Shown here: piece by piece, positions 1 through 64,000 of the stretch
How the letters are laid out: each line of letters begins with the position of its first letter
Numbering within the stretch: the stretch's first letter is position 1
Assembly: GCA_023105745.1 (NCBI GenBank)
Contig: JALGQZ010000009.1
Location: 45,723,967-45,787,966, forward strand
DNA from: Austropuccinia psidii
Lineage: Eukaryota > Basidiomycota > Pucciniomycetes > Pucciniales > Sphaerophragmiaceae
Length of the DNA: 64,000 nt
Direction of reading: 5' to 3'
Translations under genes and position numbers: made by a program
Notes under the pieces: generated by a model
Databases searched by the model: none
What the model was told of the DNA's origin: nothing
The model's input: only the letters and a program-made list of their open reading frames with translations

Positions 1-1661
1 AATTAACATATAAATATAAAGAAAATAAAATTATTTATATTATTAAAATAAAAATCAAAATATAAATATAAAATTATATTCAAAATAAATAAATTTAATT
101 ACAATTCAAAAATAAAATTACATTAAATTTTGGAATTATAAAATTACATTTATACTTGAAAAAATTAAGTAAAAATGAAATTTTAACAAAATTGTGAAAA
201 AATAAATAAATTTGGAAAAAAGTTAAATAAAAATTATTATAACTTTTTATCCAATAAATAAACATATAAAATTTATTTCACCATTGGATTCCTCATAAAA
301 AATCAGGTGGGGTCACCTCTGAGTGAAATTCTTGTAACACAACTTTAAGTAAGCTTAAATTAAGTTTGTAGTATTTTCAATAAAAAAGTTGAAAATCCTC
401 AGAACTCTAATTTAACTCACACCACATGTGGTGTTTAAATGAGGAATTGAAGTATTTTCAATTTAATTCAATTGAAATGTCAAAATGTGCGCATGTATTA
501 CATAAGTGAACTTTGATTTACATATGAGGTATCAATTATTACTGTAATACATGATGAGGAATTAGAGGAAAAATAAATTGGAAAGATTAAATTTGGGGGG
601 GAAAGGAACTCCAGCTCTAAGGGGGAGCTAGACCCCCAAACTCCTTGCTGACAGGAATGGGATGTCAAAATTCACGCAAAAGTTCATCACTTTTGGCCTG
701 GAATTGAGTTACAGGGTCTGTGGACTCAATTGATGATGAGGTTTTGATACCAACTGGGGTAGTTTTAGCTGTTGCCAAGAGGGTAAAGCTACCCTTAAGA
801 TAAAGCAATCATAGTAAAAACAGTTTTAACTGGTTTCTACGCCTCTGAAACACATTCTGACGTGTTTTGAAGGCTCTAGGCTTGGTGTTGCTATAGTAAT
901 GGCTGATTTAAGGGTCTAAAAGGGCTAAAAATGGCTTAAACCAGCCTTTTTCGGTCTAAACCAGGGTTCAATGATGCCATAATTGGATTCTCTGTTTTCA
1001 GACTGTGTTTCACGACTGACAAGAGTAAATTTTACTTTTGGAGTAAGAGAATTGATGGCTATAAAAGAATGTCTTCTTTGCCCCACTTTTCTCTTCATGT
1101 TAGAATCTTTTCCTTTTATTAATTAGTTTAAACACTGTTAAGCCAATCAATAAAAGATTCCAACCACCATTCTTAAATCATTTTAATCCTTTTAACCACG
1201 TGAAAAAATCATTATAATCATTTTTACCCCTGAACCACCCCAAAAGTGAATTAAAGCATCTTTCATCACTGTAAACTTTGTCACTTTGTTTCCAAATTCA
1301 CTCTGGTCACTTTTGGGCGTTTTTTCTCTTTAATATTCTTTTTAAAGACCTTGTTCTTTAATTAATTTCTTGCAGTTCTTTGCTCAATTAATTCCAATTG
1401 AAATTGCTCTTGAAGAAATTTCTTTTGTAACCTTAAATATCTCTTGTAGAGTTTTTTTGGATAAATTTTTATTGTTGGTAAAACAATAAATCTTTATAAT
1501 ATTATTGTTTTATACTAATAAAGTTATAAGCAATAAATTTGGCGTGTTTTCTCTTAAAAATAATATCTTTTACTATTTTTAATTGAATTTTACCTTATAC
1601 AAATTTTGAGGACAGGAAAAGTACTTGATTTTTAATCAAAGTTTCATATCCACACCTTAAA
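1..1661 (+). repeat. A-family LTR, cut by the window edge
   Basis: This stretch aligns almost throughout with the LTRs of element A (18379-20198 and 26618-28437) and with solo LTR A2, in the same orientation; only about the first 50 bases of the LTR lie outside the window. A core-promoter TATAAAA is at 1060-1066, in the same context as in the other copies. It differs from A by several deletions (near 440, 545 and 1215) and ends in cacaccttaaa rather than the usual accttaca, so it is an older or diverged copy. No internal retrotransposon sequence or primer-binding site follows, so it is probably a solo LTR, but its left TSD cannot be seen. Confidence 0.85.
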
Positions 1662-2671
1662 TAATATATAGCTTTAATATTAGTAATATTATTGTTATTC
1701 ATTGTTTTTTATTATCAAAAAACGCTTTTACACCTTTATTAATTGTTGGTAACAATAATAAATAGCTTTAAATATATTAATTATTATATATTAATATATT
1801 TACTTTTATAATATACATTATATTATTATATTTATTTAATAATTTCATGCCATACTTATAATAATTATTCATTATCATACTCATTATTTATTTCATTTAT
1901 TAAATTAATAAGGAGATTCATAGTACAATAAGTGAAATATTTGTAATATGTACCTATTGTTTCATAGTCAAACCCTACAATACTACAGTATTGCCTATTG
2001 ATAATAAACATATTTTCAATTTGGGCTTAGAATTATTCAGCTTATTTTATTTTCATTTCAAGACCAACATACTAACCTTAGTTAATAGTACTATTATTAG
2101 TATTTTATCATACAATCACAAAAGCATGAGTGTTCCTAAAGACCTAGGAGGTTCTTCATAGTAGCTGGTATGATGAAATTCTTTATTTTAGTATTATTCA
2201 GCCAAAAATATCCATTCTGGGGCACTCCATAATACTCTATCTGGATCAGACATATTGATAGTTCAAAATAAAATAATAAAGGTTTCTTGATTTTTTTTCT
2301 GAATTATTTAGAGGAAAATCTTCCGTCATTTATTGAAAAATACATTTTATGGCACATATATGGCCATTTTAAGACCTCATTGTTTTACTAAACATGTTAG
2401 GTTTTAAAATTTTTGTGTAGTTAATGATTAAATATCCATGAAAAATGATAAAGCATTTTAATTGAGATTAGATTTCCTACAGTCTCAAGTATAAGAATAT
2501 TTTTTATTTTTTTTGAATTATTTTCTCAATTAATTTGATTTCCTTTTTTATTTAACACTTATCACTTTTAAATTGGCTTAGTATATTTGTTCCTTGAAGA
2601 ATGGAAGTGAAGGATTTTAAAACCACACAAAGATTTTGATTTTTCTCTTTTGGACATTGAGAAAATCCTTT
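1662..2671. other. AT-rich gene-free DNA, possible LTR tail
   Basis: No coding sequence is visible. The stretch to 1979 ends in gtttcatagtcaaaccctaca, close to the 3' terminus of the B and C LTRs (gtttcatagac...ttaca/ttaaa). It may therefore be the last 300 bases of a B/C-type LTR into which the 1-1661 LTR inserted. The rest, to 2671, is unassigned AT-rich sequence. Confidence 0.35.
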
Positions 2672-4069
2672 TTTTAGGCTGATTTTATGATGTAGTGGTA
2701 ATAAATGTATTTAAAACTTTAAATTTGACTTTAACATGGATTATTAAGATAAAAGAATGTTTTAAGTGAAGGTATAGAGGCTTTACGATGGGGAATAGTG
2801 GTGGTGAGCACTGTTGAAAGCCCTGGGTGCAGTCTTTCCAGTTGGTATACTATAATAAGAGCTACAATACACTAGGATTTAAGGTATACCTGATCATTTT
2901 CCAAGGTAATAGCTGTTTTTGAAAGTTTTACTACATAGTAACTCAAGAGCAGGATGGGGATTCCCTTTCTGGAAGAGAAAAGGCCTGCTTTCATCCTGAA
3001 ATGGGGTGGAAAGGTCCTCTAGACCATCCAAGTAGAGGAAGTTGAGCTTTTCACCTCAGAGTACTGGTTCGTGGGTTTCACAAGGCCTTTATACTCTGTA
3101 TTGGGCTCAGATATGGTTTTGAAACCGCATCTGCGCAGCTTTCCCCAATACAGGGTGAAAACTTTCATCTGGGGACCACACAGCCCTCTTCTGATGTGTA
3201 TGACAGGTAGAAATCTTTACAGAACCTGTATGGGACCCCAGTATTTAAATATAAACAAACCTCTTTGTCTGTTTGACACCTCATAATCATAGGTATGGGA
3301 TAGTAACGCACAGTAAAGGTGTATTGACTAATCTGTGGGATTTTAACCTTGAAACTGCTATACCTTTCTCAGTTTTTAAGGTACTGAGCTCAAAGTTGGT
3401 TCTTTTTTCATCCCTGGATGAGATCTGCACAATGGTACCTCATTTGGTATGAGTAACATTAAATATGGAAAAGTTATGCCATGTTCAAATTTTGTTATCC
3501 ATATATATGATTTTCTCAAAATCTGTATGGAACTTGTTTTCCCTATAACTTTTGCTCTAGATGAGATATGGGGAAATGGATGGCACCATCAGATAGCCAT
3601 GATTTTTTTTCTTTCCAAAATGACCCCACTTTAGGTATCTCAAAGTAAAACTGTAGAAGCTAGATGGGAGGTGAATATTTTATTCACCCTTATTTGACCT
3701 TATTTTGGCCATAACCTCTGTAGTTTTGGTGCTAGATGAATTTGGCTAGTACCATTGGTAACCCTGACTTAGAAATTTAATTTGAATACCCATTTTCTGC
3801 TTTAAGCCTCTTCCTCTGGATTCCATATGAGAGGTGAAAATTAAGGTTTAGCTCAGCAACTTATTTGAGCTAGAATAACTTTGTTATTCTTTTTCCTATG
3901 GTGATGGTACTTTTATATTTGTAAACCGGTGAGTTTCTCCTTTCATTTGATAAGTTTTGAGCTTGTTTGGCTCAGCTCCACTTTTTCATGGTATTTTTCT
4001 CTACCATTGGTTTAATTGATGGTATTTGGCTGTCATGCTTGTGCTCTGGCTTTAAGTCACAGGCTGTCA
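2672..4069 (-). repeat. Solo LTR of the D family (D2), reverse orientation
   Basis: The reverse complement matches solo LTR D (14462-15901) over most of its length. Shared blocks include the start (gtcacaggctgtca at the right end here, against the D start TGTCAGCCTGTGAC), the TATA region near 3088-3094 and the gtggtggtgagc block near 2803-2815. Ends are degenerate. The flanks carry a probable 5-bp duplication, ctttt, blurred by a T run on the left, so the left boundary could be off by one or two bases. There is no internal domain, so this is a solo LTR left by LTR-LTR recombination. Confidence 0.7.
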
Positions 4070-5779
4070 CTTTTGGAATGATTTCTTAATCATAACTGAA
4101 TTATTCCTCTCATTATTAATTTTAGTTTTACTATATTTTTCTTAAATTCCCCCTAATGTAATTCTTAAGACTGTCCTTAAAAGTTAATCTATTCCTATCA
4201 ATATCTATTTAGAATAGAAATAATACTTATATAAGAAAATAGGATGGATATTTATAGTCAAGTTTTTTTGGAAAAACTGGTCTTTCTAACATTGATTTTC
4301 ATAAAAAAGAATATTTCAAAGTGGTACCATAGAAAGGAATATTTATTATGTGGATTTTTATCTAGTAATATTACAAGCTCCCTTATTATTTTTATATAAA
4401 GCTAGTTAAATTTTGATATAAATCTTACAATTAATTCATATCAACAATATTCAGGAAAAGATACAAAAACTATATGAGAGAATTTTGGATAAAATTCATA
4501 GAAATGTACAAGTAGAATCTTGAAAGATAATTTAAACCACCAGTAAGTAACAAGATAAATTCCCTTGATTAATCATAATGATTACTCAATTCAATCTCTT
4601 GTACATTATAAATGTTAAATTGGATGAATTTTGTGACTTTTCCAATTGAGGGAAACCATCTCAGAAAACAAACACACATAATTTCTGACTCTTCATACAA
4701 ATTTTAAACACCCATTTTCCAAATTTTCTTCTGCTTTGTATAAAGCTAACTTATCAATTCTTTTTGGTAATAATATACTTATTTATCAAATAGTCCTCAC
4801 ATAGTGGCAATACCAATATGAGATATGTTGCAGGATTTTGTATTTACTATGATTCACATAAGATTAACTCAATTTATTTTTTGTTAAAATTCTCTTTTAA
4901 TATGCCAAAATATTCTTAAAAAAGGTTCATTAGAAATATATCTTACTTGAAGCAATTTTAACTTAAATATTTCAGCAGTTTTAGATCTATTCACTGAAAT
5001 AAGGAATATTTCAGAGCAAAAATTAGGAAATAATTGGTTGAAAGAACTTTTACATGATATGATTCATCAATTGATAAAACTAATTCAATTATAAAATTAC
5101 ACTTTCTAATGGAAGCTCTGTAGGTTAAGCTCTTATTAAATGAAAAGTTAAAGCTCAACATAGATTGGTATTCGTTGAATTAAAAAATTAACATATTTTT
5201 TGAAGTTTCTGACTTCAAAAAATTACCATATGACTCAATTCAAAAATATAATCTTATCAAATTGGACAGTTTGGTATCAAACTCCAATTCATTTCAATAT
5301 GGTAATCTGAGATTGAATTCAATTTCTTAGTTTTTGATTTAACAAAGAGAATTTCTATCAAAACTCCAAGTCAAAATCCCCTCATAAGAAGGCATCTTCC
5401 TTTATAAAACAAACTTCCCTCTAATAAACTCTTTATTTTCTTCTTGCGCTTCAAGTTTAGAAAGTCAATACCACCTTATTATCAAATTAAACCCTTTCCT
5501 ATTTCATTTTTTGACATATTTTGAGAATTAAGCCTCTAATCTTAAATTACCATTTTTTTGATAGTTTCATACCTAAACCACCATATGAAAAAGATACCTG
5601 CTCCCCCAAATTCATTTTTTTTGTCCACTAATTTTGAAGACAAATTTTAATCTTCAATTTTTTCTAAGTAATGCTTAATTTTAGCTAAAGAATACAATAA
5701 GCCCACCAAATTCTCTTATTTCACCCTCATTTTATTCACAATACTCCCATTTTCCCCTCCAGCATTTTGTACATATTAT
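4070..5779. other. AT-rich gene-free DNA flanking element G
   Basis: No supportable ORF, RNA gene or recognisable repeat terminus was found. The stretch ends where the 3' LTR of element G starts at 5780. It is the only sizeable sequence besides 1662-2671 that I could not assign to a retrotransposon. Confidence 0.6.
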
Positions 5780-6467
5780 TGTCATAGGGGCTCTCCTAAA
5801 TGACGGGGGCCTGGAAATCAGTGAACAGACTTACTTATGAAGGGCTCAGAGAGGAATACTTAATGAATAAGAGCAATCAATAAAAGTGTAGAACTCTTAA
5901 ATAATAGAGTAAATGGTTTTAAGGAACAAGAAACAAAAGCAATAATAAAAAGCCAACCACAAATAATCCTGAATCACTGTTTCAACATTTTCAGAAAAGA
6001 GAAAAGTATTCATAAGGATATGACCACCAGCACTCTACTGAAAAAGTGAGAGAAGGCTAAGACTGACTTAAGAATTAATATTATAATACCTCTTGAATGA
6101 GAAATAAAATAACAATAATAATAAATCCAATATTCTAATTAACTGGGGGAAACCCCCCCCACTGGGTGAAAAGGGGGCTGGTATATGTGCAAAATACCAG
6201 CCTGGAGTTTGAGTGCTGAGATACCATGAGCTGTATGCTGGAAGAAGTTGTATTTGAGAAGGAAGCCTGTATTGGTGAATCCAATACAGCTATTTGCACC
6301 TGTATTGATGAAAGGCCTTTATTTGGGTTTTGCATGTATTTAGCTGTATTGAGGTTTGAAACTGTATTTGGATGATATTCCATGAAACCCCCTTTCTGAT
6401 TGGGTTTTGAAAGATCTTCACTGAATAATGATTGGTAATGCCCCTGCCTGTCTCCATGGCTGTGACA
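5780..6467 (-). repeat. 3' LTR of element G (688 bp)
   Basis: It starts TGTCATAGGGGCTC and ends GGCTGTGACA, the same terminal signature as the LTRs of F, I and J. On the minus strand a TATA-like CATATACC (6182-6187) lies about 35 bases upstream of the CAGTTAATTA block (near 6138-6145) that I take as the transcript start. A G-rich polypurine tract abuts the right end, confirming that this is the 3' LTR of a minus-strand element. Confidence 0.82.
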
Positions 6468-6481
6468 TTCTCCCCCTATTT
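6468..6481 (-). other. Polypurine tract of element G
   Basis: On the minus strand AAATAGGGGGAGAA sits directly against the LTR start. This is the position of the plus-strand DNA primer in LTR retrotransposons. Confidence 0.65.
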
Positions 6482-7313
6482 AAGGTGGTGAGCTCTGAGC
6501 ACAATAAAGGTAAGTGAATCTTTATGAGATCAAATAAAAAAAATTCCTTCCCTCAACTTCTCAAGTCCCATCTTCTCATAATTCCTCTCATTATTAAAAA
6601 AAACTCAAACTTCCCCTTCATCTTCATATACCTGTAGGTATTTCTGCTCCACTTGACTTTGGTTCTTCCCCTCTTTTTTGATATTTCTTCTCTTTTCTAT
6701 CAGTTTAGCCTTTATTATTCTTAATCAATTTTATTTTGAGCTCTCATGGCTCAATTTAAATTGGTTATTTCAGGTTAACGTCCTAACAATTCACTGTCAT
6801 TTGTACGCTTTTCCTTCATCTTAATAATTGGGCCAGAATTGGCCTTTTTTTGACTTTTGTACAATCTCAGAATGTCCATAAAAAATTCCCCTTTTGATTT
6901 TTTCTGGGGTTTTGGCCATTTTTGCCAAAATGCACAAATGCACCAATATGCATGATTTGGCATATTTTCATTATTTTATGAATAAAATGAGGATTTTGAT
7001 TATTTTGAAGGTTTTGAAGAATAATCAGCAAAATGCGCAAATGCACCATATATGCTATTCTTTGAGCTTTGAGGCTTGAAGGGTCTTTCAGATGGATTAA
7101 ACATGTAATGAAGTGATTCTGCGCAAAATTCACAAGAATGTGCAAATGCATAAAAAGGGCTGATTCCGCCAATCAAACATTTTTTTCTTGATATTTTCTT
7201 CTAACTTATTCTGCTTCACCCCCATTCTTGAGGCCCAATTGCCATATGTGACTTGCTAACTTGGAATTTGTCCATAATTTGATTGGTCTTGGCTTTGAAT
7301 TTTGACCTTCAAG
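6482..7313. other. Element G region upstream of the antisense gene
   Basis: Non-coding internal DNA of G between the polypurine tract and the antisense gene start at 7314. It begins with the block ggtggtgagctctgagcac, which is also found just inside the 3' LTRs of F (41128) and I (51879). Around 6920-7150 there are scattered atgcacaaatgc and atgcgcaaatgc repeats, reminiscent of the GCGC minisatellite in the F LTRs. If the antisense gene is transcribed, this stretch or the LTR must hold its promoter; I see no clear TATA box. Confidence 0.5.
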
Positions 7314-7608
7314 ATGAGCTCAAAGCTGACTTCCATATATGAATAAAATCACTCCGATTTCCCACCTTCTGTACTTTATGGTACTGGTGTCTTTGATAAC
7401 TTGAGGGAGCTTTCTGAAGAGAGTATGGCCCCTACAGAGATTTAATACATTAATAAAACCTATGATGGGCTCAAATCTGTCAGAGTTATTGAGCCACCCT
7501 GCATCAATTGTCAGAACAAGGGGGTTCCTTGTGTTGAATCTTCTACTGCTAGGTCCCCCAGATTTCAATCCTGAAAACTTGGGAAAATAAATTGCTCTCA
7601 GGCCAACC
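7314..7608 (+). pseudogene. Antisense Zn2Cys6-like gene of element G, 5' part
   Basis: The first exon of a gene on the strand opposite to G gag-pol. It starts at ATG 7314 (Met-Ser-Ser-Lys-Leu-Thr, as in the element I copy at 52792). In the same frame, beginning at 7500, the codons give C-x2-C-x6-C, then ten residues, then TTT, two residues, TGA, six residues and TGC. Positions four and five of a Zn(II)2Cys6 pattern are thus each one base from a cysteine codon. Early in-frame stops (codon 11, and a TAA near 7442) show decay. Solo LTR K interrupts it at 7609 and the frame resumes at 34871. The family role is unknown; a DNA-binding role is inferred only from cysteine spacing. Confidence 0.65.
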
Positions 7609-8258
7609 TGTCACAACCCTGCAAAATGACCCCCCTCAATTGGTGTTTATGGTAATTCAAGCCTCTACCAATATATGGCCAATTTTTCCATATTCTCAAT
7701 ATTACACTGTTTGAAACCTTATGGCAGGGAATGGCCTTTTGCCAAATCCACTCTTCATGGCCATTCATGTCCCCAAGGCCATATCCTGCATCATTGGCCT
7801 CCTTGGCCAATTCTTCATCTTTCACATGGTGGAATGTGATCTACAACTTGCCAGTATTAACCGGTCTTTCAACTGGTTTAATAGCCTTTTTGGCAAGAGT
7901 TCCCTTTGCTGAGGTCTGGCAGACAGCATTTTGAGACCATCCCACCAACCCCCAGGCTAATGCCTTAATTCTGGGCCTGGGGTCATTTAGCATTCCAGGG
8001 GCCTCTGGCCCCTCTAAATATATCCAGGGCCTTTGGACCACCCCCTTTGATTAATGGATTTGGGCAAATTAGGCCCTTTTGGCCCAATTCCAATGAGGCC
8101 AAAAGGGGCCAAGGGACAGTCCAGTTGGCCCACCTGCACAGGGGTTTGGCAAAAAAATTGAGACCTAAAATGACCCAAAACCTCAAATTGGCCCAAGTAC
8201 CCAAGACACTCAATTTGGCCATGAGTGGCCATTCCACTCAAGATCCCAAGAAAGGCCT

Positions 8259-9886
8259 TGTCACAGGGGCTCTTATGGAAGCAAGAGGGCCTGGCACTCA
8301 GGAAGCAAGAACTCACTTGGAGGGCTCCAAAATATAAAAGGAATAATAAATATTTAATTTCTTTAAAGAAGAAGAATGGAAAACACAAGTATGCCAAAGA
8401 TAAAAGAAAAGAATAAGAAGCCAAAGGCCAAAGATAATAAAGGAAGCCAACCAAGTGAATCCTCAATTCACTGTTTCAACCTGCCAGAAAGGGAGTGGAA
8501 TTAGTAAAGGATATGACCACCAATATCCACTGACAGGCCAGGAAGAAAAAGAGAAAGGGTGCTAATGACTGACTTAAGATTATCAGTATTAACTTTAATA
8601 AGGTAAAAGAAAATAAAGATAAAAATAAATCCAATATATTAATTAACTGGGGAGAAAGTCCCCAGGTAATGAATGGTGGCTGGTATATGTGAAAACTTGA
8701 AAGATTGATCCTGGAAGGTGAATCAATTGACTGTATTGTCCGAATCAGGAAATACAGTTCTGGCCACCTTGAAATTTGAACTGTGTGATGGAATTAACAC
8801 AATGGAATGTGAAATGGCCCAATTGGGCCTAGGCCATACAGGTTGATTGAATGAGGCCTGTATGGATGAATTGAGTTGTCCAAGGAGTATTGAAATACTT
8901 GATGCCTTGATGACTGATTGAATTGATGTAATACCCCTTGATAACTGCCCCTTTTGAATAATCCTGAATAATGTACCAACCCAACTCCTGCAGATACAGG
9001 TGGCTGGGATCCTTGAAGAGTCTTCTGATTGCCACCATAACTTGTCAGACTGATAAGTTGAATAATCCTCCTTCAAAATGGGTGTTGGATTTTGAGACCT
9101 TGATATGGAAAGATGTAAATGGGTCCTGAAAACGTCACAATTGGATTGCTGAGCAAAAATGGTGCATAATGGTATATAATACCATATATGCACCACACCT
9201 GCAACCTCAAGTATGGATGGTATGAAGGAATGGAAAGAATTTCCCATAAGTTGAGGGGAAGGCTGACTGAGCTGATCTGGTGGTTGCCAGAGGCCATGGC
9301 TGGGGTATTGGTCCATGGTGGTCCATGGCCAAAACAGGGTCCTATGGGATTTATGGCCAAAAGTTTGTCCATGAGGCTTTTGCCCAATTTTGGGTCCAAG
9401 GAATTGGTGACAAAAAGTGGCTCAGGTGGGCCCACCTGGCTTTGGGGGCTAGGTGGCTGCCCCCTTTGGCCTCATTGGATTAGGCCAAAAGGGGCCTGAT
9501 TGTCATACGGACCGTACGGACCGTAGAAGCCGTAGGGCGCCTAAATGGCCCCAAAAGGCCATTTAGGCCAAAACCCCACTAATGAAAGGGGTTGGCCAGA
9601 AACCAATTGTGATGGCTAGGGAGCCTGGAGGCCCCTAGAAGACAAAAGGACCCCCCAGGCCCAAAATCAAAGATGAAGGCCTGGGGGTTGGTGAGGTGGA
9701 AATTGGCCAAGAAGGCCAATGACGGCAGGATATGGCCATTGGAATGGGTTATGGCGTAAGAGCCATAGAAAACCCAAGGGGGCCAATTGGCCATAAGTGA
9801 TATGACGTTCCCAATTGGCCCCAACTTGGCTCCAGGTTGGATTGCCACAACCATCAAGGAGGAGGGTCAAACTCGTGGTTGTGACA
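8259..9886 (-). repeat. Solo LTR J (1628 bp) inside LTR K
   Basis: It starts TGTCACAGGGGCTC and ends GGTTGTGACA, flanked by perfect 5-bp duplications GGCCT (8254-8258 and 9887-9891). On the minus strand CATATACC (8684-8689) precedes a CTGGGGA..TCCCCAG inverted repeat (8647-8665) and then AGTTAATTAATATATT. A short GC-rich patch near 9507-9535 repeats cggaccgta. There are no internal genes. Long open frames within it on both strands are by-products of G+C-richer LTR sequence. Confidence 0.9.
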
Positions 9887-10569
9887 GGCCTCTGGAAATA
9901 AACAGAGGCCCCCAGCCACCTTCAATAAGGGGGGTTTCCCCTCAAGAGCTGGCAGCCCCTGGCCCAAATCAATGGATCCAAGCCTGTGGAGACCAAGTGT
10001 GGTGCATACAAGGTATTATATACCATTATGCACCATTTTTCTTCATAACTCCACTGGTGATGGTTTCAGGACTTAATTCTTCCATTCCAAATCAAGTCCT
10101 CAAATCCATCACCCATTTCAAAAGTAGACTCAAGCCCCTCAATCACACAATTTATGGCGGTGACCAGAAGGTTATTCAAGTGCCCCAACTCCCTGGATTT
10201 CCAGGTGTTGGTATTTAACTCAAGGATTTTCCAAGAGGTTTTTGAAAATCAAGCACTCATTGTAAAATTCAGCTGACGCATACAAGATGTATTCAGGCAG
10301 CCTGTATGGGATTGACCCTTTTGGGCCAATTCATATTCCACTGTGGGAATTCAGGACATGCAGTTCAACTTTCAAGATGGCCAGATCTTTATTGAACCAA
10401 TGCAGTCAATACAGCTGGGTGACTCCCCTCGAGGATCAGTCATTCAGCTTTTCACATATACTGTCCACCTTTTCACCCCTGGGGACTTTTTCCCAAGTTA
10501 ATTAATATATTGGATTTATTTTTTATTATCATTTTCTTTTCATTATTAAAGTAAACACTGATAAGCTTA

Positions 10570-12490
10570 TGTGAGCCTTGAGGTATCTTTTACATACCCA
10601 AATAGGCCACAATTATCTTAAAAAGAAATTTTGAATGATGCATAACTCAAGAGTCATGCATATATCCAAAATTCATCATTTTTAATTTCATAGAAGATGA
10701 ATGAATTTTTATTGAGTAAGTAAATCCATGGATTCAAGGCCATATTTGGATTCTACACAAAAATTCACCTAGGGTAGCTCCATAGAGTGAATAAGCTCAA
10801 ATTGGCTCTTTGAGGTGGTAATAGGAGAATACTTCAATACCACATCATCAATACCACATAAAAGATCTGTGAAAATTTTTGTTTTTCTTAATTTCACGCC
10901 AAAATAATGGGAATGTGAGAAATCCCATGTTACATATACACTAAGAATAGTGTTATGCATGTTTTGAGCACTTAATATCATGGTATTCTTACATTGACAT
11001 TTGATACACCCATAGTGGATATCTCACTTTAAGCTTAAATTTCTATTTTGACATAAAGAATAAGCAAGGGGGACAAAAATCATCAAAGAGAGCCAGGGTA
11101 CCCAACCTCTAAGGCCTCAGAGGCGTGGACAGCTCCAAAGCTTGGATCCATGGCTGATCTTGGCCTCATTGGTAAAGTAAAACCTTTTGGGAACTTGGTT
11201 ACCATGTTACAACTACTGTAAATCTTAAGAAAATAACAAATAACCTGCTATTTTGACGTGCCAAGGAGGTAAAGAGCTACTTAGACTCCTGTAACCATGT
11301 CAATTCTTAATGATTTTCCATGGATAAACCCCAAAAGAGTGATTCAAACCCTTTTTGGACTTGTATCCATTGATTTACCTCATAGCAACCAGTGAAACAC
11401 TGATATTTGTAATTCTACGTAGAAATGAGGTAAAAACTTCCAAAATTCATTAAAAATACAATTCTTAGTGAATATTTCTGAATATTTCAGGACCAATGGA
11501 GAACAGTATTATCTATGGTACAACCAAAAAGAATTACAGCTTTACCAGTAAAATCAAAAGTTTTACTTACAGTCCATTCTTGACTATTCTATGTGAAACA
11601 CTGAATCTTCAAAAATTTACAGTAATTACAACCTGTGATGAAATTGGCAATAACATTGATAACTTTGAGAAATAAATGATTATTTTGGAATAAAAGAATA
11701 TTTACAGATTTTACTCCTTTTATTCTTAACCATATTGGGGTTGGTAGTCACATAAAAGCATCAATTAAGTAATTATGATAATCTTATGTGACAACAGATG
11801 ATGCAATCAATAATCCAAAAGTGTTTATTGTTTTCTCACTCACTGGTTTTTCAGTTTGCTCCATGGCACGCCTCTGTGAGCTGTTGTTGACTTAAAAGAG
11901 GCCTCCTCTTGCTGTTTTTCCCACATCATCATCTTATTATCATTTAAATCATTATTACCAACAAGTAAGTATTAGTTATAGTTATTCTTAAGTGTTTTAA
12001 ATCTTTCAGAATCAATGAGAAAGACGTGAAATCATAGAATCCAACTATATATTGTTGTAATACTGTTATAAATTCATTTTGATCTTTAAAATCTATAATT
12101 CTATGTCAAATCTCTCTATCTTATCTTTCAATAAGTTCTTTGGAATATTAGTGAGTGATTTATTTTTAATTCTTAAATTTTTTCTCTAAAATCAGTTTTT
12201 TTCAAGAATTACCATTATAATTATTCTTGCAAAAGATAATTAAATATTAAAATAATTTTATTATTTTAATAAAAGAAGGTTTATTATTCAAATCTTCTTG
12301 TAATTGATTCTTGTAGACAATTACTTTCTCACTGTTAAAATCACTAGTAGTGTTTAACACGTGAAAGAAATAATTCTTTAATTATTTAATTTTGGTTATA
12401 ATAACATTTTGTTATTATATCTCATAAGAACAGTCATAGTACTGTTGATTAATAGTAATATTATCATCAGTTTCATAGACACATCTGACA
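10570..12490 (+). repeat. 5' LTR of element B (1921 bp)
   Basis: It begins TGTGAGCCTTGAGGTA and ends catagacacatctgaca; the final bases should be cttaca as in the 3' copy. The internal primer-binding site starts two bases after it. I saw no convincing TATA box, unlike in the A LTRs. Confidence 0.92.
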
Positions 12491-12876
12491 TTTGGGGGCC
12501 TGGCCATGTTTTTTGAACCTTGTACCCTTAGTTGATATATTTTTAAGTTCTAAAATATATTAACTTAATAATTTTCTCTTTCGTTTTGAAGTTAAAATAA
12601 TTCTCATTTTTGAAATTGTTTTGGAAGTCTTTTTCATTGAGGAATTTGGTTTGATTTTATACTGTTTTTACACGTGGCTTTTTCACATCCAAAAAACTTA
12701 TAAAATTATCCTTTGAGTTACTCTGAATTAATTTTCATTCAAAATCTTAAATTTTAATTTTTTTTTCTTCAAAAAGAATAATTTTTTTAAAAAATATAAA
12801 ACTTATAAAAAATCTTTAAAAATATTTTGAAAAAAAAAAGAATAAAAAATAATTTTTTCTCTTTTTTAATTTTTTA
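12491..12876 (+). other. Primer-binding site and 5' leader of element B
   Basis: TGGGGGCCTGG begins at 12493, two bases after the LTR, where the minus-strand DNA primer binds. Element A has TGGGGGCCCAG at the same place, so at least the first eight bases are conserved. I could not assign the cognate tRNA. The rest is AT-rich leader ending in a pyrimidine run and ttttttag at 12877, matching the ttttag before the first open frame in A; this suggests a 3' splice site of a leader intron. Confidence 0.6.
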
Positions 12877-13849
12877 GTGTCTTTGATCAAATACTGTGCA
12901 GCTGGCAACAGACTCAGTAAAAGATATATCACTAGTCCAGAATCTGAAGACAGTATTGATGTGCAAATTGCTAAAAGAGGCACCTTCTTTAACTCAGAAA
13001 AGACTAAATTACCACCAAAAGTTGTGTATTTTAACTTATATTTTTACCTTTTATCTTTAAATTGACGTGAAAATGGTGCATGCCAGAAATGGAAGCAACT
13101 ATTCAGTCCGACCAGATGTATGTGGACAAGGAAGAGGCAAGACCAAATCCAGAAGTGCCAAGTCTTCCACAAGAAAGACACATTTGGAGGATGCCAGAGT
13201 TGCCCCCCATTCCCCAAGGTCTGTACCCACAGATTTTGACATGAATTCTGAGCCTGAACTGATTCATGATAATATTTCCAGGGCTGAACCATTTTCAAGT
13301 GGCAGCAATAGAAATATATCAATGCCAGTACAAAAATTGGTTCAGAGCATCCAAAGAAGAGGAGTGGGAAATATGCCCAAGCCTTTGGCAGGGGGCCATG
13401 AACTCCTACTTACACATCAAGAGCTTTCTGGGTCAGGAGAAGACCATAGAACTCTTAGGAGGATGGAGCCCCCTGTCTTGCAAAGCCAAGGTCAAAAAGA
13501 TAAAGAATTGGTTGAATAACCAAAGTCTTTTATCCATAGACCAGAAGAAGGAACTGGAAATGACTCCAGCTTTGGAGACAGAATCCCCAGTGGCGTCTAC
13601 CAGCTCCAAACCAGCTCCAGAAGTGTCCAAAGACAAGCCCAAAGGACCTCAGAAGAAGCAGAGAGGTCCAAGAACCATCAAGGCAAGGGCAAACGCAAAG
13701 CCAATTGGCACAGACCTTACCCACAAGGGTACAGGATCCCCAAATTGAAGTCTTCAGCCGTGGACAGTGTGTTCAACATGGCTAGAACTCTCATGGAATT
13801 CACAGCCAAGGAGCAGGAAAGGATGAACAGGACTTTTCCACGCAAATAG
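12877..13849 (+). pseudogene. ORF1 of element B, degenerate
   Basis: This is the homologue of element A ORF1. The best-preserved block (about 13350-13450) encodes a helical region with an MNSYL..K.FLG motif, shared with A as MNSYLTVRKFLG. A Pro/Lys/Ala-rich stretch follows, then an ending with VFNMARTLMEF (A: VFQMARTMMEL) that stops at TAG 13847-13849. The frame changes at least once between 13270 and 13770. The ORF2 frame lies at -1 relative to the ORF1 ending and is already open across it. The product is not recognised. In both elements it precedes a Gag-like region, so a nucleic-acid-binding or particle-associated role is possible but unproven. Confidence 0.6.
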
Positions 13850-13857
13850 ATCATGTA

Positions 13858-14461
13858 CAAAGAGCTATTAATGTAGAAATTGGTAAACCTGATTCAAAGT
13901 TAACTAAAATAACATTGGATATTAATGATTTGAAAAAACATGACAAGAAATATACTGAATGGTATGAATTAACAAATGCCAAATTTGATTCAATTATCAA
14001 TGCTTGTAGCAGAAATGAGAGTACATGTCAGATTCAGAATGATGAAATGGAAGACCTCTCCATTTTCAAAATGAATGATCAATTTAAGACTCTACAAGAC
14101 CATGTCTTAAAGATAATTGAAAATACCATTCAATTTGCTACACATTTGGAAAAAAGTGACAGTGAAAGGCAGAAGTTAAAGAATGAAATCATTGCAAATG
14201 TAGAACAAATTCATAAGAATTATGAACCACATATGCCAAGACATTCTACACCTTTGAATGAAGAAAACCTTTCTGTTAAAGGAAGTTTTACCCCACTTTT
14301 AGGAGAAAATGTTTTCTCTGTTAAAGATATTCCCACATTAGAAGAATGGCCAACATTCGTTGGTGAAGGAGAATATAACCATATTGAGTTCATCAGGACT
14401 ATTGATATGTTACAAGAAGACTTTAATATACCTGATGAATTCATAGTGGGGGATTACACTC
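13858..14461 (+). pseudogene. Element B Gag-Pol, N-terminal Gag portion
   Basis: This part encodes a charged helical region followed by the capsid-start motif (LEEWPTFVGEGEYNHIEFIRTIDML, written in parts in A as WPHFSGEGEY and MEFIRGIDM). It is interrupted at 14462 by solo LTR D and resumes at 15907 with the W..WW capsid motif. An open frame running on to 14556 is an artefact of reading into the LTR. Confidence 0.75.
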
Positions 14462-15901
14462 TGTCAGCCTGTGACTCAAAACCAGAGCACAAGCATGACA
14501 GCCAAAATACCATAAACCAATGGTATAGCCAAAATACCACCAAAACATGGAGCTGAGCCAAATCAGCTCAAAAGGTATCAAAAGAAAGAGGAAACTCACC
14601 TCTTTCTGAAAATATAAGTCCCATCACCATAGGACAAGAAATAACAAAGTTATTCCTGCTCAAAGTTATTGCTGAGCATCAACCTTAATTTTCACCTCTC
14701 ATCTAAAATCTAGAAGGAGAGGCTTAACCCCATCAAATGGGTATTCAAAATGAAGCTCTAAGCCAGGGCTATCTAATGGATCTAACCAAACTGAGCTAGC
14801 ACCAGTATTACTTGAGTTATGGTCAAATTCAGACCAAATAAGGGTGAACAAAACATTCACCTCTCATCTAACGTTTACAGTTTTAGTGTGAGATACCTAA
14901 AGTGGGGTCTTTTTGGAAAGGGCACAATCAGGGCTATCTGATGGTTCCATCCATTTCCTCATAGCTCAACTACAACAGAGGTTATTGGCCAAACAAGCTT
15001 AATACAGCTTTTGCCCAGACCACGCCAATGTACAAAAATACTTATACATGGGATAACTTTGTCATATTTAATGATAAACATGTCAAGTTGGGTACCATTG
15101 TGTAGAGCTCATACAGAGCTATTCAATGAACCAACTTTGAGCTTGATATCTGAAACACCGACAGAGTTATGACCATTTGAAGGTCAAAATCCCACCTGCT
15201 GTCAGATACAGCCTTACCATGGGATAATATCCCATAACCATGAATATGAGGTGTCAAATAGACGAAAAAGCATGTTTTTACTTCAATACCTCATATGTCA
15301 GTCAATACTGGGGTCCCATACAGTTTCTGTACAGCATTCTACGCGTCATACATGTCAGAATCAGGCTGTGAGGTCCCCAGATGAAAATTTTCACCCTGTA
15401 TTGGTGAAAACCGCCCAGATGTGGTTTCAAAACCACATCTGAGCCCAATACAGGGTATAAAGGCTGTTTGCAAACCACAAGCCTGTCATAGAGAGTGAAA
15501 AATCTTCACTTCCTCTATGTGGAAAGGTCTAGCAGCCTTTCCACCTCAATTTCAGGATAAAAGGAGGGCTTTTTCACAGCCAAAAGCCTTTCCTCATCCT
15601 GCTCTTGAATAACCTACGTAGTAAACTGTCAAAAACAGTTTTACTCTTGGTTAATAATCAGGTATACTCTTAAATTAAAGAGTATTGTAGTCTTTATTAT
15701 TGTAACCCAACAGGTAAAGCTGCACCCAGGGCTTTCAACAGCGCTCACCACCACTATATCTCTATAGTAAAGCCTTTAATATCTTAATTTAATCCTTTAT
15801 CATCAACTTTATTATCTTTTAAAGCATTTTTACCGTGTCACAAACATAGTTTGAGTTGTAAATAGCCTACATTACCACTCTTTCATAGTTTCATCCTGAC
15901 A
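14462..15901 (+). repeat. Solo LTR D (1440 bp) inside element B
   Basis: It has perfect 6-bp terminal inverted repeats, TGTCAG at the left and CTGACA at the right, and exact duplications CACTC (14457-14461 and 15902-15906). A TATAAAG box is at 15456-15462. The last bases (tttcat..cctgaca) resemble the 3' termini of the other lineage-1 LTRs. It contains no retrotransposon genes. A second copy lies reversed at 2672-4069. Confidence 0.92.
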
Positions 15902-15906
15902 CACTC

Positions 15907-18193
15907 TCTGTTTACCAAAACTGCAAAGAAATGGTTTTACAAAATGAGAATGGATCATAGAAAACATGATTGGTCTTGGTGGAAATCTGAAGTGATTACA
16001 AAATGGGCCAACAATTCTTGGAGGTTTAAAATGGAATATGCTTTTTAAAGTGCCATTTTTAACTCAGAGAAAGATAAACCACATTTGGTTCTTCAAGCAA
16101 AATGACAGATTATCTGCCTTACACCCAGATATGCCTGACACTATTATTAATATGAAGATATTAAGAAAGTGTGGAGGATTACTGGAACATGCTATCAAAA
16201 GCAGATGTGTAGAACCCTGTTCAACAGAGGACTACATTAATGCAATGGAAGATATCATTACCAGAACAAGAATTGGTAAAACTTGGACTGAAATCCCTAT
16301 GGAATCCAAGATGGTCCCAGAGATTTCCAGAGAGGATAAAAGACCAGAAAGACCTGTCTTGAAGTGTCATAAATGTGAAAGTATTTCACATTTAGCAAAC
16401 ACTTGCACCAAAAAGACAAAAATCAATCAATTTCAAGTCATTGAAGAAATTCAGTGTACTGAAGAGAAAGAGGAGTCTGATCAAGATTCTGAAGTCTCTC
16501 AGGATACACCAGTGGAGGACTATCCCATTGAAACCACTACAGCTTTCTTTGAGGTCACAGAAGTCCATACCCACTTGCCACAGTACAGTGAGGATTGCTG
16601 CAACCTGATGAATATCCAAGATGCCAGAATGTGTAAAACAAAACCTGCTAAAGGAAAAGGTTACACTGCTGGAGCATCCTGTATCACATCAGGTTTGATG
16701 AGTGATATTGAAGCCAAAGTAAATTTGGATACAGGCACATTTTGCACTTGTGTAGGCAACGATTATCTCCAAATTATACTTCCTGAATGGAAAAACCATC
16801 TATTACCAATAGAAGGTGTGCAATGTAGTAGTGCCAGTAACAATATGTACCCCTTGGGTATATTAGACACAAATCTTGTATTTCCACACCCAGCAGGAAG
16901 TGTAAGGATGAAAACTGAAATTGTAGTAATGGATAATTGCACATCTCAGAACATCATTCTTGGAAATGATTACTTGAATATTTATGGTATTGACATCAAT
17001 AACCATAAAGACAGATATTTCACAATTGGGGATAACAAAAGACAAAAATTTGCTTTTTCCAATATTCCAAAACAAATATCTGTGGTATCTTCTGTCAAGG
17101 ATACTTATAAAGATGAATTTGTGTCTAATCAACTTTCTGAAGCACAAATTAATCCATAATTGTTACCAAAAATGAGGAATGAACTTATTAATGTGTTATA
17201 TACATACAATAATGCATTTGCCTCTGATTATGAACCATTAGGTGCTATAAGGGGACATGAAGTTGATATTACTCTTAATATTGACAGGCCATTTCTACAG
17301 TACTTAAAAGACCAGCTTATCCATCCAGTCCCAGAGCTAGAGAAGCCTTGGAAAAACATATCCAACAGTTGATCCAACTTGGTGTACTAAGAAAAGTAGG
17401 CCATAATGAGGATTTTGAAGTGACAACACCTGTTATTATTGCCTGGCATAATGATAAGTCAAGAATGGTTGGAGATTTCAGAGCATTAAATAACTACACA
17501 GTTCCAGATAGGTATCCAATCCCTAGAATTCAAGAAACGTTGACTCAACTGTCTAAACCCAAGTATATAACATCAATGGATGCATTGAAAGGCTTTCATC
17601 AAAATGTTTTGACGCCTAAAGCTAAGAAATTACTTCGAATTATCACTCACTGTGGCATTTTTGAGTATCTTAGAATGCCATTTGGCATTAAAAATGCTCC
17701 ATCTCATTATCAAAGAATGATGAATACCATCTTTCCCACAGAATTGTCTGAAGGATGGCTTATCATTTATATTGATGATATTATCATATTTTCTGATTCT
17801 TGGTCCTTACACCTTGAAAGACTTGCAAGGGTACTTCACAAGGTTGCAGAAGTGAATATGAAAATTTCACTTAAGAAATGCAATTTTGGGTTTGAAGAAC
17901 TCAAAGCATTAGGACATATTGTTTCTGGTTTAAGCTTGGGTTTTGACAAGAACAAAGTAGAAGCAGTGTTACTTAAGACAATACCCCAGAATAAAAAAGA
18001 AATGATGTCTTTTCTTGGGTTTGCCAGTTATTATAGGCAACACTTAAAAGACTTTGCAATTCTAGCCAAGTCACTTTATAGAATCTGTGATCAACATACT
18101 GTGTTTGAGATGACATGGGAGAGATTTGAAGCTTATGAGAAGATAAGGAGAGCTCTTACAGAAGCACCATTACTCCTCAAGCCTGACTGGAAT
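15907..18193 (+). pseudogene. Element B Gag (capsid, zinc knuckle), protease, RT
   Basis: The frame resumes after LTR D with the capsid motif around 15980 (WSWWKSE, TKWANNSWRF), then a CCHC knuckle C-x2-C-x4-H-x4-C (near 16366-16408), a protease with an intact LDTGT active site (near 16727) and an RT with DFRALN and YIDD (near 17769). Damage: a stop near 16047, a TAA at 17157-17159 and a frameshift near 17300. Solo LTR C interrupts it at 18194, exactly between RT and RNase H; the terminal codons read beyond that point, ending at 18211, are LTR sequence. Compared with A, protease and RT active-site residues are better preserved even though the frame is not. Confidence 0.85.
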
Positions 18194-18378
18194 TTTAAGG
18201 TTTGTCTATGAAACTCTTGATAATAGTAGCAAAATCAAGAGTACTATTACTGTCCTCAGTAGAAATATATAATATAACAAAATATTATAACCACAAAATT
18301 AAATATAATTATTAAAAATAATTATATAAAAAAAAATAAATTTAATTATTATTATAAAAATATAATGATAATAAAAAC

Positions 18379-20198
18379 TGTGAGCCTTAGAGGTAATTTC
18401 ATATACCCAAAAGACCACAAATATAAAAAATAACATATTAATATAAATAAAATAAATTTATTTATATTATTAAAATAAAAATCAAAATATAAATATGAAA
18501 TTATATTCAAAAATAAAATTATAATTTAAAAATAAAAATACATTAAATTTTGTAAATATAAAATTACATTTATACTTGAAAAATTTAAGTAAAAATGAAA
18601 TTTTAACAAAATTGTGAAAAAATAAATAAATTTGGAAAAAAGTTAAATAAAATTTATTATAACTTTTTATCCAATAAATAAACATATAAAATTTATTTCA
18701 CCATTGGATTCCTCATAAAAAATCAGGTGGGGTCACCTCTGAGTGAAATTCTTGTAACTCAACTCTAAATAAGCTTAAATTAAGTTTTTAGTATTTTCAA
18801 TACAAAAGTTGAAAATCCTCAAAACCTTAATTTAATTCACACCACATGTGGTGTTAACCATCAATTTTTGTGTTAAAATTGAGGTGTTGTGTTTAGTTTA
18901 GAAGTTATGAGGAATTGAAGTATTTTCAATTGAATTCAATTGAAATGTCAAAATGTGCGCGTGTATTACATAAGTGAACTTTGATTTACATATGAGGTGT
19001 CAATTATTACTGTATTGTACTGTACAATTGAATTGAATTACATGTGTAAATTATAAGTATAATACATGATGAGGAATTAAAGGAAAAATAAATTGGAAAG
19101 ATTAAATTTGGGGGGGAAAAGGAACTCCAGCTCTAAGGGGGAGCTAGACCCCCAAAATCCTTGCTGACAGGCGTGGGATGTCAAAATTCACGCAAAAGTT
19201 CATCACTTTTGGCCTGGAATTGAGTTACAGGGTCTGTGGACTCAATTGATGATGAGGTTTTGATACCAACTGGGGTAGTTTTAGCTGTTGCCAAGAGGGT
19301 AAAACTACCCTTAAGATAAAACAATCATAATAAAAACAGTTTTAACTGGTTTCTACGCCTCTGACACACATTCTGACGTGTTTTGAAGGCTCTAGGCCTG
19401 GTATTGCTATAGTAATGGCTGATTTAAGGGTCTAAAATGGCTAAAAATGGCTTAAACCAGCCTTTTTTGGTCTAAACCAGGGTTCAATGATGCCATAATT
19501 AGCTTTTCTGTTGTCAAACTGTTTTTCACGACTGACAAGAGTAAATTTTACTTTTGGAGCAAGAGAATTGATGGCTATAAAAGAATGTCTTCTTTGCCCC
19601 ACTTTTCTCTTCATGTTAGAATCTTTTCCTTTTATTAATTAGTTTAAAACTGTTAAACCAATCAATCAAAGATTCTAACCACCACTTTTAAATCATTTTA
19701 ATCCTTTTAACCACGTGAAAAAATCATTATACTCATTGTTTGTAACTCTTATAATCATTTTTACCCCTGAACCACCCCAAAAGTGAATTAAAGCATCTTT
19801 CATCACTGTTAACTTTGTCACTTTGTTTCCAAATTCACTCTGGTCACTTTTGGGCGTGTTTTCTCTTTAATATTCTTTTTAAAGACTTTGTTCTTTAATT
19901 AATTGCTTGCAGTTCTTTGCTCAATTAATTCCAATTGAAATTGCTCTTGAAGAAATTTCTTTTGTAGCCTTAAAATATCTCTTGTAGAGTATTTTTTGGA
20001 TAAATCTTTATTGTTGGTAAAACAATAAATTTTTATATTATTGTTTTATACTAATAAAGTTATAAACAATAAAATTGGCGTGTTTTCTCTTAAAAATAAT
20101 ATTTCATACTATTTTTAACTGAATTTTTACCTTATACAAATTTTGAGGACAGGAAAAGTACTTGATTTTTAATCAAAGTTTCATATCCACACCTTACA
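18379..20198 (+). repeat. 5' LTR of element A (1820 bp)
   Basis: It begins TGTGAGCCTTAGAGG and ends CACACCTTACA. A strong core promoter TATAAAA is at 19576-19582, so transcription should start near 19605-19615; the U3 would then be about 1.2 kb and R-U5 about 0.6 kb. The block gggggagctagacccccaaa (19136-19155) is an imperfect inverted repeat in U3. Confidence 0.95.
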
Positions 20199-20399
20199 TT
20201 TGGGGGCCCAGCCGTGATATTTTACCTGTGACATATTTTTTTTACTCTTTTTAAATCTTTTTCTTATATTGAAAAATTTAAAATCATATAAAAAATACTT
20301 ATAATTCAAAAAAACCCATAAAAAAGAAATTTTTTCATATTATAAGTGAGGCTTATATTTTTATTTCTTTTTTGAAATAACCTTTTTTTACTTAATTAA
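20199..20399 (+). other. Primer-binding site and leader of element A
   Basis: TGGGGGCCCAGCC starts at 20201, two bases beyond the LTR, in the position and form of a primer-binding site. The match to B ends after about eight to ten bases. The cognate tRNA is not identified. The remaining leader is AT-rich with no ATG in the ORF1 frame; a ttttag at 20416-20421 could end a leader intron. Confidence 0.65.
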
Positions 20400-21333
20400 T
20401 TGGCTTTCTCATTAATTTTAGTGTCTGACAGCGTGGTAAGACAAGAAAACATTGAAACAGCCTCAACAGTAACCAGCATTATCCCTGCCAGTACTGTTAA
20501 TTCTGATCATAATAGTACTGTTATTGTGACGCAAAATAACCAACCTGAACCAATATCTTCTGAATTAATTAACTTGGACATAAGTAATACTCTTCAGAAG
20601 GCTAAGAATTTGGCCAATAGTAAGTTTTTGACGTAAAAATACTATTTTAAGCCTTTTTTAACCATAATTATGCCTTCAACCAGATCAGGAGCCAGCTACA
20701 ACCCCTCAAGCAGCTCCCAAAAAGGTAATAGACGTGATTATGGCAGAAGCCAACCAGGTACAGAAGGAAAAGGGTCAGTTGATGACTTCCAAACAACTAA
20801 ATTGGGTCATTCTGAAGCTGATAATACTATTTTACCTTCAAAAAGAGCTGACACCGCCACAACAAGCCTCTGTGGACATATACAAAGCCAGCCACAGTGC
20901 ATACAACAATGCACTTCAATTCAAGGAGTACCAGATCCTTGCAGACCTGTGGAAGAATTGCATGAATTCTTACCTGACAGTAAGAAAATTCTTGGGCCAT
21001 CCCAACACTTGCAAATTGCTCAATGGATGGCATCCATTGATGGAGAAGAAAAACATGATGCTTTTGACACTAGAATGGAGGAAAAACAACCCTCCACCAG
21101 CCAAACCAGTGCCAAAAACAGCCCCAGTGGCCAGCAGCAGCAATTCCAACGTGAAAAAGCAGCCACAAACTCCAAATAAGGGCAAAGGGAAGGCACCAGC
21201 CCCAAAACCTTACAGCCAGGGCTACAGAATCCCAAAGATTCAGCAGGATGCCATGGAAAATGTATTTCAGATGGCCAGAACCATGATGGAATTACAGAAG
21301 AAGGAGGAAGCCAGATTAAGGTTCCAGAAATGA
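20400..21333 (+). CDS. Element A ORF1, spliced protein of unknown function
   Basis: Two exons join in frame when the 64-base intron 20620-20683 (GTAAGT..CCAG) is removed. Exon 1 ends with one base of a codon completed by exon 2 (Asn), giving roughly 290 residues. The exon 1 frame is open from 20400 but has no ATG, so the true start is uncertain and may lie in an upstream spliced exon. The protein has a Ser/Thr/Asn-rich N-terminus, a central helical block with MNSYLTVRKFLG, a Pro/Lys/Ala-rich basic segment and a C-terminal helix VFQMARTMMEL. It ends at TGA 21331-21333, overlapping the ATG of ORF2 as ATGA. Element B has a homologue. I recognise no known domain. Gag motifs are in ORF2, so this is an extra protein, possibly an RNA-binding or Gag-accessory one. 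Confidence 0.6.
20620..20683 (+). other. Predicted intron in element A ORF1
   Basis: It has a canonical GTAAGT donor, CAACCAG acceptor and a length of 64 bases, typical of fungal introns; ttttaac near 20655 could be the branch site. Removing it fuses two otherwise separate open frames without a stop. Because it lies on the element's sense strand, it would be lost from any copy made from spliced RNA. Its retention implies that unspliced genomic RNA is what is packaged. Confidence 0.6.
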
Positions 21334-24300
21334 TTTCTGACATATTTGATTCCATCCCAGAGTTGTATAATGCTATAAATGACGTGGAAAAACATCTTTC
21401 TGATAAAAATGACACCATTTGTAACAACATTAAAACAAACAACCTGAGTCTGTGCCAAATTAATGAAACACTTATGTGTTTTGAAAAAGTTTTGAGAACA
21501 ATTAAAAATTCCAATAATGATAATTCTTCTAACAATAAAATAAATGAACAATCTGCCATTATTAAAGAATTAACAGATAAATATTCTAAATTCAATATTG
21601 ATGACATAATTGAAACAAGAATTAAACAAGCCATAAATATTATCAAGACAGATAACAAGAAAGTCCTTGATGACATTTCAAATTCATTTACTGAAGTAAA
21701 GACATATACCATTGCCTTGAAAAAGTGTTTTGATGCTTCACAAGAAGAAGTATCAAAATTATCAATGAAATTGAATCAAGTCACTGCTGATAATACAAGA
21801 CAGACAGAGTTATGGCAAGAACTTACACATAAAGAAGACATGTATAAAATTGAAGTAATAAATTTAATACAAAGCTTCCAACATGAATACAGAAATTCCC
21901 AAAGGTGTAGCAACAGTAAAATGAATGACATTGAACAATTACTGAACACCTTACCAAGAATGTCTACACCTCTAAATCAAAATGAGGGCACAAGAATTTC
22001 AAATCCACAAGTATTGGATCCTGATAATTCACAATTAAAAAATGAATTATCCACTTCTTATCATAACTTGGAACCATCAATGGGCCAAGCACTCTTGAAA
22101 GAAGTTCCAAAACTTAAAGAATGGCCTCACTTCAGTGGTGAAGGAGAGTATGACCATATGGAATTCATTAGAGGTATTGACATGATCAAAGAAGATTTTG
22201 AATTACCAGACAGATTGGTAACAGCCAGGTTTAACACCTTGTTTACCAGATCAGCTCACAGATGGTACATCAAAATAAGACAAGCACATGGACACCAGAG
22301 TTGGACTTGGTGGAAAACCCAAATCATCAACAAATGGGCAAATGATGCTTGGAGGTTTAAAGTTGAAACAGCCTTTGAATCTGCCAAATTTAATGCTGAT
22401 AAAGACAGAGCTTTACCATGGTTTTGCCAACAAAAGGACAGATTAACAGCATTATATCCTGACATGTCAGAATTTATGATCCATAGAAAAATTCTGAGAC
22501 AATGTGGAGGTGACTTAGAGCATGCTGTCAAAAGCAGGACTACTGAACAATCTTCAGCAGAAGATATTATCAATATACTAGAAGAAGTAACCACCAGAAC
22601 CAAAATTGGTTCTAGTAGGGTGAATCTCAAAACAAGGTTTAATACACCTTGGAAAGATTCTGTGGACAAAAACCCCAAAGAAAATTCTGGTAATATTAAA
22701 TATAAATCTTCAGATACAGTCAGAAAATGCCATATTTGCCAAAGCACCACCCATTTAGCCAATACATGTCCAAAGAGGGGGAAAATCAATGAAATTGACA
22801 TTGAAAAGGAACCAGATGTTGAAAAAGAAGACATAATTGAAGACAATTCAGATGATAAGTCATCCATATTTTCTGAATCTTCAAAAGATATAGAAAATAT
22901 CAATGCCACTTTTGACATCATGGAATCTTATTCCCACTTACCACAATTGAGCAATGGTCAAGTTGATTTATCAAAAGTTCAAGATGCACAACTTATGAAG
23001 ACAAAACCAAACAGAGGAAAAGGTTATACAGCTGGTAACTCCTGTATAACAGAAGTGGTAATTGACAACAAACCCACCAAACTTTTGCTTGACCCAGGAG
23101 CCTTCTGCTCTTGTGTTGGAAAATCTTTTCTTAAGACTTGTGTACCAAATTTTGAAGACCAATTGTTACCAATTGATGGTATAAAATTCAACAGTGCAAG
23201 TAACCCAATGAAAGCATTAGGAATCTTTGAGACCAATGTCATATTCCCACACATAAATGGGAATTTAAGGATCACAGTTGAATTTGTTGTTATGGAAAAT
23301 TGCTCTAGTACCCATTTTATATTGGGAAATGACTATTTGATCATGTATGGGATAGATTTACATAATAACAGAGACAGATACTTTACAATTGGGGACAATA
23401 AGCGCCAGAAATTTGCCTTTTTACCATTTAAAAGACAAAATACAGTAAACAAAGTATCACCAGTCAACTTAGAGTTAGAAAAATTCAAGTCTGAACAGTT
23501 AAATGAGGCTGAGATAAGCCTTCATCTGACTGATAAACAAGAAAATGAACTTTCTTCCCTTTTGTATGACCACAAAGGAGCATTTGCTACAGACAAAGAA
23601 CATCTGGGAGCAATTATTGGTCATGAAGTTGACATCATTCTTAACATTGAGAGACCTTATCCACCACTCTTAAGAAGACCTGCTTATCCAGCAAGTCCAA
23701 AATCAAGAGAAGCTCTAGAAATTCATATCAAAGAACTTCTAGACCTTGGTGTAATAAGAAAAGTAGGCCACAATGAGGAAGTAGAAATAACTACACCAGT
23801 CATAGTGGCGTGGCATAATGGAAAATCCAGAATGGTTGGGGACTTTGGAGCTCTGAACACTTACACTGTTCCAGACAGATACCCAATACCAAAAATCCAA
23901 ATTGCCCTTACTCAAATATCTCAAGCAGTGTATATAACCACTATGGATGCCCTTAAAGGATTCCATCAAAATGTGGTAACACCAAGAGCAAGAAAATACT
24001 TGAGAATTATTGTTCATTGTGGAGTGTATGAATACTAAAGGATGCCCTTTGGTATCAAAAATGCACCTTCACACTTCCAAAGAATGATGAATGAAATCTT
24101 CCCTGAAGAACTCTCAGAGGGATGGTTAATCATTTACATTGATGACATTATTATCTGTTCAAAGACTTGGGAGGAGCACATGTACAGATTATCAAGAGTT
24201 TTGACAAAAATCCAATCAGTAAACATGAAAATCTCCTTGAAGAAATGTCATTTTGGATTTAAAGAACTTAAGGCACTAGGACATGTTGTATCTGGTTTGT

Positions 24301-26594
24301 CCCTTGGAATTGATAAAAACAAAGTTGCAGCAGTATTGTTAAAACCCATGCCTCAGAATAAGAAGGAAATTCAGTCATTCTTGGGTTTTGCAGGATATTA
24401 CAGGCAACACATTAAAGACTTTGCATCCATAGCAAGACCACTTTATAAGTTGTGTGACAAAGACACAGTATTTGAGATGACTGTTGACAGAGTCAAAGCT
24501 TTTGAGTCTCTAAGAGAAGCATTGACCACTGCTCCACTCTTACTGATGCCAGACTTTAAATTGCCTTTCAAACTGTATATTGATGCATCAGGGGATGGAC
24601 TAGGTGCTGCACTTCACCAAGTTCAGATCATAAATGACAAACCTGTAGAAGGACCAATATGTTTCATATCCAGACAAATCAAACCAACTGAAGCCAGATA
24701 TGGAGCAAGTCAAATGGAATGTCTGTGCCTTGTCTGGGCCTTGGAGAAATTGAACTATTTCTTAGAGGGATGTGTTTTTGAAGTAATAACAGATTGTACA
24801 GCTGTGAAATCACTTTTGAACATGAAAACACCTAACAGACACATGCTCAGATGGCAAATAGCCATACAAGAATACAGAGGCAATATGACTATTGTTCATA
24901 AGGATGGGAATATTCATAAGAATGCAGATGGACTAAGCAGATGGCCATTACCAAATAACATTGATAATCCTGCTTATGTTCCAGAAGAAGCTTCACCACA
25001 AATTCCAATAGAAGGAATAAGTGTTACAGACTTGAACACCACCTTCTTTGAAGAAGTCAGAAATACTTACACTCAAGATAAGAATTGTAGCATCTTATGC
25101 CAATTACTTAACAAAGACTGTAAAGACAACTCTCTAATACATGCCTTGGATGAAGTATGGAGAAAATCTTATAATGAAGGAAGATTTCACCTACTGGATG
25201 GTATAATTTACCACAGAACTAAGCACACATGTGTCATGACAGTTGTAGACAGGTCATTAATCAATCTTGTACTGAAAGAATGCCATGATAGTCCCTTTTC
25301 AGGACATCTTTCTGAAGACAGAACAAGAGAGAAAGTGAAGACCTGCATATGGTGGCCAATGTGGCAAAAAGATGTTGCAGAATATTGCAAAACCTGTGAC
25401 AGATGCCAAAAGGCAAATAAATCCACTGGCAAAAGACTTGGAAATATGATGAAAATCCAAGAACCAAACAGACCTTGGGAAATTGTCCATATGGATTGGG
25501 TAACTGGCCTACCACCAGGAGGTGACAGGAGCTATAATGCTTGCCTAGTAATTGTGGACAGATTCAGTAAAACTCCAATCTTTTTACCATGTCACAAAGA
25601 TGATACAGCCATGGATACAGCTCTTCTGATATGGAATAGAGTAGTGTCATGGACTGGGATATTTACAAATATCATCAGTGATAGAGATCCCAAATTCACT
25701 TCAGCACTATGGACAAAACTTCACCAATTATTTGGCACTAAACTGTCTTTCTCTACAGCCTACCACCCACAAACTGATGGCCTGGCTGAAAGAATGATCC
25801 AAACCTTAGAGGACATGGTGAGAAGATTTTGTGCATATGGCCTTGAATTCAAAGATTGTGATGGATTTACCCATGATTGGTGTACTCTGTTACCAGCACT
25901 GGAATTAGCATATAAAACATCAATCCATGCTAGTACCAATCAGACTCCTGCTGTTCTAGAAAAAGGATGGAACCCCAAGTTACCCCAAGACTCCTTGAGG
26001 AAAGACTTAATTGAAATACATCCCACAAATGCTAGCTTCAAAGGAATGCTAGACAAAGCTAGAAAGCATGCAGTAAGGTGCATGGAGGACTCTTTTGCAT
26101 ATGCTAAAGACAAATGGGATAAATCTCATGCAACTCCAGATTTCAAAGTGGGGGACCTAGTTCTTGTATCCACCACTAACTTCAATAACATCAAAGGATG
26201 TAAAAAGTTAAAAGACTCCTTTGCAGGACCTTTTGTGATTAAGGCCCTCCATGGGGAAAATGCTGTTGAAGTAGAGTTATCTGAAGAACTTAGCAATAAG
26301 CACCCTACATTTCCAGTAAGCTTGATAAAGCCATACAAATCTAGTGATGCTGAGAAATTTCCCTTGAGGAATAAGATTCCCCAAGTTATACCTCCTATTG
26401 AGACATCTGGTACTAAGATAATAACCAAAGTTCTTAAAGAAAGGAAATTAAGAACCAAGAAAGTAAGGGAATACCTTGTTAGGTACAGTGACCCAACTTG
26501 TGAAGATGAATGGTTAGAAGAAAAAGATATACCAGAAGCTACCAAACTCCTCAGAAGATTCATACACACTAGAAACTCCAATATTACAAAGTAA
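21330..26594 (+). pseudogene. Element A ORF2: Gag-protease-RT-RNase H-integrase-chromodomain, one nonsense codon
   Basis: A single frame of 1755 codons broken only by TAA at 24036-24038, where B has a leucine codon (motif EYLRMPFG in B). Order: coiled-coil-rich N-terminus (residues 1-210); capsid with WPHFSGEGEY (about 265) and WTWWK; CCHC knuckle C-x2-C-x4-H-x4-C (467-480); protease with DPG in place of the usual DTG/DSG (588-590); RT with DFGALN (the usual arginine is glycine) and YIDD near 24134; RNase H (YIDASGDG near 24578); integrase with an H..H..C-x2-C finger, MDWV, SDRD and QTDGLAER; and a chromodomain-like tail ([19 protein letters not shown]). It starts at the ATG that overlaps the ORF1 stop. 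The nonsense codon splits RT, so this copy cannot make a complete Pol without readthrough. Confidence 0.9.
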
Positions 26595-26605
26595 TATTCT
26601 TTTTT

Positions 26606-26617
26606 AGGGGGAGGGAA
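26606..26617 (+). other. Polypurine tract of element A
   Basis: AGGGGGAGGGAA directly abuts the 3' LTR, the expected plus-strand primer. It lies 12 bases after the ORF2 stop, so ORF2 runs almost to the LTR and there is no room for further genes. Confidence 0.85.
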
Positions 26618-28437
26618 TGTGAGCCTTAGAGGTAATTTCATATACCCAAAAGACCACAAATATAAAAAATAACATATTAATATAAATAAAATAAATTTAT
26701 TTATATTATTAAAATAAAAATCAAAATATAAATATGAAGTTATATTAAAAAATAAAATTATAATTTAAAAATAAAAATACATTAAATTTTGTAAATATAA
26801 AATTACATTTATACTTGAAAAATTTAAGTAAAAATGAAATTTTAACAAAATTGTGAAAAAATAAATAAATTTGGAAAAAAGTTAAATAAAATTTATTATA
26901 ACTTTTTATCCAATAAATAAACATATAAAATTTATTTCACCATTGGATTCCTCATAAAAAATCAGGTGGGGTCACCTATGAGTGAAATTCTTGTAACTCA
27001 ACTCTAAATAAGCTTAAATTAAGTTTTTAGTATTTTCAATACAAAAGTTGAAAATCCTCAAAACCTTAATTTAATTCACACCACATGTGGTGTTAACCAT
27101 CAATTTTTGTGTTAAAATTGAGGTGTTGTGTTTAGTTTAGAAGTTATGAGGAATTGAAGTATTTTCAATTGAATTCAATTGAAATGTCAAAATGTGCGCG
27201 TGTATTACATAAGTGAACTTTGATTTACATATGAGGTGTCAATTATTACTGTATTGTACTGTACAATTGAATTGAATTACATGTGTAAATTATAAGTATA
27301 ATACATGATGAGGAATTAAAGGAAAAATAAATTGGAAAGATTAAATTTGGGGGGGAAAAGGAACTCCAGCTCTAAGGGGGAGCTAGACCCCCAAAATCCT
27401 TGCTGACAGGCGTGGGATGTCAAAATTCACGCAAAAGTTCATCAATTTTGGCCTGGAATTGAGTTACAGGGTCTGTGGACTCAATTGATGATGAGGTTTT
27501 GATACCAACTGGGGTAGTTTTAGCTGTTGCCAAGAGGGTAAAACTACCCTTAAGATAAAACAATCATAATAAAAACAGTTTCAACTGGTTTCTACGCCTC
27601 TGACACACATTCTGACGTGTTTTGAAGGCTCTAGGCCTGGTATTGCTATAGTAATGGCTGATTTAAGGGTCTAAAATGGCTAAAAATGGCTTAAACCAGC
27701 CTTTTTTGGTCTAAACCAGGGTTCAATGATGCCATAATTAGCTTTTCTGTTGTCAAACTGTTTTTCACGACTGACAAGAGTAAATTTTACTTTTGGAGCA
27801 AGAGAATTGATGGCTATAAAAGAATGTCTTCTTTGCCCCACTTTTCTCTTCATGTTAGAATCTTTTCCTTTTATTAATTAGTTTAAAACTGTTAAACCAA
27901 TCAATCAAAGATTCTAACCACCACTTTTAAATCATTTTAATCCTTTTAACCACGTGAAAAAATCATTATAATCATTGTTTGTAACTCTTATAATCATTTT
28001 TACCCCTGAACCACCCCAAAAGTGAATTAAAGCATCTTTCATCACTGTTAACTTTGTCACTTTGTTTCCAAATTCACTCTGGTCACTTTTGGGCGTGTTT
28101 TCTCTTTAATATTCTTTTTAAAGACTTTGTTCTTTAATTAATTGCTTGCAGTTCTTTGCTCAATTAATTCCAATTGAAATTGCTCTTGAAGAAATTTCTT
28201 TTGTAGCCTTAAAATATCTCTTGTAGAGTATTTTTTGGATAAATCTTTATTGTTGGTAAAACAATAAATTTTTATATTATTGTTTTATACTAATAAAGTT
28301 ATAAACAATAAAATTGGCGTGTTTTCTCTTAAAAATAATATTTCATACTATTTTTAACTGAATTTTTACCTTATACAAATTTTGAGGACAGGAAAAGTAC
28401 TTGATTTTTAATCAAAGTTTCATATCCACACCTTACA
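26618..28437 (+). repeat. 3' LTR of element A (1820 bp)
   Basis: Same length and termini as the 5' copy, with TATAAAA at 27815-27821. Differences noted by eye include two near 26740, c to a in gtcacctatgag, c to a in catcaattttgg, t to c in cagtttcaactg and c to a in cattataatcatt. Confidence 0.95.
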
Positions 28438-28442
28438 AAAAC

Positions 28443-28471
28443 AATAATAATAATAATAATAATAATAAATT
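28443..28471. repeat. AAT trinucleotide microsatellite in LTR C
   Basis: About nine tandem AAT/ATA units belonging to solo LTR C, immediately beside the right TSD of element A. Element A thus inserted at the edge of this simple repeat. Confidence 0.85.
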
Positions 28472-30459
28472 ATAATTATTCTATTATTGTTATAGTCACT
28501 GACGGTTATAAAAATAACAAGTGTAAAGCTCTTAATGAGACAATTACACGTGGAAATATGAATATTAACCACTTATAAATAATATAAATATTATTTATAA
28601 AGGAATTATAGCACACACTGTGCAGAAATAATTCTTATAGAATAAAAATTCTATATAAAAAACTAATACTAGATAAAAAAGATATAGAATCTTAGAGAAA
28701 ACTTACTTATAATATTTATTTAATACAACAAGTCAAACAACAACAGTTATTATATTAAATAATAATTATAAGTTAAAAACACGTCAAAAATCAATAATTT
28801 TAAAGATAAAACAACTTTTTATAATAAAAATTATGATTAAAGAGTTTTTAAGAGGAATTTGTGGATTTTGGAAAATATTTAAGATGATAATTTTATAATA
28901 TAAAATATATTATTGATTATTACAACAATAATCTGAATTCTATGATTTCAATTCTTTAATTTACAATTAATAAAGAATAAAATAACTTAAGAATTACTTT
29001 AATAATAAGATTTTATAAATAATAAAACTTTACCTGTTTAAATTTCTAATATGATTGGATTGATAATGAATAATGGACAAAACAGTGATGAAAAGACTCT
29101 TTTTATGTCTTCAGAGCAGCTCTCATGATTCATGATGAATATAGAGGGCGTGCTCAGGTCAAAAATGAAAAACCATACTTAAAAATAAAGTTCTTAACTT
29201 AAGGCAACTTGTTTTTAATTCCAATTTAAAGTTACCAGTGTTAGTCTTAACTCCATGTAGCTTTAATCCTCATTTAAACTAATTATTTTAAGTTTTCAAT
29301 ATAAATAAACTTATTTATATTAAAGTTCATCACATGAACAACTTAAAAATAGAGTTTCAAGCAGAAATCTCTTAAACTCAATTTTTAATTAATTTTTAAA
29401 GAAATCATAATTTTCTTTGAGCTTAATTAAAAGAGTAAATTTCCAGGCTAATTACCCAGGAAATTTATTTATAAAAGATACTTAGAGTTGAATTTATATG
29501 TAGATAATATTAAATTCTAAGCTGTGTGAGAATTTCAAGCAAATCCATTAAGAATTGGATTTTTAATGAATTTTTGAAGTTATTGCGATTTTTCCACATA
29601 AAATAGCAATACACACCAAACCTTAGCTTTTGATAAGGTTTTAATGCTTGTAAATTGAATTTTTTGAGCTTATTTAAGGTTTTTAAGCTTGATTAAGCTT
29701 TGACAGTTCTTGAAACCTTGATTTCAAGCCTGCATATTGGGATTTACCCTTTGGCAGCTTGAAATTCCTGTCCAAATTGGGATAAAACCAGTTTAAACCT
29801 TAAGGTTGAATCAAAGTCTAATCTTAAAGTTTAAATAAGGTTGAAAATCCTCCAATATAGGTGGACAACCTTAATTGAATCATCGCAGATCCAAAAAGCT
29901 GGGTACCCCAGCTCTATTTGGTCTTTGTCCTTTGTCCCACCTTTTTGCGTGGATTTTGCCCTTTTATTTATTTAAAGCCATACCATGGCTGTAAACCCTT
30001 TTAAATTGAGCTCACGCCAGATTTACATTCTGTATGGCAAATCCTTAGCCAATTCAGTAAATATACACCACACCTCAATTTTAACTAAAATTTTGGTAAG
30101 TTTGCATTAGCCTTATGAAACTTTAAATTTAAGCTTATTTAAGCTTAAATTTAATAATTTAAAAAAAATGTTAAAAAAGTTACATTAGTACTGTGAGGTT
30201 CTTAAATCTTCTAATAACACAAGAAATAAGTGTTTTTGGGTATAACACCTTATGGATGTACCCTAGGTCATTTTTGGTTTAGAATCCAAAAATGACACAA
30301 TATTTATAACTTTGTTTATCCAAAAAAAGTTATACTTATTTTTTGTTATTTTTTATTTTAATTTCAACTAAAAAGTCTGTTTAAGACAAAATTAACTGTT
30401 CATAAAATCATTTGTGGCCTTATGGGTATGTTATACATACCTCACAGGCTCACAGGAAT

Positions 30460-32487
30460 ATTCCTTTTAAATTGTACATTGATGCATGTGGAGATGGATT
30501 AGGGGCTGCCCTACATCAAGTCCAAATTATTGATGACAAACCTACAGAAGGACCAGTTTTTTTTATCTCAAGATAAATCAAACCAACAGAAGCCAGATAT
30601 GGTGCAAGCCAAATGGAGTGCTTATCCTTGGTACAGGCACTTAAGAAATTACACTATTATCTTGATGGCAGTGTTTCTGAAGTGATAACTGACTTTAATG
30701 CAGTAAAATCACTTCTTAACATGAAAACTCCCAACAGACATGTGTTGAGATGGCAAATAGCCATTCAGGAATATAAAGGAAACATTACTAGAGTCCACAA
30801 AGCAGGAAAAATTCACAAGAATGTTGATGGACTTAGAAGGTGGGCATTGGCCAACACTCTTGATAACCCAGCTTATGTACCTTTGGAGGCTGAACCACAG
30901 ATTCCAATTGAAGGGATTAACATAACTGATATTGGGACTGAATTCTTTGAAGAGGTCAGAGAATCTTATAAACAGTACAAGAATTGCCATATCTTGACTT
31001 CTTTATGATATAAAGACTACAAAGATACATCTTTGGTCAATGCACTAGATGAAGTTTGGAGAAATTCCTATTCTGAAGGAAGATTTCACTTGTTTGATGG
31101 GATTATTTACCACAGAACCAAACATTCTTGTGTAATGACATTATGTAGCAGATTGCTTATTAATACCATTCATCATGAATGCCATGATAGCATCTACTCT
31201 GGACACCTTTCAGAAGACAGGACACTTGAGAAAGTAAAGAATTGTGCATGGTGGCCATCTTGGAGAAAAGAAACCATTGAATATTGCCATACCTGTGACA
31301 GATGTCAAAAAGCAAACAGGAGTACAGGCAAGAAATTTGGACTTATGATCCATATTCAAGAACCAAAAGCCCCTTGGGAAGTTGTTCACATGGATTGGGT
31401 CACAGCACTTGCTCCAAGGGGTGACAAAGGTTATAATGCTTGTTTAGTCATTGTAGACAGATATAGCAAGACTCCCATATTCTTACCATATCATAAAGAT
31501 GACATTGCTATGGATACAGCTCTTCTTCTATGGAGTAGAGTTATTTCTCATACAGGATTATTTAAGAACATCATGAGTGACAGAGATCCCAAGTTCACAT
31601 CTGCACTTTGGACCAATCTTCATAGATTGTTTGGGACTAAGTTATCATTCTCTACAGCATATCACCCTCAAACAGATGGGCTAGCAGAGAGGATAATTCA
31701 AACATTAGAAGACATGATCAGAAGGTTTTGTGCTTATGGATTAGAATTCAAAGACTCAGATGGCTTTACCCATGACTGGTGCACTCTAATACCTGCATTA
31801 GAATTGGCATATAAGACATCAGTCCATTCTTCCACAGGACAAACTCCTGCTATGTTAGAAAAAGGATGGAATCCAAGACTCCCAGCAGACACACTGAGGA
31901 AAGACTTGATTGACATTCATCCTACAGCTTCCAGCTTCAAAATAATGCTTGATAAATTAAAACATCATGCAAAACAAATTATGAATGATGCTTTTGATTA
32001 TGCAAAACAGAAGTGGGACAAGAGTCATAAAGTACCAGACTTCAAAGTAGGGGACTTAGTTCTAGTTTCAACCTTGAATTTTAATAATATCAAAGGCCCA
32101 AATAAACTCAAAGATTCTTATGTAGGACCTTTTGTTATTGTTGCCTTACATTGAACCAATGCAGTTCAAGTGGAATTGAGTGGTGAATTGGAAAATAAAC
32201 ACCCCACCTTTCCAGTCAGCTTGATAAAACCTTATCAACCAGCTGATAAAGAGTTGTTTCCTTTAAGGAACCCAACTCCTTTAACTGTTCCACCAGTGGA
32301 ACAGAATGAAGACAAAAATATAAAGAAAATCATTAAAGAAAGGAGACTTAGGGGTAAAAATCAAAGAGAATATCTTCTCAGATATAGAAATCCAGTACAT
32401 GAAGATGAATGGCTGGAAGAATCAGATATACCTGATTCAGATAAACTCTTGAGAAGATTTAGACATGAAAGAAGGCCACAAGCCTGA
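30460..32487 (+). pseudogene. Element B RNase H, integrase and chromodomain-like tail
   Basis: This is the continuation of B ORF2 beyond LTR C, resuming with the RNase H start ([15 protein letters not shown]). Then come an H..H..C-x2-C integrase finger (near 31170-31310), MDWV (near 31392), SDRDPKF (near 31580), QTDGLAER (near 31672), a [11 protein letters not shown] integrase C-terminus (near 32050) and a chromodomain-like segment (REYLLRYRNP..DEWLEESDI). Three stops break it: a TAA near 30573, a TGA near 31006 and a TGA at 32152-32154. Otherwise it stays in frame. Integrase catalytic residues D, D and E are all present. Confidence 0.88.
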
Positions 32488-32631
32488 ATATGTCTATAAA
32501 TGTGCTTTAAATTACTTGGTCTAAGTAATGTAAAGAGGTTGGACAGTGGACATGAACCCCCCTTTGGGGCCTTTTACTCTTTGTACCATTGATAAAATTG
32601 TAGTACAATTTTATTTTCTGGTGGGACGGAA
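32488..32631 (+). other. 3' UTR and polypurine tract of element B
   Basis: Short non-coding stretch after ORF2, ending in GGTGGGACGGAA against the 3' LTR. It is the equivalent of the AGGGGGAGGGAA tract of A with two pyrimidine interruptions. Confidence 0.65.
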
Positions 32632-34544
32632 TGTGAGCCTTGAGGTATATTTTACATACCCAAATAGGCCACAATTATCTTAAAAATAAATTTTGAATTT
32701 TGCATAACTCATAAGTCATGCATATATCCAAAATTGATCATTTTTGATTTCAGAAAAGATGTATAACTTTTTATTGAGTAAGTAAATCCATGGATTTGAG
32801 GCTAGATTTGGATTCTACACAAAAATTCACCTAGGGTAGCTCCATAGAGTTAATAAGCTCAAATTAACTCTTTGAGGTGGTAAAATGGAAAATACTTCAA
32901 TACCACATCATCAATACCACATAAAAGATCCGTGAAAATTTTTGTTTTTCTTAATTTCACGCCAAAATAATGTGAATGTGAGAAATCCCATGTTACATAT
33001 ACACTAAGAATAGTTTTATGCATTTTTTGAGCACTTAATATCATGGTATTCTTACATTGACATTTGGTACACCCATAGTGGATATCTCACTTGAAGCTTA
33101 AATTTCTATTTTGATTTAAAAAATAAGCAAGGGGGACAAAAGACATCAGAGAGAGCTAGGGTACCCAACTTCTGAGGCCTCAGAGGCGTGGACAGCTCCA
33201 AAGCTTGGATCCATGGCTGATCTTGGCCTAATTGGTAAACTAAAACCTTTTGGGAACTTGGTTACCATGTTACAACTACTGTAAATCTTAAGAAAATAGC
33301 AAATAACCTGCTATTTTGACGTGCCAAGGAGGTAAAGAGCTACTTAGACTCTTGTAACCATGTCCATTCTTAATGATTTTCCATGGATAAACCCCAAAAG
33401 AGTAATTAAAACCCTTTTTGGACTTGTATCCATTGATTTACCTCATAGCAACCAGTGCAACACTGATATTTGCAATTCTATGTAGAAATGAGGTAAAAAC
33501 TTCAAAAATTCATTAAAAATACAATTCTTAATGAATCTTTCAGGACCAATGGAGAACTGTATGATCTATGGTACAACCAAAAAGAATTACAGTTTTACCA
33601 GTAAAATTAAAAGTTTTACTTACAGTCCATTTTTGATTATTCTACGTGAAACACTGAATCTTCAGAAATTTTCAGTAATTACAACCTGTGATGAAATTGG
33701 CAATAACTTTGATAACTTTGAGAAATCAATGATTTTTTTTGGAATAAAAGAAGATTTACAGATGTTACTCCTTTTATTCTTAACCATATTGGTGTTGGTA
33801 GTCACATAAAAGCATCAATTAAGTAATTATGATAATCTTACGTGACAACAGATGATGCAATCAATAATCAAAAAGGGTTTATTGTTTTCTCACTCACTGG
33901 TTTTTCAGCTTTCTCCATGGCACGCCTCTGTGAGCTGTTGTTGACTTAAAAGAGGCCTCCTCTTGCTGTTTTTTCCACATCATCATCTTATTATCATTTA
34001 AATCATTATTACCAACAAGTAAGTATTAGTTATAGCTATTCTTAAGTGTTTTAAATATTTGAGAATCAATCAGAAAGACGTGAAATCATAGAATTCAACT
34101 ATATATTGTTGTAATACTGTTATAAATTCATTTTGATCTTTAAAATCCACAATTCTACATCAAATCTCTCTATCCTATCTTTCAATAAGCTCTTTGGAAT
34201 ATTAGTGAGTGATTTATTTTTAATTCTTGAAGTTTTTCTCTAAAATAAGTTTTCTTCAAGAATTACCATTGTAATTATTTTTGCAAAAGATAATTATATA
34301 TTAAAATAATTTTATTATTTTAATAAAAGAAGTTTTATTATTCAAATCTTCTTGTAATTGATTCTTGTAGACAATTACTTGCTCACTGTTAAAATCACTA
34401 GGAGTGTTTAACATGTGAAAGAAATAATTCTTTAATTATTTAATTGTGGTTATAATAACATTTTGTTATTATATCTCATAAGAACAGTAATAGTACTGTT
34501 GATTAATAGTAATATTATCATCAGTTTCATAGACACATCTTACA
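32632..34544 (+). repeat. 3' LTR of element B (1913 bp)
   Basis: It begins TGTGAGCCTTGAGGTA and ends cacatcttaca. It aligns with 10570-12490 along its whole length with scattered substitutions and short indels. GCTTA follows, matching the sequence before the 5' LTR. Confidence 0.92.
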
Positions 34545-34870
34545 GCTTAAGTCAGTCATTCGTGCCTTTTTCTTTGCCTTTCAGTGGATATTGGTGGTCA
34601 TATCCCTTACTAATTCCATTTTTTTGTCTGGAAAGTTGAAACAGTGAATTGAGGACTCATTTGGTTGGCTCTTTAGCTTTTGGCTTTTCTCTCATTATTC
34701 TTTGGCCTTTGACTTCATTCTCATCTTTGGCATATCTTGTATTCCTCTCATTTTCCCTTAAAGAAATACATTCTTTTATTTCTTTATTCTGTTGGAGCCC
34801 TCCAAGTGAGTTCTTGATTCTTGAGTGCCAGGCCACTCTTGTTTTCCCCAAAAGCCCCTATGACAAAACT

Positions 34871-35486
34871 ATAGGTTCCCATAAAATAACACAAGATTAT
34901 GGAGCAGCATCAAGAAGGGTGGAAGATTTGGATTGGAAGCTCCTGTTGATGAACCCCCAACCTCTGATTCCATCTCTGGTCACTCCAATTGTGAGTTGAT
35001 TGGTCAAGGAGTTTCTGAGTTTGTGACTTTTATGGTTTTCTTTTCTTCTGCTTCAGTTACTGGATCTAGGATGAAAGTTGTTCAAAAATGGAATAGTACC
35101 AACAGCTCCTGGGCCAGCATCAGAGGACCCATTCACCCCCAAGGAAACCCCTTTGGAGTGGCCCCAGAGGTTCCTATTTTTGGTTCCCAGAAATGATGGA
35201 AGACTTGAAAGATTGAAGAGAAATCTAGTAGTCAAAGATGCTGTTGACACTGGTGCTGAAGGTAGTGATGAAATAGATGTAGAATAACTGTTGCCACTGG
35301 AATATTAATGGAAATTTAACTGATCAAAAGAGAATTAATAAGAAGGTGGTCACATCCTTGTCTAAAGAGGTGGATGCTTTGACTGAGGCTTTTGTTGATA
35401 TAGCTATGAAGAGTGCTGTTCCAGGTGAAGCCAGTAGGGCTTTGGATAAGGAGGAGGTTTCTTATGACAATTCCTTGGTTTTTTGA
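34871..35486 (+). pseudogene. Antisense Zn2Cys6-like gene of element G, 3' part
   Basis: Continuation of the gene begun at 7314, after solo LTR K. The first codons rejoin the frame; they are followed by a Trp-Ser-Ser basic segment and GRFGLEAPVDEPPTSD, then Ser-Asn split by an intron (34991-35056, gtgagt..cttcag, phase 1) and Thr-Gly-Ser-Arg. The element I copy has the same intron position and phase (Ser-Asn-Leu/Phe-Thr-Gly-Ser-Arg). An acidic GAEGSDE segment near 35258 matches DAEGSDE in I. A last open stretch rich in Lys/Glu/Ala ends at TGA 35484-35486 and differs from the I copy. Stops and frame changes show that the gene is dead here. It converges on the G pol gene. Confidence 0.65.
34991..35056 (+). 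other. Conserved intron in the element G antisense gene
   Basis: 66 bases with GTGAGT donor and TTCAG acceptor, inserted after the first base of the codon following Ser-Asn. The orthologous intron in element I (53175-53226) has the same donor, position and phase but a different length and interior. Confidence 0.7.
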
Positions 35487-35792
35487 TTTTAGTGAATCCT
35501 TGAAGAAAGCTTGACCAAGATTATATGTAGTTGGTCATTATTATTACTAGTGTTTTGCTCTTTTATTATTGAATTACTTGAGCTCCTAATACAAGATATG
35601 GGAGTGATGACTTCTGCTTTTGAAACAAGAATGATACAAGTAAAAGAGATCAAAGAAAAATAAAAGAAAAGAATTGAGAAAAAGGAGAGAGTAAAGAAAA
35701 GTAAAATAGAAAAACTTCTGAGAGGTTTCCTTGTTGTGGTGAGCTGCTTAATTTTGGCCATAAATTTTCTGAAAGATAAAACCAAGCATTTT

Positions 35793-36201
35793 TTGCTCAC
35801 AGAGTCACCAAGGTAATTTTTTACAAGAAGTAGAGACCCTCAGAGATGTATAGTGGGAGATGGAACTTACTTTCAAATCTTCCACTCCCCACCAAGCACC
35901 ATAAAAGAAAAGGAAAACTTCTTCCATAAAATAACGTTATGTAAGGAATTTCTTGAATATTTATTAATGACAGAATTAAGAAAGGAGAGAAAGAGGAAAG
36001 GATTTGGCCATATCTTGATGAAAGGTCCAAGCTTGAGGGTATTGGAATTTTCAGGACTGCTGAATCTGTCCAAAAAGCTGAAAAGTCCTTACAAAGTGGC
36101 CAAGGTGATGCATACAAAAATTTTTGGTAGAACACCCCCTTAAAGGTGAATGCCAGGAGAGGAACTTGATTTCATAAACTCCAATCCGTACAAAGCACTA
36201 T
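35793..36201 (-). repeat. Duplicated pol 3' UTR motif of element G
   Basis: Two diverged copies of a motif of about 110-115 bases (35794-35903 and about 36085-36201) lie about 290 bases apart at the end of pol. Shared blocks on the plus strand are gctcacagag..ccaaggt, ccaggag..ggaact and caccaagcaccataaa. F and I carry the same pair at the same place. On the sense (minus) strand the left copy keeps GTAAGT; the right copy has lost it. Confidence 0.7.
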
Positions 36202-39200
36202 AAAATGAAACTCTTGTAGTATTTGGGCCATGCTTGTCAGGATACAATGTGTGGAAATCCTTGGCAAAGTCTTGGGAGTTGGTAAGGTTGGAAGCTGGTT
36301 TGAAAGTTGTTCTTTCTGGGTCTTCACTGAATCTTTCCCACTCCACAAGATAGCATAAATCACCTCTTTTGAGCTTTAAGTCCAGGACCTGAGCCACTTC
36401 CCATTACTCTTGCTCTTCCACTATAAATGGTGGTGTTGGAAATTGATGTGGGTTTGGGCTAGTTTATTGCTTAACTTCTTCTAATAAGGATACATGAAAG
36501 ACAGGTTGAACTGACTTCCATTGTTGAGGCAGCTTGAGGTGATATGCATGGCTGCCAATTTTTCTCAAAGCTTCAAAGGGTCACAATCATTTCTCTCAGA
36601 GTTTCTTGATGGGTCTTGTTGTTTTGATGCTCTTGGAAGATAACCTTACTTTGTTCCCAGGCTGGAAATCAGGTGGAATTGACCTATATCTATCTGCATA
36701 CTTCTTGAAACTCTTTATTTCTGGCTCTAATTCTTCTTTGCAGCTTGCTGTTCTGATTGGAGTTTTGTTGATAGCTTTCCAGAAGGTGTGTCCTGAGAAA
36801 TGTGAATTGAAACAAAGCTGGGATTTGTTCCATAAATGGTGAAAAAAGGTGATTGTTTTGTTGATTGATTTTCTGAATTATTATAGGAAAATTAAGCCAG
36901 AGTGAGCCAGATATGGCAGTCATCTTCATGGTCGCTGAAATACATCCAAAGATACTGCTCTAGAATCTGATTTACCCTCTGTCTTTCCATCTGTCTCAGG
37001 ATGAAAGGCAGTTGAAATATCTCTTGATATCTTGAGCTTCTGACATAACTGGGCCCAGAATGATGAAATAAATGAAAATCTTCTATGACCAATAATACTT
37101 ATTTGAAGGCAATGTTTTTATAAAACATGACTAATGAAAATTTGAGATACATCCAAGGAAGTAATCTCTAAATATGTTGGAATAAATATTCCCATTTTTG
37201 AGAATCTGTCCACAACTACTGAAATTGAATCAAATTTTTTTGACAGGGGCAATTGAGTGATAAAGTCCATTTAGAATGAATTCCAGGGACCAGATGGAAT
37301 TTGAAGAGGCTTCAGTAATCCAAACTTCTTATGATGAATGTTCTTGTTTCTTGAGCATTTCTGACATGAGGGCACATAGTCCTTGATGATTTTATTCATG
37401 CCAGCAAAATAAAAAGCCCTCTTGATGAGCTATAGGGTCTTCTCCTGGCCCAGATGGCCAGCCAACAGTGATTAAGGACGCTTTTGGAGAATATCCAATT
37501 GAATTTCATGATTGCTTGGAATGACTACTCTATCTTCCAATAATAACAATTTTGCTTGAGGTTCAAGAGAATAATCTGAGACTGATCCGCCTCTTGCTCA
37601 TTGCTTGAGAATTTCCTTATAGTCTTTGTCTTTCCATACCATGTTCTGAATTTGGTTCACTAGATCTGAGACAATTTCAAATTTGATTGAGAAGAATCTT
37701 GGCTCTTGAATTTTATTTTTCTTAAGAACTTTATGATGATTATGAGGATTCTTGCTGATGAATTCCACCCCCCTCTCTGGGTACACATTGTCCAGATGTG
37801 ACAAGACATCTGGTAATGTGGCCAGTCTTCCTGGGAAGTAAGTGATAGAAAAGTTGAATTCAGAGGGTAACTCTGCCCAATGGGCTTGACAACAAGTAAG
37901 GACTTTGGAAGACATAAAATATTGGAGGTAAGAGTGGTCTCTCAAGATTTTAAAAGGATTGGAAAGAGAAAGAAGAAAGGCTCCCCAGCACTTGAGAGCC
38001 CAAACTATGCCAAGGAGTTCCTTGTCATGAATCTCATTATTGAGCTCAGCTGGCAGAAGCTTGTGACTATCAAATTCAATGGGGTGCTTTCCTGAGTCAT
38101 TCACCTGACTCAGTACAGAACCCAAGGCATAATCAGAAGCATCATTCTATACAATAGCTGGTTGAGAATAACTGAGATGGGAGAGGATAGGAGCAGTGGT
38201 GAAAGCTTCTTTGAGTATTTGAAACTGAGTAAGAGCTTCCTCATTGAAGATAAAAGGAGTATCTTTTTCAAGAAGGGAAGTGAGAAAAGAGATTTTTTTA
38301 GAATAATTTTTAATGAAGCAATGATAAAAATTGGCAAAGAAAAAAAAGATTGAAGCTCCTTGATGTTCTTGGGCTGTGGCCAATTGATTATTTGCTGAAC
38401 TTTGGAAGAATCCACCTTGAGACAATCACTTTCAACAACATATCCGAAGTATTCCACACTTGAGGCATGGAATACACACTTTGATTCTTTGAAAAACATA
38501 TTATTGTCTCTCAGTTCTTGGAGGACAGAGGCCACATGTTTTACATGTTCTTCCTCAGAACCAGAAAAACCATGATGTGATTTACATATACTAGCACAAA
38601 AATATCCAAAAAATCTGAAAAAATATCAATCACAAGATTTTGGAATGAAGCAGGAGCATTGGTCAAGACAAATGGAATAACCAAATACTCATAACTAGCA
38701 TATTTGGCTCTAAAGGCAGTTAAGCGCTCATCACCCTCTTTCATTCTCAGGAGATTAAAAGCACCATGCAAATCTATCTTGTAGAAGATAGTGGAACCAT
38801 TCAAGATGGTAAAGAGCTGATTCATTAGAGGGAAAGGATACCTGTTATTCTTAGGGACAGAATTGAGTTTGCATTAGTCAACATAAAAATAAAGGCCACC
38901 ATCCTTTTTCTTGACAGAAAGGACAGGTGCTCCTGTTGAAGAGGAGCATAGCCCAATGAAACCTTTCTCTAAATTCTCTGAAACGTAGGCCTGCAGTGTT
39001 TCTGACTCTTGATTTGATAATGATTAGATAACACCAACTGGAGGTAGAAGACCCTCCAGTTCAATGTGATGATCACAGGCGCTGTGTGGAGGAAGTTTCT
39101 CTGCTTTCACCTTGGAGAATGCATCCAAATATTGGTTATAAGCAGGAGGGACTACCTTCAGCTCAGTTTCAATTTCTTCTGGCTCTTCCTCCTCATCCCA

Positions 39201-39643
39201 CTGCTCCTCCAGGGAGGCATGAAAAGATAAAGGAGGAAGGTCCATATCCCCTTGAAAGAGATGAAGTGAAGATATAGCAACATCTTCTCCAACATCTTTT
39301 ATCTCTTCAAAGACTTCATCTCTTGATGGAAGTAATGACTGGGGGGGCATGATGGAAGGGAAGGTGTCTTTATCTCACCAACCAGAGAAACACTGTTGAC
39401 AGAAGTGGCAAAGTTGTTACTAGTATAATAAATAATATCATGAGAATCCTTATGACTGGAGTCATGGGTGATCAATCCATTTTTCCAATCAACAATGGGA
39501 TTAAAATGGTAAAGGGAACCATATCCCAATATTAGGTATTCTCCCTTTGGTTAATCTATCATGAAAAAAGTCTCATTCAAAGCTTGGCAAACAAGGCAAG
39601 TCAACAACCCACTTGGTATAATGGGTGATGAACAAGGAAGTGG
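36140..39643 (-). pseudogene. Element G Pol (protease end to chromodomain), heavily decayed
   Basis: In pol order (right to left) the recognisable parts are: protease C-terminal part (39299-39529); acidic linker (39024-39350); RT (38541-38825) with NAPASFQN but the catalytic YLDD replaced by YVNH; RT thumb (38110-38535); RNase H (37598-38125; LLGIVWALKCW, RPGRLATLPD-like); integrase pieces including RVNQILEQYLWMY (near 36930-36960); and a chromodomain (36140-36397; WYLVEWKGF appears as CYLVEWERF). Multiple stops and frameshifts break it. Its protease reading frame is cut at 39643 by element F and resumes at 49227. It is non-functional and clearly the oldest Pol in the window. Confidence 0.88.
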
Positions 39644-41107
39644 TGTCACAGGGGCTCTTGGACAGAAATACAAGAGTGGCCTGGCACTCAGCAATCAGGG
39701 AACTCACTTGGAAGACTCCAAAAGGATAAAGAATAAAACTAATAAGAATGAATTCCTCTAAAAGATATGCAGGTACAAGATGAGATGCAAAAGAGGAAAG
39801 GGAAGCCAAATGGCCAAAGAGCCAACCAAGTAAGTCCTTAATCACTGTTTCAACCTGCCAAAAATGAATAATGGAATTAGTAAGGATATGACCACCAAAT
39901 ATCCATTGACAGGAGAAGAAAGAGAAAAGAGAAAGGTGCTAAATGACTGACTTAATAATATCAGTATTTGCTTAACTAAAATGAAAAGAAAATAGAGATA
40001 AAATAAAATAAAAATATATTAATTAACTGGGGAAAACCCCCCAGGGTGGAAAGGGTAGCCGGTATATGTGAAAAGTTGGGAGCTTGAGTTCTTCAGGCTG
40101 AAAACTGATCTGTATTGATCCTTGAGGCTGTATTGATTGTTTTGGGAATTGATACAGCTGGCTAATATTGAAATTGAATTGGGTTGAATGAATTTCCCAT
40201 GATTGAAAATGAAATACAGGTCTTGATGGATCCAGACTGTATTGAAATGAATATGGTTGCCAAGATGGATTGAGTGGAGCTTTGACACTTGACAACTTCT
40301 TTTTGGCACTGCCTCTTGAATACACTTGAGAATGAATTGAAAGTATTCCCTTGGAATGAATACTTGGAGTGAGAATAACCAATGACTGCTTGATGGCGTC
40401 ATTGGTCTTTGACGCTGAAACACTTGCTCTTGAGCCTTGATGATTCCTCTGAATGATTGGGTGCCTTGATGACGTGATGAGATGTTGGAATGTTGAAATG
40501 AACATTTGATATTGCCACCATTGAATTGCTGTTGAAAAATGATGCACAATGATATATAACATCATTTATGGCATATTGGTTGATTGGCAAGAAGATTACG
40601 TCCAAAGGTCTTGAGATGGAAAGGCAGAGGGAAAAGGATGGATGTAATGACTTCAGAGCTTGGAATGGTGTTTCTGGGCCTTTTGGGGTTTTTGGCCATT
40701 TTTGGGTCCTGAGCCAAAAACTGGCCCAAAAGGCGGGAAAGTGTCTTTTGGACACTTTGCGTCAAAGTGCGCAAAAATGCGCAAAATGCGCAAAAGTGCG
40801 CAAATATGCGCAAATGCGCAAAGTGCGCAAATGCGCATTATGAGCCCAAATGGCCAAAAACAGCCATTTGGGCCATTTCCCCTGGTTTTGAGGGAAATGA
40901 CCAGAAATACCCATTTGGGCATAAATTGCCGCTATGGGTTCTGGATTGAGGTGAAGGGCCATGGAGGCCCCAAAACACAAATGGCCATAAGATAATGACG
41001 TGGACATATTGGCCACTGGTGATGGATATGGCCAATTGGCCATAAAAGAACCGTGGCTTGATATGCCATATGGGGATCCAAGGAGGTGAATTGCCATGGT
41101 TGTGACA
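39644..41107 (-). repeat. 3' LTR of element F (1464 bp)
   Basis: On the minus strand CATATACC (near 40062-40067) lies about 35 bases upstream of CAGTTAATTAATATA, the predicted transcript start (from 40029 downward). A CTGGGG..CCCCAG inverted repeat (40027-40044) fills the gap next to the start. A GCGC minisatellite with 8 units lies far upstream in U3 (40767-40836). Confidence 0.93.
40767..40838. repeat. GCGC minisatellite in F 3' LTR, 8 units
   Basis: Tandem (A/G)TGCGCAA(A) units of 8-11 bases; I count eight GCGC cores. On the minus strand this is U3, about 750 bases upstream of the predicted start. Long open frames across it on several frames arise from the repeat and are not genes. Confidence 0.9.
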
Positions 41108-41913
41108 GTACCCTCCACCTTGAAATGGTGAGCTCCTGAGCACCAATACAAGGTGAAGCCTGTTGAGGCTATTGGAAAGATTTTGAGAGAGTGATTCAAG
41201 AGGACTGATTAAGATAAAAATTTGAAGACTGATATTAAAAATTGACATTTGACGCAGGACTTGCTTGATCTTCTTTTGACATTGGCTTCATGATTGGAAT
41301 TGAATTTTAAAATGAATGAAAATTTTTGACGTGATAATTGATGTGATAAAAGAAAATTTAAAATGAAAATAGAATAATAATAAAGAATGAAAATGAAATT
41401 AAGAAAAGAAAAGGAAAAAGAAAAAGAGAAATGAATTCAATCTTGAGGAGGTTCCAATCTTCATCACGGAGGTTGATAACTGATTTTGAAATTGGCCAAG
41501 GACCTGGAAAGATAAATTTGATGCCAGGTGCTCACAAAGTGGGCAAGGTGATGTTTTGACAAGATTGTAGACCCCTCAGGGAAGTGCACACCAGGAGAGG
41601 AACTTACTTTTGGTAATTACCACTCCCGCCAGTGCCATAAAAATAAAACAAAAAATGTTGAAGGAATGAATTTGAATTTGGAATCTTGGAAATGAATTGA
41701 AAAGTGAATGGCCCATTGTCCCAAGTGAAAATGGCCATAAGATTGGAAATGAAGTTGAAAGCCATGCCAAAGATCTGTGTCCAAAATTGCAAAGTGCTCA
41801 CAGAGTGGCCAAGGTGATGCTTACAACAAAAAGAGTAGAATACCCCTAAAGGTGCATACCAGGAGTGGGACTTACTTTTGGTAATTCCTCTCCCCACCAA
41901 GCACCATAATGAA
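41108..41913 (-). other. Element F 3' UTR: polypurine tract and duplicated motif
   Basis: Against the LTR the minus strand reads CAAGGTGGAGGGTAC, a polypurine tract. The block ggtgagctcctgagcacc (41126-41144) recurs in G and I. Two copies of the motif of about 115 bases (41528-41641 and 41794-41909) lie 266 bases apart, both with GTAAGT on the sense strand; the second overlaps the region just after the pol stop. Between them lies AT-rich sequence with no gene. There is no antisense gene, unlike in G and I. Confidence 0.75.
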
Positions 41914-44900
41914 TCAAGCTTTTGAGGAATTGGGCCCAGGCTTGTCAGGATATAATGAATGAAAATCTTTGACAAGTTCAGGACAATTCTTGAGGTTTTC
42001 GGTTGGTTCCCAAGTGGATCTTTCTGGGTCTTGACTGAAACCTTTCCATTCCACCAGATACCATAATTTTCCTCTCTTGAGCTTTGAGTCCAGTATTTGA
42101 GAGACTTCCCATTCCTCTTCTTTTTCAATGGTGATTGGAGGAGGAGGCTCTTGATGCCTATTTGGGATTGTTGATGTCTTGACTGGTTCCAAAAGGGAAA
42201 TATGGAAAACTGGGTGGATGGATTTCCATTGAGATGGAAGCTTGAGGTGGTAGGCATGAGTGCTGACTTTCTTCAAGATTGGAAAAGGACCCAGCCATCT
42301 TTCAGACAGCTTTTTGGTGGGTCTGGTTGATTTGATGTTCTTGGAAGAGAGCCATACCATGTCACCGGGATTGAAAACAGGTGGACTTGCTCTACTTTTA
42401 TCTGCATACCTCTTAAACCTGTTTATGGCAACTTCAAGTTCTCTCTTGACATCTTGCTGTACTGATTGGATTTTTGTTGATAACTTTCCAGCCGGAGTGT
42501 CTTGAGTGATGTGAACTGAGTCAAAATGAGGATCTCTTCCATAAACAGTGAAAAATGGTGATTGTTTTGTTGAAGAGTGGTCAGAGTTATTGTAGGCAAA
42601 TTCAGCCAGAGGGAGCCAGGTGTTCCAATCATCTTGATGATAACTGACATACATCCGAAGGTACTGTTCTAGTATCTGATTTACCCTCTCTGTCTGTCCA
42701 TCAGTTTCTGGATGGTAAGCAGTTGACAAGTCTCTTGAAATCTTGAGCTGCTGACAAAGGTTGGTCCAAAAGGAAGAAACAAAAAGTGAACCTCGATCAC
42801 TAACAATGCTTGAAGGAAGGCCATGCTTTGAGAAAATATTCTTGATGAATAAATGGGCCAAATCTAATGAAGTGATTGAAGCTATTGTTGGAATAAAAAC
42901 CGCCATTTTTGAGAATCTATGCACTATGACTAAAATTGAATCAAAGGAATTGGACAGTGGCAATTGAGTGATGAAATCCATTGACAGACAAATCCAAGGA
43001 CCACTTGGAATTGGAAGAGGCTTGAGGAGTCCAAACTTCTTGTGATGAATATTTTTGTTTCTTGAACACTGTTGACAGGATGAGACATAATCCTTGATAA
43101 ATTGAGTCATGCCGGACCAGTGGAAATCCCGCTTGACAAGTTTGAGAGTCTTCTCTTGGCCAGGGTGTCCAGCTAGAGGAGAGTCATGCCGATTTTGAAG
43201 TATATTGAGTTGAATTGTGGGGTCATTTGGGACCACCACCCAATCTTTGAAAAGGAGAAGTTTGGAAGAGGAATCAAGAGAATAATCTTGGACAGATTTA
43301 CCTTTACCCAAATCTTCAAGGACACTTCTATATTGAGAATCTTGCCACACTGCCTTCTGAATTGAATCAATCAAATTTGAAAATGAATCCACCTTGACTG
43401 CAAAAAACTTTGAGGCTTGAATTTCATCTTGCTTAATTATCTTCTGATAGTTCATTGGATTCTTGCTGATGAAATCCTCCCCCCTCTCCGGGTAAACGTC
43501 GTCCCGACGTGACAAGGCATCTGGAAGGGTGGCCAAGCGGCCAGGGCGGTAAGTGATTGAGAAATGGAATTCAGATAAAAATTCAGCCCAGCGGGCTTGA
43601 CGGCGAGTGAGAATCTTGGAAGACATGAAATATTGAAGAGATGAATGATCGGTGAGAACTTCAAAAGGGGAAGAAATGGAAAGAAGGAAAGCTCTCCAGC
43701 GCTTGAGAGCCCAGACTATGCCAAGGAGTTCCTTGTCATGAATCTCATAATTGAGCTCAGCTGGGAGAAGCTTGCGGCTGTCAAATGCAATGGGACGTTT
43801 TCCTGAGTCAGAGACCTGACTCAGTACAGCACCCAAGGCATAATCTGATGCATCGGTCTCTACAATGGTGGGTAGAGAAGGATTGAAATGAGAAAGGATT
43901 GGAGCAGTGGTGAATGCCTCTTTGAGTTGATGAAACTGTCTAAGAGCTTCCTCATTGAGGGGAAAACGGGAATCTTTCTTGAGGAAACTTGTGAGTGAAC
44001 TAATTTTCTTTGAATAATTCTTGATGAAACGGCAGTAAAAATTGGCAAAGCCAAGGAATGATTGAAGAGCCTTGAGGTTTCTTGGAGGTGGCCAATTGAG
44101 AATTTGCTGGACTTTTGCTTGGTCTATCTTGAGGCCTTCAGAAGAAACTACATAACCAAGATATTCCACACTAGAAACATGAAATAGGCATTTGGACGCC
44201 TTAGCAAAGAGGTTATTGGCTCTGAGTCTGGAAAGAACAGTGGACACATGAGTGACATGTTCTTCCTCAGATTTGGAAAAGACCATAATGTCATCCAAAT
44301 AAACCACAACATAAACATCAAGAAGATCATAAAAAATATCATTGACGAGATTTTGAAAAGAAGCAGGAGCATTGGTAAGCCCAAATGGCATAACCAAGTA
44401 CTCATAACTACCATATTTGGTTCTAAAACAAGTCAAATGTTCATCACCTTCCTTGATTCTGAGCAGGTTATATGCACCACGCAAATCAATCTTGGAGAAG
44501 ATAGAAGAACCATTGAAAACAGTGAGAAGCTGATTCATAGGAGGAACAGGATACTTGTTCTTCCTAGTAACAGCATTGAGCTTGCGGTAATCAACACACA
44601 AACGGAGGCCACCGTCTTTCTTTTTGACAAAAAGAACAGGTGCTCCTGTAGAAGAGGAGCTTGGCCGGATGAAACCTTTCTCTACATTCTCTGAAATGTA
44701 GGCCCTGAGTGTATCTGACTCTTGGTTTGATAAAGAGCAGATCACCCCGACTGGAGGTAGAGACCCCTCCAGCTCGATATGATGATCACAGGCGCGGTGA
44801 GGAGGAAGTTTCTCTGCTTTCACCTTGGAAAATACATCCAAATATTGGTGATAAACAGAAGGAACAACCTTCATCACGGTTTCTATTTCTTCTGGCTCTT

Positions 44901-45615
44901 CCTCTTCATCCCACAACTCCTCCAAGGAGTCATGATAAGATGAAGGAGGAAGGTCCATATTCCCAAAGAAGAGATGAAGTGAAGATACAGAATTATCTTC
45001 TCCAACATCTTGAATCTCTTTGAAGACTTCATCTCTAGATGATAGTAATGACTGATGGGAATTAAGGGAAGGAATATGGACAGAAGACGGAAATGATGGT
45101 GTTCTAGAATCACCAACCAGAGCTGCACATGATTTGGCAGAAGAAAAGTCATTACTACAAGAAACAGAAGGATCATGATAGTCCTTATGATCAGAATTAA
45201 AGGTGATCAATCCTTGCCTCCAATCAATAAACGGATTAAAATGATTAAGAAAGTCAAAGCCCAATATGAGGTCTTCTCCCTTGGGAGTATCAATGACTAA
45301 AAAGTCCCATTCAAAGCTTGGGAAGGAAGGGAGCTCAACCATATATTTAGTATGGTGAGTCACAAATAAAGAAGGAGACTCAGAGGAGTCAAGAATAATA
45401 AGGGGAATCTTCTCCGGGAGTTCTGACATGGTCAAAGAATACTTGTGAACAAACTGCTTTGCAATAAATGAGTTGGTAGCACCAGAATCAATGAGAATAC
45501 TGTAAAACATATCAGAGAGAGAAGAAAAAACAAAAAATTTAAGAGAATTTTTGACACCAGTATTCAGAATGCACAATTGTGCTCTGGATGGAAAACTGTG
45601 AAGACCATTGAACAC
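41914..45615 (-). CDS. Element F Pol: protease-RT-RNase H-integrase-chromodomain
   Basis: 1233 open codons below 45615. Landmarks: retropepsin DSGATNSF (Asp about 43); RT fingers ([20 protein letters not shown] near 330) and YLDD (439-442); RNase H starting ETDASDYALG (about 586) with DHSSLQYF; integrase HHCC finger (HDSPLAGH near 808, CQQC near 847), core SMDFI (about 879), SDRG and TERVNQ (about 975); and a C-terminal chromodomain (WYLVEWKGF..STWEP) that in this family can guide insertion to chromatin marks. One oddity is VHRFSK where VDRFSK is usual. The listed start is GTG, but the frame is open upstream through the gag overlap at -1, so Pol is most likely made as a Gag-Pol fusion by frameshifting at 45636-45642. 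All catalytic residues I can check are intact. Confidence 0.93.
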   Translation of the reverse strand: MFNGLHSFPSRAQLCILNTGVKNSLKFFVFSSLSDMFYSILIDSGATNSFIAKQFVHKYSLTMSELPEKIPLIILDSSESPSLFVTHHTKYMVELPSFPSFEWDFLVIDTPKGEDLILGFDFLNHFNPFIDWRQGLITFNSDHKDYHDPSVSCSNDFSSAKSCAALVGDSRTPSFPSSVHIPSLNSHQSLLSSRDEVFKEIQDVGEDNSVSSLHLFFGNMDLPPSSYHDSLEELWDEEEEPEEIETVMKVVPSVYHQYLDVFSKVKAEKLPPHRACDHHIELEGSLPPVGVICSLSNQESDTLRAYISENVEKGFIRPSSSSTGAPVLFVKKKDGGLRLCVDYRKLNAVTRKNKYPVPPMNQLLTVFNGSSIFSKIDLRGAYNLLRIKEGDEHLTCFRTKYGSYEYLVMPFGLTNAPASFQNLVNDIFYDLLDVYVVVYLDDIMVFSKSEEEHVTHVSTVLSRLRANNLFAKASKCLFHVSSVEYLGYVVSSEGLKIDQAKVQQILNWPPPRNLKALQSFLGFANFYCRFIKNYSKKISSLTSFLKKDSRFPLNEEALRQFHQLKEAFTTAPILSHFNPSLPTIVETDASDYALGAVLSQVSDSGKRPIAFDSRKLLPAELNYEIHDKELLGIVWALKRWRAFLLSISSPFEVLTDHSSLQYFMSSKILTRRQARWAEFLSEFHFSITYRPGRLATLPDALSRRDDVYPERGEDFISKNPMNYQKIIKQDEIQASKFFAVKVDSFSNLIDSIQKAVWQDSQYRSVLEDLGKGKSVQDYSLDSSSKLLLFKDWVVVPNDPTIQLNILQNRHDSPLAGHPGQEKTLKLVKRDFHWSGMTQFIKDYVSSCQQCSRNKNIHHKKFGLLKPLPIPSGPWICLSMDFITQLPLSNSFDSILVIVHRFSKMAVFIPTIASITSLDLAHLFIKNIFSKHGLPSSIVSDRGSLFVSSFWTNLCQQLKISRDLSTAYHPETDGQTERVNQILEQYLRMYVSYHQDDWNTWLPLAEFAYNNSDHSSTKQSPFFTVYGRDPHFDSVHITQDTPAGKLSTKIQSVQQDVKRELEVAINRFKRYADKSRASPPVFNPGDMVWLSSKNIKSTRPTKKLSERWLGPFPILKKVSTHAYHLKLPSQWKSIHPVFHISLLEPVKTSTIPNRHQEPPPPITIEKEEEWEVSQILDSKLKRGKLWYLVEWKGFSQDPERSTWEPTENLKNCPELVKDFHSLYPDKPGPNSSKA

Positions 45616-45629
45616 AACATGATCTTCAC

Positions 45630-46967
45630 TCAGGCTTTTCCCTGGCTGGGAAATTTTCCTGACGGTTGGGTAAGCTTGTTTTGAGGCCTTTTGAAACAGG
45701 ACTCAAGACTATGCTTCCCACCACAATAGGTACAAAGACCCTCCTTTATTCTTCTTTCTTTTTCAGAGTTCATGAGCTTGAAATCTTTATTCAACAAAGA
45801 AGAATGGGGCTTGTCCCTCTTCTGAAAATTCTTCTTCTTCTTTTGACTAGAGCTTGAAGAATTTTGAGGATGAGAAGAACTTGACTTTGAGGCTTCTGGC
45901 TTCTTCTCTTGATGATGACTCTTTTCATTTTGCCTCTCATGGTACCTGGTATCAAGCTCCAGGGTAACGTCCATTAAGTCTTGAAGAGAGTCAATTCTTG
46001 AAGGATGGGAGGCCAATTGATCCAAAATCCTGGATGGCAATCCCTTCCTGAAATGATGGATGAGAGCTCTTTCACCCCAATCCCCAATTCTTGAGACTAA
46101 GCTTCTGAAATCAGCAATGTATAAGGATACATGCCCACCTTCTTTCATTCTTAAAGAATCCAACTCAGCTTCTGCTTTTCTGACTTCATTCGGGTCACCA
46201 AATAAAGTGAAGAGTTGAGATTCAAATAAAAACCAAGAATTGAGAAGGTAATTTGAATCTTGATTGGTGAGATTGGAAAGATAAGGCTCAATCCATTTTG
46301 CAGCCCTGCCAATGAGAAATGAAGTGGCATAAAGGACCTTCTTTCTGTATTGAGCGAAGTTTGCCGGATCATTATGAAATATCAATTGACAAGACTGAAT
46401 GAAACTTCTAACTTTGAAGGGCTGAGTCCCATCAAAGCATTCTGGTGCCTTCATAGATGGAGTCTTGAAGGCTGGTGGTCTTGATGCTTCAGAAGATGAA
46501 GCTGCTTGAAGATTGGCCATAATCTGAGTCATTTGCTGCATGATGGCCAATAAAGATGGTTCAGACTGATGAGAGACAGGCTGATTAGACTGGGCTAGAG
46601 TTGGCCCTCCAGTACCTTGGGATGCCTCCACCGGAGCAGGGACACCTTCAGTACCATCAGACTCTTCCTCTTCCACAGAATTCTCCTCCTCCTCTTCACC
46701 ATCTTCACCTGGACCTTTGAAAATAGTCCTTGAAGTTCCTGGAAATCCGCCAACTACTCCTGAGAATGAACATGATCTTCTTGGCGCTCTTCCTTCCTTC
46801 CTGGATGGTGCTGCTCCTTCCATGCGGGGTCCTCTATCTAATTGGGCCCTCAGTTGAGGAACTGCTGGGGTGCCATCTAGAGGAGCTCTTGGAGTTGGAG
46901 TGAGAACAGCTTGAGCTCTGGCCTGAGATCTTGTCTGTCTTGCCGGAGGTGAATGTTGAACAGGCAT
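45630..46967 (-). CDS. Element F Gag (445 residues)
   Basis: It starts at ATG 46965-46967 with a Pro/Arg-rich N-terminus, an acidic Glu-rich stretch (about 100-115), a capsid region (about 165-300, with FDGTQPFKVRSF and the conserved SLYIADFRSL) and a basic Ser/Lys-rich tail ending in a zinc knuckle C-x2-C-x3-H-x4-C near residue 415. That is one residue shorter between C2 and H than the usual CCHC. It coats and packages the element RNA. The stop is TGA 45630-45632, six bases after the GGGAAAA heptamer; pol continues in -1. The I Gag is a clear relative, more diverged in the N-terminal half. Confidence 0.93.
   Translation of the reverse strand: MPVQHSPPARQTRSQARAQAVLTPTPRAPLDGTPAVPQLRAQLDRGPRMEGAAPSRKEGRAPRRSCSFSGVVGGFPGTSRTIFKGPGEDGEEEEENSVEEEESDGTEGVPAPVEASQGTGGPTLAQSNQPVSHQSEPSLLAIMQQMTQIMANLQAASSSEASRPPAFKTPSMKAPECFDGTQPFKVRSFIQSCQLIFHNDPANFAQYRKKVLYATSFLIGRAAKWIEPYLSNLTNQDSNYLLNSWFLFESQLFTLFGDPNEVRKAEAELDSLRMKEGGHVSLYIADFRSLVSRIGDWGERALIHHFRKGLPSRILDQLASHPSRIDSLQDLMDVTLELDTRYHERQNEKSHHQEKKPEASKSSSSHPQNSSSSSQKKKKNFQKRDKPHSSLLNKDFKLMNSEKERRIKEGLCTYCGGKHSLESCFKRPQNKLTQPSGKFPSQGKA
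45636..45642 (-). other. -1 ribosomal frameshift heptamer GGGAAAA (F)
   Basis: In the Gag frame the bases read G GGA AAA, fitting the X XXY YYZ rule for -1 slippage, just before GCC TGA. After slipping, the frame continues without a stop into the protease. The same heptamer, distance and stop occur in G (49485-49491) and I (60216-60222). Confidence 0.75.
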
Positions 46968-47665
46968 GATAACAGGAATAAAATTGAATTAAATGAATAA
47001 GAATCAAAATTTGCTTGAAGTGAAAAGAGTCAACAATCAAATCTTGAGGAAAATCAATGAATCAAAATGAAAATCTTCAGGTACGTCAATAAATCAAAAT
47101 CAAATGAAGTCTTGAAGTCAAAATCAAATCAATCAAATCAATCAAAATAAAAAATCTTGCAGAATCAATCAATCAAATGAAAATCTTGAAGAAAAATCAA
47201 TTTATGTCAAAATTCTTGATGTGAAAAAATCAGCAAAATCAATGAAATCTTCAGGTCAATCAATTTTCTTGAGGTCAAAATCAAATATGTCAAATCAATC
47301 AATCAATCAAAATCAAGTGGATTATTCTTTAAAAATCAAAATTCTTGAAGAAAAAATCAATTATGAATCTTGATGTGAATAACGTGTCTGAATATCTTGA
47401 TGAAAAATTTGAAAATCAAAGAAAATCAAGATTACGCCTGAATTATGAATGAGAATGAAAATTTGATGATTTGAAAAGATTTTAAAAAAGAATAACAAAA
47501 ATAAAAAATGGGTCAGCTTTCAATTTTCAAAATGAAGAATGAATGAAAGAAAATTGAGAGATGACGATGAATCATTAAGTTCATAAGCGTAAAAGAATCA
47601 TAATTTCGATGAAATGAGTGAATGAAATTATAAAGAAAGAATGAACAGAATGAAAAAGAAATTAT
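46968..47665 (-). other. Low-complexity 5' leader of element F
   Basis: About 700 bases between the primer-binding site and the Gag start, dominated on the plus strand by caat/tcaa runs such as aatcaatcaatcaaa. No ORF. Element I has the same kind of leader (61566-62127), so the composition, rich in TTGA on the RNA, is a family trait. Confidence 0.7.
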
Positions 47666-47680
47666 CAGTTAATTAATATA
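47666..47680 (-). other. Self-priming primer-binding site of element F
   Basis: The plus strand reads cagttaattaatata one base from the LTR edge. The same 15 bases occur on the minus (sense) strand of both F LTRs exactly where the transcript is predicted to begin (near 40029 and 48067). The RNA 5' end and this site are therefore complementary, as in self-priming Tf1/sushi elements. No tRNA-type TGG start is present. Confidence 0.75.
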
Positions 47681-47681
47681 A

Positions 47682-49221
47682 TGTCACAGGGGCTCTTGGA
47701 CAGAAATACAAGAGTGGCCTGGCACTCAGCAATCAGGGAACTCACTTGGAAGACTCCAAAAGGATAAAGAATAAAACTAATAAGAATGAATTCCTCTAAA
47801 AGATATGCAGGTACAAGATGAGATGCAAAAGAGGAAAGGGAAGCCAAATGGCCAAAGAGCCAACCAAGTAAGTCCTTAATCACTGTTTCAACCTGCCAAA
47901 AATGAATAATGGAATTAGTAAGGATATGACCACCAAATATCCATTGACAGGCGAAGAAAGAGAAAAGAGAAAGGTGCTAAATGACTGACTTAATAATATC
48001 AGTATTTGCTTAACTAAAATGAAAAGAAAATAGAGATAAAATAAAATCAAAATATATTAATTAACTGGGGAAAACCCCCCAGGGTGGAAAGGGTAGCCGG
48101 TATATGTGAAAAGTTGGGAGCTTGAGTTCTTCAGGCTGAAAACTGATCTGTATTGATCCTTGAGGCTGTATTGATTGTTTTGGGAATTGATACAGCTGGC
48201 TAATATTTAAATTGAATTGGGTTGAATGAATTTCCCATGATTGAAAATGAAATACAGGTCTTGATGGATCCAGACTGTATTGAAATGAATATGGTTGCCA
48301 AGATGGATTGAGTGGAGCTTTGACACTTGACAACTTCTTTTTGGCACTGCCTCTTGAATACACTTGAGAATGAATTGAAAGTATTCCCTTGGAATGAATA
48401 CTTGGAGTGAGAATAACCAATGACTGCTTGATGGCGTCATTGGTCTTTGACGCTGAAACACTTGCTCTTGAGCCTTGATGATTCCTCTGAATGATTGGGT
48501 GCCTTGATGACGTGATGAGATGTTGGAATGTTGAAATGAACATTTGATATTGCCACCATTGAATTGCTGTTGAAAAATGATGCACAATGATATATAACAT
48601 CATTTATGGCATATTGGTTGATTGGCAAGAAGATTACGTCCAAAGGTCTTGAGATGGAAAGGCAGAGGGAAAAGGATGGATGTAATGACTTCAGAGCTTG
48701 GAATGGTGTTTCTGGGCCTTTTGGGGTTTTTGGCCATTTTTGGGTCCTGAGCCAAAAACTGGCCCAAAAGGCGGGAAAGTGTCTTTTGGACACTTTGCGT
48801 CAAAGTGCGCAAAAATGCGCAAAAGTGCGCAAATGCGCAAAGTGCGCAAAAATGCGCAAAATGCGCAAATGCGCAAAGTGCGCAAAAAGTGCGCAAATGC
48901 GCAAAAGTGCGCAAAATGCGCAAAAATGCGCAAATGCGCATTATGAGCCCAAATGGCCAAAAACAGCCATTTGGGCCATTTCCCCTGGTTTTGAGGGAAA
49001 TGACCAGAAATACCCATTTGGGCATAAATTGCCGCTATGGGTTCTGGATTGAGGTGAAGGGCCATGGAGGCCCCAAAACACAAATGGCCATAAATGGGCC
49101 ATAAGATAATGACGTGGCCATATTGGCCACTGGTGATGGATATGGCCAATTGGCCATAAAAGAACCGTGGCTTGATATGCCATATGGGGATCCAAGGAGG
49201 TGAATTGCCATGGTTGTGACA
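47682..49221 (-). repeat. 5' LTR of element F (1540 bp)
   Basis: Same termini and internal order as the 3' copy; promoter CATATACC near 48100-48105 and inverted repeat 48065-48082. It is 76 bp longer, almost entirely because of a longer GCGC minisatellite and a small ccataaatggg duplication near 49087-49103. Confidence 0.93.
48805..48939. repeat. GCGC minisatellite in F 5' LTR, 15 units
   Basis: I count fifteen GCGC cores in (A/G)TGCGCAA(A) units, against eight in the other LTR of the same element. The array lies in U3, upstream of the promoter. Confidence 0.9.
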
Positions 49222-49226
49222 AGTGG

Positions 49227-49883
49227 ATTCATTGGAAACCAAAATGAAAAGAGTGATCTTTTCAGGGAGCTTGGACATGGTCAATGAGTACTTGGGAACA
49301 AAATTCCTTGCAATAAAGGAGTTTGTAGCACCACAATAAATGAGAATACTATAAAAAATATCAGAGACAGAAGAAAAAATAAGATATTTTAAAGATTTCT
49401 TGACACTGCTATTCTTAGTGCACAATTGTGCTCTTGAAGGAACTAAGTGATCACCATTGAACACGTCATGATTCTGACTCAGGCTTTTCCCTGCTTGCTA
49501 GGGAAACCTCTTGGTGACCCTGGCTTATTTTGAGGCCTCTTGAAGCATTTTGCAATTGGGTTCTTTGCACCACAATAAGTGCATAAAAATTCCTTGAGCC
49601 TCTTCTCCTTTTCAGAACCAACTAATTTGTTGTCCTTATTGAGGAGAGCACCATGAGGTGTATCCTTGGAACCTTGGAAATTTTTCCCCTTCTTGTTCTT
49701 CCTGTGATGGGGCTTCTTGGAAGATGAATCTTGATGAGGGCTAAGAGAATTGGATGCAGTTACAGGTGGCTTCTTTTCTTGACTACCACCCTTCTCCTTC
49801 TGTATCTCATGGTACCTGGTGTCTAACTCCATAGTAATATCCATGAGCTCTTGAAGGCTATCATAGCTTGCAGGGAGAGAAGC
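49227..49883 (-). pseudogene. Element G protease start and Gag C-terminus
   Basis: The protease N-terminal part has its active-site segment changed from IDSGATNSF (F) to IYCGATNSF, so the catalytic aspartate is lost. The Gag end has the GGGAAAA slip site (49485-49491), a stop and a knuckle in which the histidine is replaced by asparagine (CTYCGAKNPIAKC). Gag is then cut at 49883 by solo LTR H and resumes at 63476. The protease is cut at 49227 by element F. Confidence 0.85.
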
Positions 49884-51110
49884 TGTGAGACTTAGAGGTA
49901 TTTTCAGATATCCAAAAGACCACAAATAATAAAATAATATACAATTATAAATAAAATAAATTTATTTATATTATAAACAAAAAAATTCAAATATAAATAT
50001 AAATTTATACACAAAAATTAAAATTTAATTATAATTTAAAAATAAAATTACATTGAATTTCAAATTTGTGAAAATACATTTTTATTTGAAAAAATCAAGT
50101 AAAGTTTAATTTTCAACAAAAACACCAAAATTAAAATATTTTTAGAAAAACATTAAATACAAACTACCATAACTCTTTTTCTTACAAAAAACATATGAAA
50201 ATTGCTTTACCATTGGAATCCTCATAAAAAATAAGGTGGGGTCACCTCTGGATACAATTTCTGTAACTCAACTCTAAATAAGCTTAAATTAAGTTTTTAG
50301 TATTTTCTGTACAAAAGTTGAAAATCCTCAAAACCAATCTTTGATTAACATCACATTTGGTGTTAAACATCAATTTTTGTGTCAAAATTGAGGTGCTGTG
50401 TGTAATTTAGAAGTTATGAGGAATTGAAGTATTTTCAATCAAAATGTCAAAGTGTGCACATGTATTACATAAGTGAACTGAAATTTACATATGAGGTATC
50501 AATTATTACTGTTGTGTACTGCAAAAACTCAATTGCATTGCATGTGTAAATTACAAGTGTATTGCATGATGAGGAATTAAAGAAAAAATAAATTGGAAAG
50601 ATTAATTCTGGGTGGGAAAGGAACTCTAGCTTTAAGGGGGAGCCAGACCCCCAAAGTCTTTGCTGACCGGCGTGAGATGTCAAACTCCACACAAAGTTTC
50701 ATCAGTTTCGCCCTGGAATTGAGTCACAGGGTCTGTGAATCAATTGATGATGAGAGTTTGATACCAACCAGGGCAGTATAACTGTTTCCAAGAGGGTAAA
50801 GCTACCCTTAAGCTAAAACAATCTTGGTAAAGACATTTTGAAATTGTTTTTATATCTTCTACACAAATTCTGACGTGTTTTGAAGGCTCTAGATCAGGTA
50901 TTACTAAAGTAATCGCTGATTTAAGGGTCTAAAATGGCTAAAACCAGCCCTTTTTTAGTCCAAACCAGGGTTTAATGATTCCATAATTGGATTTTCTGTT
51001 GTCAGAGTGTTTTCCACGACTTACAAGAGTAAACTTTACTTTTGGAGTAAGAAAATCATGGCTATAAAAGAATGTCTTCTTTGCCCCACTTTTCTCTTCA
51101 TGTTAGAAGC

Positions 51111-51856
51111 TGTCACAGGGGCTCTTCTAAGTGAAGAGGGCCTGGCACTCAGTAAACAAGGACTCACTTATGGAGGGATCAAGGATATGATGAAGAGGAA
51201 TACACTTAAGAGTGTAATAAGATGAATTACTAATAGAAGGAATATAAGAAAAGCAGCACCAAAGAATAAGAGTAAGAAATAAAAGAGCCAACCACAAACA
51301 AGTCCACGTCCCCTGTTTCAACCTGTCAGAATGGAAAGAGAAGGGTTAATAAGGATATGGCAACCCAACTCATACTGTACAGGCGAAGAAAGAAAAGCAA
51401 AGACTAACTCAATATTAAATAAATATAATACCAAAAAATAAGGATAATAATATTTATGAAATAATAAATAAACTAAATTAATTAACTGGGGAAAAGTCCC
51501 GAGGGGGGAGAAAGAGGGGCTGGTATATGTGAGAATCACCAGCCCTGATCCAGAGAGAGAATTTCCATGAGAGGATTTGATGATTGAATTGAGTCTGACC
51601 AATACAGGGCCTGTACAAGAGGAGTGGTGGTATTGGGTGATCATACAGTTTAGAAATGGTGTATCCAAAACTGTATTGGGTAATTCCAACCTGTACAAGT
51701 ATTGACAGGCTGTATTGATGAACCAGACTGTATGCATGTTTCAGCAAGAAAGATTGCTGAAACTGAATGTTGATACACACAGTAGATTTGCTGGTTTTAA
51801 GGTGTTTGAGTGGGTGTAAGTATGAATGCCCTTACCCCTGATGAGTGGTTGTTACA
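51111..51856 (-). repeat. 3' LTR of element I (746 bp)
   Basis: It starts TGTCACAGGGGCTC and ends GGTTGTTACA. On the minus strand CATATACC (51522-51528) precedes the start block AGTTAATTAATTTA (complement of 51474-51487). It lacks the long G+C-rich U3 seen in F and J. Confidence 0.92.
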
Positions 51857-52791
51857 GTATCCCCGTCTTGAAACTGGTGGGCTCCTGAACACCATAATAC
51901 CCTGCCACTGTTGAGTGGCATCTCACTATCCTGACATTTTTTCAAAAAAATGCCTTTTAATTTTCTTTTCCTCTTGACCATTATCCCAAAAATTCTTTTT
52001 CAATTCCCCCCTTCCAAATTGATTTGATCCCCCTCTTCTTTAACTTGAGTAAGTCTTCCACTTCAAAATATGCCTTCTTGTATTCTTTTGATTCAATAAG
52101 TCCTTCTTTTTGGGCCATGGCCTTCGGTTGTATCCCAAAGTGATGGCCACTGAGCTCTTCTGCTCAAAAAGTGATACAAAATGAGTATATGAATGTATAC
52201 TAATATGTCAAGGGTCAACCTGATGTTGGGCCCTTCCTTGCCTTAACTGAATATGTCTTGGAAAAGAGTCTTCAAGGGGTCCTGTCCCCATTTACCTTGA
52301 AAATACCTCCCCTGGCCTTACCATAGCTATTTTGGGCCTTGTCCCTTGCTAGGGTACTTGCTCAAATTAATTTTATGGCCATTTGGGCCTCTTTTGGGTC
52401 TTGGGGTGAAAATGGCTGAAAATTGGTATATGGCCATTTTTGGCCTATTTGAAGTTTTTTGGTGTCCTACGGTCTGCGGGCTGTACGCTGCGGTCTGTGG
52501 TCCGTGGGGGCTATTGGAGGCCTCCAGGACCAAAATGGACCCCCTGGGCACAATTTTGCTGGGGACCCATTGAGAGGGTCCAGGACCATCAATATCCTGG
52601 CCTCCCCAAAGTTGCAGGTGAGGTCCTGGGTGATGAATTCAGCCCCAAAGGGGTCTTGAATCTTTACCTTGGAGGCTTTGAGGGGGGGGACCATAATTGG
52701 GTTGTGGCGCCGTTTCCTTGAGGTCATAGTTTTTTACTTGAAGTGGACTGATTCTGACGTATTGAATCTTCTGCTTGCATATTTCTTAGTC
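51857..52791. other. Element I region between 3' LTR and antisense gene
   Basis: Next to the LTR is a weak polypurine tract (CAAGACGGGGATAC on the minus strand) and the ggtgggctcctgaacacc block shared with F and G. The remainder is non-coding. Around 52467-52510 a G+C-rich patch repeats variants of cggtctg/ggtccgtg, resembling the cggaccgta repeats of LTR J. Open frames over 52327-52727 look accidental. As the upstream region of the antisense gene it may hold its promoter; none is evident. Confidence 0.5.
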
Positions 52792-54032
52792 ATGAGTTCC
52801 AAACTTACTGAACTCACTTAATCTTCTCCTTCTGCAACGCCACCTTCTGTTCTTTGTGGTTCTGGCTTCACCCTCCATGGCTTCTTCTGGCCATTTCAAT
52901 CCCTCCCAAACTTATGACGGTTACAAGGAAGTTGAAGTTCTTGATCCTGCTTGTATTGAATGTTTGGCCAAGGTTAAGGATTGTTTTCAACATTAAAATC
53001 CCCAATCTTCAAAGTGTCACTATTGTTTCATTGGAAAGAAGCCATGTCGTCGTACCGGGGTGCAAGCTTCAAATGTCAGGAGGTATTTATGGAGTAGAAA
53101 AGATGGGCCTTTTGGAAAAGAGTTTCCAGTTTCTGAGGCACCCACTCCTGATGGAACTTCAGGGTTTTCTAATTGTGAGTAATTTGAGTATTTTGATTGA
53201 ATTTTGTACTGATATTCTTGATTTAGTGACTGGTTCTAGGCAGGTGAATGTGGCAAGGTGGATTAATGTTGGAGGACCCATTCCGGCTGGTGGTAGGCCA
53301 ATATACTCCAGTTCAAAAGTCCCAATATCCAGAATCAACACTGACAGTGTAGTGAAGAGAATAAGAAGAGTTGCTTATTCCCCACTTGATCCAGATGCTG
53401 AAGGCAGTGATGAATTGGATGGTGAAGAAGTTGAAGTTGCTCCTCATTCAATTGGCCATCCATCCAGCACTTCCTCTTCTCAGCCTCTTTCCAACAGATT
53501 CCATGGTCACATAATTCCCAGTACTCCCAGAACTTTCCAACCTACTCTTGCTGCCATTCCTAATTCCCTTCCTCCTGCTTCACCAAGTCCTTCCCATTCC
53601 AGGCCTGCATTGAATCAAGCAGCAAGACCATCACCCATCCAGCAACCTAGGCACTCACTCATAGCCATCTCTCAACATCTCCAACCTATGGCCAGTTCCA
53701 GCAGAAGAAGAGATGGCTTTTCTCCTTTACCGTTTCCTGCCACTCAAGTATTCCAAAGAAGAGATTGTTGGCCTATCCAAGTTACCAGAGAAGATCCAAA
53801 TGCGGCGAGTGAAAACCAAGAAGCTGTGTCCAGGTTGTTCAGGAGAGTTGATAGAAATAGTAGGGAGGTGATCATGTATGCAAATGATAGAACTATTCCA
53901 GGGACTGCTTCCAAAGAGATGACTGAAAAATTTTCCTAGTATGAAGATGAGTTGATAAATGACTTTCAGAGAACCTTTTATGCTTTGAAGAGAGATAGCT
54001 GGTTTCCTTGTCTTTGTTTGTTGTTGGTTTGA
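52792..54032 (+). pseudogene. Antisense Zn2Cys6-like gene of element I
   Basis: A gene on the strand opposite to gag-pol, tail-to-tail with pol. It starts with Met-Ser-Ser-Lys-Leu-Thr at 52792, as in G. After a frame change, the frame from ATG 52877 gives C-x2-C-x6-C-x10-C-x2-C-x6-C (cysteine codons at 52952 through 53045), the spacing of fungal Zn(II)2Cys6 DNA-binding clusters, followed by a basic RRTG..NVRRYLWSRKD segment. An intron (53175-53226) separates this from a second exon with a VGGPIP motif, Arg-rich patches, an acidic DAEGSDE stretch, a long Ser/Pro-rich region and the C-terminal block LFRRVDRNSREV. Stops at 52819, 52994 and 53937 show decay; the frame after the last runs to 54032. 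Transcription-factor function is inference from spacing only; a generic zinc-binding module is the alternative. Confidence 0.72.
53175..53226 (+). other. Conserved intron in the element I antisense gene
   Basis: 52 bases, GTGAGT donor, tactgat near 53207 as a possible branch site, and TTTAG acceptor. Splicing joins Ser-Asn to Leu-Thr-Gly-Ser-Arg in phase 1. It lies at the same position as the 66-base intron in element G. Confidence 0.75.
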
Positions 54033-54273
54033 CTTCTATCCCCACTCTTATAACTACTAAAAATGCAAAAATAAATGGAACCTCCCAATACATGATTTGG
54101 GAGGGGATACTGCTGCTTTTAAGAAATGAAAGAAAAACAAAATTATACAAGTAAAGAAAAAGGAAAAAGATTGGGAGAAAAAGAAATAAAGAAATTCCTG
54201 ATGGTTTGTCCTTCTTGTAGTGAGTTGCTTGATTTTGGCCAAGAATGTCTGGAAATGAAAACCAAGCATTTGA

Positions 54274-54677
54274 TGCTCACAGAGTGGCCAAGGTAATGTT
54301 TTACAAGAAGTAGAACCCTCAGGGATGCATACCAGGAGATGGAACTTACTTTCATAACTCCTACTCCCCACCAAGCACCCTAAAAAAAACAAATTTCCAT
54401 AAATGACTTGAAGTAATGAATGTCTTGAATAATGATGATTTGCATAAATTGAAATATTGATAAAGAGAAAAGAAGAGATCAGGACATATCTTGATAAGGT
54501 CCAAATTGGAGGGTATTGATATTGCATGCTTCCTGAATCTGTCCAGAAAGTTTACAAGTGCTCACAAAGTGGCCAAGGTTATTCCTAAAACAACATATGG
54601 GTAGAATACCCCCTTAAATGTGCATTCCAGGAGAGGAACTTACTTTCATAACTTCTTCTCCCCACCAAGCACCATAA
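54274..54677 (-). repeat. Duplicated pol 3' UTR motif of element I
   Basis: Copies at 54274-54382 and 54559-54677, about 285 bases apart. Both retain GTAAGT on the sense strand inside ATGAAAGTAAGTTCC, as well as the gtggggag and tgagca blocks. They lie between the convergent ends of pol and the antisense gene. Confidence 0.75.
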
Positions 54678-57600
54678 ATAAAACTCTTGAGGTATTTGGA
54701 CCAGGCTTACCAGGATACAATGAATGGAAATACTTGACAAGGTCTGGTGAGTTGGTAAGGTTGGAAGCTGGTTCCCAACTTGTTCTTTCTGGTTCTTCAC
54801 TGAATCCTTTCCACTCTACAAGATACCATAATTTACCTCTTTTGAGTTTGGAGTCCAGAAACTGAGCCACTTCCCATTCTTCTTACTCCTCCACTAAGAC
54901 TGGTGTTAGTGGCAATTGATGTTGATTTGGGATAGCTGATTGCTTTACTGGTTCTAATAAGGACACATGGAATACAGGGTGAACTGACTTCCATTGTTGA
55001 GGAAGATTGAGGTGGCATGCATGACTTCCAATCTTATTAATGACTTCAAATGGTCCCATTCATCTTTCCAAGAGTTTCTTGGTGGGTCTTGAAGTCTTGA
55101 TTTTCTTGGAAGCTAGCCATACCCTATCCCCAGGTTGGAAATCAGGTGGGATTTCTCTATTTCTATCTGCATACTTCTTGAACCTCCTTATTGCTGTCTC
55201 TAATTCTTCTTTGACAACTTGCTGTACTGATTGGAGTTTTGTTGATAACTTTCCAGAAGGGGAGTCTTGAGAAACATTGATTGAGTCAAAGCTGGGATTT
55301 CTTCCATGAATGGTGAAAAAAGGTGATTGGTTTGTTGATGAATGTTCTGCATTATTATAGGCAAATCCAGCCAGAGGGAGCCAGGTGTGCCAGTCACCTT
55401 GATGATAACTGACATACATCCAAAGATACTGTTCTAGAATCTGATTTACCCTCTCTGTCTGTTCATCTGTTTCAGGATAAAATGCAGTTGAAAGATCTCT
55501 TGATATCTTGAGCTGCTGGCATAATTGAATCCAGAATGATGAAACCAATATAGAACCCCTATCACTAACAATATCAACTGGAACCCCATGTTTTGAAAAA
55601 ACATGGCTAATAAAGATTGGAGCTAAGTCCAGAGCAGTGATTGTTCCATAAGTTGGAATTAATATTGCCATTTTTGAGAATCTGTCCACGACTACTAGAT
55701 TTCAATCAAATTTGTTGGACAGTGGCAATTGACTAATAAAGTCCATTGATAATGAATTCCAAGGACCAGATGTAATTGAAAGAGGCTTTAGTAATCCAAA
55801 CTTCTTATGATGAATGTTCTTGTTTCTTGAACATTGCTGGCATGATGACACATAGTCCTTAATGAATTGATTCATTCCAGCCCAATAAAAATCCCTCTTG
55901 ATGAGCTTGAGGGTCTTCTCCTGGCCAGGATGGCCAGCCAATGGTGATTCATGATGCTTTTGAAGAATATTGAGTTGGATTTCTTCATTGCTTGGAATTA
56001 CCACTCTATCTTTGAATAATAACAACTTGGCTTGAGATTCAAGAGAATAATCTGGAACTGATTCACCTCTTGCTAGTTGCTTGACTATTTCTTTAGAATC
56101 ATTGTCTTGCCATACTTCTTTTTGAATCTTGTCAACTAAATCTGAGAATATTTCCACTTTTATTGAGAAGAATCTTGACTCTTGAATTCCATCTTGCTTG
56201 ATTACTTGATGAAAATTTTGATGGTTCTTGCTGATGAAGTCCACCCCCCTCTCTGGGTACATGTTGTCCCAACGTGACAATGCATCGGGTAAAGTGGCCA
56301 GCCTTCCAGAGAGGTAAGTACTAGTGAAATGAAACTCAGAAAGAAATTCAGCCCAAAGGGCCTGACAACAAGTAAGACATTTAGAAGACATGAAATACTG
56401 AAGGGAAGAGTGGTCTGTCAGGACCTCAAAAGGATTGGAAAGAGAAAGAAGGAAAGCTCTCCAGCGCTTGAGAGCCCAAACTATGCCAAGGAGTTCCTTG
56501 TCATGAATTTCATAGTTGATCTCAGCTGGAAGCAGCTTGTGACTATCAAATGCAATGGGATGCTTTCCTGAGTCATTAACCTGACTCAGTACAGCACCCA
56601 AAGCATAATCAGAAGCATCAGTCCCCACTATAGTTGGTAGAGAAGGATTGAAATGAGCGAGCATATGTGCAGTGGTGAATGCTTCTGTGAGTATTTGAAA
56701 CTGGCTAAGAGCTTCCTCATGGAAGACAAAGGGAGAGTCTTTTTTGAGAAGGGAAGTGAGAGAAGTGATTTTTTTAGAGTAATTTTTTATAAAACAAGGA
56801 TAAAAATTGGAAAAACCAAGAAAATATTGAAGGGCTTTGATGTTTCTGCGCTGAGGCCAATGGAGAATTTCCTGAGATTTTGAAGAATCCATCTTGAGGC
56901 CTTCACTTGAAACAACATAGCTCAAGTCTTCCACACTTGGAGGCTTTAGCAAACAAATTATTCTCTCTCAGCCTTTGGAGGACAGAGGTCACATGTTTGA
57001 CATGTTCTTCCTCAGAACTGGAGAAAACCATAATATAATCTAGATAAACCACAGCAAACACATCCAAAAAATATGCAAATATATCATTCACTAGATTCTG
57101 GAAAGAAGCTGGAGCATTTGTGAGCCTTAGAGGTAATTTCATGTACCCAAAAGACCACAAATACAAAAATTAGTATATAAATATAAATAAAATAAATTTA
57201 TTTATATTATTAAAATAAAAATTAAAATATAAATATAAAATTATATTCAAAATAAAAAAATTTAATTAAAATTTAAAATTAAAATTACATTAAATTTTGT
57301 AATTATAAAATTACATTTATACTTGAAAAATTTAAGTAAAAATGAAATTTTAACAAAATTGTGAAAAAATAAATAAATTTGGAAAAAAGTTAAATAAAAT
57401 TTATTATAACTTTTTATCCAATAAGTAAACATATAAAATTTATTTCACCATTGGATTCCTCATAAAAAATCAGGTGGGGTCACCTCTGAGTGAAATTTTT
57501 GTAACTCAACTCTAAATAAGCTTAAATTAAGTTTTTAGTATTTTCAATACAAAAGTTGAAAATCCTCAAAACCTTAATTTAATTCACACCACATGTGGTG

Positions 57601-60195
57601 TTAACCATCAATTTTTGTGTTAAAATTGAGGTGTTGTGTTTAGTTTAGAAGTTATGAGGAATTGAAGTATTTTCAATTGAATTCAATTGAAATGTCAAAA
57701 TGTGCGCGTGTATTACATAAGTGAACTTTGATTTACATATGAGGTGTCAATTATTACTGTATTTTACTGTACAATTGAATTGAATTACATATGTAAATTA
57801 TAAGTATAATACATGATGAGGAATTAAAGGAAAAATAAATTGGAAAGATTAAATTTGGGGGGGAAAAGGAACTCCAGCTCTAAGGGGGAGCTAGACCCCC
57901 AAATTCCTTGCTGACAGGCGTGGGATGTCAAAATTCACGCAAAAGTTCATCACTTTTGGCCTGGAATTGAGTTACAGGGTCTGTGGACTCAATTGATGAT
58001 GAGGTTTTGATATCAACTGGGGTAGTTTTAGCTGTTGCCAAGAGGGTAAAACTACCCTTAAGATAAAACAATCATAATAAAAACAGTTTTAACTGGTTTC
58101 TACGCCTCTGACACACATTCTGACGTGTTTTGAAGGCTCTAGGCCTGGTATTGCTATAGTAATGGCTGATTTAAGGGTCTAAAATGGCTAAAAATGGCTT
58201 AAACCAGCCCTTTTTTGGTCTAAACCAGGGTTCAATGATGCCATAATTGGCTTTTATGTTGTCAGACTGTTTTTCACGACTGACAAGAGTAAATTTTACT
58301 TTTGGAGTAAGAGAATTGATGGCTATAAAAGAATGTCTTCTTTGCCCCACTTTTCTCTTCATGTTAGAATCTTTTCCTTTTATTAATTAGTTTAAAACTG
58401 TTAAACCAATCAATCAAAGATTCCAACCACCACTTTTAAATCATTTTAATCCTTTTAACCACGTGAAAAAATCATTATAATCATTGTTTGTAACTCTTAT
58501 AATCATTTTTACCCCTGAACCACCCCAAAAGTGAATTAAAGCATCTTTCATCACTGTTAACTTTGTCACTTTGTTTCCAAATTCACTCTGGTCACTTTTG
58601 GGCGTGTTTTCTCTTTAATATTCTTTTTAAAGACTTTGTTCTTTAATTAATTGCTTGCAGTTCTTTGCTCAATTAATTCCAATTGAAATTGCTCTTGAAG
58701 AAATTTCTTTTGTAGCCTTAAAATATCTCTTGTAGAGTATTTTTTGGATAAATTTTTATTGTTGGTAAAACAATAAATTTTTATAATATTATTGTTTTAT
58801 ACTAATAAAGTTATAAACAATAAAATTGGCGTGTTTTCTCTTAAAAATAATATTTCATACTATTTTTAACTGAATTTTACCTTATACAAATTTTGAGGAC
58901 AGGAAAAGTACTTGATTTTTAATCAAAGTTTCATATCCACACCTTACAGCATTTGTCAAACCAAATGGCATGACCAAATACTCATAACTACCATACTTGG
59001 TTATAAAAGCATTTGAGTGCTCATCCCCCTCTTTGATTCTCAGAAGGTTATATGCACCACACAGGTCTATCTTGGAGAAGATAGTGGAACTGTTGAATAC
59101 GGTAAGGAGCTGGTTCATAGGAGGAACAGGATACCTGTTCTTCCTAGTGACAGCATTGAGCTTGTGGTAGTCAATACACAGATGAAGGCCTCCATCCTTT
59201 TTCTTGACAAAAAGGACAGGTGCTCCTGTTGAAGAGGAGCTTGGTTTTATGAAACCTTTCTCTACATTCTCTGAAATGTAGGCCTGCAGTGTTTCTGACT
59301 CTTGGTTTTATAATGAATAGATAACACCAATTGGAGGTAGAAGACCTTCCAATTTGATATGATGATCACAGGCGCAGTGTGGAGGAAGTTTCTCTGCCTT
59401 CACCTTGGAGAATGCATCCAAATATTGGTTATAAGCAGGAGGGACTGCCTTCAACACAGTTTCAATCTCTTCTTGCTCTTCCTTTTCATCCCACTGCTCC
59501 TCTAGGGAGGCATCAAAAGATAAAGGACAAAGGTCCATATCCCCTTGAAAGAGATGAAGTGAAGATATAGCAACATCTTCTCCAACATCTTTTATCTCTT
59601 TGAAGACTTCATCTCTTAATTGAAATAATGACTGAGAGGGAATGATGGAAGGGATATGGACAGAAGAAGGAATGGAAGGTGTCTTAAGTTCACAAACCAG
59701 AGCAACACTGATGACAGCAGTGGCAAAGTCATTACTAGCAGAAGGAAGAGTACCACTAGAATCCTTATGACTAGAATAATAGGTGATCAATCCATTTTTC
59801 CAATCAATGATGGGATTTAAATGGTAAAGGAAACCATAGCCCAATATCAGGTCTTCTCCTTTGGGTGAATGAATGATAAAAAAGTCCCGTTCAAAGCTTG
59901 GGAAGGAATGCAAGTCAACTACCCACTTGGTATAATGGGTGATAGACAAGGCAGGGCATTCATTTGAATCAAGAATGAAAAGATTCCTTTTTTCAGGAAG
60001 CTCTGACATAATCAATGTGTACTTGAGAACAAAATTCTTTGCAATAAAAGAGTTTGTAGCACCAAAATCAATGAGAATACTATAGAAGATATCAGAGACA
60101 AAAGAAAAAATAAGAAACTTTAAAGATCTCTTGACACTATTATTCAGAGTGCACAATTGTGCTCTTGAAGGAAATAAGTGAGAACCATTGAACAC
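54646..60195 (-). pseudogene. Element I Pol, split by solo LTR A2
   Basis: From the right: protease and linker (59308-60195; active site IDFGATNSF, the usual Ser replaced by Phe); RT N-terminal half (58949-59307; [12 protein letters not shown], then MPFGLTNA) up to LTR A2; RT second half (56903-57118; YLDYIMVF in place of YLDD); RT thumb, RNase H and integrase finger (55702-56952; RNase H TDASDYALG, CQQC); integrase core (55060-55689; VSDRG, TERVNQILE); and a chromodomain (54646-54870; WYLVEWKGF..TSWEP). Several stops and frame changes separate these blocks. The D, D and E of integrase are still present, but the RT catalytic motif is damaged. Confidence 0.88.
57119..58948 (+). repeat. Solo LTR A2 (1830 bp) inside element I RT
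   Basis: Nearly identical to the element A LTRs: it begins TGTGAGCCTTAGAGG and ends CACACCTTACA, with TATAAAA at 58324-58330. Exact GCATT duplications (57114-57118 and 58949-58953) flank it. The interrupted RT reads cleanly across the joined flanks (LTNAPASFQNL). Its close match to A makes it a recent arrival. Confidence 0.96.
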
Positions 60196-60209
60196 ATCAC
60201 GATTCCCAC

Positions 60210-61565
60210 TCAGGCTTTTCCCTGCTTGCTAGGGAAGCCTCTTGATGACCCAGGCTTGTTCTGAGGTCTCTTGAAGCATTTTTCAATTGGGTGCTTTCCA
60301 CCACAATAAGTACACAACCCCTCTTTGATCCTCCTCTCCTTTTCAGAATCATTTAATTTATTGTCCTTATTGAGGAGAGCAGCATGGGGCTTGTCCTTTG
60401 AAGATTGAAATTTCTTGCCCTTCTTATTCTTCTTTTGGTGAGGCCACTTTGATGAGTTCTGAGCAGGCCTAGATTGATTGAACCCAGTAGCAGGAGGCTT
60501 CTTCTCTTGATTGCCACCCTTTTCTTTTTGCCTCTCATGATATCTTGTGTCTAATTCTAAAGTGACATCCATAAGTTCTTGAAGAGTATCAAAAGCTACA
60601 GGGTGAGAAGCCAGCTGGTCCAATAATCTTGATGCCAATCCTTTTCTGTAAACATGGATATAAGCTCTTTCCCCCCAATCTCCAATTGTTGACATTAAGC
60701 TTCTGAAATCAGCAATGTACAAGGATACATGACCACTTTTCTTCATCTTCAGATTGTCCACTTCCTGTTCAGCTTTTCTGACTTCATTGGGGTCAGCAAA
60801 CAGAGTGAATAATTGAGTTTCAAATAACTGCCGATTATTGAGGAGGTAGGAAGGATCTTCATTGGAAATATTTGAGAGATAGGGTTCAATCCATTTTCCA
60901 GCTCTACAAGTGAGAAAAGAAGTTGAGTAAAGAACTTTCTTTCTTCCAGAGAAGAAATTTGCTTGGTCATTATGGCAAATTAATTTACAGGATTGGATAA
61001 ATCCTCTCAATTCATGAGCTTGAGTACCATCAAAAGAATTGGGTGCCTTCATGGACGGAGTCTTGAAAGCAGGGGCTTTGTAATTGTCCCTGGGGGTAAC
61101 TGCTTGAGTGATTTGCCCCATGAATGGAGTCATTTGCTTCATCATCTTGAGGAGAGTTGGTTTGGCATGAGAGGAAAGAGGTTGATTAGAAAGGGCTAGA
61201 TTAGACCCCTGAGGCACCTCTGGAGCATTTTCCAAAGAATCCACCACTTCAGTGTCCCCAGAATCTTCCTGTTCCACAGACTCTTCCCCCTCTTGATCTT
61301 CAACTTCCCCTAGTCTTGCTCTTGCACCTTCAGACATGCCAGGGTAGCCAACCAAACATCCAGAGAAAGATCTGGATCTTCTTGATTTCATTCCCCCTCT
61401 TCTTGAGGGTGCTGCTCCTTCCATTGGTGGCCCTCTGTCCAAGTTTGCACTCAGTTGATGAACTGATGGTGTGCGGTCAAGAGGAACCCTTGCTGTAGGA
61501 GTGAGGATGGCTGGATTTCTTTGAGATCTAGTGTTATTGGCTGGAGGGCTATGCTGAACTGGCAT
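60210..61565 (-). CDS. Element I Gag (451 residues)
   Basis: Open from ATG 61563-61565 to TGA 60210-60212. N-terminus Pro/Arg-rich as in F (MPVQHSPPA), an acidic stretch (about residues 90-110), a capsid block with FDGTQAHELRGF and SLYIADFRSL, a basic Lys/Ser tail and a C-x2-C-x3-H-x4-C knuckle (CTYCGGKHPIEKC). The GGGAAAA heptamer precedes the stop, and pol follows in -1. It is the only fully open frame of element I. Whether it still functions is unknown, since Pol in cis is dead. Confidence 0.9.
   Translation of the reverse strand: MPVQHSPPANNTRSQRNPAILTPTARVPLDRTPSVHQLSANLDRGPPMEGAAPSRRGGMKSRRSRSFSGCLVGYPGMSEGARARLGEVEDQEGEESVEQEDSGDTEVVDSLENAPEVPQGSNLALSNQPLSSHAKPTLLKMMKQMTPFMGQITQAVTPRDNYKAPAFKTPSMKAPNSFDGTQAHELRGFIQSCKLICHNDQANFFSGRKKVLYSTSFLTCRAGKWIEPYLSNISNEDPSYLLNNRQLFETQLFTLFADPNEVRKAEQEVDNLKMKKSGHVSLYIADFRSLMSTIGDWGERAYIHVYRKGLASRLLDQLASHPVAFDTLQELMDVTLELDTRYHERQKEKGGNQEKKPPATGFNQSRPAQNSSKWPHQKKNKKGKKFQSSKDKPHAALLNKDNKLNDSEKERRIKEGLCTYCGGKHPIEKCFKRPQNKPGSSRGFPSKQGKA
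60216..60222 (-). other. -1 ribosomal frameshift heptamer GGGAAAA (I)
   Basis: G GGA AAA in the Gag frame, followed by GCC TGA, identical in layout to F and G. The -1 frame is open from here into the protease. Confidence 0.75.
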
Positions 61566-62127
61566 TATGAAGAATTAGAATAACAAATTGATGGTATTAA
61601 AAACAGAAATCAAAGCTTGTCCAAATCAATTCAGTCAATAATCACAATCAATTCAAATAAAATATCATTAATCTTAAGTAAATCAATAATCAATCAATAA
61701 GTGTCTTCAATATGAAAATCAAAGTCTTTAGGAATCAATTCAAATCTTGAGGTGAAATTAAATTCAATAAATAATCAAATCAATTCTTGAGGATCAATCA
61801 AATATCTTGAGAGCTCGGAGTCAATCAGTCCAATGCAAATTGAATCCTGAATCGCTCAATCAATAAACCAAATGAATCCCAATGAATAATCCAATCAATC
61901 AACCAATCGATAACTGCTGATAAAACCTGAATATGAAGACAAAAGAAGTTTGATTTGAAATATAAAGAATGAAATGGAATGAGATGGTCGGCAATGATTA
62001 AGTAAAATAGGAGGAATCAATTTTCATATGAATGAAATGAATGAGGTGAAAATTGATGAGAGAAAAAATCATAATTTATTAATGAGAGAAATGAGTTTAA
62101 ATGAATGAAGAGAAAGAATGAAATATG
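61566..62127 (-). other. Low-complexity 5' leader of element I
   Basis: AT-rich stretch full of aatcaatc/tcaaat runs on the plus strand, no ORF, same style as the F leader. Confidence 0.65.
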
Positions 62128-62141
62128 AGTTAATTAATTTA
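62128..62141 (-). other. Self-priming primer-binding site of element I
   Basis: The plus strand reads agttaattaattta, one base from the LTR. The sense strand of the 3' LTR carries the same 14 bases at the predicted transcript start (complement of 51474-51487). It differs from the F site at one base, and the LTR partner differs in the same way. Confidence 0.72.
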
Positions 62142-62142
62142 A

Positions 62143-62888
62143 TTTCACAGGGGCTCATCTAAGTGAAGAGGGCCTGGCACTCAGCAAATGGGGACTCACT
62201 TATGGAGGGCTTAAGGATATGATGAAGAGGAATACACTTGAGAGTGTAATAAGATGAATTACTAATAAAAGGAATATAAGAAAAGAAGCAAAAAATAATA
62301 AGAGTAAGAAATAAAAGAGCCAACCACAAACAAGTCCAAGTCCACTGTTCCAACCTGTCAGAATGGAAAGAGAAGGGTTAATAAGGATATGGCAACCCAA
62401 CTCATACTGTACAGGCAAAGAAAGAAAAGCAAAGACTAACTTAATATTAAATAAATATAATACCCAAAAGTAAGGATCATAATATTTATGATATAATAAA
62501 TAAACAAAATAAATTAACTGGGGAAAATTCCCCAGGGGGGAGAAAGAGGGGCTGGTATATGTGAGAATCAGCAGCCCTGATCCAGAGAGAGAATTTCCAT
62601 GAGAGGATTTGATGATTGAATTAAGTCTGTCTAATACAGGTCTTGTACAAGAAGAGTGGTGGTATTGGGTAATTGTACGGTTTGGAAATGGTGTATCCAA
62701 AACTGTATTGGGTAATTCCAACCTGTACAATTATTGACAGGCTGTATTGATGAACAAGACTGTATGCATGTTTCATAAAGGAAGATTTCTGAAACTCAAT
62801 GTTGATACACACAGTGGATTTTCTGGTTTTAAGGTGTTTGAGTGGGTGTAAGTATGAATGCCCTTACCCCTGATGAGTGGTTGTTACA
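62143..62888 (-). repeat. 5' LTR of element I (746 bp)
   Basis: Same length as the left LTR. The left terminus is mutated from TGTCACA to TTTCACA; the right terminus is TGTTACA. A perfect inverted repeat CTGGGGAA..TTCCCCAG lies at 62518-62535. The start block has lost three bases compared with the 3' LTR. Confidence 0.92.
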
Positions 62889-63475
62889 GAAGCCTTTCCT
62901 TTTATAATTAGCTTAAACACTGTTAAGACAATCAATAAAAGATTCCAACCACCTTTTTTTAATCATTTTAAACATCTTATCATGTGAAAAAATTATTATA
63001 ATCATTTTTTTGTAACTCCTATAATCATTTTTTACCCCTGAACCACCCCATAAGTGAATTAACACATCTTTCATCACTGTAAACTTTGTCACTTTGTTTC
63101 CAAATTCACTCTGGTCACTTTTGAGCATGTTTTCTCTTTAATAATATTTTTAAAGACTGTGTTCTTTAATTAATTTCTTGCATTTCATTTCTCAATTAAC
63201 TCCAATTGAAATTGCTCTTGACAAGATTTCTTTTGTAGCCTTAAATATCTCTTGTAGAGTATTTTTGGATAAATTTTTATTGTTGGTAAGACAATAAGTA
63301 TTTATAATATTACTTTTTTATACCTATAAAGTTAAAAACAATGAATTTGGTGTTTTTTCTCCTAAAAATGATATTTCATAATATTTTTAATCAAATTTTT
63401 ACCTAATACAAATTTTGAGGATAGGGAAAGTACTTGATTTTCAATAAACGTTTCATATCCACACCTTACAGAAGC

Positions 63476-64000
63476 TTACTTCTCCGATAGTCTTTATCCC
63501 AAGACTCTTCTATAAGCATTAATATAAGCCCTTTCCTCCCAATCTCCAATTCTTGACATCAGACTTCTGAATTATTCTATGTACAAAGAGACTTGACCAC
63601 TTCATTTAATCTTGAGATTTTATAACTCTTTTTCATCTTTCCTGTCTTCATTGGGATCACCAAACAGAGTGAATAACTGGGTTTCAAACAACTTCCAGTT
63701 ATTGAGGAGATAAGATGGGTCTTCATTGGAGAAATTTCAGAGGTAAGTTTCAATCAATTTTTCAGCCCTACCAGTGAGAAAAGATGTTGAGTAAAGAACC
63801 TTCTTATTGTCAGAGAAGAAGTTTTCTGGGTCATTATGGAATATTAATGGACAGGGTTGAATAAACCCTCTCAATTTATAAGCTTTAGTATTATCAAAAC
63901 TATCAGATTCCCCCATCAATGGAGTCTTGAATTCTGGGACTCTTGAATTGTCCCTTGAGATAACTTCTTTAGTGAGCTGTCCCATAAATTTAGTCCGCTT
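63476..64000 (-). pseudogene. Element G Gag, capsid portion, cut by window edge
   Basis: Resumes the Gag of G after solo LTR H. It includes the FDNTKAYKLRGF segment matching FDGTQAHELRGF in I, the FHNDPENF and SFLTGRAEK motifs (63737-63985), and, further left in other frames, the region equivalent to SLYIADFRSL, now broken by stops. The N-terminus and 5' LTR of G lie beyond the window. Confidence 0.85.

What the first reader, a model, noticed from the sequence alone, without database searches (positions are those of the whole stretch)
52792..54032. Retrotransposon-borne antisense gene with a Zn(II)2Cys6-type cysteine pattern
Seen: between pol and the 3' LTR of element I, on the opposite strand, one frame gives C-x2-C-x6-C-x10-C-x2-C-x6-C (codons from 52952 to 53047) followed by basic residues, then a spliced second exon with basic, acidic and Ser/Pro-rich segments. 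Known: this spacing fits the fungal GAL4-type binuclear cluster rule (C-x2-C-x6-C-x5-12-C-x2-C-x6-8-C), and antisense extra ORFs are reported from some plant Gypsy elements such as Grande. Inferred: a Gypsy lineage captured, or evolved, a DNA-binding protein that could regulate the element or host chromatin. I know of no described Zn2Cys6 gene in this position.
Basis: partly seen in the sequence, partly recalled or inferred. Interest (0 to 1): 0.88.

Follow-up and report, generated by a model that had tools for sequence, protein, structure and literature searches.

The report
Antisense cysteine-cluster gene in retrotransposon
A very abundant jumping gene of a rust fungus carries, on its opposite strand, an extra intron-containing gene for a protein with six evenly spaced cysteines, and the pattern of mutations suggests that this protein was kept useful while the element was still spreading.

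Summary
Element I (51111-62888, minus strand) is a Ty3/Gypsy element of an Austropuccinia psidii-like rust genome. Between its pol and 3' LTR, on the opposite strand, lies a two-exon gene whose first exon encodes C-x2-C-x6-C-x10-C-x2-C-x6-C. This copy is dead: a frame change, a TAA inside the cysteine cluster and a TAG near the end. Of 39 other genomic copies, 33 have pol downstream on the opposite strand and none on the same strand; 33 of 39 have the LTR where expected. Variants shared by five or more copies are enriched about threefold at third codon positions (26/23/69; singletons 219/196/205; P=4e-7), as in pol, so the antisense protein was under purifying selection in spreading lineages. 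A second subfamily, about 35% identical, keeps position, orientation, intron site and cysteine spacing. Membership in the GAL4-type Zn_clus family is not shown: the best score is 15.9 bits against a cut-off of 21, over part of the profile, and structure prediction was uninformative. Antisense accessory genes are known in plant Gypsy elements and in Botrytis Boty (brtn), so this is a new variant of a known kind. DNA binding and regulation remain inference.

The parts
51111..62888 (-). Element I, Ty3/Gypsy (chromodomain type), with 5-bp target duplication GAAGC at 51106-51110 and 62889-62893; nested in a 1.83-kb repeat and itself interrupted by another copy of that repeat (57119-58948)
   Evidence: self-comparison and LTR edges; gag/pol matches
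51111..51856 (-). 3' LTR of element I
   Evidence: pairs with 62143-62888, 93.7% identical by BLAST
62143..62888 (-). 5' LTR of element I
52792..53174 (+). antisense gene, exon 1 (MSSKLT..., holds the cysteine cluster); frame broken in this copy
   Evidence: ATG in 34 of 40 copies
52952..53047 (+). six-cysteine cluster C-x2-C-x6-C-x10-C-x2-C-x6-C, with a TAA at 52994-52996 in this copy
53175..53226 (+). 52-nt intron, GT..AG
   Evidence: 52 nt in 39 of 40 copies, GT and AG both kept in 35 of 40
53227..54032 (+). antisense gene, exon 2: basic, acidic and Ser/Pro-rich segments, C-terminal segment YEDELINDF...; TAG at 53937 in this copy
54682..60279 (-). pol of element I, interrupted by the insert 57119-58948
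   Evidence: tblastn with the open pol of element II; domains of that relative incl. chromodomain
60213..61568 (-). gag of element I
34867..35540 (+). 3' part of a V-type antisense gene beyond the pol end of element III, opposite strand, intron of 66 nt (my count) at the same place; exon 1 cut off by another insertion (end approximate)
7314..7694 (+). 5' part of a V-type antisense gene, about 1.5 kb from the start of an LTR-like stretch (5780-6202)

Best explanation
The finding is one dead copy of an accessory gene of a fungal Ty3/Gypsy lineage. The gene lies antisense between pol and the 3' LTR, has a short intron that splicing of the antisense transcript would remove, and encodes a protein of about 390 residues: an N-terminal six-cysteine (probably zinc-binding) cluster, a basic segment, acidic and Ser/Pro-rich segments and a conserved C-terminal segment. 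Shown: position, orientation, intron site, cysteine spacing in two subfamilies, and a mutation pattern that means purifying selection on the protein in lineages that were transposing. Inferred: the gene is transcribed by the host polymerase from its own promoter in the 0.9 kb between LTR and ATG (as reported for maize Grande); the protein acts in the nucleus, binds nucleic acid or chromatin through the cluster and basic segment, and tunes expression or integration of its own element. Being antisense lets the intron survive, because the genomic RNA carries only its complement.
For: Variants shared by 5 or more of 40 copies fall 26/23/69 on codon positions 1/2/3 while singletons are flat (219/196/205), P=4e-7, in both exons (7/7/25 in the main part of exon 1; 18/15/41 in exon 2), thresholds 3 and 8 agreeing (P=7e-6, 6e-6); pol as positive control 18/7/51, P=5e-8. 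In exon 2 only the gene's frame has few stops; in exon 1 two + frames have few, and only the cysteine frame has the third-position signal. Position: pol opposite and downstream 33 of 39, same strand downstream 0 of 39, LTR as expected 33 of 39. V-type subfamily: 33-36% identical in exon 1 (three pieces) yet same spacing, cysteine codons kept in 8/7/8/5/4/5 of 8 copies, pol opposite in 4 of 4, intron at the same place.
Against: No transcript, zinc, DNA-binding or localisation data. The gene diverges faster than pol (33-36% against 67-73% for a pol piece in 3 of 4 flanks), and the young element II of the same window, with open gag and pol, shows no trace of it, so it is not required for transposition in general. 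In dead copies the cysteines are no better kept than other residues (off-majority 0.10-0.20 against a mean of 0.13), and only 1 of 8 V-type copies has all six. The copies were chosen by similarity to the gene, so copies without it were not counted.
Confidence: 0.6

Rival explanations
1. It is a true GAL4-type Zn(II)2Cys6 domain, captured from a host transcription factor and since diverged beyond recognition by Pfam.
For: Six cysteines within the spacing rule. Profile-profile comparison with five yeast clusters aligns all six cysteines in order, probability 48%, P=1.8e-4. The three V-type pieces give Zn_clus as their only Pfam match, below threshold. The only solved-structure hit of the combined alignment, not significant (E=1.3), is a zinc-cluster protein, LAC9.
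Against: No Zn_clus match for four I-type pieces. The V-type matches cover profile positions 18-33, 18-32 and 12-33 of 39, mainly the second half, aligned to the first three cysteines. In the halves test the second halves show no resemblance and the V-type first half a weak one to both GAL4-type halves. The five genome-wide Zn_clus matches do not include the window's contig. Cysteine spacing alone can drive such scores.
Confidence: 0.2
2. What matters is the antisense transcript (double-stranded RNA, silencing or interference with the genomic RNA), not the protein.
For: Antisense transcription with dsRNA effects is proposed as an alternative or parallel role for such genes in a review (PMC7264820, parts 1 and 2 of 3).
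Against: Selection is on codon positions of the protein frame; spliced frame, intron site and cysteine spacing persist across subfamilies with little nucleotide similarity.
Confidence: 0.1
3. The protein is an accessory factor that acts on RNA, particles or nuclear import/export of the element (Rev- or Gag-helper-like) rather than on DNA.
For: Small cysteine clusters and basic segments also serve RNA binding (established knowledge); fast divergence relative to pol fits an adaptable accessory factor.
Against: The gag of the related element II already has a CCHC-like knuckle (CTYCGGKHSLESC in an open frame; knuckle pattern recalled); no significant match of the pieces to any Pfam or NCBIfam family.
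Confidence: 0.15
4. The frame and cysteines are a chance by-product of composition in a dead element.
For: This copy is broken in three places.
Against: 0 of 60 simulated windows; 987 database proteins match exon 2; third-position enrichment; second subfamily.
Confidence: 0.02

Closest known systems
brtn of Boty-like Gypsy elements (Botrytis cinerea; Zhao et al. 2011)
   Same: Additional antisense gene in a fungal Gypsy element; the review places it between pol and 3' LTR (PMC7264820; reference title and a methods passage in PMC8365987). The 2011 paper itself was not seen.
   Different: I saw no sequence or domain of brtn and could not compare it; the review says no clear similarities were described for such proteins; nothing on a cysteine cluster or an intron was seen.
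GENE23 of maize Grande, and antisense ORFs of RIRE2 and PvRetro13 (aORF-3R class)
   Same: Antisense, between pol and 3' LTR; in Grande transcribed from its own upstream promoter and nuclear (PMC7264820, parts 1 and 2 of 3 read).
   Different: Plant elements; PvRetro13 ORF2 is described with an SMC domain; no cysteine cluster reported in the parts read.
TRP28 (PF04195) antisense proteins of plant Retand elements
   Different: Non-chromovirus plant lineage, different domain; no match of our pieces to PF04195 in Pfam scans.
Fungal Zn(II)2Cys6 cluster (PF00172; GAL4, PPR1, PUT3, LEU3, HAP1)
   Same: Six cysteines, C-x2-C-x6-C twice, loop length (10) inside the 5-12 rule given in the finding.
   Different: Below Pfam threshold; no CRxxKxKC-like first half in I-type.
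HBZ of HTLV-1
   Same: Antisense accessory protein of a retrovirus, nuclear (stated in PMC11963269); spliced, starting near the 3' LTR (recalled).
   Different: bZIP protein (recalled); no homology claimed or tested.

Membership tests
Fungal Zn(II)2Cys6 cluster (Pfam PF00172) | Spacing C-x2-C-x6-C-x5-12-C-x2-C-x6-8-C (rule as given in the finding) | tested here: met
   x10 loop and x6 last spacing in the window copy, with a stop inside; Cys the majority at all six codons in 40 copies; V-type same spacing
Fungal Zn(II)2Cys6 cluster (Pfam PF00172) | Score above the curated cut-off of 21 bits | tested here: not met
   no Zn_clus match for four I-type pieces; 14.9, 15.9 and 14.8 bits for three V-type pieces; yeast controls 5 of 5 match; own-genome search gives 5 matches, none on the window's contig C9
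Fungal Zn(II)2Cys6 cluster (Pfam PF00172) | Basic first half of the CRxxKxKC kind (recalled, and visible in the five yeast sequences) | tested here: not met
   I-type first halves P 0.30-0.38, second halves 0.54-0.69; V-type first halves 0.01-0.10, second half 0.16; controls 0.0000-0.0006
Fungal Zn(II)2Cys6 cluster (Pfam PF00172) | Two-zinc cluster fold | tested here: inconclusive
   AlphaFold2 mean pLDDT 37.1 and 50.1; Foldseek none at E<=0.001
Fungal Zn(II)2Cys6 cluster (Pfam PF00172) | Binds two zinc ions and DNA | not testable with these tools
   needs purified protein
Antisense accessory genes (aORF-3R) of Ty3/Gypsy elements | Between pol and 3' LTR, antisense to gag-pol | tested here: met
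   element I; 33 of 39 further I-type copies with opposite pol, 0 of 39 with same-strand pol downstream; 4 of 4 V-type
Antisense accessory genes (aORF-3R) of Ty3/Gypsy elements | Present in most copies of the element family | tested here: inconclusive
   copies were found through the gene itself; 4050 and 1342 first-look candidates, 40 scored in each search; copies lacking it were not counted
Antisense accessory genes (aORF-3R) of Ty3/Gypsy elements | Conserved like other element proteins | tested here: met
   third-position enrichment as in pol, though divergence between subfamilies is greater than in pol
Antisense accessory genes (aORF-3R) of Ty3/Gypsy elements | Transcribed antisense from its own promoter; nuclear product | not testable with these tools
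   no RNA or protein data at hand
Ty3/Gypsy element with chromodomain | Protease, RT, RNase H, integrase, chromodomain; LTRs; short target duplication | tested here: met
   domains in the open related pol of element II, element I pol 73% identical to it in the main block, LTRs and GAAGC duplication

The most novel reading that the evidence does not exclude
A Gypsy lineage that helped to swell a rust genome to about a gigabase evolved or captured its own six-cysteine DNA-binding regulator, encoded antisense with an intron. The cluster may be a rearranged relative of the fungal binuclear cluster, since the first half of the V-type domain matches the second half of the Zn_clus profile. The protein would bind its own element and control its expression or placement, with fast divergence between subfamilies reflecting element-specific recognition.
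Probability: 0.22. Interest if true: 0.82.

Novelty: new variant of a known kind. Interest (0 to 1): 0.58.

Why it matters
Antisense accessory genes of LTR elements have no proven function in the reviews I read. Here one comes with many copies, a conserved splice site, a putative metal-binding domain and a measured selection signal, so protein function can be tested directly. It also warns annotators: 987 database proteins match exon 2 (the 120 listed are all from A. psidii MF-1), and one source labels one of them an RxLR effector.

Tried and rejected
Rejected: (1) that the TAA at 52994 marks an inherited truncation: it is scattered on the tree (11 steps for 13 copies with A at 52996) and lies in a context that mutates repeatedly. 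(2) That the 375-codon + frame 52812-53939 is the gene: it crosses the intron in another frame of exon 1, and in exon 1 the third-position signal belongs to the cysteine frame; some database gene models use it. (3) A start upstream of ATG 52792: the in-phase stretch 52729-52791 shows no third-position excess of shared variants (12/7/10). (4) A swapped-halves Zn cluster as a firm claim: only the V-type first half resembles GAL4-type halves (P 0.01-0.13 on the second-half pattern, 0.01-0.10 on the first-half pattern); I-type first halves give 0.12-0.23 and 0.30-0.38, and second halves nothing.

Led nowhere: AlphaFold2 of a whole protein and of an exon-1 protein, Foldseek (best 50 rows seen); NCBIfam; solved-structure searches; plasmid collection. 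Other rust species could not be judged: the first protein search listed only the best 120 of 987, the third the best 120 of 462, all A. psidii; a length-shifted search gave 5 proteins, all A. psidii. Element III's gene piece was searched in the genome once without an answer and not repeated.

Full report
1. What is there. The window lies in a genome of 1,015,390,075 bases in 84 contigs. The protein hits point to Austropuccinia psidii or a very close relative: the 120 listed of 987 protein relatives are all A. psidii MF-1. Element I runs from 51111 to 62888 on the minus strand, with LTRs 51111-51856 and 62143-62888, a GAAGC duplication on both sides, and gag and pol related to those of element II, whose pol is open. 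It sits inside a 1.83-kb repeat and carries another copy of that repeat in its own pol. On the plus strand, 52792-54032, lies a two-exon gene.

2. The observation. With stops allowed, the spacing pattern occurs once in the window, and in none of 60 simulated windows. This copy is dead.

3. Family and position. The own-genome search scored 40 of 4050 first-look candidates, all 40 matching at 85-100% identity, the window's copy among them. For the other 39 copies I read about 2.5 kb on each side. Pol lies downstream on the opposite strand in 33 of 39, on the same strand downstream in 0 of 39; the six without a pol match are L013, L015, L025, L033, L034 and L047. In L012, L036 and L041 a same-strand pol match lies upstream, beyond the LTR. 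The LTR ends 800-1250 bases before the ATG in the expected orientation in 33 of 39; missing in L014, L015, L021, L024, L035 and L039. Three database proteins that extend upstream also match the window's stretch between LTR and gene (P0121-P0123).

4. Selection. In the alignment of 40 copies, letters found in one copy only are spread evenly over codon positions (219/196/205), as expected for dead copies. Letters shared by five or more copies, mostly inherited from lineages that were still transposing, fall 26/23/69 on positions 1/2/3 (Fisher P=4e-7; thresholds 3 and 8: P=7e-6 and 6e-6; CpG columns left out). Pol, read on the other strand in 28 of these 39 copies plus the window, shows the same (18/7/51, P=5e-8; threshold 3: P=4e-9); 33 copies gave a match there and five with 900 bases or less were dropped. 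Stops per 100 codons in exon 2 are 0.43 in the gene's frame and 2.95-8.74 in the other five. In exon 1 they are 0.82 in the gene's frame, 20 of its 33 stops falling on the codons 52994 and 53003, and one other + frame is also open at 0.42; the remaining four give 3.98-8.69. The copies are those most similar to the window's, so this speaks for that subfamily.

5. A second subfamily. The piece at 7314 belongs to a V-type family (1342 first-look candidates, 40 scored). Six further copies and one short one were read. Exon-1 identity to I-type is 33-36% for three pieces, yet the cysteine spacing is the same, as in CIDCQKKGVPC-x10-CQFCNLGKRNC (L049) against CTECLAKGKDC-x10-CHYCFIGKKPC. Cysteine codons survive in 8, 7, 8, 5, 4 and 5 of 8 copies for the six positions; one copy of eight has all six. 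Pol lies opposite and downstream in 4 of 4 tested copies. The intron stands at the same place and is 66 nt long by my count from the output in the two copies that I could delimit, L049 (the script's own figure of 67 is off by one) and the element III relic; in I-type it is 52 nt in 39 of 40 copies. For a pol piece of 213 residues, element I and V-type flanks are 67-73% identical in the three of four that gave a match, so the antisense gene diverges faster.

6. Is it a Zn(II)2Cys6 protein? By spacing yes; by family score no. Pfam gives no Zn_clus match for four I-type pieces (one chance-level match, E=0.15, to another family) and Zn_clus at 14.8-15.9 bits, cut-off 21, for three V-type pieces. 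Those partial matches align the first three cysteines mainly with the second half of the profile. Profile comparison with five yeast clusters aligns all six cysteines in order at probability 48%. A test of the residues between the cysteines recovers known halves (controls) but gives little for ours. Structure prediction was poor, and Foldseek found nothing at E<=0.001. I therefore call it a six-cysteine cluster that may work like a zinc cluster, not a member of PF00172.

7. Cysteine decay. In the 40 I-type copies, 20 of the 32 lost cysteine codons became phenylalanine (TTT or TTC), and the two codons after Cys6, CGT CGT in the window, read mostly TGT or CAT. Both fit mutation: G>T at TpG is about twice as frequent as elsewhere (50.6 against 15.6-26.0 per 1000) and CpG transitions are frequent (262.5 per 1000). 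Of 40 copies, 17 keep all six cysteine codons, 15 five, 7 four and 1 three. Of 165 database proteins aligned over all six positions, 56 have all six; these were ranked by similarity, so intact ones are favoured.

8. How it most likely works. The intron can be tolerated because the gene is antisense: the element's genomic RNA carries the intron's complement, which is not spliced (inference). Expression would need an antisense promoter in the 0.9 kb between 3' LTR and ATG, as reported for Grande (PMC7264820). I infer a nuclear protein that binds nucleic acid or chromatin and tunes its element. Element II, with an open 1262-codon pol and a 452-codon gag frame, and LTR arms that differ by 5 substitutions in 1463 aligned positions plus gaps (94.7% by BLAST with gaps), shows no trace of the gene (best E 0.43; none), so the protein is an accessory trait, not a need of all relatives.

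9. Known or new. [quoted passage not shown] only the reference title and brief mentions seen). The lists returned showed no title or abstract start that reports a cysteine-cluster antisense gene in a rust Gypsy element. I read parts or passages of seven papers (PMC7264820, PMC11963269, PMC8365987, PMC8063080, PMC12774611, PMC12210899, PMC12477816); in the two on the A. psidii genome the words antisense, zinc finger and Zn2Cys6 do not occur in the main text. Subscription papers are mostly outside this library.

Noticed in passing
window 52949, 52996, 53373, 53490, 53598, 53982 and the 40-copy alignment: Recurrent G>T at TpG (C>A at CpA) changes hit the same single sites independently in many dead copies: 6 of the 8 non-CpG columns with the most scattered variants are of this kind, and the rate is about twice that of other contexts. 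Cause unknown.
   Followed up: partly
window 39644-49221: Element II: young Gypsy element with open pol (1262 codons) and a 452-codon gag frame, LTR arms with 5 substitutions plus gaps, no trace of the antisense gene between pol and LTR.
   Followed up: partly
window 18379-20198, 26618-28437, 57119-58948, 49884-51111 with 62888-63470, 1-1659: A 1.83-kb repeat, two copies 99.7% identical, one split by element I and one inside element I's pol; its content was not studied.
   Followed up: no
window 52812-53939 (+): A 375-codon frame runs through exon 1 in another frame, the intron and exon 2; several database gene models use it. In exon 1 its register has few stops in 40 copies but no third-position signal of its own.
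   Followed up: partly
database protein P0119: One source names a copy of this transposon gene an RxLR effector protein, probably a mis-annotation.
   Followed up: no
database proteins P0124, P0125: Gene models that fuse a stretch of another retroelement polyprotein to the tail of the antisense gene, probably from nested insertions.
   Followed up: no
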